This document shows positions 1 through 64,000 of a DNA stretch of 64,000 bases, piece by piece; position 1 is the stretch's first letter; every line of letters begins with the position of its first letter. A model generated the notes under the pieces. The model made no database searches. It saw nothing but the letters and a program-made list of their open reading frames with translations, and had not been told where the DNA came from. This stretch comes from Puccinia triticina (lineage: Eukaryota > Basidiomycota > Pucciniomycetes > Pucciniales > Pucciniaceae). A program made the translations under genes and the position numbers. The stretch is from positions 8,911,501 to 8,975,500 of the forward strand of contig NC_070559.1 in NCBI RefSeq assembly GCF_026914185.1, read 5' to 3'.

Positions 1-1444
1 TCAATCCATCAACAGGGGGAAAGTGTTATCATGATTCGGGTATATCGTCCCCCAAAAATGAATTGGAATGATCAATATATCTTAGCTAATCGGCGTATCT
101 TGACATTGATTTGACAATTGCTGGATACATACTTTTGTGCAGCCGTTCGCCGCACAGATGACTCCTGCTGAGATTCATCAAGTAATGGCCTCAGGCTTTT
201 CAACGATAGCAGGATCTGTTCTGACGGCCTATGTTGCCATGGGGATCCCAGCGGTTTATCTGATCAGCGGTGAGAGCGTATCGTACCCCCGAATCACATA
301 TACAAAAGCAGAGCCCGGATTAATTCAACACGTTATTTTCTCCAGCGTCAATCATGAGCATACCTGCTTCCTTGGCGATCAGTAAGCTGAGATTCCCGGA
401 AGATGGCCAACCGCTCACCGCTGGCGAAGTCAGAATTCCTGAAGATGAACAAATCAATCGTAAGGACAGCAATGCACTGATGACGTTTTCGGATGGGGCT
501 TGGCTTGGTCTTAGAGTGGCCGGAATGATGTAAATATCAACTTATTCCTTTAAGAAGTCATCTAAGATGATACTTGTTGATGATAAGTATGTGATTGATT
601 GTTCATTTGTTTGATAGACTGGCCAACCTTCTAACAATTCTTGCACTTTTGTATACCGTCGATGGCCTGTTAACCTGGATCGGACAATTTTGGGGAATGG
701 ATCCGAATGGCACGTATCCACTGACCCTCGAATTGATATTGCAATACTTACTTTATCCAGTTGCTGTGAGTACTTCCACCGGATGATGTTCTGGGATGTT
801 TTATGTGGTGCCCCAGGTTTTGACGATTCGCATCCTTTGGAATTTATCCAGTGGCTCATGGGCACACCCAACCAAGACGTTTTGAAAGTCTCGAGGCTTT
901 TGGCTTTGAAATTGATCACCAATGAATTTGTTGCTTGTTGAGTGACTTTCTCTCGTTTCAATTACCCTCTCGATGCAATTACCTGGACCTGATGTGCAAA
1001 ATATCTCACTCGGGATCTGATGGGGGAAAACATCGCACTTTTGTTTTCTCAGATCAAGAGTTGTCCAAGTTGCGAGCCGAAATGAGCGAGAGGGGCATCA
1101 TCATTGCAATCTACGGTTTGTGCGGATTCGCGAATCTAGGCAGCATGGGAATCCAAGTTAAGAACCCAGTTTTTGGACTGGTTTACCTTGCATGGCGCAT
1201 GGGATGAAACATTGATCCCTGCTATCTTATTGTAGATTGGAGTCTTGAATAGTCTAGTACCTTCAAAAAGACATGTGATCAGTCAGGTCGCGATCTCTGC
1301 ATTACTCTGTGGATTTTTTTCGACGATTCAGACGGCGGGTAAGCACCATATCAGTTCATGGATACTTTTGCTTGTTAGTTCTAACCGAGCAGATTTGTTT
1401 CCTGTCTCTCTCTACTCACAGCCATTGCTGGGATGATTTTTTAA
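1..1444 (+). CDS. Concentrative nucleoside transporter (CNT/SLC28 family), 3' part
   Basis: Integral membrane protein expected to import nucleosides by H+ or Na+ symport. The 5' end lies outside the window. Spliced exons that I read are 1-39, 143-269, 346-529, 618-765, 852-936, 1053-1156, 1236-1338 and 1422-1444, all with GT-AG introns and a continuous frame. The product contains CNT C-terminal landmarks in order: QQGESVIMIRPF, an MTPAEIH..MASGFSTIAGSVL segment, the SIMSIPASLAISKL helix, LANLLTILALLYTVDGLLTW, SRLLALKLITNEFVAY, IYGLCGFANLGSMGIQIG, and a last helix ending at TAA 1442-1444. Codons split across introns rejoin to family residues (for example T|AT gives the Tyr of NEFVAY). This makes the gene model strong. 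No frame break was seen in the part present. Substrate specificity cannot be read from this fragment. Confidence 0.9.
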
Positions 1445-1865
1445 ATTGATCCGAATTCTCCAGTGTTCATCTTAGTAATTTGGCAGTGTTCATCTTTGTA
1501 ATTTGGTGGAGAGATCGTATGTACACTACCTTCTTCTTTTGACGAAGAAATTCGTAACCTGTTGTAGTCCCTGTCCAAGCCTAACTTGCATGCCAGCTGC
1601 ATTTGTGTGGCCCAATTCAATACGGCCCAAGAATATGATTTTTGTAATATCAATCACAAAAAAATAAAAAAATAGAAGAAAATAAAACAGTCAAAACGTG
1701 GCGCATGATGTGAATTTCGGAAGAGCTGATACCACTTGAAGAACCGAATTCTAGTACTAATGATAACAAAGGTGCTTGGATCGCCAAAACAAGAAGAAAA
1801 TGTAGCAAGTGATGTGGGCCGATTGCTGGGAAGGTGAATCGCAAGTTGGAATGGGATGGGTTTTT
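1445..1865. other. Intergenic region between convergent genes
   Basis: AT-rich stretch between the stop of the transporter (+) and the stop of the coactosin-like gene (-). It must hold both 3' UTRs. An imperfect tandem duplication near 1460-1505 (cagtgttcatctt repeated) is the only structure noted. Confidence 0.6.
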
Positions 1866-2859
1866 TCATGCTTTATCGTATGATGCTCCGCCAGCCTACG
1901 GAGACAGAAGAGAGATGAGGGGGCAGAGGTAGTTAGTGATTGATTTCGGGCAGCTAATTCCAAGTTCGTTTGGAAGGCATTAACCTTTCTTAGCTGGACC
2001 ACGATGGAATCCTCGTTCAAATCTTCTGTCGAGCTAGCAGGGACCTGTTTGATATCAAGATTGGAAATCGCAGTTATTTATCGTGCTAAAAAAGGATGTT
2101 GTCTCAGAACTGAGAGAACAGAGTACAGACTGACTTCGATACTAAACTGCCTCAAGACGGATTTGACATCTGCTCTGTGAACACTCAGCTTAGCTTTCCT
2201 CATGATTTTGACTTTAGGGCCGATCCAGATGATTAGAATAAACTTATGTCGCTGTGATTCTTTATCGTTTGCGTAAGTCTGTGGTGAGTGGACAGATGAT
2301 GAAAGCCGAGAGGGTTGGGTGATGTGAGGTCGATGTGTCAATCACTGGTGATCATCATGAGGTTGTTGTTTGGAGGTGGAAAATATGTGGGCTTAACGAT
2401 TCTAGCATAAACGAATGAGGCTTGGTCTTCTTCGAGTTTGTCCTTGAGCTCGTCCAATCCTTCTGAGCCGGTAGCCGAGAGCTTTAGCTTGTCACTGCGC
2501 TCGGATTCGTAATTCAATAACAGCCTGACTGGCACAACAAGTAGATGACAGCAAATGAGGAGATTGATATATAATGAAGCAGCGAGAGAGTATCAGTCAT
2601 TGCTTCCTGTCTTTCTTTCTTTCTCTCTTCATTCATTGACGACTGTGTGTGTAGCTAGTCTTCTGCCTGGGCTATAAGAGGATGGGTTTTTAGTGACAGA
2701 CCAATTTGTGGATGTTTTATCGTTTCTCACGTCGTCGTAGGCTGTTTGACGAAATGAGAACAAGCCAAGAGTTTAGTTATCAGTTTGGATGCCAAGCTAG
2801 GAGTCGGGGCAGGCGATGAGCTGACCTTCTTGGATGGTAGAATCCTGGACGTCTGCCAT
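1866..2859 (-). CDS. Coactosin-like ADF-homology protein
   Basis: Small F-actin-binding protein of the ADF-H fold, expected in the cytoplasm. Six exons on the minus strand: 2859-2826, 2741-2702, 2524-2398, 2278-2135, 2044-1985, 1895-1866. Start is the ATG complementary to 2857-2859; stop is TGA complementary to 1866-1868. The spliced product is about 144 residues, the usual coactosin length. It shows EAYDDVRNDKTSTNW near the N terminus, GSEGLDELKDKLEEDQASFVYARI, KFILIIWIGPKVKIMRKAKL, SVHRADVKSVL, and the ending QLRKAGGASYDKA, all at the expected family spacing. Introns are about 75-180 bp. The gene is too fragmented to show as one long reading frame. It converges with the transporter upstream. 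Whether it binds actin in this fungus is inference from the family. Confidence 0.9.
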
Positions 2860-3448
2860 GTTTTTTGTGTCGCGGTTTTCTTTGGATTGTTGTTGTTGCT
2901 GTTGGAGTCGGATGACGTGTATAGATAAGTTCGAACTTGGGGCGGGCAGTCTCCAGTCTCCCAGATCTCCCGGCTTTAATGACCATTTTTCAATTCCCAG
3001 CATGGCACACCCCGCTCTTGCACATGAGCCTATCCTTCTCCAGCATCCTCCATCAGATCTAGCATGCTGCTGTCAACAGATCTGGAAAAACCCAGACCAG
3101 CTCGATATGCCAGAGTCGTTAAATAATAAATTGAGTTTTGTTTTCGGCTGGCGGTCCAGTTGACCTGGTTGTGTATGCACCAGTTAGCTTCAGTGTTTAG
3201 AGCCCCTTTGAATGGCTATTTATTTATTTATTTATTTATTTAATTATTTTAAAGAAGCCTGTATATTATTGTGGCCAGACTGGCTGGGGTGCAGAGTCAT
3301 CCAGGGGTGGCCTGTCCGCCGCGAAGACAGCAGTCGCCTCCCCAAGCTGACCAGCCTCCTTCCCTCCGACACTCCATCACCCAGATACATACTTCCGCCG
3401 CTGTCCGCTGTCCCTTTTTCCCTCATCTTCCTCCAGAACCAGCACGCC
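2860..3448. promoter_or_regulatory. Shared upstream region of divergent genes
   Basis: Region between the coactosin-like start (-) and the kelch gene start (+), so it should carry both promoters. It contains a (TTTA)n simple repeat at about 3217-3246 and a pyrimidine-rich stretch (3340-3440) just before the kelch ATG, typical of fungal 5' leaders. No specific factor site is claimed. Confidence 0.4.
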
Positions 3449-5638
3449 ATGTCCATCTCCTCTCCCCCACCCAGCCCGCTCCTCGCCAGCCTCCTAGTCC
3501 TCCTCGCCCTCTCATCATCCTCCCTCGTCCACGGCCAGTCTCAGCCGTTGCCCTGCCAACGATGGGCTCACCAGACTACGATCTCCGCAACCCAAGCCGA
3601 CTCCCAGGCACCTGCCCACCCAACCCTCTGGATCCAAGGCGGCGAACAAAAATCATCCCCTGACCAGCTCAACAACACCTGGACCAATGCCCTCCTCTCA
3701 CTCGACCTCTCAACCTCATGGAACGCCGGCTCTCCTGCACTCACCCTCGTCGAAAAGGACAACTCAAACCCCTACTCGCCACCCGCAGTCTCCCTCGGCG
3801 CACTCTGGGCCTCAGCCGACGCCCAACAGCTCTACCTATGGGGCGGCCAGTTTGCCGACAACCCGTCCGTCAACCCCGGCCCAATGAACACCTTCGTTTA
3901 CAACATCCCCAACCGCTCATGGAAGTCGATCAATACCTCCGGCGATTCGGTCCTGCGTCCAAGCGAAGGCGCTAGCGCACTCGTCCCCGGTATCGGCTCC
4001 AATGGCGCTCCGATGGCCTACTACTTTGGGGGCCATCTCGACTGGGCAAGCGTCGCCGGCTGGAGCACAAGCACCCCAAGAGTCTTCCTGGACAGTATGG
4101 TCCAACTAGACCTCGGCTCACTCTCGTGGACTAACTATTCCAGTGTCAGTAGATCTCATCACTCGCCTCCACTCCCCAAACACACACACACGCACTAAAA
4201 GAGTCATATATCTCTTTCTCAGTTCACCACCGCATCCAACACCAACTTCATCAACGCCACCGTCGAAGGAACACCTACCATCAGGGCAGACGGGACTCTA
4301 ACCTACGTGCCCTCCGTTGGACCTTCGGGGAAGGGCGTGCTCGTCGCCATCGGCGGCGGTCAAAACTTTCAATCAGTATCCCAAAACTGTTCGTCGCGTC
4401 CATCTCCTGTCGATCTGCTCTGCTACTAAACCACTCACGCCCCATCCTCAGCCAATCGTAGCATAGACAATTCAGCCCTCGATGTCTTTGATCTTTCTTC
4501 CAAGACTTGGGTCAAGCAGGCCACCCAAGGCAACATCCCCTCCCCCCGCATCAATCATTGCGCCGTCCGTGGCACGGCTAAAGTGAACGGCAATCCGATC
4601 CATCAAATATTTGTCTACGGTGGTCAAGTAAATCATCATCAGCCGCCCGCCACGCCTTCTCTCTGGACGTATTCAATTCCCATCTACAACCTCAGCTGAT
4701 CCTCTATCTGTCTATGTTTCATTTTTGACTTAGATAGTCAACGGATCCAGTCAAAGTACAGAAATGTATGTGTTGACAATACCCGGATTCACCTGGACGT
4801 TTATTGGCGACAAATTAAGCTCCCAGCCCTCCGCCCGCGCGGGTCATAGTTGTGATCTGATAGGCTCGCAAATGATCGTAATCGGTGGATACGTTGCTAG
4901 CGATTTACTATGTGACAGGTATAACCAAACTGGCTGTCATGTCCCAATTTGGCCCCCAGTATTGATTAATGTTTTTTCCCCCTTGAATGACTGCACAGCC
5001 AATCCGTTTATGTCTTTGATACAACTTCGTCCACGTGGAAAAACACTTATACCCCCGGACTACCCTACAAGACTCCAGATATGCTGGCTCAAATGATTGG
5101 CGGCACAGGAGTTGGACATTCAACCAGTGGAGCTGGATCAGCTTTGGGCGGAGACGGTTCACACGATCCAGACGTATCGACACGCTATGCACAGCAGACA
5201 CATTCAGTTTCCGTTGGCGCAATTGTCGGAGGGCTACTGAGCGCCATCGTCGTCCTACTGTTGATCATCTTCATCTGGATCATGATCAAGAGGAAAAAGC
5301 AACGGAGGATAGAGGCCGAAAGGGCCGCAGCAGCAACAGCTTCACTTCGAGCTGCCCAGAGCAGGGAGAAATCGACCATCAGCCATCAACCTAGGGCTTC
5401 TGGAATGTATCTTGATAGTGAAGGGGCGGCAAGGACATCGCTGGGAAGTGAAGAAATCACAAGTCACTCCCTCAGTATGGCCCTCGAGAAACACTTCCAA
5501 CTGTTCCCAGCAGCCTCGGATGATCCAGAGCACGACACCGAAGGCTTCGAACCTCAGTTCTCGACCCGTCTGGTGCCCCGCCAACACCTTCGGGTGATGA
5601 ACCCAGAATCAGAGGGGCCTAGTGAATCACCCAGCTGA
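3449..5638 (+). CDS. Secreted/membrane-anchored kelch-repeat protein
   Basis: Five exons: 3449-4144, 4223-4388, 4452-4627, 4734-4918, 4999-5638. Total 1863 nt, 620 residues. An N-terminal hydrophobic segment (LLASLLVLLALSSSSLVHG) looks like a signal peptide. Kelch/beta-propeller blades follow, marked by LYLWGGQ, AYYFGGH, VAIGGGQ, IFVYGGQ and MIVIGGY plus aromatic strand residues such as SWTNYSS, SKTWVKQ, FTWTFIG and SSTWKN. A Ser/Gly-rich linker leads to one transmembrane helix (AIVGGLLSAIVVLLLIIFIW) and a basic stop-transfer IKRKKQRR, then a cytoplasmic tail of about 100 residues. The topology suggests an extracellular propeller tethered to the plasma membrane. The third exon start (4452) is the least certain splice site. 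The ATG at 3449 places the signal peptide at the N terminus. Ligand and role are unknown; galactose-oxidase-like enzymatic residues were not identified. Confidence 0.82.
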
Positions 5639-6905
5639 TGTCGGTGAAGAAAGGGCAATCACCAAGCGAAAACCGATCAACCCCTTTACAGTCTGTCTGT
5701 TGAAAGAATAAAAAACCCGACACTCCTCTCCACTCCCAAAATATCAGGATCCAGATCGAATCTTGTCAGATCATACGACACTCGATTGAACTTTCCTACG
5801 CTCAATCATCGTTCCCATCCAATATACACCATCTAGCCCAGACCCATCTACCTCTCTCCTCACTTGCCTGGTCAAATTGCTCACCGGCCGCACCAGGAAT
5901 ATGAACGTCTTGCATCAAATCTCAACCACTCTGATCAGATCGTTCCCTTTCTCTCTCAGAATAGAAACGGACGTTCCTGGTTTGACTGAAGTAATCTTCC
6001 TTCTTTCTTGTCCCGCCCTTTTTTTTTTTACATACACACTTATATCCATAGTTTCTCTCCTTAATAATCAGTTTAGACATGTGAGTCTATTTATTGGATT
6101 TATATCGACCATGTTCCTGTCTCTAATTTGGGTCAGCTCATCTACCCCAAAGAGCCGGCTCTCCTTCTCCATGGATACAAATTTTGATAGTTTGTGCTGT
6201 TACTTATCATTATTAGTAATTGTGTTATATATCCATCTTGAAGAGAGAAAACCGGGCGGACTCGGAGAAACCAAATATATCAAAGATCAAATAACTCTTA
6301 TCTTAGCTCAGTAACCTTTGGACGTTATTTCTTTCTCTTTACATATTAATCCTTATAATCTTTATTTGCTTCCCTTTCATACATCCACACTCCAACACCG
6401 ACAGTAACCGCAGCCGAACCCTGTCGATCTTGTCATCCTATCTCATTGATGCTTCTACATATATTAACAAGTCTCTCGCTTTGTCTCTCTTTTCCCAATA
6501 TTTGACTAACTGTGTATATAACGTGTATAAACATTACCCGATTTCTACGCCTCCCATATCTTCATATTTACAAAATCCACCAAGGCCTTTGCTTTGGTTT
6601 CTCATGTATCCTCCTCTGTTCCTCCGCTCCTTTTTTCTCATTGAATCAATCTAAAACACTTGATGCTGTGTCTCATTCTTACCGGCAAAAATGTGCTTGG
6701 TTTTGGACCTTGGTGTTCGTCTGATGATTAAGAACACTTGAAAAGAGAGGGAGAGTACAATGCAGCAACAATGTGTATGGTACATGCCAAACTTAACGAA
6801 GTCCGAAGGTGGGGGCGCGAAGCGCCTCCACCGGAGGGACTTATGCGGTATCGGTGATTTAGGACTGAGAGCAAAGGCCAAAAACACCAATTTTGACGAA
6901 TGTTC
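5639..6905. other. Intergenic region, no gene seen
   Basis: Contains the kelch 3' UTR and T-rich DNA. Open frames here lack family features. A short foldback around 6797-6845 (GTGGGGGCGC-gaa-GCGCCTCCAC core) is probably a small MITE remnant related to the one at 27991. Confidence 0.5.
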
Positions 6906-7006
6906 CACCAGGAAAAATCAGTAGTCACTAGATGACAACTGACATGACACCTGCTCCAGCTGGCTATCCAGCCTCTAGTGCAATTTTCACAAGCTGATCC
7001 TCAGCT

Positions 7007-7180
7007 TTGTCCCAGGCCCAGCTGCTGCTCAGCCTTGGCCCAGGCCCAGCTGCTGCTCAGCCTTGGCCCAGGCCCAGCTGCTGCTCAGCCTTGGCCCAGG
7101 CCCAGCTGCTGCTCAGCCTTGGCCCAGGCCCAGCTGCTGCTCAGCCTTGGCCCAGGCCCAGCTGCTGCTCAGCCTTTGCC
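7007..7180. repeat. 28-bp tandem repeat, about six copies
   Basis: Near-perfect head-to-tail copies of a 28-bp unit (core CTGCTGCTCAGCCTTGG with CCCAGGCCCAG). It lies in the left inverted arm of the foldback element. The right arm (8875-8935) has only one to two degenerate copies, so the array expanded on one side after the arms formed. Confidence 0.9.
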
Positions 7181-7309
7181 TGAGCAAGAACGGGCATTGA
7201 TAAATGCACACCCGTCCCCCGGGGGCACGCCCACGCCCACCCCCTTTGAAAAGCTTTATCAAGGGCGTGCGAGGGCGTGCACGCCCCCACATAGGCGTGA
7301 CAAGCGTGC

Positions 7310-8575
7310 ACCGTGCCTGCTCGCCGAGAGCCCCTCGGTGGGCAGGTGCATGTACATACATATACCTGCTCGCCGAGAGCCCCTCGGCGGGTAGGTGTAT
7401 GTATCCCTGCTCGCCGAGAAGGATAACTCTCGGCGAGCAAGTATACAAACACCTGCCCGCCAAGCCTGCTCACCTAGAGCCCCTCGGCGGGCAGGTACAG
7501 ATCCCACCTCGCCGAGAGCCTTGCCTGCTCGCGAGAAGGATAACTCTCGGCGAGCAGGGCATGTATACCTGCTCACCGAGAGCCCCTCGGCGGGCAGGTG
7601 CATGTATACCTGCTCGCCGAGAGAAATTATCGGCGAGCAGGCATACAGATCCCACCTCGCCGAGAGCCTCTTGGCGAGAAGGTATACATATACCTGCCCA
7701 CCAAGCCTGCTCACCGAGAGCCCCTCGGCGGGCAGGTGCATTTATACCTGCTCGCCGAGAGGAATCCTCGGCGAGCAGGCATACAGATCCCACCTCGCCG
7801 AGGGCCTCTCGGGAGCAGGTATACTTGAACCTGCCCGCCGAGGGGCTCTTGGCGAGCAGGCTCGCCGGGCAAGTGTTTGTATACCTGCTCGCCGAGAGTT
7901 ATCCTTCTCGGCGAGCAGGCAAGGCTCTCGGCGAGCGGGGATATGTATGCCTGCTCGCCGAGAGGTGTATGCCTGCTCGCCATGGATTTCTCTCGGCGAG
8001 CAGGTATACATGCACCTCCCGCCGAGCCCGCTCGCCAAGAGCCCCTCGTCGGGCAGGTGCAAGTATACCTGCTCGCCGAGAGGCTCTTGGCGAGGTGGGA
8101 TATGTATGCCTGCTCGCCGAGGAGGTATAAATGCACCTGCCCGCCGAGGGGCTCTCGGTGAGCAGGCTCGGCGGGCAGGTGTATGTATACCTGCTCGCCG
8201 AGAGGCTCTCGGCGAGGTGGGATCTGTATGCCTGCTCGCCGAGGATTTCTCTCGGCGAGCAGGTATACATGCACCTGCCCGCCGAGGGGCTCTCGGTGAG
8301 CAGGTATACATGCACCTGCTCGCCGAGAGTTATCCTTCTCGGCGAGCAGGGATACATACACCTACCCGCCGAGGGGGGCGGGCAGGTGTTTGTATACCTG
8401 CTCGCCGAGAGTTATTCTTCTCGGCGAGCAGGCAAGGCTCTCGGCGAGCAGGTGCATGTATACCTGCTCTCCGAGAGGCTCTCGGCGAGGTGGGATCTGT
8501 ACCTGCCCGCCGAGGGGCTCTCGGCGAGCAGGTATACTTGCACCTGCCCGCCGAGGGGCTCCCAACGAGCCATGG
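7310..8575. repeat. Array of CTCGCCGAGAG/CTCTCGGCGAG palindromes
   Basis: About 1.27 kb built from more than twenty copies of the word CTCGCCGAGAG and its reverse complement, with linkers such as CAGGTGCATGTATACCTG and TTATCCTT. Many neighbours form perfect hairpins, for example CTCGCCGAGAG-ttatcctt-CTCGGCGAG. Because the units are palindromic, several frames on both strands stay open and give Arg/Ala/Gly-rich repeats. Those frames are artefacts of the array and are not genes. Confidence 0.9.
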
Positions 8576-9115
8576 TGCACGCCCGTGAACGCCCATGTGG
8601 GGGCGTGCACGCCCTCGCACGCCCATACAGCGGTGTGCATGCCCTTCGACTCGCACACCCTTGATAAAGGGCGTGCGGTCCACCTGACCGGTCCGCATAT
8701 TCCCCCCTTGAAGGATTGTTCCCGCGCGCGCGGGAGACATCCTTCAAGGGTGTGTTACACCCAACCAGCGCCACACGCCCTTTTCGAAGGGCGTGGGCGA
8801 GGGTGTGCCCCCGGGGGACGGGTGTGCGTTTATCAACACCCGTTCTTGCTCAAGCAAAGGCTGAGCAGTGGCTTTTCCTGTGCCAAGACTGAGGGGCAGC
8901 TGGGCCTGGGCCAAGGCTGAGCAGCAGCTGTGCCTGGGACAAAGCTGAGGAGCAGCTTGTGAAAAATGCAAGCTAGAGGCTTCAGCTGTGCCAAAATGGG
9001 CACTGAGCTGTGTGCCAGCCAGCCCTTAACTAGCAGATGGAGTAGCTTTGGAGCTGAAACCAGAGCTGTGTTATGTCAGTTGTCATCAACTGACTACTTT
9101 TTTTTCCTGGTGTTC

Positions 9116-10429
9116 CCATAGCTCCTTCACCTCCGAGGATTCCAACAATTTTTTTGGATCAGATGAAATATCAACATCTTGTCTAATTTTTGATGCAAAT
9201 ATCATCATAAGTCCTTCTGCCTCACTCACAATGATCCATCAAAGATGGTGGATGGCAAAAGCCAACCCGGAGATTGTTAAAACAGCATTTTAGGGCAAAT
9301 CCATACACTTGCCTCAAGAAAAAAAATTGACAGGTATTTATCCAGGACTCACTGCTCTGACATATCTGAGAATGTCAAAAAGCTGCAGGATGCGTGTGGG
9401 AACATGCATTTTTGGCTGTTCACTCCAAATACCAAGGGAGCCAGATTGCAAAAAAGAATCCATTGTTGGTTCTAGCCAGCATGAGGTTTTTTTTGTTTAC
9501 ATTCCTTGTATCTCAATCTTGGGAAGGAGAAAAATACACCGGAAGGTGGCTGGAGATAGCCACACTTCTGATGAGTCTTAGTGTAAATTTGTGGGGTGAT
9601 TACAAAAAGAAAGCAACGTACAGGGACCTTAGCACAAAAAGGCAAGGATTTTGAGCATAACTCTCAGGCCAAAATCACCTGTAAGGCATAATTTGAGTTA
9701 GGGTACATGCACTATCTGTATCAGATGGTTTGGATTTTGTTTATTTATTTTGTGACTATCACACCATTGTTTTTGACAGGGGCAAACAGGGTCTGAGTTT
9801 CAAAAACAGGCAATCATTACACCAGCTGGGAGTAGACTACTCTGTAATAAACTTTCATAGAAATATGGTGAATCTCTGTGTATGGCGTTCAATGGTGATT
9901 TATGCATGCATAAATGATAAATTCATAAAAACAAGTCAGTGGGAATCATACTGGTGAGATCCACTGCAAAAAAGGTGTTATTATTTTATGATTTATAAAG
10001 TGGCTTAACTATTAATTCACTCCCAAGAATTACATTCTGACTCCCAAAACATAATTTTTGGGAGTCAGAATGTCATTCCCCCGCATAGAATGGGAGTTTG
10101 AAATGTAATTTTACCTCTCAAGAACACATAGTGAACTGCACAGTGTTAGCACACCCCAGGAATGGGGTGTGTACTGGGGGTATAATTTGGTGGATTGACT
10201 ACAAGTGAAATCTGCCAAAACCTTAGCCACAGTGCTCCAAAGGGCCCCAAAATTTTACAGCACAAATTAAATTACTATTTCTCAAAATTTTTAGCTGCTA
10301 GGCAGTAAACCATGAACCAAATTGTTTGGCTTTTAAGCCCCTATTTTGATTATCCAGAAATTTTCATAAAATCTTTTTCCCATGTACCACATGGATAAAA
10401 ATTTGAGAGAACAGAGCATTATTCATTTA
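9116..10429. other. Repeat-derived DNA, no gene seen
   Basis: AT-rich sequence without a recognisable protein. A perfect 18-bp-arm hairpin lies at 10032-10073 (arms ACATTCTGACTCCCAAAA, 6-base loop). Confidence 0.5.
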
Positions 10430-10613
10430 TGGTGTTCAAAGTTGGTTTGCATGATTTTATGCACGCGTAAATCATAAAATCATAAAACAAATTTGGTAAG
10501 GAAATTTTGTGTTACACAATCAGATAGTCATGATACATATCCCCTGAAAAAAAGATTTTATGATTTTATGATGTATGCATGCATAAAATTATGCAAACCA
10601 AATTTGAACACCA
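10430..10613. mobile_element. Small MITE with TA target duplication
   Basis: Terminal inverted repeats TGGTGTTCAAA..TTGGTTTGCAT at the left and their complement ending TTTGAACACCA at the right, flanked by TA on each side (10428-10429 and 10614-10615, part of TTA/TAA). It is about 184 bp with an interior of ATTTTATGATT repeats. TA flanks fit a Tc1/mariner-type non-autonomous element. Confidence 0.65.
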
Positions 10614-12391
10614 TAATTGGAGAAAATCCCTGAAAGATTTAGAAATATTGTGCCATCAGAAAATGAGATATAAGGGGTGCACAGCAGAATGAGTAGGAAA
10701 ATGACTTCTAACTGTATACATTTTTGGTTACAAACCCAAATGGTCTAAAAATTTCAGGAATAATTTGATTTTGCATATCATTCTGTCAGCTACCTGCTAG
10801 TCCAGACAGCGCATGCAGCCAACAAGGAGCCGCAAAAGTGTCTCCCTTGGCCTGAAGTGTGCTAGTGAGAGCACTGATTACATTGAAGTCAGTATGTAGA
10901 GTTGAGACCACTGCCGTGGCGTACCCCGCAGGGTATCTGTCTATGTATGGCAGTTGAGTTTTATGCCCGCTTAACAGCGGGCAAGAAGATGGAAGAATGG
11001 GAGGGAAAAGAGTCAAGGCTCATTCCTCCCATATAGTAAGGGGGCTCTCAGTCAAAGAGAGTTTTCCCCCAGAGTTTTTTGGTACCCAGCCCGCTTACAT
11101 TGTTGAGACATCAAAAATTGGGGCCTTTACCTCTTGAACTCCCATTTCTTTCATACATTCAACTTCCTTGATTCAACCTCTTGGACCTTCCCTCCATCTC
11201 CACCAACCTCCAAGCGCAACCCCCTTCGGCCTTTGAATTCACCTCCCAGATACTAGTAAGTCTCCAACCAGGTAAGTTCAAGAGGCTCTCCTCCTTTCCA
11301 CTTTCTCTTTTGTTTGGCGCTTGGATCCTCTAGATCCCAGCGAGTACTGCTCTTCCCTAGGCCCCTCTTACCCAAGAAGCGTGGCTCCTCCTCTTGCACC
11401 GTTGATTGAGTAGAGATAGACTACGGTCTAAAGGTTTTCTTTGTTTTTTCCGCTTCACCAGCACTGTCCACCTTGATACATAGTATCAATTTCATTCAGA
11501 GTAACATCACCTTATAGACTTAGCCTGACACATTCATTCCATGAAATTCTTATAAATGGGGTGGCATCAGAACAGGAGATACAAGGGGCATACACTAGGA
11601 GGTACTTTGACTACTTCACACACCTTATATTCTCATGTTTTGACTTATAAATATGGCCAATGATTTCATGGCACATATAATATGTGCAGTTACAAGTTAC
11701 CTGAAGTTTTGAGACTGATGGAACGTAAAAAGAAAGCTATACTGTCAGCAGTCATTTTCCCACCAAGCCCTCCATGCACCCCTTATGTCTCATCCTTGCA
11801 TGCCACCCCATTGCTCAAACTCTTATGGCATCAAGAATATGCAACATTACAGTATTCCTGAATTTCTTAGACTGTTTAGGTGTGTAAAAAAAAGTTACAC
11901 AGCCAGCAGTCATTTTAATAACAATTCTGCCACGCACTCCTTATGCCTGATGTTCTTATTGCACAATATTGCTAAAGCTTGCAGGTATTTAAGTTTATGT
12001 ATAATTCTCTGTTATATCAAATTTTTATCCATATCACCATGGTAGTTTCCTCGGCACTTGTGTGCAAGTGCCATCTCTGAACTCAGTCATAGATTTGGTT
12101 GGATCTCAGTTAGATGCTGGCTGGAAGGCAATTTCATGTCTAAAGAACCTAAGAATTTATTGCTGAAAAACAAAAGACCAGAACTGATACAAGATAAGTT
12201 AGAAGATTGAAACAAAGCTTAAGGAAGAATAGATTTGAGAGCAATATACCCAATGATAATATGAGGAGTGAGGACAGACAACTAAACAAAAGAGATGGAC
12301 AGAAGGACAAGGACAAGAAGACACAGGACTGAGAGGAAGAAGTTAGTAGTTGAACAAAGAATTGAGGAGATAACCGCCAACAAGGGGAGAG
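10614..12391. other. Repeat-derived DNA, no gene seen
   Basis: No convincing coding frame. The last 300 bases are purine-rich and end in AACAAGGGGAGAG (12379-12391), which looks like a polypurine tract before the LTR-like segment that follows. Confidence 0.4.
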
Positions 12392-12811
12392 TGTTGTGAA
12401 TCATTTCTCACCAAGTTAAAATGACCAGTCAAGTGAGATTTGAGAAGAGAGTTCAAACAAAGTGATTGAGCGCAATGGATTTGAGGAGAGAGTTTGGTTG
12501 TTTGAAGAAGAGGCCGAAGTGATGAGAGTCTTGAGGAAAGAGTTCGGCCTTTAGGAAGAGACCAAAGTGTTGATTCTAGGAAGGGGAGAAGTTGTTTTAA
12601 AGAGTATGAGAATGTTGAAGATGATTTTTGAGGATTGGAGTTTTTTTTTGGATTGAGCGGAGAAGAGAGAGCGATAGTAAGAGAGAAAGGATGGTGATAG
12701 TGATGATTAGGTTTTGATTGGTGATAAATTAGATGAGATTCTTGAGGTCTTGATGAATGAGTGCGCAAGCGCGCACTGCGCATTAGCGCGGCTAGTCAAC
12801 GAGTTTCAACA
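12392..12811 (+). mobile_element. Probable LTR of a copia-type retrotransposon (truncated element)
   Basis: A 420-bp segment starts TGTTGTGAATC and ends GTTTCAACA, so it has the TG..CA ends with a 5-bp inverted TGTTG/CAACA terminus. It follows a purine-rich tract, as a 3' LTR would. The partner LTR and an intact pol were not found upstream, so this would be a truncated remnant. Assignment to copia rests on the LTR-end style only. Confidence 0.42.
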
Positions 12812-13699
12812 ATGTCTGCCACAAATCAAGTTGATAAGAACTGGAATCATACCAAATGTGTTGTGCAATGTCTGTGTAAAATGTATGCCATACCTATGCT
12901 GAAAACCAGGCCAATTTAATGATAAGGTTTACTTGATCCTCAAGCTTGACCAAAGTTCCTCATATTTCAATTACCATGATTTTTTACCTCTTTGGAAACC
13001 CATACCCAGTAGGTTTCTCTGAAACAGTTTTTGTATTTATTTTCAGGGAACACACCAAAGAGCTGCGAGTTCTTTTTAAGTTGTTTCTATTACACATGGT
13101 TAAAACTTTGGATGGCGTGCAGTGATACTGTGGGAGGTAGAGCTGGTCCCTAGTACCCGTTGGCGGGTACACCACGGGCCGTCGCGGACGTTGATTGGTC
13201 ATGTATATGTACATGTCCGCGGATTTCCAGCTCTGGTGCTGCAGGAAACATCTGCTGGATGCCACTTGCATTGCGCAATGGCAGACGTTTTGCCAGAATG
13301 CATCCGCTGGATGGAATGCAAACGTCCGCCAGATATCAGCCACTATCACCAGGTTTCTAAAATTGTAGGAGATCCAGTGGTGTCCTGATGTGTCCGCAGA
13401 CCCGCGCTCCCCGCAGGGGGTCATGGAGGTCAGTGGGGGTGGGGGGGGGGAGCAAATGTAGCAGGGGAAGAGGGGGATGTCATGAGTGGGGCTTGAACAC
13501 CAACCTGCTTGTCTGGGGTGCGCGCTGGCGGGACAAGCAGTGTCCATAACCAACTGCGATATTTTGCCTTTGCTGCCTTACCTCTGAACAAAGTCCATAT
13601 AGGGTTGAGTTTGCAATGGCAGACCCTCTTGCCACCTAACAGGCAGCTGAACATCTTGGACTGTCAAAATCTTGACAGTCCAAGATGCAGCCATCAGAA
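12812..13699. other. Repeat-derived DNA with a perfect hairpin
   Basis: No gene seen. At 13652-13687 there is a perfect 16-bp inverted repeat (CATCTTGGACTGTCAA, 4-base loop) just outside the large foldback element. Confidence 0.5.
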
Positions 13700-14102
13700 A
13701 CTTGTTCCAAGAGTGTCCGATGGTTGAACTGATAAATTCCTTTGGTCACTCCAGCTTGGGTGTCCGATGGATGGTGAGTTATGGTGTTCATCAGACACTC
13801 TTGGAGTCTTAATCAAGAGTGTCCGATGGACAGCCTCTTGATCAAGAGTGTCCAATGGACAGCCTCTTGATAAAGAGTGTCCAATGGATGCTGAGCTTTG
13901 TGGACCATCAAGATGTTCATTGGACACTCTCACTTGGGAGTGTCCACTGGATGGTGTTTTTTGATGTCCAGTGGACATTTCTGAGTGCCAAGCATCACTT
14001 TGACGCTTCCAGAAGTGTACAAGTGATGCTCAGTGCCCCTCGCGTCTGCTAGATGCCCTCTGGATCCTCTGGATATTTCTCATTGAGAAACGTGCGCGGG
14101 AT

Positions 14103-14562
14103 CAACGGTGGGCCGCTACGCTACAGGGCCACTTAGCATTATCGTAGCGGCAAAAAGCGCCCACCCATTTTGAGTAGCGTTAGCGCGCTGTTAGCGCCGC
14201 TACGCTGCGCTACGTTTCAGCGGCGCTAACAGCGCACCAATTGTTTGTTAGTGTTAGCGCGCCGCTACAGTCACTACGCTACGCTGCGCTACAGCGCTTT
14301 TAGCGGAAAAAAGGCCTTTTTTCAGCTAAAAGCACTGTGGCGCACCGTAGCGCGCGCTCTTTTGCGCCCTGCGTGTGTAGCGTTAGCGCAATTGCGCGCA
14401 TCTGCGCTAACGCTACGCTAACAGCTAAATTAGCTGTGCACCCTTTGCGTGTAGCGTTAGCGCAGAAAGGCGCAATTCTGCTAACGCTACGCTAAAATTT
14501 AGCCGAATTCCGCTACGCTACGCCACGCTAACGCTACGGTTAGCGTAGCTGGCCCACCGTTG
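14103..14562. mobile_element. hAT-type MITE inserted in the foldback arm
   Basis: A 460-bp insertion with TIRs CAACGGTGGGCC / GGCCCACCGTTG and an interior dense in GCTACGCTA / TTAGCGTAG words. The other foldback arm (around 17045) preserves the empty site: GTGCGCGGGAT runs straight into GCAGGGCAT. Flanking GCGGGAT (14096-14102) and GCAGGAT (14563-14569) form a 7-bp target duplication with one mismatch. The TIR resembles that of the large hAT element at 33080-46060. Confidence 0.82.
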
Positions 14563-15109
14563 GCAGGATGCAGGGCATTTCCAGGAATGCACCCCGTGGT
14601 GTACATGGGTGGGTACCCGTGGAAGTGTGCAGGTATCCGCCAGGTGCGGGTGTGGTTGTCCAGTCTGGGTCCAAATTCAGGCAGTTACCCGTGCATAAAT
14701 TTCCATTATGCAAAGCTCTGCTTGCCCCTAGTGCCCATTGGCGGGTACTACGTACCTGTGGGCGGGTACCCATGGAAGTACACAGGTAACTGCCAGCGGG
14801 TGCCGGGTACGGGTGCAGGTGTCCATTCTAGGTCAAAATTCAGGTAGGTGCCCCCACCAGCCATGGGTACCTGGTTGCAAAGTGTCAGCTCTAGTGGGAG
14901 GTCTGATTTTGCTCTGGTACTACGGTTTGACTTTGGCGCTGTGGGGCCAACTTTCACAAAAACATGTAACCTGTGCGGGTTTCTCAACACATTCTGTCAC
15001 ACAAACGTACAGGCGCACGTTTGTGTGACACATAGACCATCAGGCAGCCATATCATGCCAAGATGAGTGCCCGGCGATCCCAGGGGCAAATTAGCTGAAT
15101 CCTTTAACA

Positions 15110-15565
15110 ATTATATCTGATTTTCATCCATCAGTACAGAAATCATTTCAAGGAGATTTTAGGAATTCATTCACAAACCCTGGGTAATATGAGGCTCCCC
15201 TGGACTTGTCCCAGAATTCTAACTCCCTTGTGACAAAATTTAGCAGCTGAAGAATGTGTCACACAAATTTACACATGTGTTCTGGTGTGTCACATTTTTC
15301 ATCACTGAGCCAAGTGATGCCAACCTGAGTGCTCATGCAGAGCCAGGGGCTTAGGTGGACCCTTCAAAAATTGTTTATAACTTTCAGCCATATGTACACA
15401 AATGGCTTTGGGGATATTTTCTGAATTCATACACAACTCCTGATTAATATGAGGTTTTTTCCACTGGACTTTTCCCAGAACTTCAAATATTTTGTGAAAA
15501 AAATTCAGCAACTAAAGAATGTGTCACACAAACTTACATGTGTATCTTTTTGTGTACCACTAAAA
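15110..15565. repeat. Diverged direct duplication, period about 265 bp
   Basis: Two copies (15110-15300 and 15370-15565) share GAATTCAT.CACAA, TAATATGAGG, CTGGACTT.TCCCAGAA and AAGAATGTGTCACACAAA in the same order. It lies in the central loop of the foldback element. No gene function is apparent. Confidence 0.65.
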
Positions 15566-17658
15566 TATCTTCAGCTTTTTGGAATTTATGATAAAAACAT
15601 GATAGAATGAAATATATAGAGCTGGCACTTTGCACCTGGGTACCCACAGCGGTGTAAAGCTCAAAAGTGTTCCTGAGAACCTTTTGCTGAGTGCGGAAAG
15701 GGATGTATGAGGAAACCTCTGCCTTTCCTGGTTCACTAGACACTAAAACAAGCCCACCAATCTCAGATTGGCAGGTTTAATGTAGTGATAGTGGAGTGTT
15801 ATCTAAAGATAACTGTTGTTATAAAGTGGGTGTGATGAAGTTGCTAAAATGTGTTATGAGTGAGGAGTCTGGACTTCAACCAGGTGATAGTTGGTCAAAG
15901 AGGACCCCTCAGAGGTTTGTGTTATGTAATGTGAGTGTTGTGTAGAGTTGTTATTTCGTATGTAAGTGTTTTGTAATGTGTGTAAAACCAAAATATAGGG
16001 TGACTGATATATTGTGGAGTGAGCAGTTGTGTACTTTGTTATAGGGGAAACTGAGTGCAGGTAGTCTGCTAGTAGTCTGCTAGTAGTCTGCTGGGGGAAA
16101 GTTACAACAGGGGAGGAGAGCCTCTTTTTATAGACAACAGTGAGGGATTTTAGCTCCAGAGGAGCCTCACATGAGAGATTTTAGCTAGGTACATGAGGGT
16201 TTTTGGCTAGTACATATGTTGAATGGGTGAATGTGATTGGTCAGGACTGTAAAGGTGATTATGGGTTATGACATGCAGGCTGAATCAGGAGGTGTGATTG
16301 GTCAGGACTGTATGTTAGTGTAGTCATGCTGTAACCAGGTCACCTGCTGTTGTTATGCAACAAAGATCCACTAGCGCATGCAGCTTAGTGCATGCAGCTA
16401 TCACATGCAGCTAGCACCTGCATGAGTGCCTGCATGTGTACACTGTATGTATGTAAGTGATGATGCAGCTATGTGTAAATATGTATGTAGCTATGTATGT
16501 AACCATGTGTGTAACTAAGTGTTGTAAATGTGGATTGTGTAACTGTTTGAGGTTGTAAGGGGTATTGTGAGTGTGTAAGAGTATGTAACTTCTGAGTGAG
16601 TGCCCTTATGAGTGTTCTGTAAGGCAAGACTAGGGGTGAATTTGTCCCAAGAAGCTGAATCTTGAGGAATATTAAGTGATTGATAAGAGGAAAAGGGAGA
16701 TTAAGAGTAAAACTAATAGAAATAAAAAGAAAAGCAGAAAATTTTGATTTTGGCATATGGGATACCATAAAGCATACCACAGCGGGTTCAGGTACCTTCA
16801 TGAATTCCGACCCAGAATGGACACCTGCACCTGCTGGCTGTTACCTGTGTACTTCCACAGGTACGTAGTACCTGCCAATGGGCACTAGGGGCAAGCAGAG
16901 CTTTGCATAATGGAAATTTGTGTGCGGGTACCTGCCTGAATTTGGACCCAGACTGGACAACCACACCCACACCTGGCGGATACCTGTGCACTTCCACAGG
17001 TACCCACCCGTGTACACCACGGGGTGCATTCCTGGAAATGCCCTGCATCCCGCGCACGTTTCTCACTGAGAAATGTCCAGAGGATGTTTGGAGGGCATCC
17101 AGCGAACGCAAGGGGCACTGAGCATCACTTGGACACTTCTGGAAGCGTCCAAGTGATGCTTGGCACTCAGAAATGTCCACTGGACATCAAAAAACACCAT
17201 CCAGCGGACACTCCCAAGTGAGAGTGTCCAATGGACATCTTGATGGTCCACAAAGCTCAGCATCCATTGGACACTCCAGCCAGAGTTTCCAATGGACACC
17301 AAAAACCAACGTTTTTGGAGCTTAGACTCACTTTTGCATAAATTATGAAATTTGCATGTAATCAACCAGTGCTTGATTCTTTCATGAGGCACAGCTTGCC
17401 TTGAGCTCTTGCATCTCAACTGCAAGCAGTTTCTAGAGTTTTTCTTGCAGTTCACGCAGTGGTTACCCCCTGCGCTGTGCTAAAACCTACACTTTTTGTA
17501 GGGCAGCGTAGCCTTTCACTATTGTTGACATAATCTAATAAATCAAAGCCTGTCCAAAAGTTTCAAATGCAAATTAGATGTACACAATTATACATGGTTG
17601 AAACATTGTTCCTTCAATTCTCTCCCAGAACTGAATTATTTTGATTGTACATGCAATA

Positions 17659-17880
17659 GGGGGATTCAAAGTTGGCCATGCACAACTTGCATGCACTTTT
17701 GCAAGTTGGTGTTCAAGGCTTTTATTGAACACCAAATTTCAAAAAAACATTCAAGCAGGCTTAGGGGGTGTAGTACAGTGTGGCTTGCATGCAATTTTGC
17801 AACTCAGTGTTCAAGAATGAACTTGAACACTGACTTGCAAAAGTGCATGCAAGTTGTATCTGGCCAACTTTGAAACCCCC
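17659..17880. mobile_element. 222-bp MITE with TA target duplication
   Basis: TIRs of about 60 bp start GGGGGATTCAAAGTTGGCC and end with the complement at CCCCC, flanked by TA (17657-17658 and 17881-17882). The arms contain ACTTGCATGCACTTTTGCAAGT, itself palindromic. It fits a mariner-type non-autonomous element. Confidence 0.75.
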
Positions 17881-17882
17881 TA

Positions 17883-20800
17883 ATATATGTACCCTGATGC
17901 AAAATACTTACATATAACTTCGGATCAGAAGGATAGTTTGTGGGCTGGGAAAAATTACAGCAAAATTTTCACTTTTGAATTAATTCCTGATCAGCAGGAT
18001 CAGTCATACAATTGCATTCTGCCAAAAAGAGACCACAATGCACATCAGTTTATCATTAAGATGTGAGCCCCCACTTTGTGGGGTTTCACACAAAGAACCA
18101 GGGGTTAATGTCAAAATCTCCCCGGCCAGACCTGAGTACATAGATCAGTCCCTCCCCCTGCTTCCTAGTCCGGCAGAGAGCTTCCACTCTCTCCGGTCTG
18201 TCACATCAAGGGGAAAATTGTGGGTATGCAATGACCATCCTATACCTAGTATCAGACTGTTCAAGATCAAACTTCCCCAGCGGCAGCAGTTGCCAAAAGG
18301 AACAGCCGGAACATGCTATATTCAACATTCTGATTTTTTCCCAGAGAAACCCTTGGCAAAAGGTGTCACTGTTCAACCCCCAACGAGATCTATGCTGTTG
18401 AACATGGTGCCAATCGTGACACGAGTAACGATACGTAAGTCAGTAGAGCTCCATGACAACAGGCGTTCTCGGTGGCCCAGATCATGCGGTGGGATCCAGA
18501 CCATTCATGCACCCATTGTGAAATCATAGGAATACATAAAGTCTGAGGTACTGATGAAGCGCCCTATCCTACCCGCGTCATGCTTCTGCTGGTAGTGCAG
18601 CGCTACCGACGCCGGCGTGTGCGTGGAATCATGTAAATATAGCTATAATTGCTGATGGCCACTCCAATTTCACTTCACTTAGCCCCAGCCGGCTTCCCTC
18701 TTCCTTCGAGATCGGATGCTATGGTCGCCGACGGCAGATCGTTGCAGGTTGATTATACATAACAATGCCTTAAGAATACCTACAAAAGATTTTTTCAAAT
18801 ATTTGACCTTACATGAAGAATTGATGCCCTAGGAGGGATAGGTCCAGGACTCTGACTGTGAATAGTGATAGATGTGCCTTCAAAAGTTTTACCCTGAAAG
18901 CACTTTGGTTACTATGACTATATTTCTCATTCAAATAAACTGAACAGAAGAGCACTGCAAAGACAAGTGAATATGTGAAACACCGTAAAGTAGCGCCCAA
19001 CCACTATATACTTATCTGCCTGATGCAAAAGCCATTGCGCCCGGAATATTTGAGCTGTAGTTTTTTTACATTATGAGGACTGTTTTCCCGGTACCTTATC
19101 GACCACCAAATCAACAACGCCATGCGTGTTGGGCCTACTTGAATGCGGGAACTGGAGGACTTCCCGTCGCAATCTGGGATCATTCTGGGAGGCTCCCAAA
19201 GTCCCAAAGCCTTAGATTTCCCCACAAAATTTGGCTCAGATCTGGGTCTGGAAGGTGTTCCCAGATTGACGGGCGGGAAGTCCTCCACTGACTGTGTGCA
19301 GTTACGTTCCAGCCCGTCAAAGACACTTGGATGTTGGGTTGCCACCATGTCCAGAGATGCTTTAACATCGTTATAGTCTGCCAGAAGCTAGTGAAAGTTA
19401 CTTTTACACCCATCACAGTGCCAGCGGATTAGGGTGAACAACCTGATATCGCCCATGTTCTGACAAGTCTGAAAAGTTGCCAACTTGCCAAGAGTCCATA
19501 ATCAAAACACGCCAAGTGCCAAAGACTCTGCATAATGCCGCTGAACAGCAGGCTCATGCTGATTGCCGGCGGGCGCCGGGCGCCCTAGGGCTTCCACATG
19601 TGTAATGCGTGTGGTTCAGTTCTCTGGAAAACCGGGTTGAATTGAGATTGGAGGAATACATAGCTGAGACGAGGCGCAAGCGCAAAGCGACCCTCCTTCG
19701 CCGATCGAGGGACTTTTGGAATGTCACTCTCCTCGATCGGAGGGATTCATGATCCGGTCGAAGAGGTAGGCATACCTCGTTGACTGGAAGCACCCCTCTG
19801 GTCAGCTGCTCTAACCAGGAATGAAAATTTGTTGTACTTTGCAGTCCGCAGACTCCAGATGCCCTGTGTCTGTTTGTATGAGCTTTGGCTGCCAGTTCTT
19901 CTATGAGGTACATATTGTTTGCAGGGCGGCCAGGCGCGATGCATACGTATACTTATTTATGTCAGTGTCAATTATCATCCACGTTATTCTTCTCAAAACC
20001 ACACGCGACGGTCTTGAGTCTTGACTCATCGAGTCAACAAAAATGACTTTCATCCGGATCCCCCTGGGCAGTCCTGGGCGCATTCATCGACATTGTACAT
20101 AACTTCGATCCACATATTTATATTTAAATACTGGAGTAACATTGTACATATGTACAGGCGTTCACCGGCTGATGGCGACTTCCGAGCCCAGCGGGTGATT
20201 GGCAACCAACTGCTCAACAATCTTTGCCATCTACATAATCAACAGAGATTTGGACTGTATGTACAGTTGAGAGCGTGCCAGCGTGGGTGGTGCGTGGATG
20301 TGGATGTGATGTGGATACATAAACATCTCGATGGGCGTCGTGAAGCAAATGAATTGAGCTTATTCAGTATGTAATTGATCATCCAACTTCCAGAATCCAG
20401 ACGCGTTCTTTCAGCGCGTCTGCTAAGCACATATTTACAACATGATCTTGCAGGCGCTCATGGGGTAGCAGCTGATGGCAGTGGGACCCCGGTCGAGCAG
20501 TTGAAAGTTGAGGAAGTCTCCGAGCCGGCGACCTCCGGGGCAGCAGGGCCACGGCAACAGCATGGCGGAGTCATTTGATCAGGGGCCAATACATACGGAC
20601 TTGACTGGATGCATTCATAAATACATAAATACATGAATTGCGCACAAGGCAGCGACGGTCCGTGATGAATTCCTGCTGACGTCGCCAGGGGGTCGGGGGC
20701 AGTGATGAGGGACTGCCGACAAGGATATGTATCTTTCAAGGAGGGTGGCTTGTTTCAGGATTGGAGCTCCCGATAGGCGCGCGGAGAGCCGGGACGGGGT

Positions 20801-22209
20801 TTTGAAACAAGCCGAAGGACACTTGCTCAACCAGAGGGTCCTCTCCCGATGGGTCAAGTCAGGCAGGGCTTGAGGTGTTTTGGGTGGGTCGGAGTGTTTC
20901 AAAGAACTCCGGCGGTGTTATGATGGATGTGTTTTGTTCTGGTTTGTGGGCAAGGGTTTTATACATACATAAATCCCGGGAAAGGGAAACGTTGGGGGTC
21001 AGCTTCTGATGTCCTGTATGGATGTACTCCCCTGCAAGGGGGTTGAGAGAGCTCTGAAACGGAGGAGTGTCTGAAGTCGATCTCCAGGGGAGTGTATGGA
21101 GAGCAGTTTCAGAAGCTGTATGGCGACTAAAGGCTGTCTGGGCAGCCCCTTGAGACTAGGAGATGGCGGCGGCGAAAGCGGGCGCGTAGTCGGCGAAGGG
21201 CCGAAATAGAGGAGATACAGAGGACAAAACATGGGCGAGTGGTTAGAGTATGCCAGTTTCATCACCAGAAGTATGATTTTAGCACCGGTCAAGTCTGGCG
21301 CTGAGGCTTGCCTGCTCTTTGGGGTACCATGGGGCTGCCGGGCGCTGCATGGACATGGGGGGTGTTTTGCTTCGCAACCTCATCAGGCTCCAAAAGCGTT
21401 CGTCGGGTTCCGGTTGAGAAGTCTGTATATTGGATGGTGTGGTGTATATGCATAGTATGTATGGGTTTGTGTCTTGACGATAGGCTGGGTTGCTCGGCTG
21501 CGTTTCTCTTCGACGCTCGCTCGCCCCGCCCCGCCCCCCTCAAGTAGCACCCCGTGGTCCAGCCTCTGCGCCGAGCCCTCCCCCTCATCTGCCCATCGGC
21601 TGCTCAGCTGCTGTGCTCGGACTCTACACAGTCGGAAGTGTATTTACATTCCAGATAAATAAATAAATAAATAAATAAATATCAACATCGAGTAAATAAA
21701 TATTTAAAACAAACAAACAAACAAACAAATAAATATCAGATCTTCCTCCACGCTGCACCCTCCCCTCCCCCCCCGCCGCCCACGCCGCACGTTTTCCAGC
21801 TTCCGGCTCCTCTCCAGCCAGCCCTCCCGCCGGCGCTCGCTGGCCACTCTCCCACCGGGCGCTTGATGTAGGTGAGTCTTCTGCTCCCCGCCGGGCCCTC
21901 GCCAGCCGCCCACGTCGATATCCCGATTGGGCAATCCCTCCCCCCCTCTATCCCCCCCCACACATATCCACTAGGCTGTCCCCCTGCCCAGCCCTGCCCT
22001 ATCCGACGCTGGCCCAGACAGATCCGCCCTGGTCTTTTGTCTCCTGACCCCAGCCCTGCCCTCTTTTGTTCCCAGCCACAACAGGACCCGCTGGCTGATC
22101 TGCTCTGCCATCTCCCTTCCCAGCCGCCACCCCCTCCAACATCCACTGCCACCACCCCCACACCCCCACACCCTCAGCCTCCCACCACCCTTCGCCCCGC
22201 GGGAACCGA
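17883..22209. other. Long intergenic region, no confident gene
   Basis: I could not assign a gene. Structures seen are a foldback at 19154-19286 (GGAGGACTTCCCG.. with ..CGGGAAGTCCTCC), and (AAAT)n/(AAAC)n simple repeats at about 21655-21735 upstream of the phosphodiesterase. An open frame at 18038-18529 (+) and fragments on the minus strand at 20458-20902 and 20999-21588 have no recognisable family. The last part, 21740-22209, is C-rich and probably holds the phosphodiesterase promoter and leader. Confidence 0.5.
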
Positions 22210-24883
22210 ATGGCCGCCTCCGACCCACCAGCAACCGCCGCCCCCCAGCCCCTCCTCCCCCCCAGCCCAAGCGACAAGACCAGCGCCTTCTCCGTCAAGC
22301 CCCCCCAGCTCCGCACCCTGCGCAGGATGTCCACCCCCGGGGCCCAACATGCCAACACCGAAAGCTCCTCCTCCCTCGTCTCCAGGCGGGCCAACGAACT
22401 AGGCATCGACCCCTCCTCGTCGCACGGCTGTCTGGATGACATGGTCATCGGCGGCGAGTGTGGCCTCGCCGACGGAGGCAAGGCCTCTGGCGCTCAACCA
22501 CCCACCAGCGACAACTGGTTGGTCTTCTCTCCAGCCCGGCCTGCTCGCACCATACTAACCCTGCCCTGCCGCCACCACAGGATTGCCCATCACCTCTCAA
22601 TCGTCCTCCAGCACTCCTTCACCGTCTCATCACCCCATCCGATCCCCTCCTCAACCAGCCCCGAATCCCTTCCAAGCCAGTTCCTCAATCTCCGCAATAC
22701 ACCCGTCCCCGAAGCCCTCCGCAACAAAGTCTCTATCACCTCCCTCTCCAGCTTCACCACCTCCACCGCCACAGACGAAGAGGAGGACATCGAAACAGAC
22801 GACGTCGAAGAGGCCCAGAGTCAAGACTCAACCGCCTCCTCCTGCTACTTGCCCAACCTCAGCCACCCCGACTCCTGTCCCCTCCAGCCTCGCCCATCAA
22901 CCCCGCCCTCTCGCCCCTCCTCGCCCCCAGCCCCGCAGATCAACCTGCCCCCCGTCCTCTCTGAATCCCTTCCCTCGGCATCCCGTTTTCAACTCCTGCG
23001 GATACTCAACACCTGGTCCTTCGACGCCAACTCCCTCTCTCCTCTTCAGATCCGCTGCTCGCTACATGTATTGCTCTCCGTCTATCTCGAGTATACCCCC
23101 GGCTTTTCTCAGCAGCTCACTCAGCTCGGCGTCGTCGACCCTGAACAATGTCTCCAGAGTCTCGTCGACAACCTCGAAGTGGCCTACGATCAACGGAATG
23201 CCTATCACAACTTCCGACATGCAGTCGACGTCGTCCAAGCCGTCTACACGATGCTCTCACACGAAGGAATCGTCCCTCCCCTGGGCTGGGTTCTCCAGAA
23301 GGAGTCTGATTGCAACTGTCCCGACTCGTGGGAACGCACCCCTGTCGGACGTACTGGCTCACTACTAGATGAAATGACCGTCTGGGCCCTCCTCTTGGCT
23401 GCTGCTGGTCATGATGTTGGACATCCAGGCCTGAGTAATGCGTTCATGGTAAGTCCTTCTTACTCCCTCTGTCCCTTTCGCACGTTTTTATTTTTATTTT
23501 TTCTTTATGCTGCTCACATTTTGTCTTGTTCTTATCAGGTCAACGCTCGAACCCCTATCGCTTATGTATTTTCAGACGGTGCCGTGCTGGAAAACTTCCA
23601 TCGTATCACCTTCACAAGGATGTTACGAGAGCATGGGTTCGGGAAAGTGATTGATGGGCATGCCGGATTCAGGCAAGTTATGGTCGGGGCTGTGCTTGCC
23701 ACCGATATGGGGCGGCATTTCCCAATAGTCGAAGAATTGAAGCGGCTTGCCTGCAAGTGGGCTACATCTCCGGAAGATGGCCCCCACAATCCCGATGAAG
23801 ACCTTGCTGCCAAAGTCCTGCTTACGGCTGGTCTGATAAAGTGTGGAGACATCTCCAACTCCGTACGTTCTTCCGCTCCCGTATTCGCCAGTCACACATT
23901 TCCCACTAATCCTTTCTCTCATTTCTAGAGCCGTCCGCATCATATCTCCCTGACCTGGTCGTCTTGCCTCCTTAACGAGTGGTCCCGACAAGCCGCACTA
24001 GAAGCTGATCTTTGCCTGCCCGTTAGCGTGGTAACCCTCGATCCTGCTGAAAAGCGTGCTCAAGCCAAGAGCCAAATTGGCTTCACCACCCTCTTTGTTA
24101 TGCCCCTCTTCACAGTCATGGAGCAGCTAAGCCCAAAAGGTCAGTACATCATACTTCCTCTCTTCGCTTTTCCCGAGCCCATCTGACTCTCCCCGAGTCC
24201 CAACAGCATTCCGGCCATTCGCGGACAATTGTCGGCTCGGCCTGAAAACATGGCAGAAAGTAGTCGAACAGATAGACAGTAGCATCTCACTACCCGAACC
24301 TGCTGTTCTCAACAACCCTGAACCCTGTCCTTCACAACGCTCAAGTACTTCCTCAACCGACTCGATCCTCGCTCGACATCCTGCAGATACCTCTCAGGAT
24401 GCCACTTCGGAATTGCCTCCGGATGAAACTGTTTTCTCACCGCTCTCAGGTTGTCCTTCAGATGGGCTCTTTTCCCAGCCCATCGCAATGGGCTCCATCT
24501 CCTCACCCTCTCAGACTTTGCCGAACGATCTCGACCCGCATTCAACACCCAAAGCGCGGCCTGCCGGATGGTGGGGAGGCGAGTTTGGTCCCATTCGTCG
24601 AAATCGGACATCCCTCCCCTTCCGGAAAGCATCCTACTCACCACATCTCGTCTCCCAGCAAGTCGCATGCGCCAAGGGCTGCGGCAAAGTAACCGTCAAA
24701 TGCGTCAAGTGTGCGGCTGCTTCGAAATTAAAAATGTACCGGAGTCTCAGCCTTGCCAAGGGTACCTTCAGCATTCTCGCTGGGTTGACTGAGGAACAGC
24801 CGGCCGTCGCCCCACAGGATCGTGTCAACCTTCCGATGGAAGAACGCTCTTGGCCTCCTTATCCCTTTCGGCCCCTCGGGTAA
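22210..24883 (+). CDS. Class I 3',5'-cyclic-nucleotide phosphodiesterase (PDE2-like)
   Basis: Hydrolyses cAMP (possibly cGMP) to the 5' nucleotide and so would end cAMP-PKA signalling. Five exons: 22210-22517, 22581-23448, 23539-23862, 23929-24139, 24207-24883. Total 2388 nt, 795 residues. A low-complexity Ser/Pro-rich N terminus of roughly 270 residues, including an acidic DEEEDIETDD stretch, precedes the HD-type catalytic domain. The domain shows YHNFRHAVDVVQ (about residue 311), AAAGHDVGHPGLSN (about residue 378), then ARTPIAYVFSD..VLENFH, and TAGLIKCGDISNSSRPH, which supply the metal-binding His/Asp set. The C-terminal extension has a Cys-rich CAKGCGKVTVKCVKCAA. The first in-frame ATG in a good position is 22210; an upstream start through another intron is possible. 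All introns are 63-90 bp. Confidence 0.88.
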
Positions 24884-25639
24884 CCTGTCATTTGACTCAC
24901 TCATCAGTGTGATTCGGATACTGGTTTGTACTTGACAATTATGATGATCATTGAAACGTTGTATCCTACTGGTCGCCACTGTTGATTTTTAATTACTTTA
25001 TTCATCTTGGGTTTCACTTGACTGTTTCAACCGCAGGAACTCAAGCGCTACATATATATTTATTCAGCTTAGTTTCTCTTCCCCGTCGAAAAACAAAAAC
25101 AAAAATAGTATTTATTGTTATCCATACACTGTTTCTTGATTTCAGAGCTGATTGACAGTCTTCATCATGAACTTGTTTACTTGCAAACTTGATATGCTCT
25201 TTTGACCGGGCGAGGTTGACCTTCATAGCGTTTCATATTCGTATTTTCTGCATGCCCATGTACTGGTGTTTTTCCCTTTTACCTTTGCCCCCATCAAGAT
25301 TCTGTTCTGAAAATCTTGTCGAAATTTACAATTTCTTATACATATATACTTATTTTTCTCAAAATTATTGATGTACAGTTGAGGATCGTCATCTATAGAA
25401 TCAAGGCTGGATTCTCCATAATCAACGGACACCTACGTAGCTGCTTGGCTTCATTCTTTTCTTATCTCATTTTTTAAAAATCGTGCCTGGTGTTTTTTTT
25501 TTTTTTGCATGTAGATATTCTATTGACCAGACCACTTGATGCAAAAAACTCATAAATTATCAACTTGACTTAACTGTCAACAAGTCAAAATACAAGCGGT
25601 ACAATTTGAATGAGGGACACCGCACATAAACACTAAGAA
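24884..25639. other. Intergenic region between convergent genes
   Basis: AT-rich, with a T-tract at about 25492-25506. It holds the 3' UTRs of the phosphodiesterase (+) and the DUF7729-type gene (-). No gene seen. Confidence 0.6.
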
Positions 25640-27190
25640 TTAGAAAACAGAAGGGAATACGAGGAAAACAGTTATAACAAAAGCTAGCGCCCAAACTTGG
25701 ACAATGGATGCGATGCATGGAAATCTCCTAATTGTGCTTGATGCGAGTCTGTTGGCATCTTTCAAAGGCATCGGCGCAAAGCCAGGCCCACATCTGGAAT
25801 TGGTCATCGTTCGTGCCGATGGATAACTATCACGGAGTGTCAAGTCATTGCTTGATATAGAGAGACTAGTGAAGCGGAACAAGTCGTGATCGTCCGACCG
25901 GATAAGTTAACATGTGTTCCCTCTTTCATTTAAGCAAGAGAAGGCAGATCAGGACCTACGCGTATAACTTCATTATAGACTTGGTGCAGTCATTACAACT
26001 GGGGTGTGTCCCACTGGGCAAATTTGTTCCCAGAGGCAGATAATAGTAGTACTAATGATAAAACAGAATCTGTCAGCAAATCAATCAGAACGATTGTAAC
26101 ACAGCGGAACCTAGCAGCTCACAAGATCATCTGGAGTTGGACTCGACATGGCGTTCACAAAGCAATATCTAACGGAAGGTTGAGCTGATTCGGCACTCGA
26201 GTTCATCGTCGCTAGCTTGACAGAGGTACGTTGACTGGCGATGGTAGTATTGGTTAGGTTCTTGACCGGGTTTGCCGCAAGGATCATTCCAGGTGTCGGA
26301 GTCTCCCGAGTCGTAAGGCAAGCAACCTCACGCATCAGTCTATAGCTGCTGAGACCAGCAAGTGCTTGGACCGCCAATGAATTGCGCTTGTCCAAGTCTT
26401 TCCCACATCCAAAACGGGGTGATTTGATATTCGAAGAGAGTTGATCAAACAGGACTTGGCATTGATCAGGGTCTGCTTTACAAGACGCGTCAAGTACTTT
26501 ATCGACAGGCATTACTGTGCTATCAACCGAGTCAGTCTGGTTCGCCTGCAATGTTGAGAAGGTGTTCAAGGCACGACCAGCTTGATAAAACCCCTGACTA
26601 GTAGTCAACAGTAAGGAGATGGGATGACATTCGCGGAAAGCTGCGTTCTTGAGGAATTGAGATATGAATGGTCCACACGTTTCGGAGTCAAACTCGGTGC
26701 CTAGACTGGAATCGAAAGGTTCAGGAAAGGCCGGAGCTGAGGTCGTGACGGATGCTGCTTGCTGACGCTTGGTAAGATGGCCGTGCTGGGTCATCAGAGG
26801 CTTCCTCTGAGATTCACGGTCATGATGTCGGTCTTGAGGGGTAGGCTCATCAAATGGCCCCAATGAATCATGATTCGACTTGGTGGAGACTGGTTGACTA
26901 GCGGAAAAAGATTGGTGTGTTATGAAGGAGAACTGCGGTTGCTGCCGGGATACTGGATACTGTTGATGGTGGGGATGGCTTGCTTTAACCGACGCCGTGT
27001 TTGAGCTGGCATCAAAATATCTGAGGAATGATGAGGATCTTGAACTACTGATTGAGGAGGTTCGACGAGCGGCTTCGAGTTTTCCAGCTGAGGCCACTAG
27101 AGATGGTGAAGAACTTAGAGCGGCGGTCGCTGCAGCAAAAATAAACCAGTTTTTCACATTGCTCCACCGACACCTCGAAGGATTAGGCAT
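25640..27190 (-). CDS. Secreted, probably GPI-anchored DUF7729-type protein
   Basis: Three exons on the minus strand: 27190-26123, 26051-25960, 25865-25640. Total 1386 nt, 461 residues. An ATG 21 bp upstream (27211) is also in frame. The N terminus has a hydrophobic FIFAAATAALSSSPSLVAS segment suggesting secretion. After a low-complexity Ser/His/Gln linker with a KR site (HLTKRQQA), the conserved region starts at FPEPFDSSLGTEFDSETC. It continues with FLKNAAFRECHPISLLL, DASCKADPDQCQVLFDQL, the exon-2 segment YYYYLPLGTNLPSGTHPSC, and SYPSARTMTNSRCGPGFAP. This Cys pattern fits fungal DUF7729 proteins. A C-terminal hydrophobic tail (WALAFVITVFLVFPSVF) follows, as for a GPI signal. Several NxT/S sites (ANQT, NLTNTT) fit secretion. 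Molecular function is unknown. Confidence 0.78.
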
Positions 27191-27990
27191 GTACTGAGGG
27201 TAGAGAATCATTATTCAGGCATGTGCGAGAAAGACTGTTCAAGTACTCCAGAGTGGAAACAAATTGGCACGCTTGCCAGGAATCGTTGGAATGAAATTAA
27301 ATTAGTGTAGGCAAACACAGAACGAGAGGATTGCTGTAGAAGCTGTTGAAGTAAATAGGATTAGTGTGTGTGAGGTCGGAAGTCGAAGGCTTGGAAGGCA
27401 AGAATGTCCAGCCCCTGCTTCTGCTTGGGAAAGAGGCAAGATGCTTCAAAAAATTGCTCCAGTGGGTTGCAAAAGAGGAACTTACACACTGAACCCGAGG
27501 GATCTCAACAGGGTTAATACACACTTACATGCAACGGGTACAAGGGCCGTTGCAACTTGCCACTCGCCGGTGCCCCAAAAGCTGTCGGTATTCCCAATCT
27601 CAGGACGTTTTGGGCAGGTCGGTAGACACCTCGATGCATGAGAATACATTGCTTATGTATTGACTTTTGTGCACTTTCTCTGCAACAAAGAGGCACAGCC
27701 AGAGAAGAAAGGTGAGCACTGTGAGAAAGCAATGTCATGTCGACAACGACTTTGCATGAGTTGCATGTTACAGAGAGACACAGAAGAGAAGGTTCCCACC
27801 AGATGCTTGGGGACGCGACTGCTTAATTCATATCGAACTTAATTGGTCCGGACTTCCTTCAAGGTGAACGGAGGGGCGGCACTGGGCAGGGGGCGCCGGG
27901 CGGCCTTCGCGAGCCGCCGCTAGAGGCATCAAGGCCGCAGCGGCCAGCTTGGCCTTCTTCTCTAATACACACAGGGGCGGATGGGGCGAA
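27191..27990. other. Upstream region of the DUF7729-type gene, no further gene
   Basis: No recognisable coding sequence. A GC-rich foldback (GGGCGCCGGGCGGCC..GCGAGCCGCC) lies near 27890-27920. Confidence 0.5.
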
Positions 27991-28086
27991 CTTAACACAA
28001 GTCCCCTGCTGCGGGGTGCGCCAGCCAGTTGGCTGGCTGGTCGGTTCGCGAAGCGAACCCCCCCGCAGGGGGGACTTGCGCCTAAG
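27991..28086. mobile_element. Short foldback MITE
   Basis: About 96 bp with inverted ends CTTAACACAAGTCCCC..GCGGGG and CCCCGCAGGGGGGACTTGCG..AAG, plus inner palindromes (CCAGCCAG, GGTTCGCGAAGCGAACC). A related end (CTTAACACAAGTCCC) recurs at 28696, so this family is present more than once. Confidence 0.55.
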
Positions 28087-28566
28087 AGGTCGGCAAACCC
28101 GCGTGATGAGTTTCCCACCTTTTGGTGGGAGAAAACTCCAGCCTCGAATTACACAATGTCCTCAAAACTTTGAGGATCTCTGAGCAGGTTTTATGGAAGA
28201 GCAGCATCTTCCTGTTCATCCAACCCAAACTCAGAACAAGTACATAAACTTGTGATTTTATAATGATTTTCATGAAATCACACTTTGAACTTTTTTTTGC
28301 TTGAACGAGCGGTTCGAGTACCCCGCGCACACCAAAACAAGTCCTTGGGAGCTGAAAACAGACAGTTTTCAAAAATCTTTATAAAATCAGTGAGGACCAG
28401 TACAACAGGATACATAACACCAAAAGAAAGACAAGAAGCAGGCCTTCATTGTCTGCTAAGGAAATCAGGTGGATATGATCAAAGAAGCGGGTACAGGAGG
28501 AGGAAGTCAAAAAAGAGGGTTTTCCCGCGAAATCAAAAAACTCATCACGCGGGAATCCCAACTTAA
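28084..28566. mobile_element. TIR element of about 480 bp
   Basis: CCCGCGTGATGAGTTT at 28098-28113 is mirrored by AAACTCATCACGCGGG at 28538-28553, with partial pairing further out to a CTAAG/CTTAAG edge. There is no coding capacity. It abuts the preceding MITE. Confidence 0.5.
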
Positions 28567-29179
28567 GGTATAGGCCTCCACTGGCGTGGACAGCTCCACT
28601 ACTCGCTACCGCTCCCGCCCGGAGGCCTAGTTAAGCTCAAGGATGGGGCGCCCCGAGGGCAATAGTGTTGCGCCGGGACCCCATGACCGCACTAACTTAA
28701 CACAAGTCCCTTCCTTCCAAGGAGGCGCGGAGCCTAGCCTAACTAAGCCTCTCAAACGGAGGGGGGGGAGGGACCCCCATGTCCCGAAGGGACTCTCTGT
28801 AGGAGAGGCTTATGACTAATGTCGTAAATTTGGCCTGAGAGTTCTGGGCTTTTGTGGCTTTTCAACACTTTTTTTTCTTTTACCCCTCACACAACAAAAA
28901 CCATCCAAAACCAGGCAAAGCCGTGAAGGGCATGAATAGCCAACCATCTTAGCTTCCCGCTCCTGTTCTCAAAAAAAAAAAAAAGGACACCTGAGCTGGA
29001 ATTGGCAAGACATCTTAACAAGAGCCTGGTTTCCTCACATCCCATACTGCTTTCCACCACAACTATGCGTAAAAGTGGCAGTACGTGTTTTCAGTGTACC
29101 TCAATTGTTTGGCAAACCTTTGGTTGATAGTATAATGCAAGCCACTCATAACTAGATAACACCTTTGAAGAGTGTGATA
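28567..29179. other. Small foldback remnants, no gene
   Basis: Includes a palindromic unit with TAGGCCTCC..GGAGGCCTA (28570-28631) and a short copy of the CTTAACACAAG end at 28696. No coding sequence was recognised up to the TIR at 29180. Confidence 0.45.
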
Positions 29180-32100
29180 CAGTGCCTGTCACCACCTCTC
29201 GACTACCCCCACAGGGGGGCGTTCCAAATGTTGAGGTTGAGAAATTTTCAAAACCCCCAAAACCCCGTGGAGCCCCACCGGGGCTCTGGGGGTCTGGGGA
29301 AGAAGAAGCCTTGCAAAAGTCAGATTCGTGCACTTCTTTGTGTCCATTGCGTCCGTCCATCGCGTCGCTCAATGGCTCTCAGCAAAGCTTCTCGCGTTCA
29401 AAGGCTCCAAAGGAAAAAAGAAGCAGCCCTAGCAGTATCCGCCCAGACAAAAATTGCCGAAGCCAATCCAAAGTCAAAGCGTGGTTCTTCACGCAAGGTT
29501 CTTGATAACAATGAGGCCATTTTAATAACCAAAAATAACGAGCCAATCCTGATTGATGAGGACAATACACTGGAAGAAGGCACACAAAATCTAGATGGTT
29601 ACGTTGTCCTGGAGAGCTATGAAGACAAATTGCAGCTTGCTAATGAAGCGCAGGAGATGGTTGAATGGTGCAAAGAGCCAAACCAGCCTGATGAACTTGA
29701 AGAGTCCGAGACAGCCATGTCAATCCTTTGGCCAATCTCTTTCTCCAACAATGTTGAGACACAAAGACGGAAGCTCAAGTCAGGCAACAAGGGATATAAA
29801 CTTCCCGTCTGCAATCCCAACAGCAATTCAAACAAACTTGTCCCGCGGAAGCCCCCAAGGACAACAAAATTCAACTGCCGCAAAAAGAAGACAGAAGCCC
29901 ATGGATCGAACAACAACATCTTGGCAAATTTCCTCAAAAAAGGAAAACAACAAATGCAGAAATCCCAAGAAAACAACCAAGAAGTGGAAATAGATCAGAA
30001 CACCTCTAAGCAGCCTCTTCATCCAATCAACATCAAAGATTCACAAACCTATCAAACACGTATCAATAAAAGCGTTGACGATTACCTCAGAAAAAATTCA
30101 AAGCGCAAGACCAATGAAGAAGAATCTTTTAAAAGAGACTTTAATGAACTCAACAATGTTATCGCACTCCTTGAGAACAAATACGCTGCAAAGAAGAAAA
30201 AAAACCCAAAATTTGTTTACCCCGCACTTGATATCAATGAACTTCATGAGTTCAATATCTTACAATTCAAAAATTGGATGAATGGAGTGCCAAAGCCTTT
30301 GATTGCTGCCTCTATTACTGCTGCTGCTTCCTCCAACTGCCGGCTTCAGAAAGGGACAACGAAGAAGTTTATAACCAGTGTTTATCAAGCAAGGTGCATC
30401 CGGTCTCAAGCAAAGCATGTCCTTGTATTCAAACAGCTAAAAGCTACCAATGCTGGCAAAGGTGCAAAACACGTGTCCGCTTTGGATGATCCAAATTTAT
30501 TCAAAGCTCTTGCCACGTGGTCAGCAACTCAAAATCCCGGTCACGTAAGTCTTTCCCCTGTCCTACATACATTTGCCTCTTCTCCTTTTTCAAGCCGATA
30601 ATACTTAGTCATGACTCTTTATGGGTTACTCCAAGGATCTTCCATGAACATACGGTCACAAATGTCCTACCAAAGTTCAACTTGAAGACTATCTCCAAGT
30701 CAACATCCATTAGATGGATTTATAAGATTGGATTCCGCCCCCAGAAGCACACAAAGTCGCTTTACTATGATGGTCACAAACGGGCTGATGTAGTCAAATC
30801 CCAAAAAAAATACCTGGACGATGTCTCTAAGCTGTGATTGTACTCTTTCAAATATGAGGGTAACGATTGCGAGATTGCCGTGCAAGTTGACCCTGAGATC
30901 CTCGGTGATAATCAAGAGACTGTATTCATCTATCATGATGAGTCAACAGTCCACGCCCAAGAACAACCTCAGCTGTCTTGGCTCCTTCCCGGAACAACTG
31001 AACTCCAATCTAAGAGTCAAGGTTGTCTCATTCATATATCCGACTTCATTCTAGAATTGACAGGACGCTTGGTCTTATCGCAACAGCAGCAACATAGCCT
31101 CCAGTTACTGTTCAACGATGCAGCCACAGTCATCTACCCTGGATCGCAAGGTGACGCTTGGTGGGATATGCAACAACTTTGCGATCAAGTTTCAAAGAAG
31201 GCATTGCCTATCTTTAATGCTTTACACCCGGGTTGCCAGGCAGTTTTTGTATTCGACTGTTCAGCAGCTCACAAATCATATGGACCGTCAGCGCTCCGCG
31301 TTCAGAACATGAACCTTGGTTCTGGTGGGAAGCAAGCAAAGCCAAAAGATACATGGATCCCGTGCGACGATCCACATATTCCTGAATCTCTTCGAGGCCA
31401 ACGACAGACAATGGTGTTTCCATCCGATTATCACATCCCAGCTTTAGCCAGCCAGCCAAAAGGAGTCCAGCAGGTCCTGACCGAGCAAGGACCTTGGCAA
31501 CATTATTCAGACAAACGTCTTAAGGCTTGTTTACCAAATCTCTGACTCAAGTGCGCCGCGTGCTCAAAAACCGGGGCCCAACAAGACCTGAGCAACCGAG
31601 TGGCACAAATGGCCAAGCAAGCTGAGATACGAGGGTATGCCCTGAGTGATCAAGAGTGCCTGGACGAGCTTGGCGTCACAGTTGACTCAACAGCAACAAC
31701 TCCCTCTCAATCAACTACTTGCTGCTGGTCAAAGATACTCGCCTCGCAATCTGATTTCCAAGCAGAAAAGCCCCTCCTCCAAATGATAATTGAGGAAGCC
31801 GGGCACCAATGCCTCTTTTTGCCAAAGTTCCATTGTGAGCTGAATCCAATTGAGCTTCTATGGTCTTACGTGAAATCTGGCATGTATTTTCCTTGCTTCC
31901 TTGTTTTAATTGGACCGTGCTGATATGCTTTAACGGTTGTTTAAGATTACCAGAGGCAAACTCATACAACTTTGACTTGGAAACAAAGCCAAGCACTATT
32001 TGAGAAATCCCGTCAATCATGTCCAGTGTCTACCATCCAAAAGTACTTCCAAAAAATTGACCGTCAACACTCTGCTTACGAGCTTGGCCTCCATGGAGCT

Positions 32101-32615
32101 GCCGCTGAACAGGCTATGAAAAAGTACACATCCCATTGTCGCATTTCAAAGAATGCAATGATGAATCTCAATGCCATTAATAATGCCTGAATAGATTATC
32201 CTTCATCACTTGGATGAAAGTTGCCTGTTGTTTATTTTGTCTTTGAATCACTCTTCTTGTCCGGGTATTATCTCTTATAGTGAGAAAAAGTTTCTGTTAT
32301 GTACATAAATGTGTATGCATCATAAGTGCATAATTCCACCACTTAAGTACATAGTATGGCTTTATCGGCCCCTAATATGCCCTCCTGGGCGGGCCTGAGC
32401 ATGGTGTTCCAAAGTTTGACATGCAAAAAATGAGAAATTTTTTTTGAGGCCTCGCACTGAGTTGTGGATGATAGAATCTTGAAGCCCTGTTCCTGTAGAG
32501 CTCAGAACTATGTATTACATGTGAATTGGGGCACATGGTTTGTTGTACTTGAGGGTCAAAGTTGAACTTTTTTTTTTGCAGGCGCGGGGTAGTCGAGAGG
32601 TGGTGACGGGCACTG
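29180..32615 (+). mobile_element. Tc1/mariner-like DNA transposon, 3.4 kb
   Basis: Inverted ends CAGTGCCTGTCACCACCTCT (29180) and AGAGGTGGTGACGGGCACTG (to 32615) pair for about 30 bp with one mismatch, and are flanked by TA at 29178-29179 and 32616-32617. The interior holds a decayed DDE transposase on the plus strand. Size, TA duplication and transposase type agree with a Tc1/mariner (IS630-like) element. Confidence 0.88.
29372..32190 (+). pseudogene. Decayed IS630/Tc1-like DDE transposase
   Basis: The reading frame starts at ATG 29372 (MALSKASRVQRLQRKK). It runs through a basic DNA-binding region to a likely intron donor at 30545 (GTAAGT). Downstream, family landmarks appear in one frame: SIRWIYKIGF..KSLYYDGHKRADVV, then HDESTVHAQEQPQLSW (first catalytic Asp), FVFDCSAAHKSYGPSAL (second Asp), and FLPKFHCELNPIELLWSYVK (catalytic Glu). 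In-frame TGA codons interrupt it at 30835-30837 and 31543-31545. The acceptor near 30635 does not restore the frame. The copy is therefore inactive as read, although all three catalytic residues survive. The tail (QKYFQKIDRQHSAY..GLHGAAAEQAMKKY) ends at 32190. Confidence 0.82.
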
Positions 32616-33079
32616 TAATTGAAGTACATAACAGCTGGGAATTTAAGGCACCACTCCCCCTCTTAATCAGCTGGTGAACGTTATCGAAGAGAATCATCAA
32701 CCCAGATAAAAGAATGCTACCCAAGGTGAATCAAAAACAACACTCTCCCATTCCAGATCAAGTCTGGTCCCCAACAGGTGTCAATGTGTATAAGAAAATT
32801 TTTGGAATGAACGATCAGGATTTGAAGGCACACATCGGCAAGATAGCTCTCAAAAAATACGGCCAGTCAGCCAAACCCTTGCAGATTGATGCGGTGGCCA
32901 ACTTAGTCTCGGGCCAGAACACTTTTGTTCTAGCGGGTACAGGATTTGGAAAATCCCAAATAGCTGAAATATATTTTGGTATGATACCTATGAAGAAGAG
33001 CTCAGTCGTCCTCACCTTGAACCCGTTGGATTCCTTAGGTGACAACCAGGTCTATGAAAAACAGCAGGCTGGATTTACG

Positions 33080-33440
33080 CAACACTGGGTCGCTACGCTA
33101 AACTACGCTATTTGCCCACTATTATTGAGCGTAGCGATCAGATTTTACACCAAGATCTTCATAGTGTTAGTTGAAGTTGATTCTAGTTAAACTAACAGCA
33201 GCGTAGCGGAAATATTTTTTTCAGAATTATTTTCTTGCGCTAGCTTGAGCTAATCAAAGCTAAGCTAACAATAAGCGTAGCTTCTTCCTCGCTAAAAATT
33301 TTCTGACCAACAGGCAGCGTAGTTTGATTTGCGCTAACAGTTAGTGTAGCGTAGTTTGATTTGCGCTAATAAATAGTGTAGCGTAGCTTTCCCTCAGCTA
33401 ACTGACAGTGTAACGTAGTTAGATTTGCCCTGGCAGTTAG
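33080..33440. repeat. Left subterminal TAGCGTAG-rich region of the hAT element
   Basis: Repeated GCTACGCTA, TTAGCGTAG and TAGTGTAGCGTAG words in both orientations, mirrored at 45640-46060. Such subterminal repeats are typical hAT transposase binding sites; binding here is inference. Confidence 0.7.
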
Positions 33441-34827
33441 CGTAACTCAAATGAAGTTAGCGGCGACTTAATAATGGTACCTGCTGCAGCGGTCACTGGT
33501 CAGATATTGGTGGACTGACCTTGCACTGCCCATGACGCAAAAGATTGGGAAACCCGCACAGCGATGGGTATCGGAATCAAACAAGGGGGCACAGCCGAGG
33601 TGACACTTGCTGCAGTGCGCTGCAGCTTGACCGTTGCGCCAGATCCACATTGGCAACCGTCGTTGAAACAGTGTCTAGATACCACCGTCCCTGGGCAGTT
33701 TCAGGTTCGCTGTGTGTATGCATGTACGTCGCCCCTAGGCTGGCACTAACGTGGCTTGTTTCAAATTCTATGTACATACCTTGGATGAATCTTGAAACGC
33801 CTCGGCAGACCTGAAACAGTTCAGATTTTGCTGCAAAACACCGGGCCACTTTCTGAAAATTTTCCTGCTCATCTGCTCTCACCCGAACGTACTCGAACCT
33901 TCTCTCTGCCTCTCTGCCCCCAAATCCTTCGCAAGCGACCGCTCACAGGTCAAAAATTCATTGAAACAACACTCTGACCCCTACTTCTTTTCAAATTGAC
34001 TGAACATTCCATAGGCGAGATTGCTGGGGTGCTGCCGTTCCTTGTTTGCATCTTCTCAGCAGCTGGATTGATTTCCGCTTCAGTAAGCATATATATGTGT
34101 CTAAATCTTTCATCACTTCTCCTCGCTCAAACAATCACAAGTCATAACTCAAGAACCGTCCATTCTTTTTCATTTGGACCAGAAACCCAAGCATAGCGCT
34201 TCCATAAACCAACATAACACTCTTGCCGCTATCGTTTTGTTCAACTCCACTTCAGTAAGCATTTCTCCATAAATAATTGCTTCCATCGCGCAATCAATCG
34301 CAAATCATAGCTGACGAAAAACCTTTTGTATTTGAAATAGAAACTCAAGCATAACGCTTCCATCGACCAAAGTAAAACATTTACTGCTATTGTTTTTTCA
34401 CCTCAGGCTCTGCTTCAGTAAGAGTCTCCCCATCAATAACTGCTTCCATCACATAGCTCACGGACATTATGTTTCATTTGATCCAGAAAAAAAAGCATAG
34501 CGCTTGGCTCCTGTTACGATCTTGTGATTTCCTAACAGCTGGATAAGTTTCTTCTTTCGTAAGCATCTCTCCTTCTCATCATAGCTGCTCATTGTTCAAA
34601 CATCGACACCCATTCACTTTAAGTTGACCATGCCAACATGCTTATATCTTATTCATCACAGGGAGTGTGCATCCCACATCAAGTCCGCCATGGGTAAAAA
34701 CCGAAGGTATGGACACTCATCTATTCAATGGAATATCAATACTGATTGATAATTCTCTTGTCACTTCTGCTTTTTTTCTTTGATGGTTGCTTCTATTAAA
34801 ACTTATTACAATGACTATTTTGATTAA
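33441..34827. repeat. Non-coding segment with degenerate tandem repeat (34078-34600)
   Basis: No gene seen at 33441-34070. From 34078, CTTCAGTAAGCAT recurs at about 34250, 34420 and 34550 (period about 130-170 bp). The units share CAAGCATA.CGCTTCC, TTGCTTCCATC and TTTCATTTG.ACCAGAAA. It lies directly upstream of the TET-like gene and could be part of its leader or promoter; that is inference. Confidence 0.55.
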
Positions 34828-36048
34828 ATGATGGATCTCGGGTTGAAATCTGCCTGGGGACTTGAAATTATGTCTCATAGTCATAAAAATAAGAGTAGTA
34901 AAGCATCTCATCAAAGAAATAAGGCGAAGCAATTGAGGGAGAAATCAGCTTTGATGCAGGAAACTCTTGGTTTGAAGGAAGGGACGGTGATTCGTCATAG
35001 GATAAAATACGCCCCTCACAATCTCTATCCGAACATCCCTTGGGTCAACGGCAAACCAATCCGTGCTCCAACTGCCTCCGAAATTGCATCAGCATTTGAA
35101 CAAGTCAAATCATACCAAATGCTCACTTCTGGACTCAACATGATTCCAGATCCTCTCGACAAAACTTTGGTGATAGCTATTGTAGAATTTACTCCCTATG
35201 AAGAACTAACTGATTCTCAAAAGGAGGATCTCAACTATGTCTCTAATTTTCTTCACAAGTCTAAACAATTCATCAATGGTGTTAAATCTTGTTCCAGAGT
35301 TTGGGGTGGCCTAATGTGGGCCATTGGCTGGAGGAAGTTGTATGACGAGGACCAGATTGTGGGCCGGTACATCAAGGCGTTTGATGAAACCAAAATGCGG
35401 GCCTTCGATGAGCATTACGTCAAGTCTTCAAGAGTTGGTCAGATACTTGGAAATCTATTCAAGGATCTTGCTCGTACTCCTTTCCAAGACAACCAAGATC
35501 TCATGAAGAAGTATAACATCCCCTCATTTCCAGACCTTGCTTATGGCAAACTTCCCGAGGATTCGACATGCACTCCTCACATCACATTTACTACCAATGG
35601 CTTTTATAATCCCCCACACAAAGACGACAAAGATATATCCCAATGGGCCTTTGTCTTGTTTCTTCCAACTCGCACTTCCGATTACACTATAGTAGACTCC
35701 TCTGAATACAACATTACATCTGGACCTTTTATTTTTCCTGATCATCGTATTGGTATTAATTTTGACCATCATCATGGGATTGTCAAGATGATTTGGCAGG
35801 CAAATAGGTATACCCACTGTACTATGCCTCACTCTAAGAGCTCTCGATTTACTCGTCTTGGAATGTCTATTCAAATCAACTCCACTCTAGCTCTTACTTG
35901 TGAAAAATATATGAAGGGATTCTACCAAAATATTGCCCACTATTTTGGTGATCACTTCTATTACATGTTTTGTAGTATGGGTAGAAGTACTTTAATAGTG
36001 ACTTCAGTCACAATTTTGTTTTACTTTACTCTTTTCTCTTCTTTCTGA
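34828..36048 (+). CDS. TET/JBP-like 2OG-Fe(II) dioxygenase (transposon cargo)
   Basis: Single uninterrupted frame of 406 residues; a second ATG at 34870 (MSHSHKNK) is an equally good start. The basic N terminus (SHKNKSSKASHQRNKAKQLREK) could bind nucleic acid. The catalytic double-stranded beta-helix carries the iron-binding H264-K-D266 in FYNPPHKDDKDISQWAF, the distal H330 in ANRYTHCTM, and R343 in RFTRLGMSIQI for 2-oxoglutarate. Other conserved blocks are KMRAFDEHYVKSSRVGQILG, YNIPSFPDLAYG, CTPHITFTTNGF and GPFIFPDHRIGINF. These fit the fungal Tet-like family that oxidises 5-methylcytosine. A C-terminal hydrophobic stretch (STLIVTSVTILFYFTLF) is odd for a nuclear enzyme and may be a read-on artefact of a lost stop. 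No frame damage is seen, unlike the neighbouring mobile genes. Activity on DNA is inference from the family. Confidence 0.85.
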   Translation: MMDLGLKSAWGLEIMSHSHKNKSSKASHQRNKAKQLREKSALMQETLGLKEGTVIRHRIKYAPHNLYPNIPWVNGKPIRAPTASEIASAFEQVKSYQMLTSGLNMIPDPLDKTLVIAIVEFTPYEELTDSQKEDLNYVSNFLHKSKQFINGVKSCSRVWGGLMWAIGWRKLYDEDQIVGRYIKAFDETKMRAFDEHYVKSSRVGQILGNLFKDLARTPFQDNQDLMKKYNIPSFPDLAYGKLPEDSTCTPHITFTTNGFYNPPHKDDKDISQWAFVLFLPTRTSDYTIVDSSEYNITSGPFIFPDHRIGINFDHHHGIVKMIWQANRYTHCTMPHSKSSRFTRLGMSIQINSTLALTCEKYMKGFYQNIAHYFGDHFYYMFCSMGRSTLIVTSVTILFYFTLFSSF

Positions 36049-37276
36049 GATCTTTATGCTTGTAATCCCCAAGAATATTCTGATTCTAACTCCAGTATCC
36101 TATTTCAATTCAATTTGAGCCTTCATAACATATATATGTATTAAGAATTCATCAAAAGGGTGAGTTATGAGAAAGCAACTTGATTTTAGAGGTTTTCTGA
36201 GTTGGAATGAAATAGTATAAAAATGAGAATGTGCGGGAAAGCAGCCATGAACTCTATTAGCATAAAAATTGCCATCTAAGTAATAAAATTTTAAACCCCA
36301 TGATTACCAAAGATATACAATCAAACAAACGGGATGAGTGACTTCAATTGATCTGAATTGACTGAATACAGCATAGTGAAACTCAGAAATATTAAAATGA
36401 ATGTTAATACATTGTAGTTTCTATTCATATAAATAAGAACATGAATTCAGAAGACCATTTTAAGTCAATCAATAGTAACATATGCATGAGCTAAGAAATT
36501 AATTATTAACTCCCAGAAGTTTTATTTCTCAAATGAATGTGCATGGAATCTTAAAATTGAAAAAGTTTCAAAAGAAAATTTACTTTCAAAATATCCTTAA
36601 CATAGAATCATGATAGACTAAAATAAGCTAGGAAAGCCAACATTAGCATCATGATACTTGAAAGAATCAGGAATTTTATCTCTTGATTTGAATCAATATG
36701 GTTCAAGAGTGAACCCAGGTTTTTCAATCCAACTTACAACTGATCAACTCCTGAGTCCTAGAGTATGCCATTTTTTTTGGCAAATATCCCATGGAATGGA
36801 ATGATTTTAATGGAAGTGATTTTCATAGCATAGTTTAATATGATGGTTCATACTGTTCATTGACTCATTGAAAATTATTCCAATCACCACATAATTTTTA
36901 CAATAATTCTAAACAAGATTCAATATTAATGGGCTAGAAATAGACTAATGAAAGGGGTTCCCATGTGGAATTGAATAAATTATAAGTAAGAAGTTGTTTT
37001 CAGCAAAATATACATTTCTGTGAGGTGAATTTGAGCCTTCATATCAGACTATATTTTCTGGTGTGGGTCACAGATATTAATTTTATTTCCCGCAAAAACT
37101 ATGGGTAATTCATAGCTGTGCAGATTCCTCTGGCATTTTTTTTTCCCAAACTCGCGAGTTGCTTTCTGTCCGTTACATACCATTCTACACAACAAACAAA
37201 GTCAACTCCTGCTACTTTTTCCTCTTCCAGACTTTCCTTCCGACAAAGCGAAACAATCAATCAGTTCAATAAATTC
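36049..37276. other. AT-rich spacer inside the hAT element
   Basis: No coding sequence recognised. It separates the dioxygenase from the transposase. The last 150 bases lead into the transposase ATG and probably hold its promoter. Confidence 0.55.
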
Positions 37277-40200
37277 ATGTCAAGTCAATCTACCCAACAA
37301 GCTGGGTACACAAGCGATGCGTCTGAGGGCCGATTTCGTCGATCCTCAAGAGTCACCACCCCTATCAAAAGACCTGGAATGATTAACCCTTCACCAGATT
37401 CGCATCGTTCAATTACCCAGCCCCTTTTGTCGGATAGAACTTCAAGTACAACTCAACCCAGAAAACGAAAGGCACCCTCAGAGTTGGATTCAGAATCAAT
37501 ATCCCAAGACACACCCATTGCCACGAAACAAAAAGGGAAGAAACCAACCGCCTCAAGTCGCTCTCAAAGAACTCCCAGAAACTCCAAAGCACAATCTTCC
37601 CAGGCTACTGACTATATCCAAGACTCTGATGAAGAAAATTTGAAGGCACAACCAAAACGGAAAAGACGCAACCCCGAGTTTGACGATGCCAGAGATTTTT
37701 TTTCTGAGCCATTTCGTCGCAAGGATGATGTAAGTCTTAAGAAAAAAAATATTATTATTAATAACACAATAACTCATCATCTGGGTTTTTCTTTGAAGCC
37801 TTCTGATAAACCACCACAGACATACAGCTGTAGGTGGTGTAGCAAAGAAGTACGAGTCTCTCAAAGCAGTTTTTCAAATCTTCGTGCGCATCGTGATGGG
37901 TCTCGTCAGGGTGGAAGAGTTTCAGAAGGATGCCCAAAACGTCGTGATGCTATTGCTGCTGGTGCCAAGCTCCCTCCGACCACTCTTGAAGAAGACAGAC
38001 TGAAAAAGGCTGGTGGAAAACCTGGAACGATCACTCACCATTTTGCCCCAGTTGAAAAATTCAACAACGTTGTACTCAACCAGATCTTAACTCTGTGGTT
38101 GTCACTTCAAGCAATCCCTTGGACTCGAGTTGAGGACGCTTATCTGCGAGCGGTGTTTCACTACTGTCAAGCTGGTGCCAACCTGTTTAAGCAAAGATGG
38201 GCAGCTGATTTGGCTAGAACGGTGTACTTGGACTTACAAGCTGCAATGATCAAACACGTAAAAGTGTGTACTCTAATTTGATTGTTTTTGAGAAAATTAC
38301 TGACTAATTTGGTTGAAATGATCAATCATCAGGATACCGACAGCAATTTCAATCTTATACACAATGTGTGGACAACCAAAGGGAACCGTTTTGGATTCAT
38401 TGGCGCTTCGGTTTCTTTTATTGATAACGATTGGAACTACAATGTCCTCCATCTGAGTCTCAAACTTGTTGCTTGTCACCACCGAGGGAGCTTGTTGGCC
38501 GAGCCAGTTATCAATGTTTTGAAGAAGCATCAACTTCAGGGAAAGATAAGTTTTTTTTTTTGCTCTTGATAATATTTATACAATAAAAGATCCAAAATCT
38601 AATTGGGTTTCTTGTAAATACATGTTATGCTAGACTACAGATTCAGGCTCAAACAACGGTACAATGGCTTCAACAATGCACTCCCAATTGCTTCTCCTTG
38701 AAGGAACCGACGAAATCGAATGGGACTACAATACGATGCACATCAAGTGCTTTTGTCACAAGATAGCTTTGGTTGTTAATGCTGGTTTGAACGAATTAGG
38801 TCTTGAAGCCCCATCACCACCAAAGATCAAGAAATCTTTTCTTGGCGCTTTCCCCTACTCGGACAAGCTGGAACGAATCTTGGAAGAGGAGGATGAAGAT
38901 GCTGCAGATGGATTGGTAGAGGAAAGCGATGCTGGTGACGATACCGATAGCGATATTTATAACGAGGATGAGGATGATGTGGTAGAAGACGATGACGTGG
39001 TAGAGGACAATGAGTATTCTGAACCGGTTGAGAGAGAAGATAACGATAGAAGAAATAGGAAGGCTGGAAATAAGAGTAAATCTGCTACAAACAGGAACGA
39101 GTCTAATGAGTTGCATGATTTGACTAAAGCAGTAGGTTTACAGTCTTCTCTCTTCTATTTTTCTTCAATTTTTGTGTGCTGACTGAACTATTTTTGGGGA
39201 TATAGATTTTTACAAAGTGCCTTTTACAGGGTACAAGGCCCTGTAAAAGTTCTACATTGTAAAAGTAAAGAATAGACCGGTTTATGTGTAGTTTTACAAA
39301 GCGGCCTCCAGATTTGTCACCTTGCAAAGGGGGGCCTTGCAAAAAGTACATTGTAATAAACTACCGTCATTGCTCCATGCACAGTATTATGCGGCAGAGT
39401 TTACAAGGTAAACTCCTGGACACTCTAAATATCTCAATTGCGAGTGTGAAATTGAAATTTACTATGATACAGGCAAATATTTGTTTAGAGGGCTTGCAAG
39501 AATACAGATTCCGCCCCTCTTCATTAAAAATACAAGCATGCTGCAATTTGCACTGTACATCTCTGCTTCACAGTTCTAGATGTGTATCAACGAGATGAGC
39601 TTGTGTCTCGGTCGGAGCCATCAATCTCCACCTGTCTTAATCCATTTGATCCATCCTCTGAAAACATAAGGACTGTGTCCCTTGCCCCCAGCCCACTTCC
39701 CCTCATCCGGACCCCATTCTGTCCGGCTATTCCAATGACCTCTTCCAAGTTAGACCCCGACCCCCCAGGGTCAAACCCATCAGACATAGCACTTTCAAAT
39801 CCGTCAAGCATAGTTACAAACCCTTCGAGCACAGTTATCAAATGGGAGCTGCCGTTAGATTTTGAATCTTTCCATACCTTCATAGATCATGGATGCACTC
39901 TTGACCGTGAAAACTACCCAATATACCCCAACGGTGCCACAATCTTTGTCAAATCAGCCGATCAGACTGTTGTTAATTTTGGATCCGTTGGATTTACTAA
40001 GACCACCGGAGTGGAGAAGCGAGCAAAAGGCACCTGGAAAATCCAGCGGGTCTATTGCCTTGGTGCCCTGGTCTGCGATATGGACACCTGTCAGTGGGTA
40101 GGCTCCCCCCCAACTGCAAGAGGAGGCATCCAAGATTACCTTGAAACGTGAGTTTTTCCATGCTGTCTTTTATTTATACTCTTCATTTTCCATTTCTGAC

Positions 40201-43200
40201 ACCATTTATTGTTTTGGATTAATTCAGTACCCCGAAGTGCCCTGGAGCTGCTGGCAGATGCCCTGGGACAGTCACGTGGGTCGCTTGTGAAGGGACAGCC
40301 ACTCGCTTCGACTTCCATATCCCATCTGGCTGGGCGCTGCTCCGACATCGAGGTGTGCACGATCATCCATGGCCCGAATCCAAGAAATCCAACCCCCTTG
40401 CACGTGCAGATCTCAAAGCTGAGATTGTCAAGAACCCAACCAAAGGTGCTTTCAAGTTAAAGGTCAGGACCCTTGTTTTTTGATCAATAAGCATTTTTCA
40501 AACATGAATTCGTGCCTTTTTTGGTTTAAGATGGGACAAGCCGATTGTCTTGATGATCCTCTCACCAGTGTGACCAATATTCACGGGTCTCTGGTGAACG
40601 CCGACCGATTGCAATACTACCGGCGTCTTATGCTGCGAGAGCTCAACATCGTTCCGGACAAGTTGGGCGCGGGTGTTGGTGACAAGTTTTTGATGGACAT
40701 GTTCCAGTGGAACAAGTCAGTCTCTTCTGATCTGGCTTCAGGGTATATATCATGTTTTATTGTGACCTTCACTTACTCGTCACATTGTTTTATTTGATTA
40801 GGCGTGGGCTGCTTATAATTTCGTGTGGATTTCAAAGCGACTGCGAGCATTTCTCCTTTCAAACCAAGTGGATGGCCAATCGATTGTTGGCCCGAGATGA
40901 AAATAACAACGTCTATCAGGGTGGCCTAATATCTGATGTGACGTACAGATTTTTCAAGAATGGATATCTACTCACAACTTCGATGTTCTGCGAGCAAACG
41001 GCCAGGTGGATTCCGGTACAGCTTTCGTGGATTCGAGGTCTCAGCACCAGCTACTACAAATTGCATTTCTCGGCACTCTTACGGCAGTTTGTTCGGCCCG
41101 AAATTACCCCCTCTGAGCGTGATTTGATGGTTCGCCAAGTCGTTGATTTCTCGCTGGCACAAACGGAGGGCTTCAAGGCAGCGTATATGGAGGTCTTTGC
41201 ATGTTCGGACCCGATGAGAGCGGCTAAGATGATTAAGGGGTGTCACCAGCACTTCCGTGCTCAGGTGACCAGAGTGAGGCGAAACCAATCGATCCTCTCA
41301 GCAGATCAAGATGTAAGATCTTTCCTTTTGTCTCTTAAATCATCTCATTCTTAGGTTCAAGCCATCTGACAAGTTTGAATCAGGCCGACTTCCAAAATAA
41401 ATGCATGGCGTTACTAGATCCAATCGAGCAAGATGGTCCTACACACAAGGAAAAGATTGACGAGATCCGCCGCCTTTTCCCCAAGACAAAGCGCTGGCTG
41501 AACTGGTGGACCATGTCCGATGTCCAATCGATGCTTTTTCCCTCTCGTTGACCAATGTTGGAGGATCATCCTGATGGTGATGATGGACTTCCCAATACTA
41601 CGAACGCCATCGAAAGTATGCATAGGGTCTACTACATGATAAGGTGAGGGACTTCTAGCTTCCATATTCGTTGATACCAAGCCAAATTCTCACTCCAATT
41701 CTCATTCTCATTTGAACTGAAGCTCGGGGAAGAAATGCCTAATGGTAGGCATGGTGGAGCTCTTTGGGTTTGTCAATGTGTTGGAGGAGGAGTTCAATGC
41801 TGTCATGTGCGGGGTATCTGTCGAATACGGATCTCAAACGAAAATGCAGGTCAATATTACACACTCGATGGGCTGGGCCAAACCCAAGAAGCGCAAATTT
41901 ATCAATGATGGTCGGCCGCCCGATACCACTGCTGCCCTTCTGGACGGACCCGATCCTTCAACCAAGAAAAAGAATCTCGGCCGTCCAAAGAACTCTCAGA
42001 ACGTCGACCGAAGCAAGTGGTCAACCTACCAATCCTACGCAGCCTCCTCTGAGGAACACCTGAGGAACCAATGTTGGATGTCCGCTGCAATGGAATCGTT
42101 GTTTGCCCTCTACAATCCCCTCTGGCTTCGCAACAGTACTGGGAAAGGTGCAACTCTTTTTTACCATCTTGTTGTCCACTTTGGATCTCGAACAACCTTC
42201 AACCTGACCAAGATTGGAAGAATCCGGACCGTCTTGACCAACGGGCAGTCGAAGCTCTTCAAGATATGCAATGACAGGCACCAAGCGAATTTTCAGCCGG
42301 GTACTTTTGCATCGTGTGATTTTTTCTTGGAGCTTCTTTTGGATCCAAAAATCAATCCGACGAAGGCTCTGAACGGATTATTTGAACTCGTCGAGCACCG
42401 GAATTTTGTGTGCAACTCTGCTAAGCCATGCCTAGACCCACAAGTCCGATTGATCACAACAATCAAAGTTGAACGTAAGATGTTCCAAGAGAACAATGTC
42501 GCCGATTCGGACGTATCGGCTCTGATTGATCTTTGGACAACTACCGGACTGTCCAAATCACCCGGACTTGTTTGTCAATGCGGATCGGTCGTGGCATCCA
42601 TTGAGCAGAAGCCCAAAACCAGAGGACGGCCCAAGAAGGTCAAAAACGAGGATCTCAAACCAGAAGTCACGGTTGTACCTCAAACGACGAGTGATCCAAA
42701 TCGCTTGGTTCAATATGTGCAGGAGAACTCTCGGCTAGCTTTCAAAGACGAGCTGCCTCCTCAACATCTCTATTTCTTTCTCAAAGTCACCTCAATCACC
42801 AATCCAATTGAGCAGCAGCAATACATGCGTTCAATGGATTGGCCATACCAACTGAAGGTTGGCGGCGAGTCATACACTCTATTCTCGCGAGGCTTCTGGA
42901 ACGGATTCCACTACTGGTGCAAGGTGCTCCGGAGTGGTCGCAGCAGTACAACTGGCGTATGGTTGCATGACAATCAGCAAAATGAAGGTATTGCTCGACT
43001 TGTCAACACAGATCCCTCATCCATTGGGGGCTGCCATCCTTTCACCAGTTTCCTCTTTTACTCCCGTTGCTGGACTGCTTGCGAGGAAAAATATGTCCTG
43101 GATTCTATCAGCAAGATAAAAGCCGATCACCCAAATGCTGAAGGCGACGCCCCCTTTGTCAACTTAGGCAGCCTGATCAAACCACAACTCAAAACCGCGG

Positions 43201-45331
43201 CTAGCAGCCAAGTTGTCAAACCTCTAGAAGACGGCGACTACGTGGACAACTTTGACGAGGACGCTGAAGAAGAATCCGAAGCTAGCGATCTAGATTGCGA
43301 GTCAGACAACAACTCAAGTAGTGCCAAATCCAACTCGGGTGACAAAGACAACACCAAATCTGACTCTGGTGATGAGGACAATACCAAGCTGGTCTTGCAT
43401 CCAGTCGAACCCGCCCCAAAAACCATCAAGTTGAAGCTCAGAATCCAGTCGCAGCCTGCGCATGACATGGTTGCTGGTACATCCAAACAGCCCAAATCGC
43501 CCAACCCGACCGCTCCTCCTTCGGCCCAAGCTGATCAACCTCTGTCCCCCAATGAAGGCAAGCCAACCACACAAAGGAGCAGGAGGACTTCCGCCAAGAA
43601 GTAACTGCTCGGACTTTTCTATTTTTCATATCTTTTTGTCATCTATTTTCAGTAGAAAAGCACTTTGTAATTTCATTTAACAGCTTGTAAAATTCATTTT
43701 ACAGCAACTTGAATGTTATTTTGCAATTTCCATTTCACAAAGTGGCCCTCACCGCTTGTTAATCTCCACTTTGGAGGCAAGAAATTGGGTTTTACAGGGA
43801 CCTGTTGTTACAAAGTTCCACCCCGCAAATGCATAGCTTGTAAACTTGCACATAGAAAATTCCATGCTGATTTTCACAAGGCTGCATTCACAGGGCCCCC
43901 CTTTGCAAGGTGACAAATCAGGAGGACCCATTGTAAAACTACACATACCCCTGGCTTTTCTTTACTTTTACGCTGCCCTACTTTTACAGGGCCCTGTACC
44001 CTGTAAAATGTACTTTGTAAAAATCATCTGCCCCCTATAAAAACAGTTGGACTTTGTAGTAAAAAAGATAACTGGATCGTGTGTATGGAGACAGGAATTT
44101 GACCGTCGTGCAGCAGGGAAAAACTTGAAGGGTCTGATTGCAGGCTACGGAATCCGCTGGAACATAAAATATCAAAGCCGACAGCGTGCCTATGACGCAA
44201 GAGAAGTAAGTATTTGCGCTTCAATTAGCATTAAAATTAAAATTTATCACTGATAGACTTGACTGTAGGTTATCAATGCAATGCTCCATGATGAGTATGT
44301 TAAATATCAAGATCAAATTTCCAAATCAATTCGTAAAGAAAATCGTAAAAGTTTGGTCACTTTAAGGAAATTCAGTTCTCAAATAAAGAATGGTTGATGA
44401 TTAAAGAATTGAACGAGGAGTTGGAAGTAAGATAAAAAATTACAAAAAACGTATATATGACTTTTTTCAATAAGCTGATTTTTTTATCAGCCTTTCAACC
44501 ATCTCACCAAATTAATGGAGGGTGACGGGGCTACAGGTGCTTTTGTGTTGCCAAATTACTATCAAACAATTAACGATTTGAAAAGGAAAGAGGAAGGATC
44601 CGACCGCGGAGATGCATTGCATCCAATGTATATCAAAATGATCGAAAAGCTCAAGACTTACCAGGACGAGGCGCTTGAATGTGAAACTCTTGTCATGGCA
44701 ACGATTCTCCATCCAACATTCCGATTGAATCTTTTCACACATTGCTGGCCTGAAAAAGCTGACGAGGCAAAGAAATTATTGGAGCGACACTTTTTCAAGC
44801 GAGATGATATACTAAAACAACGTAAAGCTGAAGATGAAAACAACTTGAAGAAAAAGACTCCAACGATTGATCAAGATAATATCTTTGAGCTATTCAGTGC
44901 TTCAGCCGCCGAAGAAAGCAAAGAGCTTGAAGTTTACATAAAAAACATGGATCGCCTACCAGGACCAAGTGCAAAAGATCCAAAGGCCCTGTTGGTATGG
45001 TGGAAGGTGTGTTTTTTAATAAACCCTTTTCAATTTGGAAATTACACTCATTTTTCACAACCTACAGGATCATTCATCAACTTATCCCGTTCTTGCATCC
45101 TTGGCAAAGGACTATCTTGCTTGCTCAGCATCTTCTTGTGCGGCCGAGCGTATCTTTTCTTCTGCTGCTGATGTCTGCTCAAGTGGGCGCGGTAGCTTAA
45201 TACCGCGTACTATTGAGCGATGCGTTAGTAGTAATCTCTGGCTCAAAGAAGGCGTACAAGTTACAGGAAGTTTTTCAAAAGCACAAAGTATTGTTTCTGC
45301 TTATACTGAATTTTCTGAAAACCAAAAGTAA
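37277..45331 (+). CDS. hAT transposase with BED zinc finger, split by an intron-borne MULE
   Basis: Exons as read: 37277-37729, 37799-38257, 38333-38549, 38641-39131, 44047-44205, 44269-44298, 44376-44426, 44491-45006, 45068-45331. Total 2640 nt, 879 residues. ATG 37277 (MSSQSTQQAGYTSD) opens a low-complexity basic N terminus. A BED-type finger follows (YSCRWCSKEV..FSNLRAHRDG). The RNase-H-like core shows NLIHNVWTTKGNRFGFIGAS, the SGSNNGTMAS block and HIKCFCHKIALVVNAGLNEL, then a long acidic insert. After the MULE-bearing intron come DFVVKKITGS..RQEFDRR, FSNKEWLMIKELNEEL, and the C-terminal hAT dimerisation segment STYPVLASLAKDYLACSA, AAERIFSSAADVCSSGRGSL. The 44299-44375 segment may be a 77-nt intron or a one-base frameshift. 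Otherwise no premature stop is seen, so the gene may still be expressible if the 4.9 kb intron is spliced. Confidence 0.85.
39206..44024 (+). mobile_element. MULE-like transposon (4.8 kb) nested in an intron of the hAT transposase
   Basis: Long TIRs of more than 150 bp: ATTTTTACAAAGTGCC..TTTTACAGGGTACA at the left matches the reverse complement of the right end (..CAGGGCCCTGTACCCTGTAAAATGTACTTTGTAAAAAT). Further in, GTGTAGTTTTACAA..GGCCTCC.GATTTGTCACCTTGC is shared. No clear target duplication was seen at the borders. The single gene inside encodes a DDE transposase with extra domains. Confidence 0.85.
39735..43604 (+). CDS. MULE-like transposase fused to a USP-like cysteine protease
   Basis: Exons: 39735-40147, 40228-40462, 40531-40742, 40802-41312, 41384-41643, 41723-43604. 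Total 3513 nt, 1170 residues, with one internal TGA (41549-41551, in FPSR*PMLEDH). The N-terminal zinc-binding region resembles WRKY/GCM1 fingers (YCLGALVCDMDTCQW, KCPGAAGRCPG, GWALLRHRGVHDHPWP). The DDE core follows: GGLISDVTYRFFKNGYLL, RWIPVQLSWIRG, VVDFSLAQTEGF, MIKGCHQHFRAQVTRV, and TTNAIESMHRVYYMI with the catalytic Glu. The C-terminal 500 residues hold a Cys box (NQCWMSAAMESLFALYNPLW, C661) and a His box (GFWNGFHYWCKV, H940, then GVWLHDNQ), spaced as in C19 ubiquitin proteases. A Ser/Asp-rich tail with an SP-rich end closes the protein. The lone TGA fits a CGA to TGA change, so this copy may be inactive. Confidence 0.8.
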
Positions 45332-46060
45332 TATTTTTCAAGTATTTTTCTCACTGTTTTGCACGTCTGAATCAAGTTTTTCTTACCTACAAAAAAAATC
45401 ACATAAAAAATCAGACAAAAAAATCATGGAAAAACAATTAGAAAAAAAACAGATTGATGTTATGACTAGTCTTATTTCAACTTTTTCCACATCCCCAACC
45501 ACAAAAAAAAATCCCCTTTCTATGTTCATATTTACTTCCCTGCACACCCAATTACTTGTTTTTTCAAGTAATTGATTGTGCCGGTTTCATATTGGGTATC
45601 CAGAAAATATTGATTGGTTAGATTTAGTGCAAGTTACGCTAAGATTTAGCGCAAGTTACACTAAGATTTAGCACAAGTTACACTATGATTTAGCACAAGT
45701 TACGCTAGGTGTTAGTACTTAGCGTAGCTGATGTAATCGCTACGCTAATACATAGCGTAGCTGATATAATCGCTACGCTCATACATAGCGTAGCTGATGT
45801 AATCGCTACGCTCATACATAGCGTAGCGTTCTGAGTCGCTAAAACCGCTAAATTTCAGCAATCATAATTTTTTTTAAGCGTTAACTTCCTTCTCCTCATG
45901 TCAGCTAACACTACGCTAACAGTTATTTTATTTTTTTTGAAAAAAAAATAGTGTTAGCTGTCAATTTTGAGCGCTAACAGTAACTTTGGTGTAGCGTAGC
46001 TAAAAAAAGCTAACACTACGCTGCGCTACAGCTATTGTTAGCGTAGCTGACCCAGTGTTG
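45332..46060. repeat. 3' spacer and right subterminal repeat of the hAT element
   Basis: 45332-45640 is AT-rich with no gene. 45640-46060 carries repeated GCAAGTTACGCTAAGATTTA and CATAGCGTAGCTGATGTAAT units, then inverted GCTACGCTA/TAGCGTAGC words up to the TIR. It mirrors the left subterminal region. Confidence 0.7.
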
Positions 46061-47374
46061 ATTTACGGCAATCAACTTGAATAAGTTAAACTTCAACAAA
46101 AAAACGGCGGAGGATATATTGAAAGGGGTCTATCAATTTGTCTATTTGAGCCCGGAGATCCTCTTGAATAATAAGCTGTGGGAGGAAGTATACTTTGGCT
46201 CCAAATTTCAAAACTGACTCGGCCTAGTAGTGGTCAATGAGGCTCATATGATTTACATATGGGGCCTTGTCAAGAGTCGACCCGGAAGACATCTAGCTAC
46301 AATTTCAAGTCGTCTTGAGGACTTTGGGATCTTTTGACCATTGTATGGACTCCTGGGAGGCCATCTCCTGTCTCAAAATGACAAACCAATCTTACTTCTA
46401 TCTGCTACATGCCGCCCTGTTGCTGTTGAGGCTATCAAGAAGAGCCTCAAACTGGGAGACTCAAACGTCGACATTATACGTGGCAAGCTAACACAACCCA
46501 AAATCCAAATTATCCGTGTTCCAATGGATCACTCTATGGTTTCTTGTCATGATCTAGTCAAGGTCTTCCCTTCAGCTAATAATGTCCCAAATGAAGAGCT
46601 GGTGCCCTCTCTTGTCTACAGTGGCTCACGCAACCGGACCTTAACAGCCTTAGACGTTATTAGCATGGCCTGCGAGACTCCTGGTGAATCTTCAAATCCT
46701 AAAAGTAGTTGTGCTCAACAATATCACTTGTGCACCAGAGAACAAGAGAAGATTGATTGCGTGGAGGATTCCTCAACTGGCAAGTTCCCAATTATCTCTT
46801 GCACAATGGCGCTGGGTCTGGGGCAGAACTGGAAGCGGGTACGGATGGTGGTCCAGCTTCAATAGTTCAAATGGTTGGGCGGGCTGGTCACGATGGAAGG
46901 CCTGGACTTGCCATTCTATTTGTTGAGAAGATCCGTTGCAATGGGAAGAACTCTGCGGACGATTTCAAAGAAGGCACCACCCAGTCAGACAATGACCGGA
47001 TGGATGCCCTTGCAATAACACCTGTTTGCTTGAGAATTGCTTTCTCAATTGACAACCTGTACGCGCACATAACTAAAAGCTTCAGCATACTTTATTCATC
47101 TGCTCATCTATTCTTCTTTACAGGCTAGGATATATTCCACTCCGAGTCGATGACCCAAATTGTCTGGCTGAAAAGGAATGGGAGGAATCGGAAGGGTTTG
47201 ACCCCTGCTGCTGTTCAAACTGTGACGGCCCTAGTACCAGCCCGCCATCCCTGGGTACCGCGGGCACATTACCTCTTACCTCATTTGGCTGGGAGGTAAC
47301 AAGGTAAAGTCCCAGGGTACCCCAGCCATAACATTTGGATTTCCCAATCCAGCTGAAAATCGTCGTTGTGTTAC

Positions 47375-47750
47375 CTCGAGGTAACCCAAAGTGTTACCCA
47401 GGTAACCAAAAGTGGTACCCAGGTAACCAAAAGTAGTACCCAGGTAAACCCAGGTAACCAAACGTTTCACCCAGGTAACTCAAGGTGTTACCCAGGTAAC
47501 CAAAGATGTTACCCTTCTAGCCAAATTTGTTACCCAGGTGACCAAAGGTGTTACCCAGGTAACCAAAGGTTTTACCTGGGTAACCGAAGGTGTTACCTGG
47601 TTATCCAAAGGTTTTACCCAGGGTGTTACCCAGGTAACCAAAGGTGTTACCCAGGTAACCAAAGGTGTTACCCAGGTAAACACAGGTGTTACCCAGGTAA
47701 CCAAAGGGGTTACACAGGTAATCAGAAGTGTGACCTGGGTAACAGAAAGT
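47375..47750. repeat. 21-bp minisatellite
   Basis: About 17 degenerate copies of TGTTACCCAGGTAACCAAAGG. Each contains the palindrome GTTACC-CAG-GTAAC. Seven codons per unit keep frames open on both strands (QVTKGVT in one, TWVTPLV in the other), so the apparent proteins are artefacts. Confidence 0.9.
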
Positions 47751-47751
47751 C

Positions 47752-48028
47752 TAAAACTAGACACATGATTTATGTCTTTGGCGCAGTAGTGATTCTGCCA
47801 AATTCCAGTCGCGGAATAAGCAGAATCCGCGACTGGATGCCTGGTTTGGCCGACCACATGCATGACCGGGGTAAGGGTGGTTGATTATATAAAAAAATAG
47901 ACATTTTTATGGATCCAGGCATATGATTTATGTTTTTGGCGGAGTAGTGATTCTGCCAAAGTCCAGTCGCGGAATAAGCAGATTCCGCGACTGGATGCCT
48001 GGTTTGGCCGGACCACCAGCATGACCGG
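47752..48028. repeat. 159-bp satellite, left flank (about 1.7 monomers)
   Basis: Same monomer as the main array at 56303-60856, cut off by the LTR at 48029. The final bases ATGACCGG continue in the right flank as CCGGGGTAAGG. Confidence 0.9.
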
Positions 48029-48950
48029 TGTGGAACTCCGTCCGGTGCAGGCCGGCGGCAGTTAGTGGGAGGGATTGGGAAATTAGTTGAGATTTTAGCC
48101 CTCCGAAGTGGGATGGTCGAATGAGCTGTAGAGATCGGAAAGCGGTTGTTGAAATGTTTTACGACGGCGGTGAGAGCGCGTCGGCGGTTGTGTTGTAAGA
48201 TGGAGCCAAGCAAACAGTTGGCTGAGAAGGAAGTGATCTTAGAGAGTTCAAGGAGGTGGGGAGGAATCTGTGAGGAGATCGGAGAACTCAATTTTGGGAA
48301 AGAGCGCCGAAGGATCAGGAAGGTTTGAACTGAGTTGATCGGAAGGATTGAACTGGGAGACTCCGAAGATATTGTCGCAGCCACAATCTTTGAAAGAATC
48401 AGGGATAAGGATCGGTCAAGAATACGACAAGCTATTGATCAGAAAAATTTTGATTCCCTCACTTGGATCAGAAAGGTCATGCCCCCCCCCCTCCTTCGCC
48501 TAAGTTCTAACAGAACTTAGACTCCAGAGAGGCGCAGCAAGCTGCGGACCATCCATCATGCTCCGCGCGCACCCACACCCGACAAAGACAGCACAACTAA
48601 AAAAAAAAGTAAAAAAGGAAACAAACCGCTCGCCAAGGAAGAAAAAAAACAAAACCAACCCCACACCTTCATGCCCTACCAACGCGCGCAGAATGAAAGG
48701 GGAAAATAACAAAACATGATGAAAGTGAAATAGAAAGGGAACAAAGACATAAAAACAGAAACAAAAAGAAAGAAGGAAAAGAAAACCTGAAACATCTTGA
48801 GGATGCGCGCCACGCCGCGCCATTGAATCTTGAGGAAGCCTTGAGGGCCGGAAAATTGAAGTCTTGATGTCTTGAATCCTGACGTCCTCTGGCGCGCGCC
48901 ATGCGCGGAAAAAAGCTTGATCCTACGCGTGTACCAGATTGTCCACCACA
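48029..48950 (-). repeat. 3' LTR of the gypsy element
   Basis: 922 bp, matching 55381-56302. It includes a C-tract at 48482-48491 and A-rich leader-like DNA. Open frames inside it occur in both LTR copies and show no recognisable domain. Confidence 0.95.
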
Positions 48951-49058
48951 TCCACCCACGACTTGCAGTCTGTCCCTAGACTGCTTGTCCAATGCCCGTG
49001 CCTAAAGAAAATCCAAGCCCTAAAAAGGAAAGAGAAAGAAACCAGGCGCGCCCGCGGT

Positions 49059-49159
49059 GCTCACGAGCGTGGCAAGAAGTAGAGTTTTCAAGAATCGCGG
49101 TAGTAGAACCCTCGGAGGTGCACAATTGGGAGGACTTACTTTTACTCCTCTGTGCCTCT
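49059..49159 (-). promoter_or_regulatory. Junction hairpin motif, copy D (after integrase stop)
   Basis: On the minus strand: GAGGCACA, then a loop region with AAAAGTAAGT, then TGTGCACCTCC, and about 80 bases later the box GCCACGCTCGTGAGC. The integrase stop TAA lies inside the hairpin. It is one of four copies in the element. Confidence 0.6.
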
Positions 49160-51004
49160 GCGCGAAAAATACCTCTTCACCTGATCAGCTGAAAACCGGC
49201 GTGCCAAACGCGTCCCATCGAGTTCCTCCAGCACGTAGGAACCGCCGTGAACCTGCTGAACAACCCGAAACGGCCCCGCCCAACGGTTGGCAAACAATTT
49301 GCCCCACTGGGTCTCCAACGCTCGATTGTAAGCCAGAACCATTTTGCCAGGTTGCAAGGGAGTTCGGAGCCGCGCTGCATTCTTCTCTTCCCAGTATCTG
49401 ATCGACTCTTCGTGCATTCTCATCATCTTGCGGTGCGCCAGATCGCGCACTTCTTCACTCCTTTCCAGCTGCCGAGAGCGCGCTGTAAGAAGATCTGCCG
49501 TGTCTTGCACCTCGTCCCAATCGATTCCCAAATAAGATTCCATTTCCAGATCTATAGGAAGCACGGCCCTCTGACCAAAAACCAACTCGTACGGCGAATA
49601 GCCCGTCGAGCGCTTCGTTGAGATCCTATCAGCGAACAGAACCAGTGGAAGATGCCTCCGACAGTGTTTCCCGCTTTCGCCGGCGAGTTTTACCAAGGCC
49701 GCTTTGAGAGGAGCATGGCCGCGCTCCACCATTCTCTGACCCTCAGGATAATAAGGGGTGGATACGCGATGCTGGCCCGGCAATGAGCGCAACATCTCCG
49801 CAAGCTGACCGCCAAATTCCGATCCACCGTCCGTTGAATACGAGCGCGCCAACCCATAGCGCATGGTCCAATGCTCATGGAGAAACGTGGCCACACCCTC
49901 CGAACTGAGAGTGTTGAGAAACTTCGCTTCCACCCACCCGGAAAAATCGTCGCGAGCCACAATCAGATACTGCGCTCCAGCAGCCTTGACGTGTACAACA
50001 TCCATAGCCACCCGTCCAAAAACCGCGCTCTTGCCCGTAGGACCGCGTACTTCCATTGGTCTGCGGAGATCGCGCTTTTGGCAAGCTTCACAACTCTTGC
50101 ACCAGCGCACAACGGATTTCTTCAACGCGGGCCACCAGAACCGCTCCGCAATGCGCCGGTAAGTTTCTGTTTCGCCTCGATGGCCAAGATTTTCGTGCAA
50201 GCTCCGCAGTATTTCATCTTGTTTTTCGACGATAGTGACGACGATCCGCTGGCACGGAGAGCCTCTTTTCATGAGCCTTCCTGCATGCACAAAAAAATCC
50301 ACAGACTTGCGTTTGAGTGCCCGAAAATCTTCCGCGTTCATGTCCTCCGGGATCTTGAGCTCCAACAAATACCGCTCCAACTGCCGCCAGAACCCTTGCT
50401 GATAACCGGAATACCCACCATCGGCCCCCACCAAACAGAATCCTCTCGGCCTGATATGGGGCTCCTCCTCGTCAAACTCGGTATCCGGAACCACATCCCC
50501 TTTTCCCATGGGCCGCCGCGACAACCCGTCCGGCATCGTGAAAGACTTCCCAGGCTGATGAACGATTTCAAACGAGAACAATTGAATGAAAGCCACCCAA
50601 CGCGTCATAGGAGCATTGGGCAAGCTTGGCGCGTTGATCATCTCAATCAGAGAGTGCGCATCAACCTGTAATTCAAAGAACTGACCCCACAGCACCGTTT
50701 GCAACTTCTTAAGGATTCGAGCAACACCACACAATTCAAGTTTTGGCTGTGAGTAGCGGGATTCGACGTCTGTGAAAAGGAGGGATTCATACAGCGCGGG
50801 ACGGTCTAGACCATTAGCATCCTCCTGCGTAAGAACCGCCCCAGCCGCATGAAAGCTAGAGTCCACTGCCAATTTGATTTTGCCTGCCTCCGGTCCATAG
50901 GTGATCTTGACGAGAACTATGTCTTTCCCTACAATTGTTTTGAGCTTCTCAAAGGCTGCGTCGCACTCCGCTGTCCAAATCCACTCGGCGTCTTTGCGTG
51001 TCAA
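49142..51004 (-). CDS. RNase H and integrase part of gypsy pol
   Basis: 620-codon frame that is in phase with the upstream RT frame but separated from it by one TGA (51008-51010). The N-terminal RNase H has KLAVDSSFHAAGAVLTQE, LELCGVARIL and FELQVDAHSLIEM. Then comes the integrase zinc domain HENLGH..CKSCEAC, and the catalytic core with D in VAMDVVHVKA, D in YSTDGGSEFGG and E in GQRMVERGHAPLK. It ends in a basic SH3-like tail (GPFRVVQQVHGGSYVLEELD..RLARRFSADQVKRYF). There is no chromodomain. RNase H trims the RNA template and integrase inserts the cDNA. All integrase active-site residues are present. Confidence 0.92.
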   Translation of the reverse strand: MTRKDAEWIWTAECDAAFEKLKTIVGKDIVLVKITYGPEAGKIKLAVDSSFHAAGAVLTQEDANGLDRPALYESLLFTDVESRYSQPKLELCGVARILKKLQTVLWGQFFELQVDAHSLIEMINAPSLPNAPMTRWVAFIQLFSFEIVHQPGKSFTMPDGLSRRPMGKGDVVPDTEFDEEEPHIRPRGFCLVGADGGYSGYQQGFWRQLERYLLELKIPEDMNAEDFRALKRKSVDFFVHAGRLMKRGSPCQRIVVTIVEKQDEILRSLHENLGHRGETETYRRIAERFWWPALKKSVVRWCKSCEACQKRDLRRPMEVRGPTGKSAVFGRVAMDVVHVKAAGAQYLIVARDDFSGWVEAKFLNTLSSEGVATFLHEHWTMRYGLARSYSTDGGSEFGGQLAEMLRSLPGQHRVSTPYYPEGQRMVERGHAPLKAALVKLAGESGKHCRRHLPLVLFADRISTKRSTGYSPYELVFGQRAVLPIDLEMESYLGIDWDEVQDTADLLTARSRQLERSEEVRDLAHRKMMRMHEESIRYWEEKNAARLRTPLQPGKMVLAYNRALETQWGKLFANRWAGPFRVVQQVHGGSYVLEELDGTRLARRFSADQVKRYFSRRGTEE

Positions 51005-51007
51005 TCG

Positions 51008-52951
51008 TCAAAGAGGGAGACAAATTTGCGACAGCGCGGGGATAAAGATCCGCACATAAACCACGACTCCCAAAAACCCACAAATCTCCGATGCGTTGAT
51101 GGGTGTCGGCCAGGAAAGAATTTTATTGATCTTTGTTGGGGCCATCTTCCGTCCTTCTTTGCAAACGACATGTCCAACGATTTCCAGGGCCGGCACACAC
51201 GCCGCCAGCTTTGACGCCGACACCGTAAGTCCGCTTTCCTCAATCCGAAAAAGAACCCGCTCCAATACTGTTGCATATTCCCAAATGAAGCGCCGGATGC
51301 CGGAATGCCAAGCCAGAACTTTGCCACCGTAGTCGGACTCCGGGCCCTTAATGCCCCCATCATCAATAAAAATACCCGCATGATCAGGGATCTCCTCCTG
51401 GAGGATCCACATCATCTGCGCCTGGTACACAGCGACAGAATTAGTGGCCCCTTGAGGCAGACGGGTGAGCTGGAAGCGACCTAGCGGCGTCTCAAATGTG
51501 GTAAGTGGCCGGGAAATGGGGTCCAGGGCGCGCTCGTCGTAGCCTCCCATAATGTCGCCCAAACCGTAGCAAGCCCGGCCCGCGAAAGATTTGACGAACT
51601 CCTCCGTGGCTGGAGGCACTCCCGCGTCTTTAATGGTTACCCGATTCAACGGCTGAAGATCGTGCACGACTCGCAACTTTCCATTGCTTTTGAGTACACA
51701 GAATACCGGGGACGTGTAGCTTGAAGTGGATTGCTCATAGAGTCCGGTGTCGATGCGCTCTCGGATAACTTTGATATATTCATCCAATTTAGCTGCCGGT
51801 ATGGGAATTTTTCTCTTCTGCCAAGGCTCATGCTCCACAACCGGGATGATGTAAGGCATGCCATATGACTCCTTCAACAAGCCGCGCTCCGCCGCAGTAA
51901 AAGCTATCGCCAGATTACGCTCAGCCAAGACATTTTTGATCAAGTTCAGCTCATCGGGCCAAAGCCAGCCATCAGGGCCAAAGTTCACCACTTTGAGCCT
52001 CTCTTCGGTGACACAGCCTTGAGGGACAAAAGGGCCGGCGAGAGTGCGTTGAAGGCCACGATATGGATCGCGCGAAAGAGGAGGACGGCGCAACGGGGGG
52101 TTAAGATCCTGTGGCATAGCTTGATTAACGGGGCGTATCTTCTTCGAAACTGGTTTGTATTTCGTGGCGAACGTCAGAAATCCGCCCTCCGCCCAAGCGT
52201 CCAAAAGCGCCCGCTGCTCTGCAAGCCGAAGACCGTGCTCCATCAAGAACCAGGTGCGATGCTCCGCAAAATCCTCGAATGCGGACTTCTCTGCGAAAGC
52301 AAAACCAACAGAACGTCCTTTGCTCACGAGTGTGGCACGCGGTAGGGTACGACAAATTTGAGGAGCATCACGCCTCGGAGGTGCACTTTGGTTGGAACTT
52401 ACTTTCAGTCCAAAGTTCCTCCACGGTGCCCCAAAAACAACCTCTCCTCCTTCACACCCAACCTTCCACGAAAATAGTTTACCCTCTTTTCGGAGTAGGT
52501 CCGAAAACGTTGCCGGGACGCCTAAAAGGGATGAAGAAACCGGATCCAAATGGTGGCTCACGAGAGTGGCACGTGGTAGGGTTTTCGAAAACAGAGCATC
52601 TTGCCCGGAGGTGCATAATTGGATGGAACTTACTTTTGTTCCCCAATTCCTCCGCGTACAACCCTCATCCTCCACTATGCCCTGAGAACCCGCCGCCCTC
52701 GAGCCCGAAGAAAAACCAGAAAAGGAATGAAAAGAGACAGAATCGGAGAGTGAACCACAACCGGAGAGAGCCGAAATGTTTTTGATGTTTTGAGTGATTT
52801 TCTTGTGTTTTTGTGAATTGTTGTTTTGAGCGTGAGACGAGGAAAGAGAATGAAAAACGGGCTGTTGAATCTCTTGAACGTGAGTTGATCCAGTGGCGCG
52901 AGTACAAGATTCTAGATTAAAACGGCCACTTCCCAGATCAACTTTGCTCAT
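51008..52951 (-). CDS. Gypsy reverse transcriptase with a 5' leader-like extension
   Basis: Overlaps the protease frame by ATGA at 52948-52951. About 250 codons at the start look unlike protein (Ser-rich, with two copies of the junction hairpin). The RT proper begins near EKSAFEDFAEHRTWFLMEHG. It shows YIIPVVEHEPWQKRKIPIP, SPVFCVLKSNGKLRVVHDLQ, LTRLPQGATNSVAVYQAQM, and the catalytic HAGIFIDDGGIKGP (FIDD in place of YLDD). It continues with GHVVCKEGRKMAPTKINKIL. The frame ends at TGA 51008-51010 inside what should be a continuous LPL..RLTRKDAEWIW connection. It copies the genomic RNA into cDNA. The 5' 600 nt may be a leader or an intron rather than coding. Confidence 0.88.
   Translation of the reverse strand: MSKVDLGSGRFNLESCTRATGSTHVQEIQQPVFHSLSSSHAQNNNSQKHKKITQNIKNISALSGCGSLSDSVSFHSFSGFSSGSRAAGSQGIVEDEGCTRRNWGTKVSSIQLCTSGQDALFSKTLPRATLVSHHLDPVSSSLLGVPATFSDLLRKEGKLFSWKVGCEGGEVVFGAPWRNFGLKVSSNQSAPPRRDAPQICRTLPRATLVSKGRSVGFAFAEKSAFEDFAEHRTWFLMEHGLRLAEQRALLDAWAEGGFLTFATKYKPVSKKIRPVNQAMPQDLNPPLRRPPLSRDPYRGLQRTLAGPFVPQGCVTEERLKVVNFGPDGWLWPDELNLIKNVLAERNLAIAFTAAERGLLKESYGMPYIIPVVEHEPWQKRKIPIPAAKLDEYIKVIRERIDTGLYEQSTSSYTSPVFCVLKSNGKLRVVHDLQPLNRVTIKDAGVPPATEEFVKSFAGRACYGLGDIMGGYDERALDPISRPLTTFETPLGRFQLTRLPQGATNSVAVYQAQMMWILQEEIPDHAGIFIDDGGIKGPESDYGGKVLAWHSGIRRFIWEYATVLERVLFRIEESGLTVSASKLAACVPALEIVGHVVCKEGRKMAPTKINKILSWPTPINASEICGFLGVVVYVRIFIPALSQICLPL
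52322..52422 (-). promoter_or_regulatory. Junction hairpin motif, copy C
   Basis: On the minus strand GGAGG-A-ACTTTGG, loop with GAAAGTAAGT, CCAAAGT-GCA-CCTCC, followed by the GCCACACTCGTGAGC box. The ACTTTGG/CCAAAGT stem replaces AATTGG/CCAATT of copy B by paired changes. Confidence 0.6.
52556..52653 (-). promoter_or_regulatory. Junction hairpin motif, copy B
   Basis: On the minus strand GGAGG-AATTGG-GGAAC, loop AAAAGTAA, GTTCC-AT-CCAATT-ATGCA-CCTCC, followed by GCCACTCTCGTGAGC. It lies about 300 nt after the protease/RT overlap. Confidence 0.6.
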
Positions 52952-54024
52952 AAAAAATGACGACCCTCATTCGAGTCGTCGCGAGTCTTCCCCATCTTGG
53001 TCAGAACCGCTTTTCGCCCCTTCCCGGGGAAATCCCGCTCCCACCGTCCAGCATCCGTCGCACAAAGAGAAATCTCGATCTGACGTCCCTCCGAATCCGG
53101 CAAAAGGATCTTCTCGCCACCTCGCCCCGAAAAGGCGAGCGTAGCCTCAAAGTCAATGAGGAAGGGGCGTCCCAGGATCAATGGTCCTTCCGCTCGCGTG
53201 ATCCAGAAATGGCAGGAGCCCACGATCGTACGTCCTATTCTGATCTGGACGTCCTCGGCGACTCCAACCAATTCACAGGACTGATTACCAATGCCGTAAA
53301 CCGCAGAGCTAAAATTAACGCGCGGGCTAATACTGAACTTATTAGCCATCGCCTCCGAGATCAAATTCAACTGAGATCCTGAGTCTACTAAAGGGGAAGC
53401 AGAACTCTCCTCATCACCAATTAGACAGGGAAGAAATCCTAGGGGGCACGAGTACAAGTGCGATCCCCCTCCCGGCCCCTCCGGGTCAGGTCCCTCCGCC
53501 AACAACGTGCCAGTCGCAACCTTCAAATCCTCAGCACCAATCTCCACGCGCCTACGCGACACCCACTTCTTGATGCCTTCTGCCATTGCGGGAGAAATCG
53601 CCAAAAGTTCCGAAACCGTCACGCCGGGCACCGGAAGATCGGAAATTTTCTTCAACATGCCCTCGACCGCGTGAGGGTGATCCTTGGTGATTCCACGCTC
53701 GAACCGAACCTTTGGCCCTGCTGCAGCCGGCTTCGGAGATTGCCCAACTTCTTCAGGCGCCTCTACCGGTGCATCTTCCGGCGTTGAAGCAGGAACGCGC
53801 TCAAACAACTCAGGCTCCGGCTCCATGTCCTCGACGTCCGATCCAGGATGAGGAGCCGCGCCCTTACGAATAGGTCTTCGTGCAGCGGAAGGGGGAACTG
53901 CCGGCGCCTTGTAAGGCTTCGGAGCCTCGTGCTTCTTCCGCGCCGGATCCGCTTGGTAAACTCCAGAATAGGTTTGCGAAGAAACGGCCGGGGGGTACCA
54001 TGGCTCCAAGGAACCACACGTGGC
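52948..54024 (-). CDS. Gypsy aspartic protease frame
   Basis: In the same frame as gag, directly after the TGA at 54025-54027. A Pro/Glu-rich linker of about 200 residues leads to a retropepsin-like domain with the active site SPLVDSGSQLNLIS. Further on are VYGIGNQSCELVG and the helix GPLILGRPFLIDFEA. The protease would cleave the polyprotein in the particle. The frame ends CAT TTT TTA TGA at 52959-52948. The heptamer T TTT TTA just before the stop would move ribosomes by -1 into the RT frame at ATG AGC. Confidence 0.85.
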   Translation of the reverse strand, partial: ATCGSLEPWYPPAVSSQTYSGVYQADPARKKHEAPKPYKAPAVPPSAARRPIRKGAAPHPGSDVEDMEPEPELFERVPASTPEDAPVEAPEEVGQSPKPAAAGPKVRFERGITKDHPHAVEGMLKKISDLPVPGVTVSELLAISPAMAEGIKKWVSRRRVEIGAEDLKVATGTLLAEGPDPEGPGGGSHLYSCPLGFLPCLIGDEESSASPLVDSGSQLNLISEAMANKFSISPRVNFSSAVYGIGNQSCELVGVAEDVQIRIGRTIVGSCHFWITRAEGPLILGRPFLIDFEATLAFSGRGGEKILLPDSEGRQIEISLCATDAGRWERDFPGKGRKAVLTKMGKTRDDSNEGRHFL

Positions 54025-55089
54025 TCAAAACTCCGGTGTTCCCGCGGCTGCTGCTGACTTGGGTACAAAAGATGCTACCACGTGTCTAATGGGTCGCGAG
54101 GAATCAAAAGGGATTAATGCCCCATTGGGCAGGAAAAAATTATTGCCGCGTTGCTCGACAAGGTTCGCCTCCTTATCCTTCACGAGATCCATACAACGAC
54201 CTGTACCGTGACCCTCCCGATGGCAGTAGTAACAAACTAAAGGGCCACGAGACTCTCGCGGCGCACCCGGGGTGGGCGAAGCACCCTTCGCCACGAACTT
54301 CTTCTCTAGCCGTTGCTCGAATGACTGCAACATTTTCGAAATCTCGTCCACCGTAGCAGGCTCCTTCGCAGAGGAAGCAGGCACCTCCTTAGGACGTCGA
54401 TTGTCCTCCATCCTACGCATGATGTCGTTCGATTGCTGGAAAGAAGTTGCGGGAACTGGAGATGTTGATCGCGCATCCTCAAAAGTCAAAGCAGTTTGAC
54501 CCTTCATGACCTCCGCGACCGCGGTCTTCAGGATCTCGAAAGTGGGGAGCTTAAACCGATTGTCCAGAGTGGTGATCATGGTTTTGGCCTTGATGAGATG
54601 GTCCCTAACACGTTCCTGAACGCCAGCCAATAATGAACGGTAGTAAAGAGTCCTCACTTCCTCCACCGAGTCGATATGAGCTTTACGGAGGAGATAAGAT
54701 TGGATCGGCTCCCAGACACGCCGAAAATCCTGATAATCCACCACCGTGGAAACACCTCCCTTCGCGATCCATGACTGAACCAACGCCTCCAAGTCCGGCA
54801 GTGTAAAGCGCGCCGTGTCGACTTGACCCCAGTACGCAAGCATAGACGACTTTAAAGAGGCCCAAACCGGCGGATTGTACCCCTCAAGGGTCTCCAACAC
54901 ATCTTTGACTTCGGCCTTGCGCACGAAGAACCTCACTTGCTGCGCCATGTCGAATTCAGACGCGCCATCCAAATCTGCGGCCAATTGATAGTCCGCCAAG
55001 AAACGCTCGACGTGTGTGCCATCAAAGCCCAACGCCTTGTCCTGAGGCTTGATTTTCACGCGTCTCACGCCAGCTACCTCGTCGGCCAT
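54025..55089 (-). CDS. Gypsy Gag with CCHC zinc knuckle
   Basis: 354 residues from ATG 55089 (MADEVAGVRRVKIK). The capsid-like region contains RFLADYQLAADLDG, QVRFFVRKAEVKDVL and YLLRKAHIDSVEEVRTLYYR. The nucleocapsid knuckle is CYYCHREGHGTGRC at about residues 286-299. Gag forms the particle and binds the RNA. The frame stops at TGA 54025-54027 (TTT TGA GCC) and stays open in the same frame into the protease, so either readthrough makes Gag-Pol or this is a mutated sense codon. Confidence 0.9.
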   Translation of the reverse strand: MADEVAGVRRVKIKPQDKALGFDGTHVERFLADYQLAADLDGASEFDMAQQVRFFVRKAEVKDVLETLEGYNPPVWASLKSSMLAYWGQVDTARFTLPDLEALVQSWIAKGGVSTVVDYQDFRRVWEPIQSYLLRKAHIDSVEEVRTLYYRSLLAGVQERVRDHLIKAKTMITTLDNRFKLPTFEILKTAVAEVMKGQTALTFEDARSTSPVPATSFQQSNDIMRRMEDNRRPKEVPASSAKEPATVDEISKMLQSFEQRLEKKFVAKGASPTPGAPRESRGPLVCYYCHREGHGTGRCMDLVKDKEANLVEQRGNNFFLPNGALIPFDSSRPIRHVVASFVPKSAAAAGTPEF

Positions 55090-55147
55090 CGCAAATGGCT
55101 GGAAAAAAAATTTGGCCTGAAATCGAGAGAGAAGGCGATTCCAAAGG

Positions 55148-55243
55148 GCTCACGATTGTGGCAATGTAATGCTTCGACACGAGTGTAGAGAAACCCTAGG
55201 AGGTGCACAATTGGGAGGACTTACTTCTGTACCCTGTGCCTCC
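55148..55243 (-). promoter_or_regulatory. Junction hairpin motif, copy A (gag leader)
   Basis: On the minus strand GGAGGCACA, loop region with AGAAGTAAGTCC, TGTGCACCTCC, then GCCACAATCGTGAGC. It sits between the primer site and the gag ATG. Confidence 0.6.
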
Positions 55244-55326
55244 GCCGTTGAACCCTAAGAAAAAAAAAAAAAAAGAAAAACCTAAAAAAAAGAAGACCGC
55301 CAAGCGTCTCGAAACCGTGAAAAATC

Positions 55327-55378
55327 GGCGAGACTGTAAATCTTGAGGTCGCTGGTTCGATCCCGGCTCGGGGGACCA
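55327..55378 (-). promoter_or_regulatory. Primer binding site extended over the 3' half of tRNA-Tyr
   Basis: Immediately inside the 5' LTR. The minus strand starts TGGTCCCCCGAGCCGGG two bases after the LTR. The plus strand is a clean 52-nt tRNA 3' half: anticodon stem CGAGA/TCTTG around loop CTGTAAA (anticodon GTA, Tyr), a short variable loop, T arm GCTGG-TTCGATC-CCGGC, and the acceptor strand ending CCA. A normal site is only about 8-18 nt. Confidence 0.85.
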
Positions 55379-55380
55379 AA

Positions 55381-56302
55381 TGTGGAACTCCGTCCGGTGC
55401 AGGCCGGCGGCAGTTAGTGGGAGGGATTGGGAAATTAGTTGAGATTTTAGCCCTCCGAAGTGGGATGGTCGAATGAGCTGTAGAGATCGGAAAGCGGTTG
55501 TTGAAATGTTTTACGACGGCGGTGAGAGCGCGTCGGCGGTTGTGTTGTAAGATGGAGCCAAGCAAACAGTTGGCTGAGAAGGAAGTGATCTTAGAGAGTT
55601 CAAGGAGGTGGGGAGGAATCTGTGAGGAGATCGGAGAACTCAATTTTGGGAAAGAGCGCCGAAGGATCAGGAAGGTTTGAACTGAGTTGATCGGAAGGAT
55701 TGAACTGGGAGACTCCGAAGATATTGTCGCAGCCACAATCTTTGAAAGAATCAGGGATAAGGATCGGTCAAGAATACGACAAGCTATTGATCAGAAAAAT
55801 TTTGATTCCCTCACTTGGATCAGAAAGGTCATGCCCCCCCCCCTCCTTCGCCTAAGTTCTAACAGAACTTAGACTCCAGAGAGGCGCAGCAAGCTGCGGA
55901 CCATCCATCATGCTCCGCGCGCACCCACACCCGACAAAGACAGCACAACTAAAAAAAAAAGTAAAAAAGGAAACAAACCGCTCGCCAAGGAAGAAAAAAA
56001 ACAAAACCAACCCCACACCTTCATGCCCTACCAACGCGCGCAGAATGAAAGGGGAAAATAACAAAACATGATGAAAGTGAAATAGAAAGGGAACAAAGAC
56101 ATAAAAACAGAAACAAAAAGAAAGAAGGAAAAGAAAACCTGAAACATCTTGAGGATGCGCGCCACGCCGCGCCATTGAATCTTGAGGAAGCCTTGAGGGC
56201 CGGAAAATTGAAGTCTTGATGTCTTGAATCCTGACGTCCTCTGGCGCGCGCCATGCGCGGAAAAAAGCTTGATCCTACGTGTGTACCAGATTGTCCACCA
56301 CA
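55381..56302 (-). repeat. 5' LTR of the gypsy element
   Basis: 922 bp, matching 48029-48950. It should contain the minus-strand promoter and transcription start of the element. Confidence 0.95.
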
Positions 56303-59300
56303 CCGGGGTAAGGGTGGTTGATTACATAAAAAAATACACATTTTTATGGATCCAGGCATATGATTTATGTTTTTGGTGGAGTATTGATTCTGCCAAAGTC
56401 CAGTTGCGGAATTAGCAGAATCCGCGACTGGATGCCTGGTTTGGCCGGACCACCAGCATGACCGGGGTAAGGGTGGTTCATTATATAAAAAAATAGACAT
56501 TTTTATGGATCCAGGCATATGATTTATGTTTTTGGCGGAGTAGTGATTCTGCCAAAGTCCAGTCGCGGAATAAGCAGATTCCGCAACTGGATGCCTGGTT
56601 TGGCCGGACCACCTGCATGACCGGGGTGTGGGTGGTTGATTACATAACAAAATTCACATTTTTATGGATCCAGGCATATAATTTATGTTTTTGGCGGAGT
56701 AGTGATTCTGCCAAAGTCCAGTCGCGGAATAAGCAGATTCCGCGACTGGATGCCTGGTTTGGCCGGACCACCTGCATGACCGGGGTGAGGGTAGTTGATT
56801 ACATAAAAAAATAGACATTTTTATGGATCCAGTGATATGATTTATGTTTTTGGCGGAGTAGTGATTCTGCCAAAGTCCAGTCGCGGAATTAGCAGATTCC
56901 GCGACTGGATGCCTGGTTTGGCCGGACCACCAGCATGACCGGGGTAAGGGTGGTTGATTACATAAAAAAATACACATTTTTATGGATCCAGGCATATGAT
57001 TTATGTTTTTGGTGGAGTAGTGATTCTGCCAAAGTCCAGTCGCGGGAGAAGCAGATTCCGCAACTGGATGCCTGGTTTGGCCGGACCAGCTGCATGACCG
57101 GGGTAGGGGTGGTTGATTACATAAAAAAATTCACATTTTTATGGATCCAGGCATATGATTTGTGTTTTTGGCGGAGTAGTGATTCTGCCAAAGTCCAGTC
57201 GCGGAATAAGCAGATTCCGCGACTGGATGCCTGGTTTGGCCGGACCACCTGCATGACCGGGGTAAGGGTGGTTGATTATATAAAAAAATAGAAATTTTTA
57301 TGGATCCAGGCATATAATTTATGTTTTTGGCGGAGTAGTGATTCTGCCAAAGTCCAGTCGCGGAATTAGCAGAATCCGCGACTGGATGCCTGGTTTGGCC
57401 GGACCACCAGCATGACCGGGGTAAGGGTGGTTGATTACATAAAAAAATACACATTTTTATGGATCCAGGCATATGATTTATGTTTTTTGGTGGAGTAGTG
57501 ATTCTGCCAAAGTCCAGTCGCGGAATAAGCAGATTCCGCGACTGGATGCCTGGTTTGGCCGGACCACCTGCATGACTGGGGTGTTGGTGGTTGATTACAT
57601 AAAAAAATAGGCATTTTTATGGATCCAGTTGTATGATTTATGTTTTTGGTGGAGTAGTGATTCTGCCAAAGTCCAGTCGCGGAATAAGCAGATTCCGCGA
57701 CTGGATGCCTGGTTTGGCCGGACCACCTGCATGACCGGGGTGAGGGTGGTTGATTTCATAAAGAAATAGAGATTTTTATGGATCCATTCATATGATTTAT
57801 ATTTTTGGCGGAGTAGTGATTCTGCCAAAGTCCAGTCGAGGAATAAGCAGATTCCGCAACTGGCTGCCTGGTTTGGCCGGACCACCTGCATGACCGGGGT
57901 AAGGGTGGTTGATTACATAAAAAAACAGACAATTTTATGGATCCATTCATATGATTTATATTTTTGGCGGAGTAGTGATCCTGCCAAAGTCCAGTCGCGG
58001 AATTAGCAGATTCCACGACTGGATGCCTGGTTTGGCCGGACCACCTGCAAGACCGGGGTAAGGGTGGTTGATTACATAAAAAAATAGACAATTTTATGGA
58101 TCCAGGCATATGATTTATTTTTTTGGGGAGTAGTGATTCTGCCAAAGTCCAGTCGCGGAATTAGCAGAATCCGCGACTGGATGCCTGGTTTGGCCGGACC
58201 ACCTGCATGACTGGGGTAAGGGTGGTTGATTATATAAAAAAATAGAAATTTTTATGGATCCAGGCATATAATTTATGTTTTTGGCGGAGTAGTGATTCTG
58301 CCAAAGTCCAGTCGCGGAATTAGCAGAATCCGCGACTGGATGCCTGGTTTGGCCGGACCACCAGCATGACCGGGGTAAGGGTGGTTGATTACATAAAAAA
58401 ATACACATTTTTATGGATCCAGGCATATGATTTATGTTTTTGGTGGAGTAGTGATTCTGCCAAAGTCCAGTTGCGGAATTAGCAGAATCCGCGACTGGAT
58501 GCCTGGTTTGGCCGGACCAGCTGCATGACCGGGGTAGGGGTGGTTGATTACATAAAAAAATAGGCGTTTTTATGGAGCTAGACACATGATTTATGTTTTT
58601 GGGGGAGGAGTGATTCTGCCAAAGTCCAGTCGCGGAATAAGCAGATTCCGCGACTGGATGCCTGGTTTGGCCGGACCACCAGCATGACCGGGGTAAGGGT
58701 GGTTGATTATATAAAAAAATAGACATTTTTATGGATCCAGGCATATGATTTATGTTTTTGGCGGAGTAGTGATTCTGCCAAAGTCCAGTCGCGGAATAAG
58801 CAGATTCCGCGACTGGATGCCTGGTTTGGCCGGACCAGCTGCATGACCGGGGTAGGGGTGGTTGATTACATAAAAAAACAGAAATTTTTATGGATCCAGT
58901 CATATGATTTATGTTTTTGGCGGAGTAGTGATTCTGCCAAAGTCCAGTTGTGGAATTAGCAGATTCCGCGACTGGATGCCTGGTTTGGCCAGACCACCTG
59001 CATGACCGGGGTAAGGGTGGTTGATTATATAAAAAAATAGACATTTTTATGGATCCAGGCATATGATTTATGTTTTTGGCGGAGTAGTGATTCTGCCAAA
59101 GTCCAGTCGCGGAATAAGCAGATTCCGCGACTGGATGCCTGGTTTGGCCGGACCACCTGCATGACCGGGGTGTGGGTGGTTGATTACATAAAAAAATACA
59201 CATTTTTATGGATCCAGGCATATGATTGATGTTTTTGGCGGAGTAGTGATTCTGCCAAAGTCCAGTCGCGGAATAAGCAGATTCCGCGACTGGATGCCTG

Positions 59301-60856
59301 GTTCGGCCGGACCACCTGCATGACCGGGGTAAGGGTGGTTGATTATATAAAAAAATAGACATTTTTATGGATCCAGGCATATGATTTATGTTTTTGGCGG
59401 AGTAGTGATTCTGCCAAAGTCCAGTCGCGGAATTAGCGGAATCCGCGACTGGATGCCTGGTTTGGCCGGACCACCTGCATGACCGGGATGTTGGTGGTTG
59501 ATTACATAAAAAAATAGGCATTTTTATGGATCCAGTTGTATGATTTATGTTTTTGGTGGAGTAGTGATTCTGCCAAAGTCCAGTCGCGGAATAAGCAGAT
59601 TCCGCAACTGGATGCCTGGTTTGGCCGGACCACCTGCATGACCGGGGTGTTGGTGGTTGATTACACAAAAAAATAGGCATTTTTATGGATCCAGTTGTAT
59701 GATTTATGTTTTTGGTGGAGTAGTGATTCTGCCAAAGTCCAGTCGCGGAATAAGCAGATTCCGCGACTGGATGCCTGGTTTGGCCGGACCACCTGCATGA
59801 CCGGGGTGAGGGTGGTTGATTTCATAAAGAAATAGAGATTTTTATGGATCCATTTATATGATTTATATTTTTGGCGGAGTAGTGATTCTGCCAAAGTCCA
59901 GTCGAGGAATAAGCAGATTCCGCAACTGGATGCCTGGTTTGGCCTGACCACCTGCATGACCGGGGTAAGGGTGGTTGATTACATAAAAAAACAGACAATT
60001 TTATGGATCCATTCATATGATTTATATTTTTGGCGGAGTAGTGATCCTGCCAAAGTCCAGTCGCGGAATTAGCAGATTCCACGACTGGATGCCTGGTTTG
60101 GCCGGACCACCTGCAAGACCGGGGTAAGGGTGGTTGATTACATAAAAAAATAGACAATTTTATGGATCCAGGCATATGATTTATGTTTTTGGCGGAGTAG
60201 TGATTCTGCCAAAGTCCAGTCGCGGAATTAGCAGAATCCGCAACTGGATGCCTGGTTTGGCCGGACCACCTGCAAGACCGGGGTAAGGGTGGTTGATTAC
60301 ATAAAAAAATAGACAATTTTATGGATCCAGGCATATGATTTATGTTTTTGGCGGAGTAGTGATTCTGCCAAAGTCCAGTCGCGGAATTAGCAGATTCCGC
60401 GACTGGATGCCTGGTTTGGCCGGACCACCTGCATGACCGGGGTAAGGGTGGTTGATTACATAAAAAAACACACATTTTTATGGATCCAGTGATATGATTT
60501 ATGTTTTTGGCGGAGGAGTGATTCTGCCAAAGTCCAGTCGCCGAATTAGCAGATTCCGCGACTGGATGCCTGGTTTGGCCGGACCACATGCATGACCGGG
60601 GTGTGGGTGGTTGATTACATAAAAACAAAGGCATTTTTATGGATCCAGTCATATGAATTATGTTTTTGGCGGAGTAGTGATTCTGCCAAAGTCCAGTTCT
60701 GGAATTAGCAGAATCCGCAACTGGATGCCTGGTTTGGCGGACCACATGCATGACCAGGGTAAGGGTGGTTGATTACATAAAAAAAAAAAAAATTTCATGG
60801 ATCCATTCATATGATTTATGTTTATGGCGGAGCAGTGATTCTGCCAATGTTCATCT
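56303..60856. repeat. 159-bp satellite array (about 28-29 monomers)
   Basis: GGATCC recurs at 56348, 56507 and 56666, fixing a 159-bp period. Each monomer holds a palindrome (CCAGTCGCGGAAT..ATTCCGCGACTGG), CTGCATGACCGGGGTAAGGG and TATGATTTATGTTTTTGGCGG. Since 159 is 53 codons, frames without a stop in the monomer run on for hundreds of codons; this is not evidence of a protein. Variant monomers at 57600-58140 recur in the same order at 59660-60205, an offset of about 2066 bp (13 monomers). Confidence 0.95.
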
Positions 60857-61257
60857 TATGATTTCTTACAATAACCAACCGCAACTTCCCTCCAAGACCA
60901 CAAGATATATCAAACTCTTTACAGAAGAAAAATTCTAAGATCATATCTTCCATCTTCCACAGTCTCAGGTGGTGGAGTCATCCCTCCCACAACCAGCTCT
61001 AGATTCCCTCCAACACTTGCCAGCAAATCCCCTTCCCATCACAGCATGGAATTGAGAAATCCTAACCGATAGATGGATCATGTAATAACAAATTACCTCC
61101 AAAAGTGGGCAGTATTCCTCCCTCCCCACAGATATTCATCTAATGTACCTAGTATTGCACATGTGCATAGGATTACCATCAAAACAGAAAAAAAAAGAGG
61201 AAACAATAGGGCCATACCACCAGGATACAAAAGAAAAGAAAATAAGGAAATGAAATA
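60857..61257. other. Spacer after the satellite, 3' of the last gene
   Basis: No coding sequence recognised. It should include the 3' UTR of the minus-strand gene ending at 61258. Confidence 0.5.
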
Positions 61258-63974
61258 CTACTCTTCATCAGAAGAGGAGACCTCTGCAACAAGGTCATGG
61301 TAGGGGTTCTCCCTTCTAGTGCGGCTCACCTCTTCCTCCTCCTCCTCCTCCTCCTTCTCCTCCTCCTCCTCCTCCTCCTCCTCCTCCTCCTCCTCCCCTT
61401 CCACATCAGCATCCAATTCGTCCTGGTCCGCCTTGGCATCGGCCTCCCCCAAGTCCACGCGCGTCTTCTTGGTTTCGCGAACTTGTTCAGCAGGAACAAC
61501 CACGGCAATGAGTTTCCGCCCGCCCTTCAGAGGCGTATTGTTCTTGGTCGTTGGGCGGCTGGCAGGGTTTGGAGATGAGGAGTTGGAGTGGATCTTGGGA
61601 TCATCGTTGGTGGCGTGTCCCTCCGTCTTGTCAGAAGAGGGCGGGGGCGCTGGAGAGTCGGGTGAAACGGGAGGGTGGCGAGAGAAGTGTGAAGGGTGAT
61701 GACAGCAAGGGTCTACGCAGTTGCAAACATGGCTGGGAAGATAAGCCACAATTGTTTCTAGTCGTACCTCAAAGTCTAGAACCGTAGCGTGCCACTTGGA
61801 TGAGATGTGAGATCGCAACCGGTCGGCGGTAGCGCAATCTTCACGGCTTAAATTCACGTCGGGAGCGGGGAATCCATTGTAGTTGGCAGACTTACTCGTG
61901 CCAGTGCGACAAACTTCGTGCAAAATATCGTGGAGCGCAAATTGTGAGAGTCGCAATTCGCTTACTTCGGTAGACAAGAATTGCGGAATGAATCCATAGT
62001 TCTCCTCTTCAGGCTCCTCAGACCAGAAGCCGCATTCCACTAGGAGCCATCTGACAAAGCTGTCAAGGCAGTACCACGGCGTGTCTTCTTGGCGTCGTTT
62101 TCCACAGTGGCCTAACTTGTAAAGCCATTCGTGTTTGGCATGGGCGAGGTGGACGAGCGCCCAGACGTCCTGCTTGTTGTAGTTGTGCGAGTCCGTGAGG
62201 CCGTGCCACCAACCGGCTGCACCGTAGAGGAAGAAGACCGCCATCGAGCCAAAAGCAGAGAGGCGCATCTTGCTCCAGCGCTTGATGTCATTGCGGGAGG
62301 CGGTGGTGGAAAGGTCGCCAGTGTCGTACAAGCTCCGGTTGTGGTCAAATTTCATCAACTCCTTCTCAAGGCGAGTCGAATTTGAATCCTTTGATTTGGA
62401 GGCTGCCAAGTTCGCTTTACACTTCGAGTGGACCATCATGAGGCAGCAAAGAACCGTCTCCCACACGCGTTTCTGCAAGAACAAAAGACCGTTTGGTGTG
62501 TTTGATTTACGTGGGGGTTTCACGGGACCGGCGGCGGCATTGGGCGGATTGAGGGGCTCATCGGAGGGAGGCAGGGAGGAGATTGCACATGCTTCCAGCG
62601 TTCTGATCTTGCTGATGACAAACGTGCCGGCAAGGAGGATGGTGTCGGTATTTGGTGTTTGCTTGGGTCGGGGCATGGGAATAAAGTGGTGAAACTGTTT
62701 GTAGGCGGATTCGGCAAGCGTATGGAGTTTCCGGAAAGCAGACGAAAACAAGGACCGGGTCTCTTTGTCTTCAGTATACTTGGAGGTCGAGTCGGTACGC
62801 ATCATCATCTGATACAGTATCTTCCACGACGCCGCCTTGACCTCATTGTCTGATTCACGGGCCTGCTTGATGAGCTCAAGGCGGATGACGTCTCTGTCGA
62901 AGAACGGATCGTTGGCGGCAACTTGAATCAGTGCGGGACCTGTGAACATGGCGGAGTTGGGGGAGGTTAGCAAGCAAACACAACAAAGGACCAGGGGAGC
63001 ACAAGCTGGGTGAAGGATGGGGGAAAGAAAAAGAAAAGACTTACACTGCCTCAAGCACAATTGGAAGTCTGATTCCAAGATCACTTTGAAGGCCAGTACG
63101 GCTTCAGGGCTAGCGGAAAAGAGCTTATCCTCTAAATAGCATTCCCTCGGAAAGGTGTCCCGCTGCCCCCAATCGACCATCTCTCGGACCAAGGTCAAGA
63201 GCGGTGGGCCGTAGTCCCACTTGGGGTTTCGAGCGTCCTTCTGCATCTGATTGTGGGTGTCGTGGGCAGCGGCGCAGCGGTCACGAGACCAGACCTTCTC
63301 CATGAAGACTGGGCGGAGGGGGGAAGAAAGACACAAACATGTCAGCAGGGAAGGGACAAGTACGGAAAATGGAAAACCTTCTCACCTCCCGGTTGCGGTA
63401 CTTCGAGGTAGCTGCTCCCCAACCTCGCCTTTTTCCGCTCCGCAGCCTTCCTCTCAGCTTCCTTCTTCTCCTCTTCAGTCATATCCTTCTTCCCCCTGCG
63501 CGTCCTCTTTGCATTCGGATCCTTGCCTTTCTTTGATTTTGACTTTGATGATTTGCCCTTTTCTTTGGTTGATTCAGTCTGCGGAGCGGGAGTTGGGTCC
63601 GGAGCATCGTCAAGATTCATTGCGTCATTGGCGTCGGGCTCCGGAGTGAGGGAAGAATCCCTGGAGGCTGCATCAGGTTGCGCCTTCGTGGCAGGTTGAG
63701 ACAATGAAGTGGGGAGATTCAGGGCTGGGTCAGGGTGAGGCGCAGCAGAAATGGCGGCTTCAGGAGCGGAGCCCGCAGTTGGCGCCGCTGGGCCGGTATC
63801 TTTGGCGGAGGAAGCTGGGAGAATGGTGGCCAGGACAGAGTCAGCATTGTCCTTACCAGCGGCTTTTGAAGGCGGGAGGACTGGCTGCTCGTCGTCTTCT
63901 GAGTGCGCTACGGATGCCGCGCCCGCCGGGCGAGTTTCTTGCGGAGCGGCGTCTGGCAGAGGACTAGTATCCAT
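61258..63974 (-). CDS. Conserved-looking fungal protein of unknown function with acidic tail
   Basis: Three exons on the minus strand: 63974-63386, 63308-63045, 62939-61258. Total 2535 nt, 844 residues from the ATG at 63974. The frame is still open upstream to the window edge, so the true start may lie outside. The N-terminal 130 residues are low complexity. A Lys-rich block follows (KGKSSKSKSKKGKDPNAKR, then EEEKKEAERKAAERKK), probably a nuclear signal and coiled coil. The central 450 residues are globular and helical, with many Trp/Cys/His (GAAGWWHGLTDSHNYNKQDV, DSFVRWLLVECGFWSEE). A CNCVDPCCHHPSHFSRH cluster might bind metal. The end is an uninterrupted Glu tract encoded by GAG/GAA repeats (61330-61395) and PYHDLVAEVSSSDEE. 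I do not recognise the family; a chromatin-linked role is only a guess. Confidence 0.7.
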
Positions 63975-64000
63975 TGGGGTGGCGTCTTGGGCACCGGCCT

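What the first reader, a model, noticed from the sequence alone, without database searches (positions are those of the whole stretch)
33080..46060. TET/JBP-like DNA dioxygenase carried as cargo inside a hAT transposon
Seen: an intact 2OG-Fe(II) frame with H264xD266, H330 and R343 lies between hAT terminal repeats that have a 7-bp duplication, next to a BED-finger hAT transposase on the same strand. Known: TET/JBP genes in basidiomycetes are expanded and were linked to KDZ-type transposons (Iyer and colleagues). Inference: here a hAT element has taken up the enzyme, perhaps to oxidise 5-methylcytosine on its own copies and escape silencing. The enzyme frame is clean while most neighbouring mobile genes carry stops, which suggests selection or recency.
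Basis: partly seen in the sequence, partly recalled or inferred. Interest (0 to 1): 0.88.

Follow-up and report, generated by a model that had tools for sequence, protein, structure and literature searches.

The report
Rust transposon carrying a TET-like dioxygenase
In a wheat leaf rust genome, a cut-and-paste transposon of the hAT kind with 7-base target duplications carries a TET-like DNA-oxidising enzyme as a conserved passenger gene; this kind was published in 2025, and the copies compared here show the enzyme was kept by selection but give no sign that it spares the element from methylation-linked mutation.

Summary
A 12,981-bp element (33080-46060) with matching CAACACTGGGTC ends and a 7-bp duplication contains an open 406-codon TET-like frame upstream of a hAT-type transposase, same strand. 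The genome is Puccinia triticina. Of 14 transposase hits of at least 50% identity, 12 have the gene; one exception is 5'-truncated, the other a complete TET-less element. So it is heritable cargo. It is also already known: Kojima (December 2025, PMC12730594) named TET+ hAT7 elements in six Puccinia species, P. triticina included. Added here: TET is under purifying selection between subfamilies (omega 0.16, as for the transposase) but not among recent copies; TET and transposase halves differ in age (mosaic); TET+ copies show TCG-to-TTG hypermutation as strong as two TET-less families (ratio 1.14, 95% 0.59-2.18), so no lasting protection is seen; the fold matches CMD1 and TET2, with the 5mC-contact Asp kept but two other base-contact positions changed to Gln and Asn. 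Desilencing by demethylation remains likely but unproven.

The parts
33073..33079 (.). left copy of 7-bp target-site duplication ATTTACG
33080..46060 (+). whole TET+ hAT7 element with nested insertion
   Evidence: termini and TSD; 12 of 12 TET+ copies bounded alike
33080..33460 (+). left terminal/subterminal region, CpG-rich, 5 GCGTAGC/GCTACGC in 381 bp
34828..36048 (+). TET-like 2OG-Fe(II) dioxygenase frame (probable start 34870), PF20515
37277..39131 (+). transposase 5' exons (zinc-finger exon to the exon ending LHDLTKA)
   Evidence: start codon and splice sites inferred by eye
39196..44034 (.). nested transposon with 135-nt inverted repeats, in a transposase intron; not part of the hAT element
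   Evidence: uninterrupted site in seven other copies
44047..45200 (+). transposase 3' exons (PF14372 part; dimerisation region by homology to L020)
   Evidence: splice sites by eye; an intact frame was not shown
45610..46060 (+). right subterminal repeats (9 GCGTAGC/GCTACGC in 451 bp) and terminus
46061..46067 (.). right copy of 7-bp target-site duplication
32678..33079 (+). interrupted helicase-like gene, 5' part (3' part continues after 46067)
   Evidence: Pfam DEAD and Helicase_C, both just under cut-off; repeated family

Best explanation
A TET+ hAT7 DNA transposon of Puccinia triticina: transposase plus a PU-type TET/JBP dioxygenase gene carried as a stable second gene. Shown: the gene lies inside the termini in all 12 TET-transposase copies found, multiplied with the element and was kept by purifying selection about as strong as on the transposase. 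Inferred: the enzyme oxidises 5-methylcytosine in CpG sites deposited by the fungus's methyltransferase and so keeps the element's promoters or CpG-rich subterminal repeats usable long enough to transpose. Each inserted copy is then free to decay, and does, to a large part by C-to-T at TCG. Anatomy and cargo status about 0.97, selection for the element's own benefit about 0.9, 5mC oxidation for desilencing about 0.5; the figure below is for the whole chain.
Against: No protective effect on mutation: TCG-to-TTG over background is 46.6-fold in TET+ and 40.8-fold in TET-less families. One complete family member has no TET match (L022). In the 29-row alignment R343 is Arg in 19 of the 23 rows that reach it, so some relatives may be inactive. 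Two base-contact positions differ from known TETs (Gln and Asn where CMD1, TET2 and NgTET1 have Phe/Tyr and His/Arg), so the substrate could differ. No UDG-type glycosylase exon was found, though that search is weak. No expression or activity data.
Confidence: 0.6

Rival explanations
1. Passive passenger: the TET gene was trapped and rides along with no benefit to the element.
For: Recent copies decay about neutrally (omega 0.78-1.08); a TET-less complete relative exists (L022).
Against: TET omega 0.11-0.20 between subfamilies (transposase 0.12-0.16), over distances where dS runs from 0.5 to saturation; gene order and strand unchanged in 12 of 12.
Confidence: 0.05
2. The enzyme acts in trans for many elements, not for its own copies; selection is at the level of the element family, or the marks it makes are regulatory.
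For: TET+ and TET-less families show equal hypermutation within a wide interval; about 99 TET-like places were found in this genome, a lower bound; Kojima cites oxidised cytosines over several TE classes in Coprinopsis.
Against: Selection is seen within one element family, which needs some benefit in cis or by kin.
Confidence: 0.25
3. The enzyme makes a different modification (another base, or a CMD1-like adduct) that works as a mark for the transposase or against nucleases.
For: Best fold match is CMD1, tied with TET2; QxN in place of the aromatic and His/Arg that touch the base in CMD1, TET2 and NgTET1.
Against: Arg343 is kept in 13 of 13 own copies and the CMD1 Trp that blocks 2OG has no Trp counterpart here (Leu/Met in 29 of 29 rows, by offset); the 5mC-contact Asp is kept.
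Confidence: 0.15
4. Chance nesting of an independent TET-bearing transposon in a hAT element.
For: Nesting occurs here (a second transposon sits at 39196-44034).
Against: Same position and strand in 12 of 12 copies at different sites, down to 52% TET identity; no inverted-repeat pair of 20 nt or more flanks the gene.
Confidence: 0.01

Closest known systems
TET+ hAT7 DNA transposons of Puccinia (Kojima 2025, Biology 14:1741, PMC12730594)
   Same: hAT transposase, 7-bp TSD, PU-type TET gene, P. triticina among the hosts; the paper gives TET upstream of transposase in the same orientation for three P4-lineage families
   Different: Nothing in kind. Whether this very family is in its Table S1 could not be seen. 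Four selection terms have 0 hits in its main text.
TET/JBP genes linked to KDZ transposons (Iyer et al. 2014, not held; as cited in PMC12730594)
   Same: TET/JBP gene with a fungal DNA transposon
   Different: KDZ transposase; 8-bp TSD for Zisupton and the Dileera element named there
CMD1, TET2, NgTET1, CcTET (solved structures)
   Same: fold; Fe-binding HxD...H; Asp five after the first His as in CMD1
   Different: 8-14% identity in the structural alignments; two base-contact positions differ

Membership tests
hAT7 (Kojima 2025) | 7-bp target-site duplication | tested here: met
   12 of 12 TET+ copies and the TET-less L022
hAT7 (Kojima 2025) | hAT-type transposase | tested here: met
   PF05699 over cut-off in L020 and L022 pieces; PF14372 just under cut-off in window and L020
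hAT7 (Kojima 2025) | place within the hAT7 clade of the published tree | not tested
   the published sequences (Data S1, Repbase) were not available
hAT superfamily, canonical | 8-bp target-site duplication | tested here: not met
   7 bp in 12 of 12; Kojima reports 5-, 6- and 7-bp hAT groups
hAT superfamily, canonical | BED zinc finger | tested here: inconclusive
   no Pfam match on three N-terminal pieces; Cys/His pattern by eye
TET/JBP dioxygenase, PU type | Tet-like domain with HxD, distal His and Arg | tested here: met
   PF20515 E 2.8e-67; residues
TET/JBP dioxygenase, PU type | oxidises 5-methylcytosine (shown for no PU-type enzyme in what I read) | not testable with these tools
   fold match only
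KDZ transposons | 8-bp TSD (given for Zisupton and a Dileera element) | tested here: not met
   7 bp

The most novel reading that the evidence does not exclude
The enzyme's target is not the silenced gene body but the element's own ends: these are CpG-rich (CpG o/e 1.19 and 1.38 in the window element against 0.61 and 0.82 inside), built of GCTACGC/GCGTAGC repeats whose CpGs avoid the hypermutable TCG context. The TET would keep or mark these presumed transposase-binding sites so that transposition is licensed, possibly with altered base recognition (QxN), without sparing the rest of the copy from hypermutation. Against it: the TET-less relative L022 has a left end of the same make-up.
Probability: 0.12. 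Interest if true: 0.75.

Novelty: already known. Interest (0 to 1): 0.4.

Why it matters
It confirms, in one chromosome-scale assembly and with full termini, that a methylcytosine-eraser-like gene is a heritable part of a hAT transposon, and adds evidence not found in the main text of the 2025 paper: the gene is under purifying selection like that on the transposase. It also gives a check of the proposed benefit (protection from C-to-T hypermutation) on three TET+ and two TET-less groups, which came out negative within a wide interval, and so narrows what later work should look for: a transient, trans-acting or end-specific effect.

Tried and rejected
Chance nesting: rejected. One capture or several: a TET tree of 35 rows needs 4 label changes for hAT7, but the transposon context of the 25 P-numbered rows is unknown, so it decides nothing. 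Gain or loss in the TET-less L022: the transposase tree is an unresolved fork of A, B, C8 and L022. Sequence search of the PDB with the TET protein gave two matches up to E 1, both read as chance (E 0.42 and 0.73), and with its alignment none. UDG search: no match, but exon-split genes are easily missed. The TET-less copy C4x (L010): sequence upstream of window position 36143 is unrelated, and a search with the left half found no piece of it near that place, so it looks 5'-truncated. One search used one transposase segment (B) in a wrong frame; its figures were replaced. L040 was dropped from the TET-less hAT control because it is only about 80% identical to the others. One search used 99 of 104 TET pieces and 125 of 126 transposase pieces (second pieces of one locus left out). 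Viral, plasmid, phage and prokaryote collections were not searched, as the host is a fungus.
Full report
What is there. The window is G000:C2:8911501-8975500 of a 122.8-Mb, 18-contig genome. Protein P0007 (Puccinia triticina PtA15_10A524) lies on a contig of 7,045,429 bases, the length of contig C10 here, so the genome is taken as P. triticina. The element spans 33080-46060 with ends CAACACTGGGTC...GACCCAGTGTTG and the 7-bp duplication ATTTACG. Left to right: subterminal repeats; TET frame 34828-36048 (PF20515, E 2.8e-67); transposase exons; a nested transposon; more transposase exons; right subterminal repeats. It sits in a helicase-like gene (Pfam DEAD and Helicase_C, both just under cut-off; 'RecQ-like' is my reading) belonging to a large repeated family (150 matching pieces).

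The nested transposon (39196-44034) has 135-nt inverted repeats, 86% complementary, and many relatives in the genome. Seven hAT7 copies (C16a, C4x and the five A2 copies) are uninterrupted at this site, which lies just before the 3' splice site of a transposase intron, judged by eye. No Pfam family scored over its cut-off on three of its frames.

A six-frame search gave 104 TET-like pieces and a search with the transposase N-terminal part 126 pieces, both lower bounds. Of 99 and 125 used, 12 TET and 12 transposase pieces pair on one strand with 1.05-2.17 kb between them; three further transposase pieces have a TET piece within 20 kb, the nearest at 7.2 kb. Transposase hits of at least 50% identity number 14; 12 have TET. 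The exceptions are C4:3943164, which looks 5'-truncated, and C8:194965 (L022), complete with termini and duplication CTCCAGG but no TET match. All 12 TET+ copies have both ends and a perfect 7-bp duplication: the window, nine (CTCAGGC, CTTTTAG, AGAGGAT, GTCCAAG, ATTGAGT, CTTGTAC, ATTGTGG, CCTCTGC, CTCGAAT), C3 (GTGCGGG) and C8 (CTCAATT, one end CAAT for CAAC). A 477-bp element with the same ends sits inside the C16a copy (duplication ATAGCGC). The other TET-like places (87 of 99) were not placed in transposons here, apart from brief looks at L023 and L024.

Selection. Groups: A1 = window, C16a and truncated C4x; A2 = C6, C11, C4, C10, C16b; B = C18, C3, C2a, C2b; C8 alone; C5s a solo TET. Nei-Gojobori estimates, mean dN over mean dS; pairs are not independent. 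TET: A1 v A2 omega 0.16 (dS 0.647), A v C8 0.20, B v C8 0.18, B v C5s 0.11, A v B 0.13 with dS saturated in 17 of 28 pairs. Transposase: A1 v A2 0.16 (dS 0.240), other between-group means 0.12-0.16, dS saturated in 3 of 4 pairs for B v C8. Within groups TET 0.78 (1 pair), 1.08 (10), 0.82 (6) and transposase 0.86 (3), 0.66 (10), 1.02 (6). So constraint acts while lineages transpose and is weak or gone after insertion. In the 13 own TET copies H264, H330 and R343 are unchanged; D266 is N in C18. Four of 12 TET+ copies have a full open frame; 7 have one in-frame TGA at Arg positions, as CGA to TGA would give (codons not checked one by one), and C11 a frameshift.

Mosaic. Between the window and C6, synonymous differences are 109.8 of 258 sites in TET but 75.5 of 366 in the transposase (Fisher p 6e-9; C16a v C10 p 5e-9), and the stretch 33340-34688 has no BLAST match between A1 and A2. 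The TET half and the transposase half therefore seem to have different histories, best read as recombination between elements.

Hypermutation. Singletons within near-identical groups, by context: A2 40 of 143 TCG sites C-to-T, B 26 of 138, A1 (36.6-39.19 kb, three copies, one of them TET-less) 20 of 51. TET-less controls: five copies of a transposon related to the nested one, 3.2-kb parts, 14 of 111; five copies of a TET-less hAT family, 2.5-kb parts, 13 of 40. Against non-CpG singletons the ratios are 44.2, 40.2, 68.5 (TET+) and 51.9, 48.1 (TET-less); pooled 46.6 v 40.8, ratio 1.14, 95% 0.59-2.18. No protection is seen, within a wide interval. That the controls lack TET rests on the absence of a hit in their neighbourhood in the capped list; one control copy (C17:1229868) has a TET-like place about 8 kb off. 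This bears on Kojima's suggestion that the enzymes counteract such hypermutation; it does not exclude effects in trans, or before or during transposition.

Setting. A methyltransferase-like gene lies at C3:6466826 with BAH (24.2 bits, under cut-off) and C5-methylase (29.4 bits, over cut-off) matches. CG methylation of young TEs is reported for P. graminis (PMC8444563, passages).

Known or new. Kojima 2025 (PMC12730594: outline and abstract, section 3.4, section 4.1, most of 4.2, and passages) describes 20 TET+ families from six Puccinia species, P. triticina included, with 7-bp duplications, named hAT7. The kind is therefore already known. Searches for 'hAT7' and for TET with transposon terms showed no other description among the rows listed (6 of 6; 20 of 158; 12 of 335; none found). 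What I did not find in what I read of that paper: a selection analysis, the mosaic, the TET+ v TET-less mutation comparison.

Ends. CpG o/e is 1.19 and 1.38 at the window element's ends against 0.61 and 0.82 inside, and TCG makes up 8 of 84 CpG contexts at the ends against 117 of 366 inside; the four other TET+ elements looked at (C6, C10, C18, C2a) show the same trend. L022's left end is alike; its right 450 bp is not.

Noticed in passing
window 56302-60847: Satellite array: 159-bp unit, 28.6 copies, 93% matches, giving long mechanical minus-strand frames
   Followed up: no
window 47368-47743: 21-bp tandem repeats just after the helicase gene remnant
   Followed up: no
window 49142-52966 (-): LTR-retrotransposon frames: RVT_1, RNase H, H2C2 and integrase domains; further minus-strand frames to 55149 not identified
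   Followed up: partly
window 32678-33079 and 46068-47120: Interrupted helicase-like gene belongs to a repeated family with 150 matching pieces in the genome, five at 84-87%
   Followed up: partly
window 22099-23928 (+): Cyclic nucleotide phosphodiesterase frame, PF00233 E 1.5e-31
   Followed up: no
L009 2084-2560: 477-bp element with the same CAACACTGGGTC ends and 7-bp duplication ATAGCGC, nested in the C16a copy: a short TET-less relative
   Followed up: partly
A1 v A2 elements (window, L009, L012-L016): TET is synonymously about 2.7 times more diverged than the transposase: mosaic elements
   Followed up: partly
G000:C5:578386-579573 (L023): Solo TET of the B kind with two stops and no transposase match of this family in the 10 kb fetched
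   Followed up: partly
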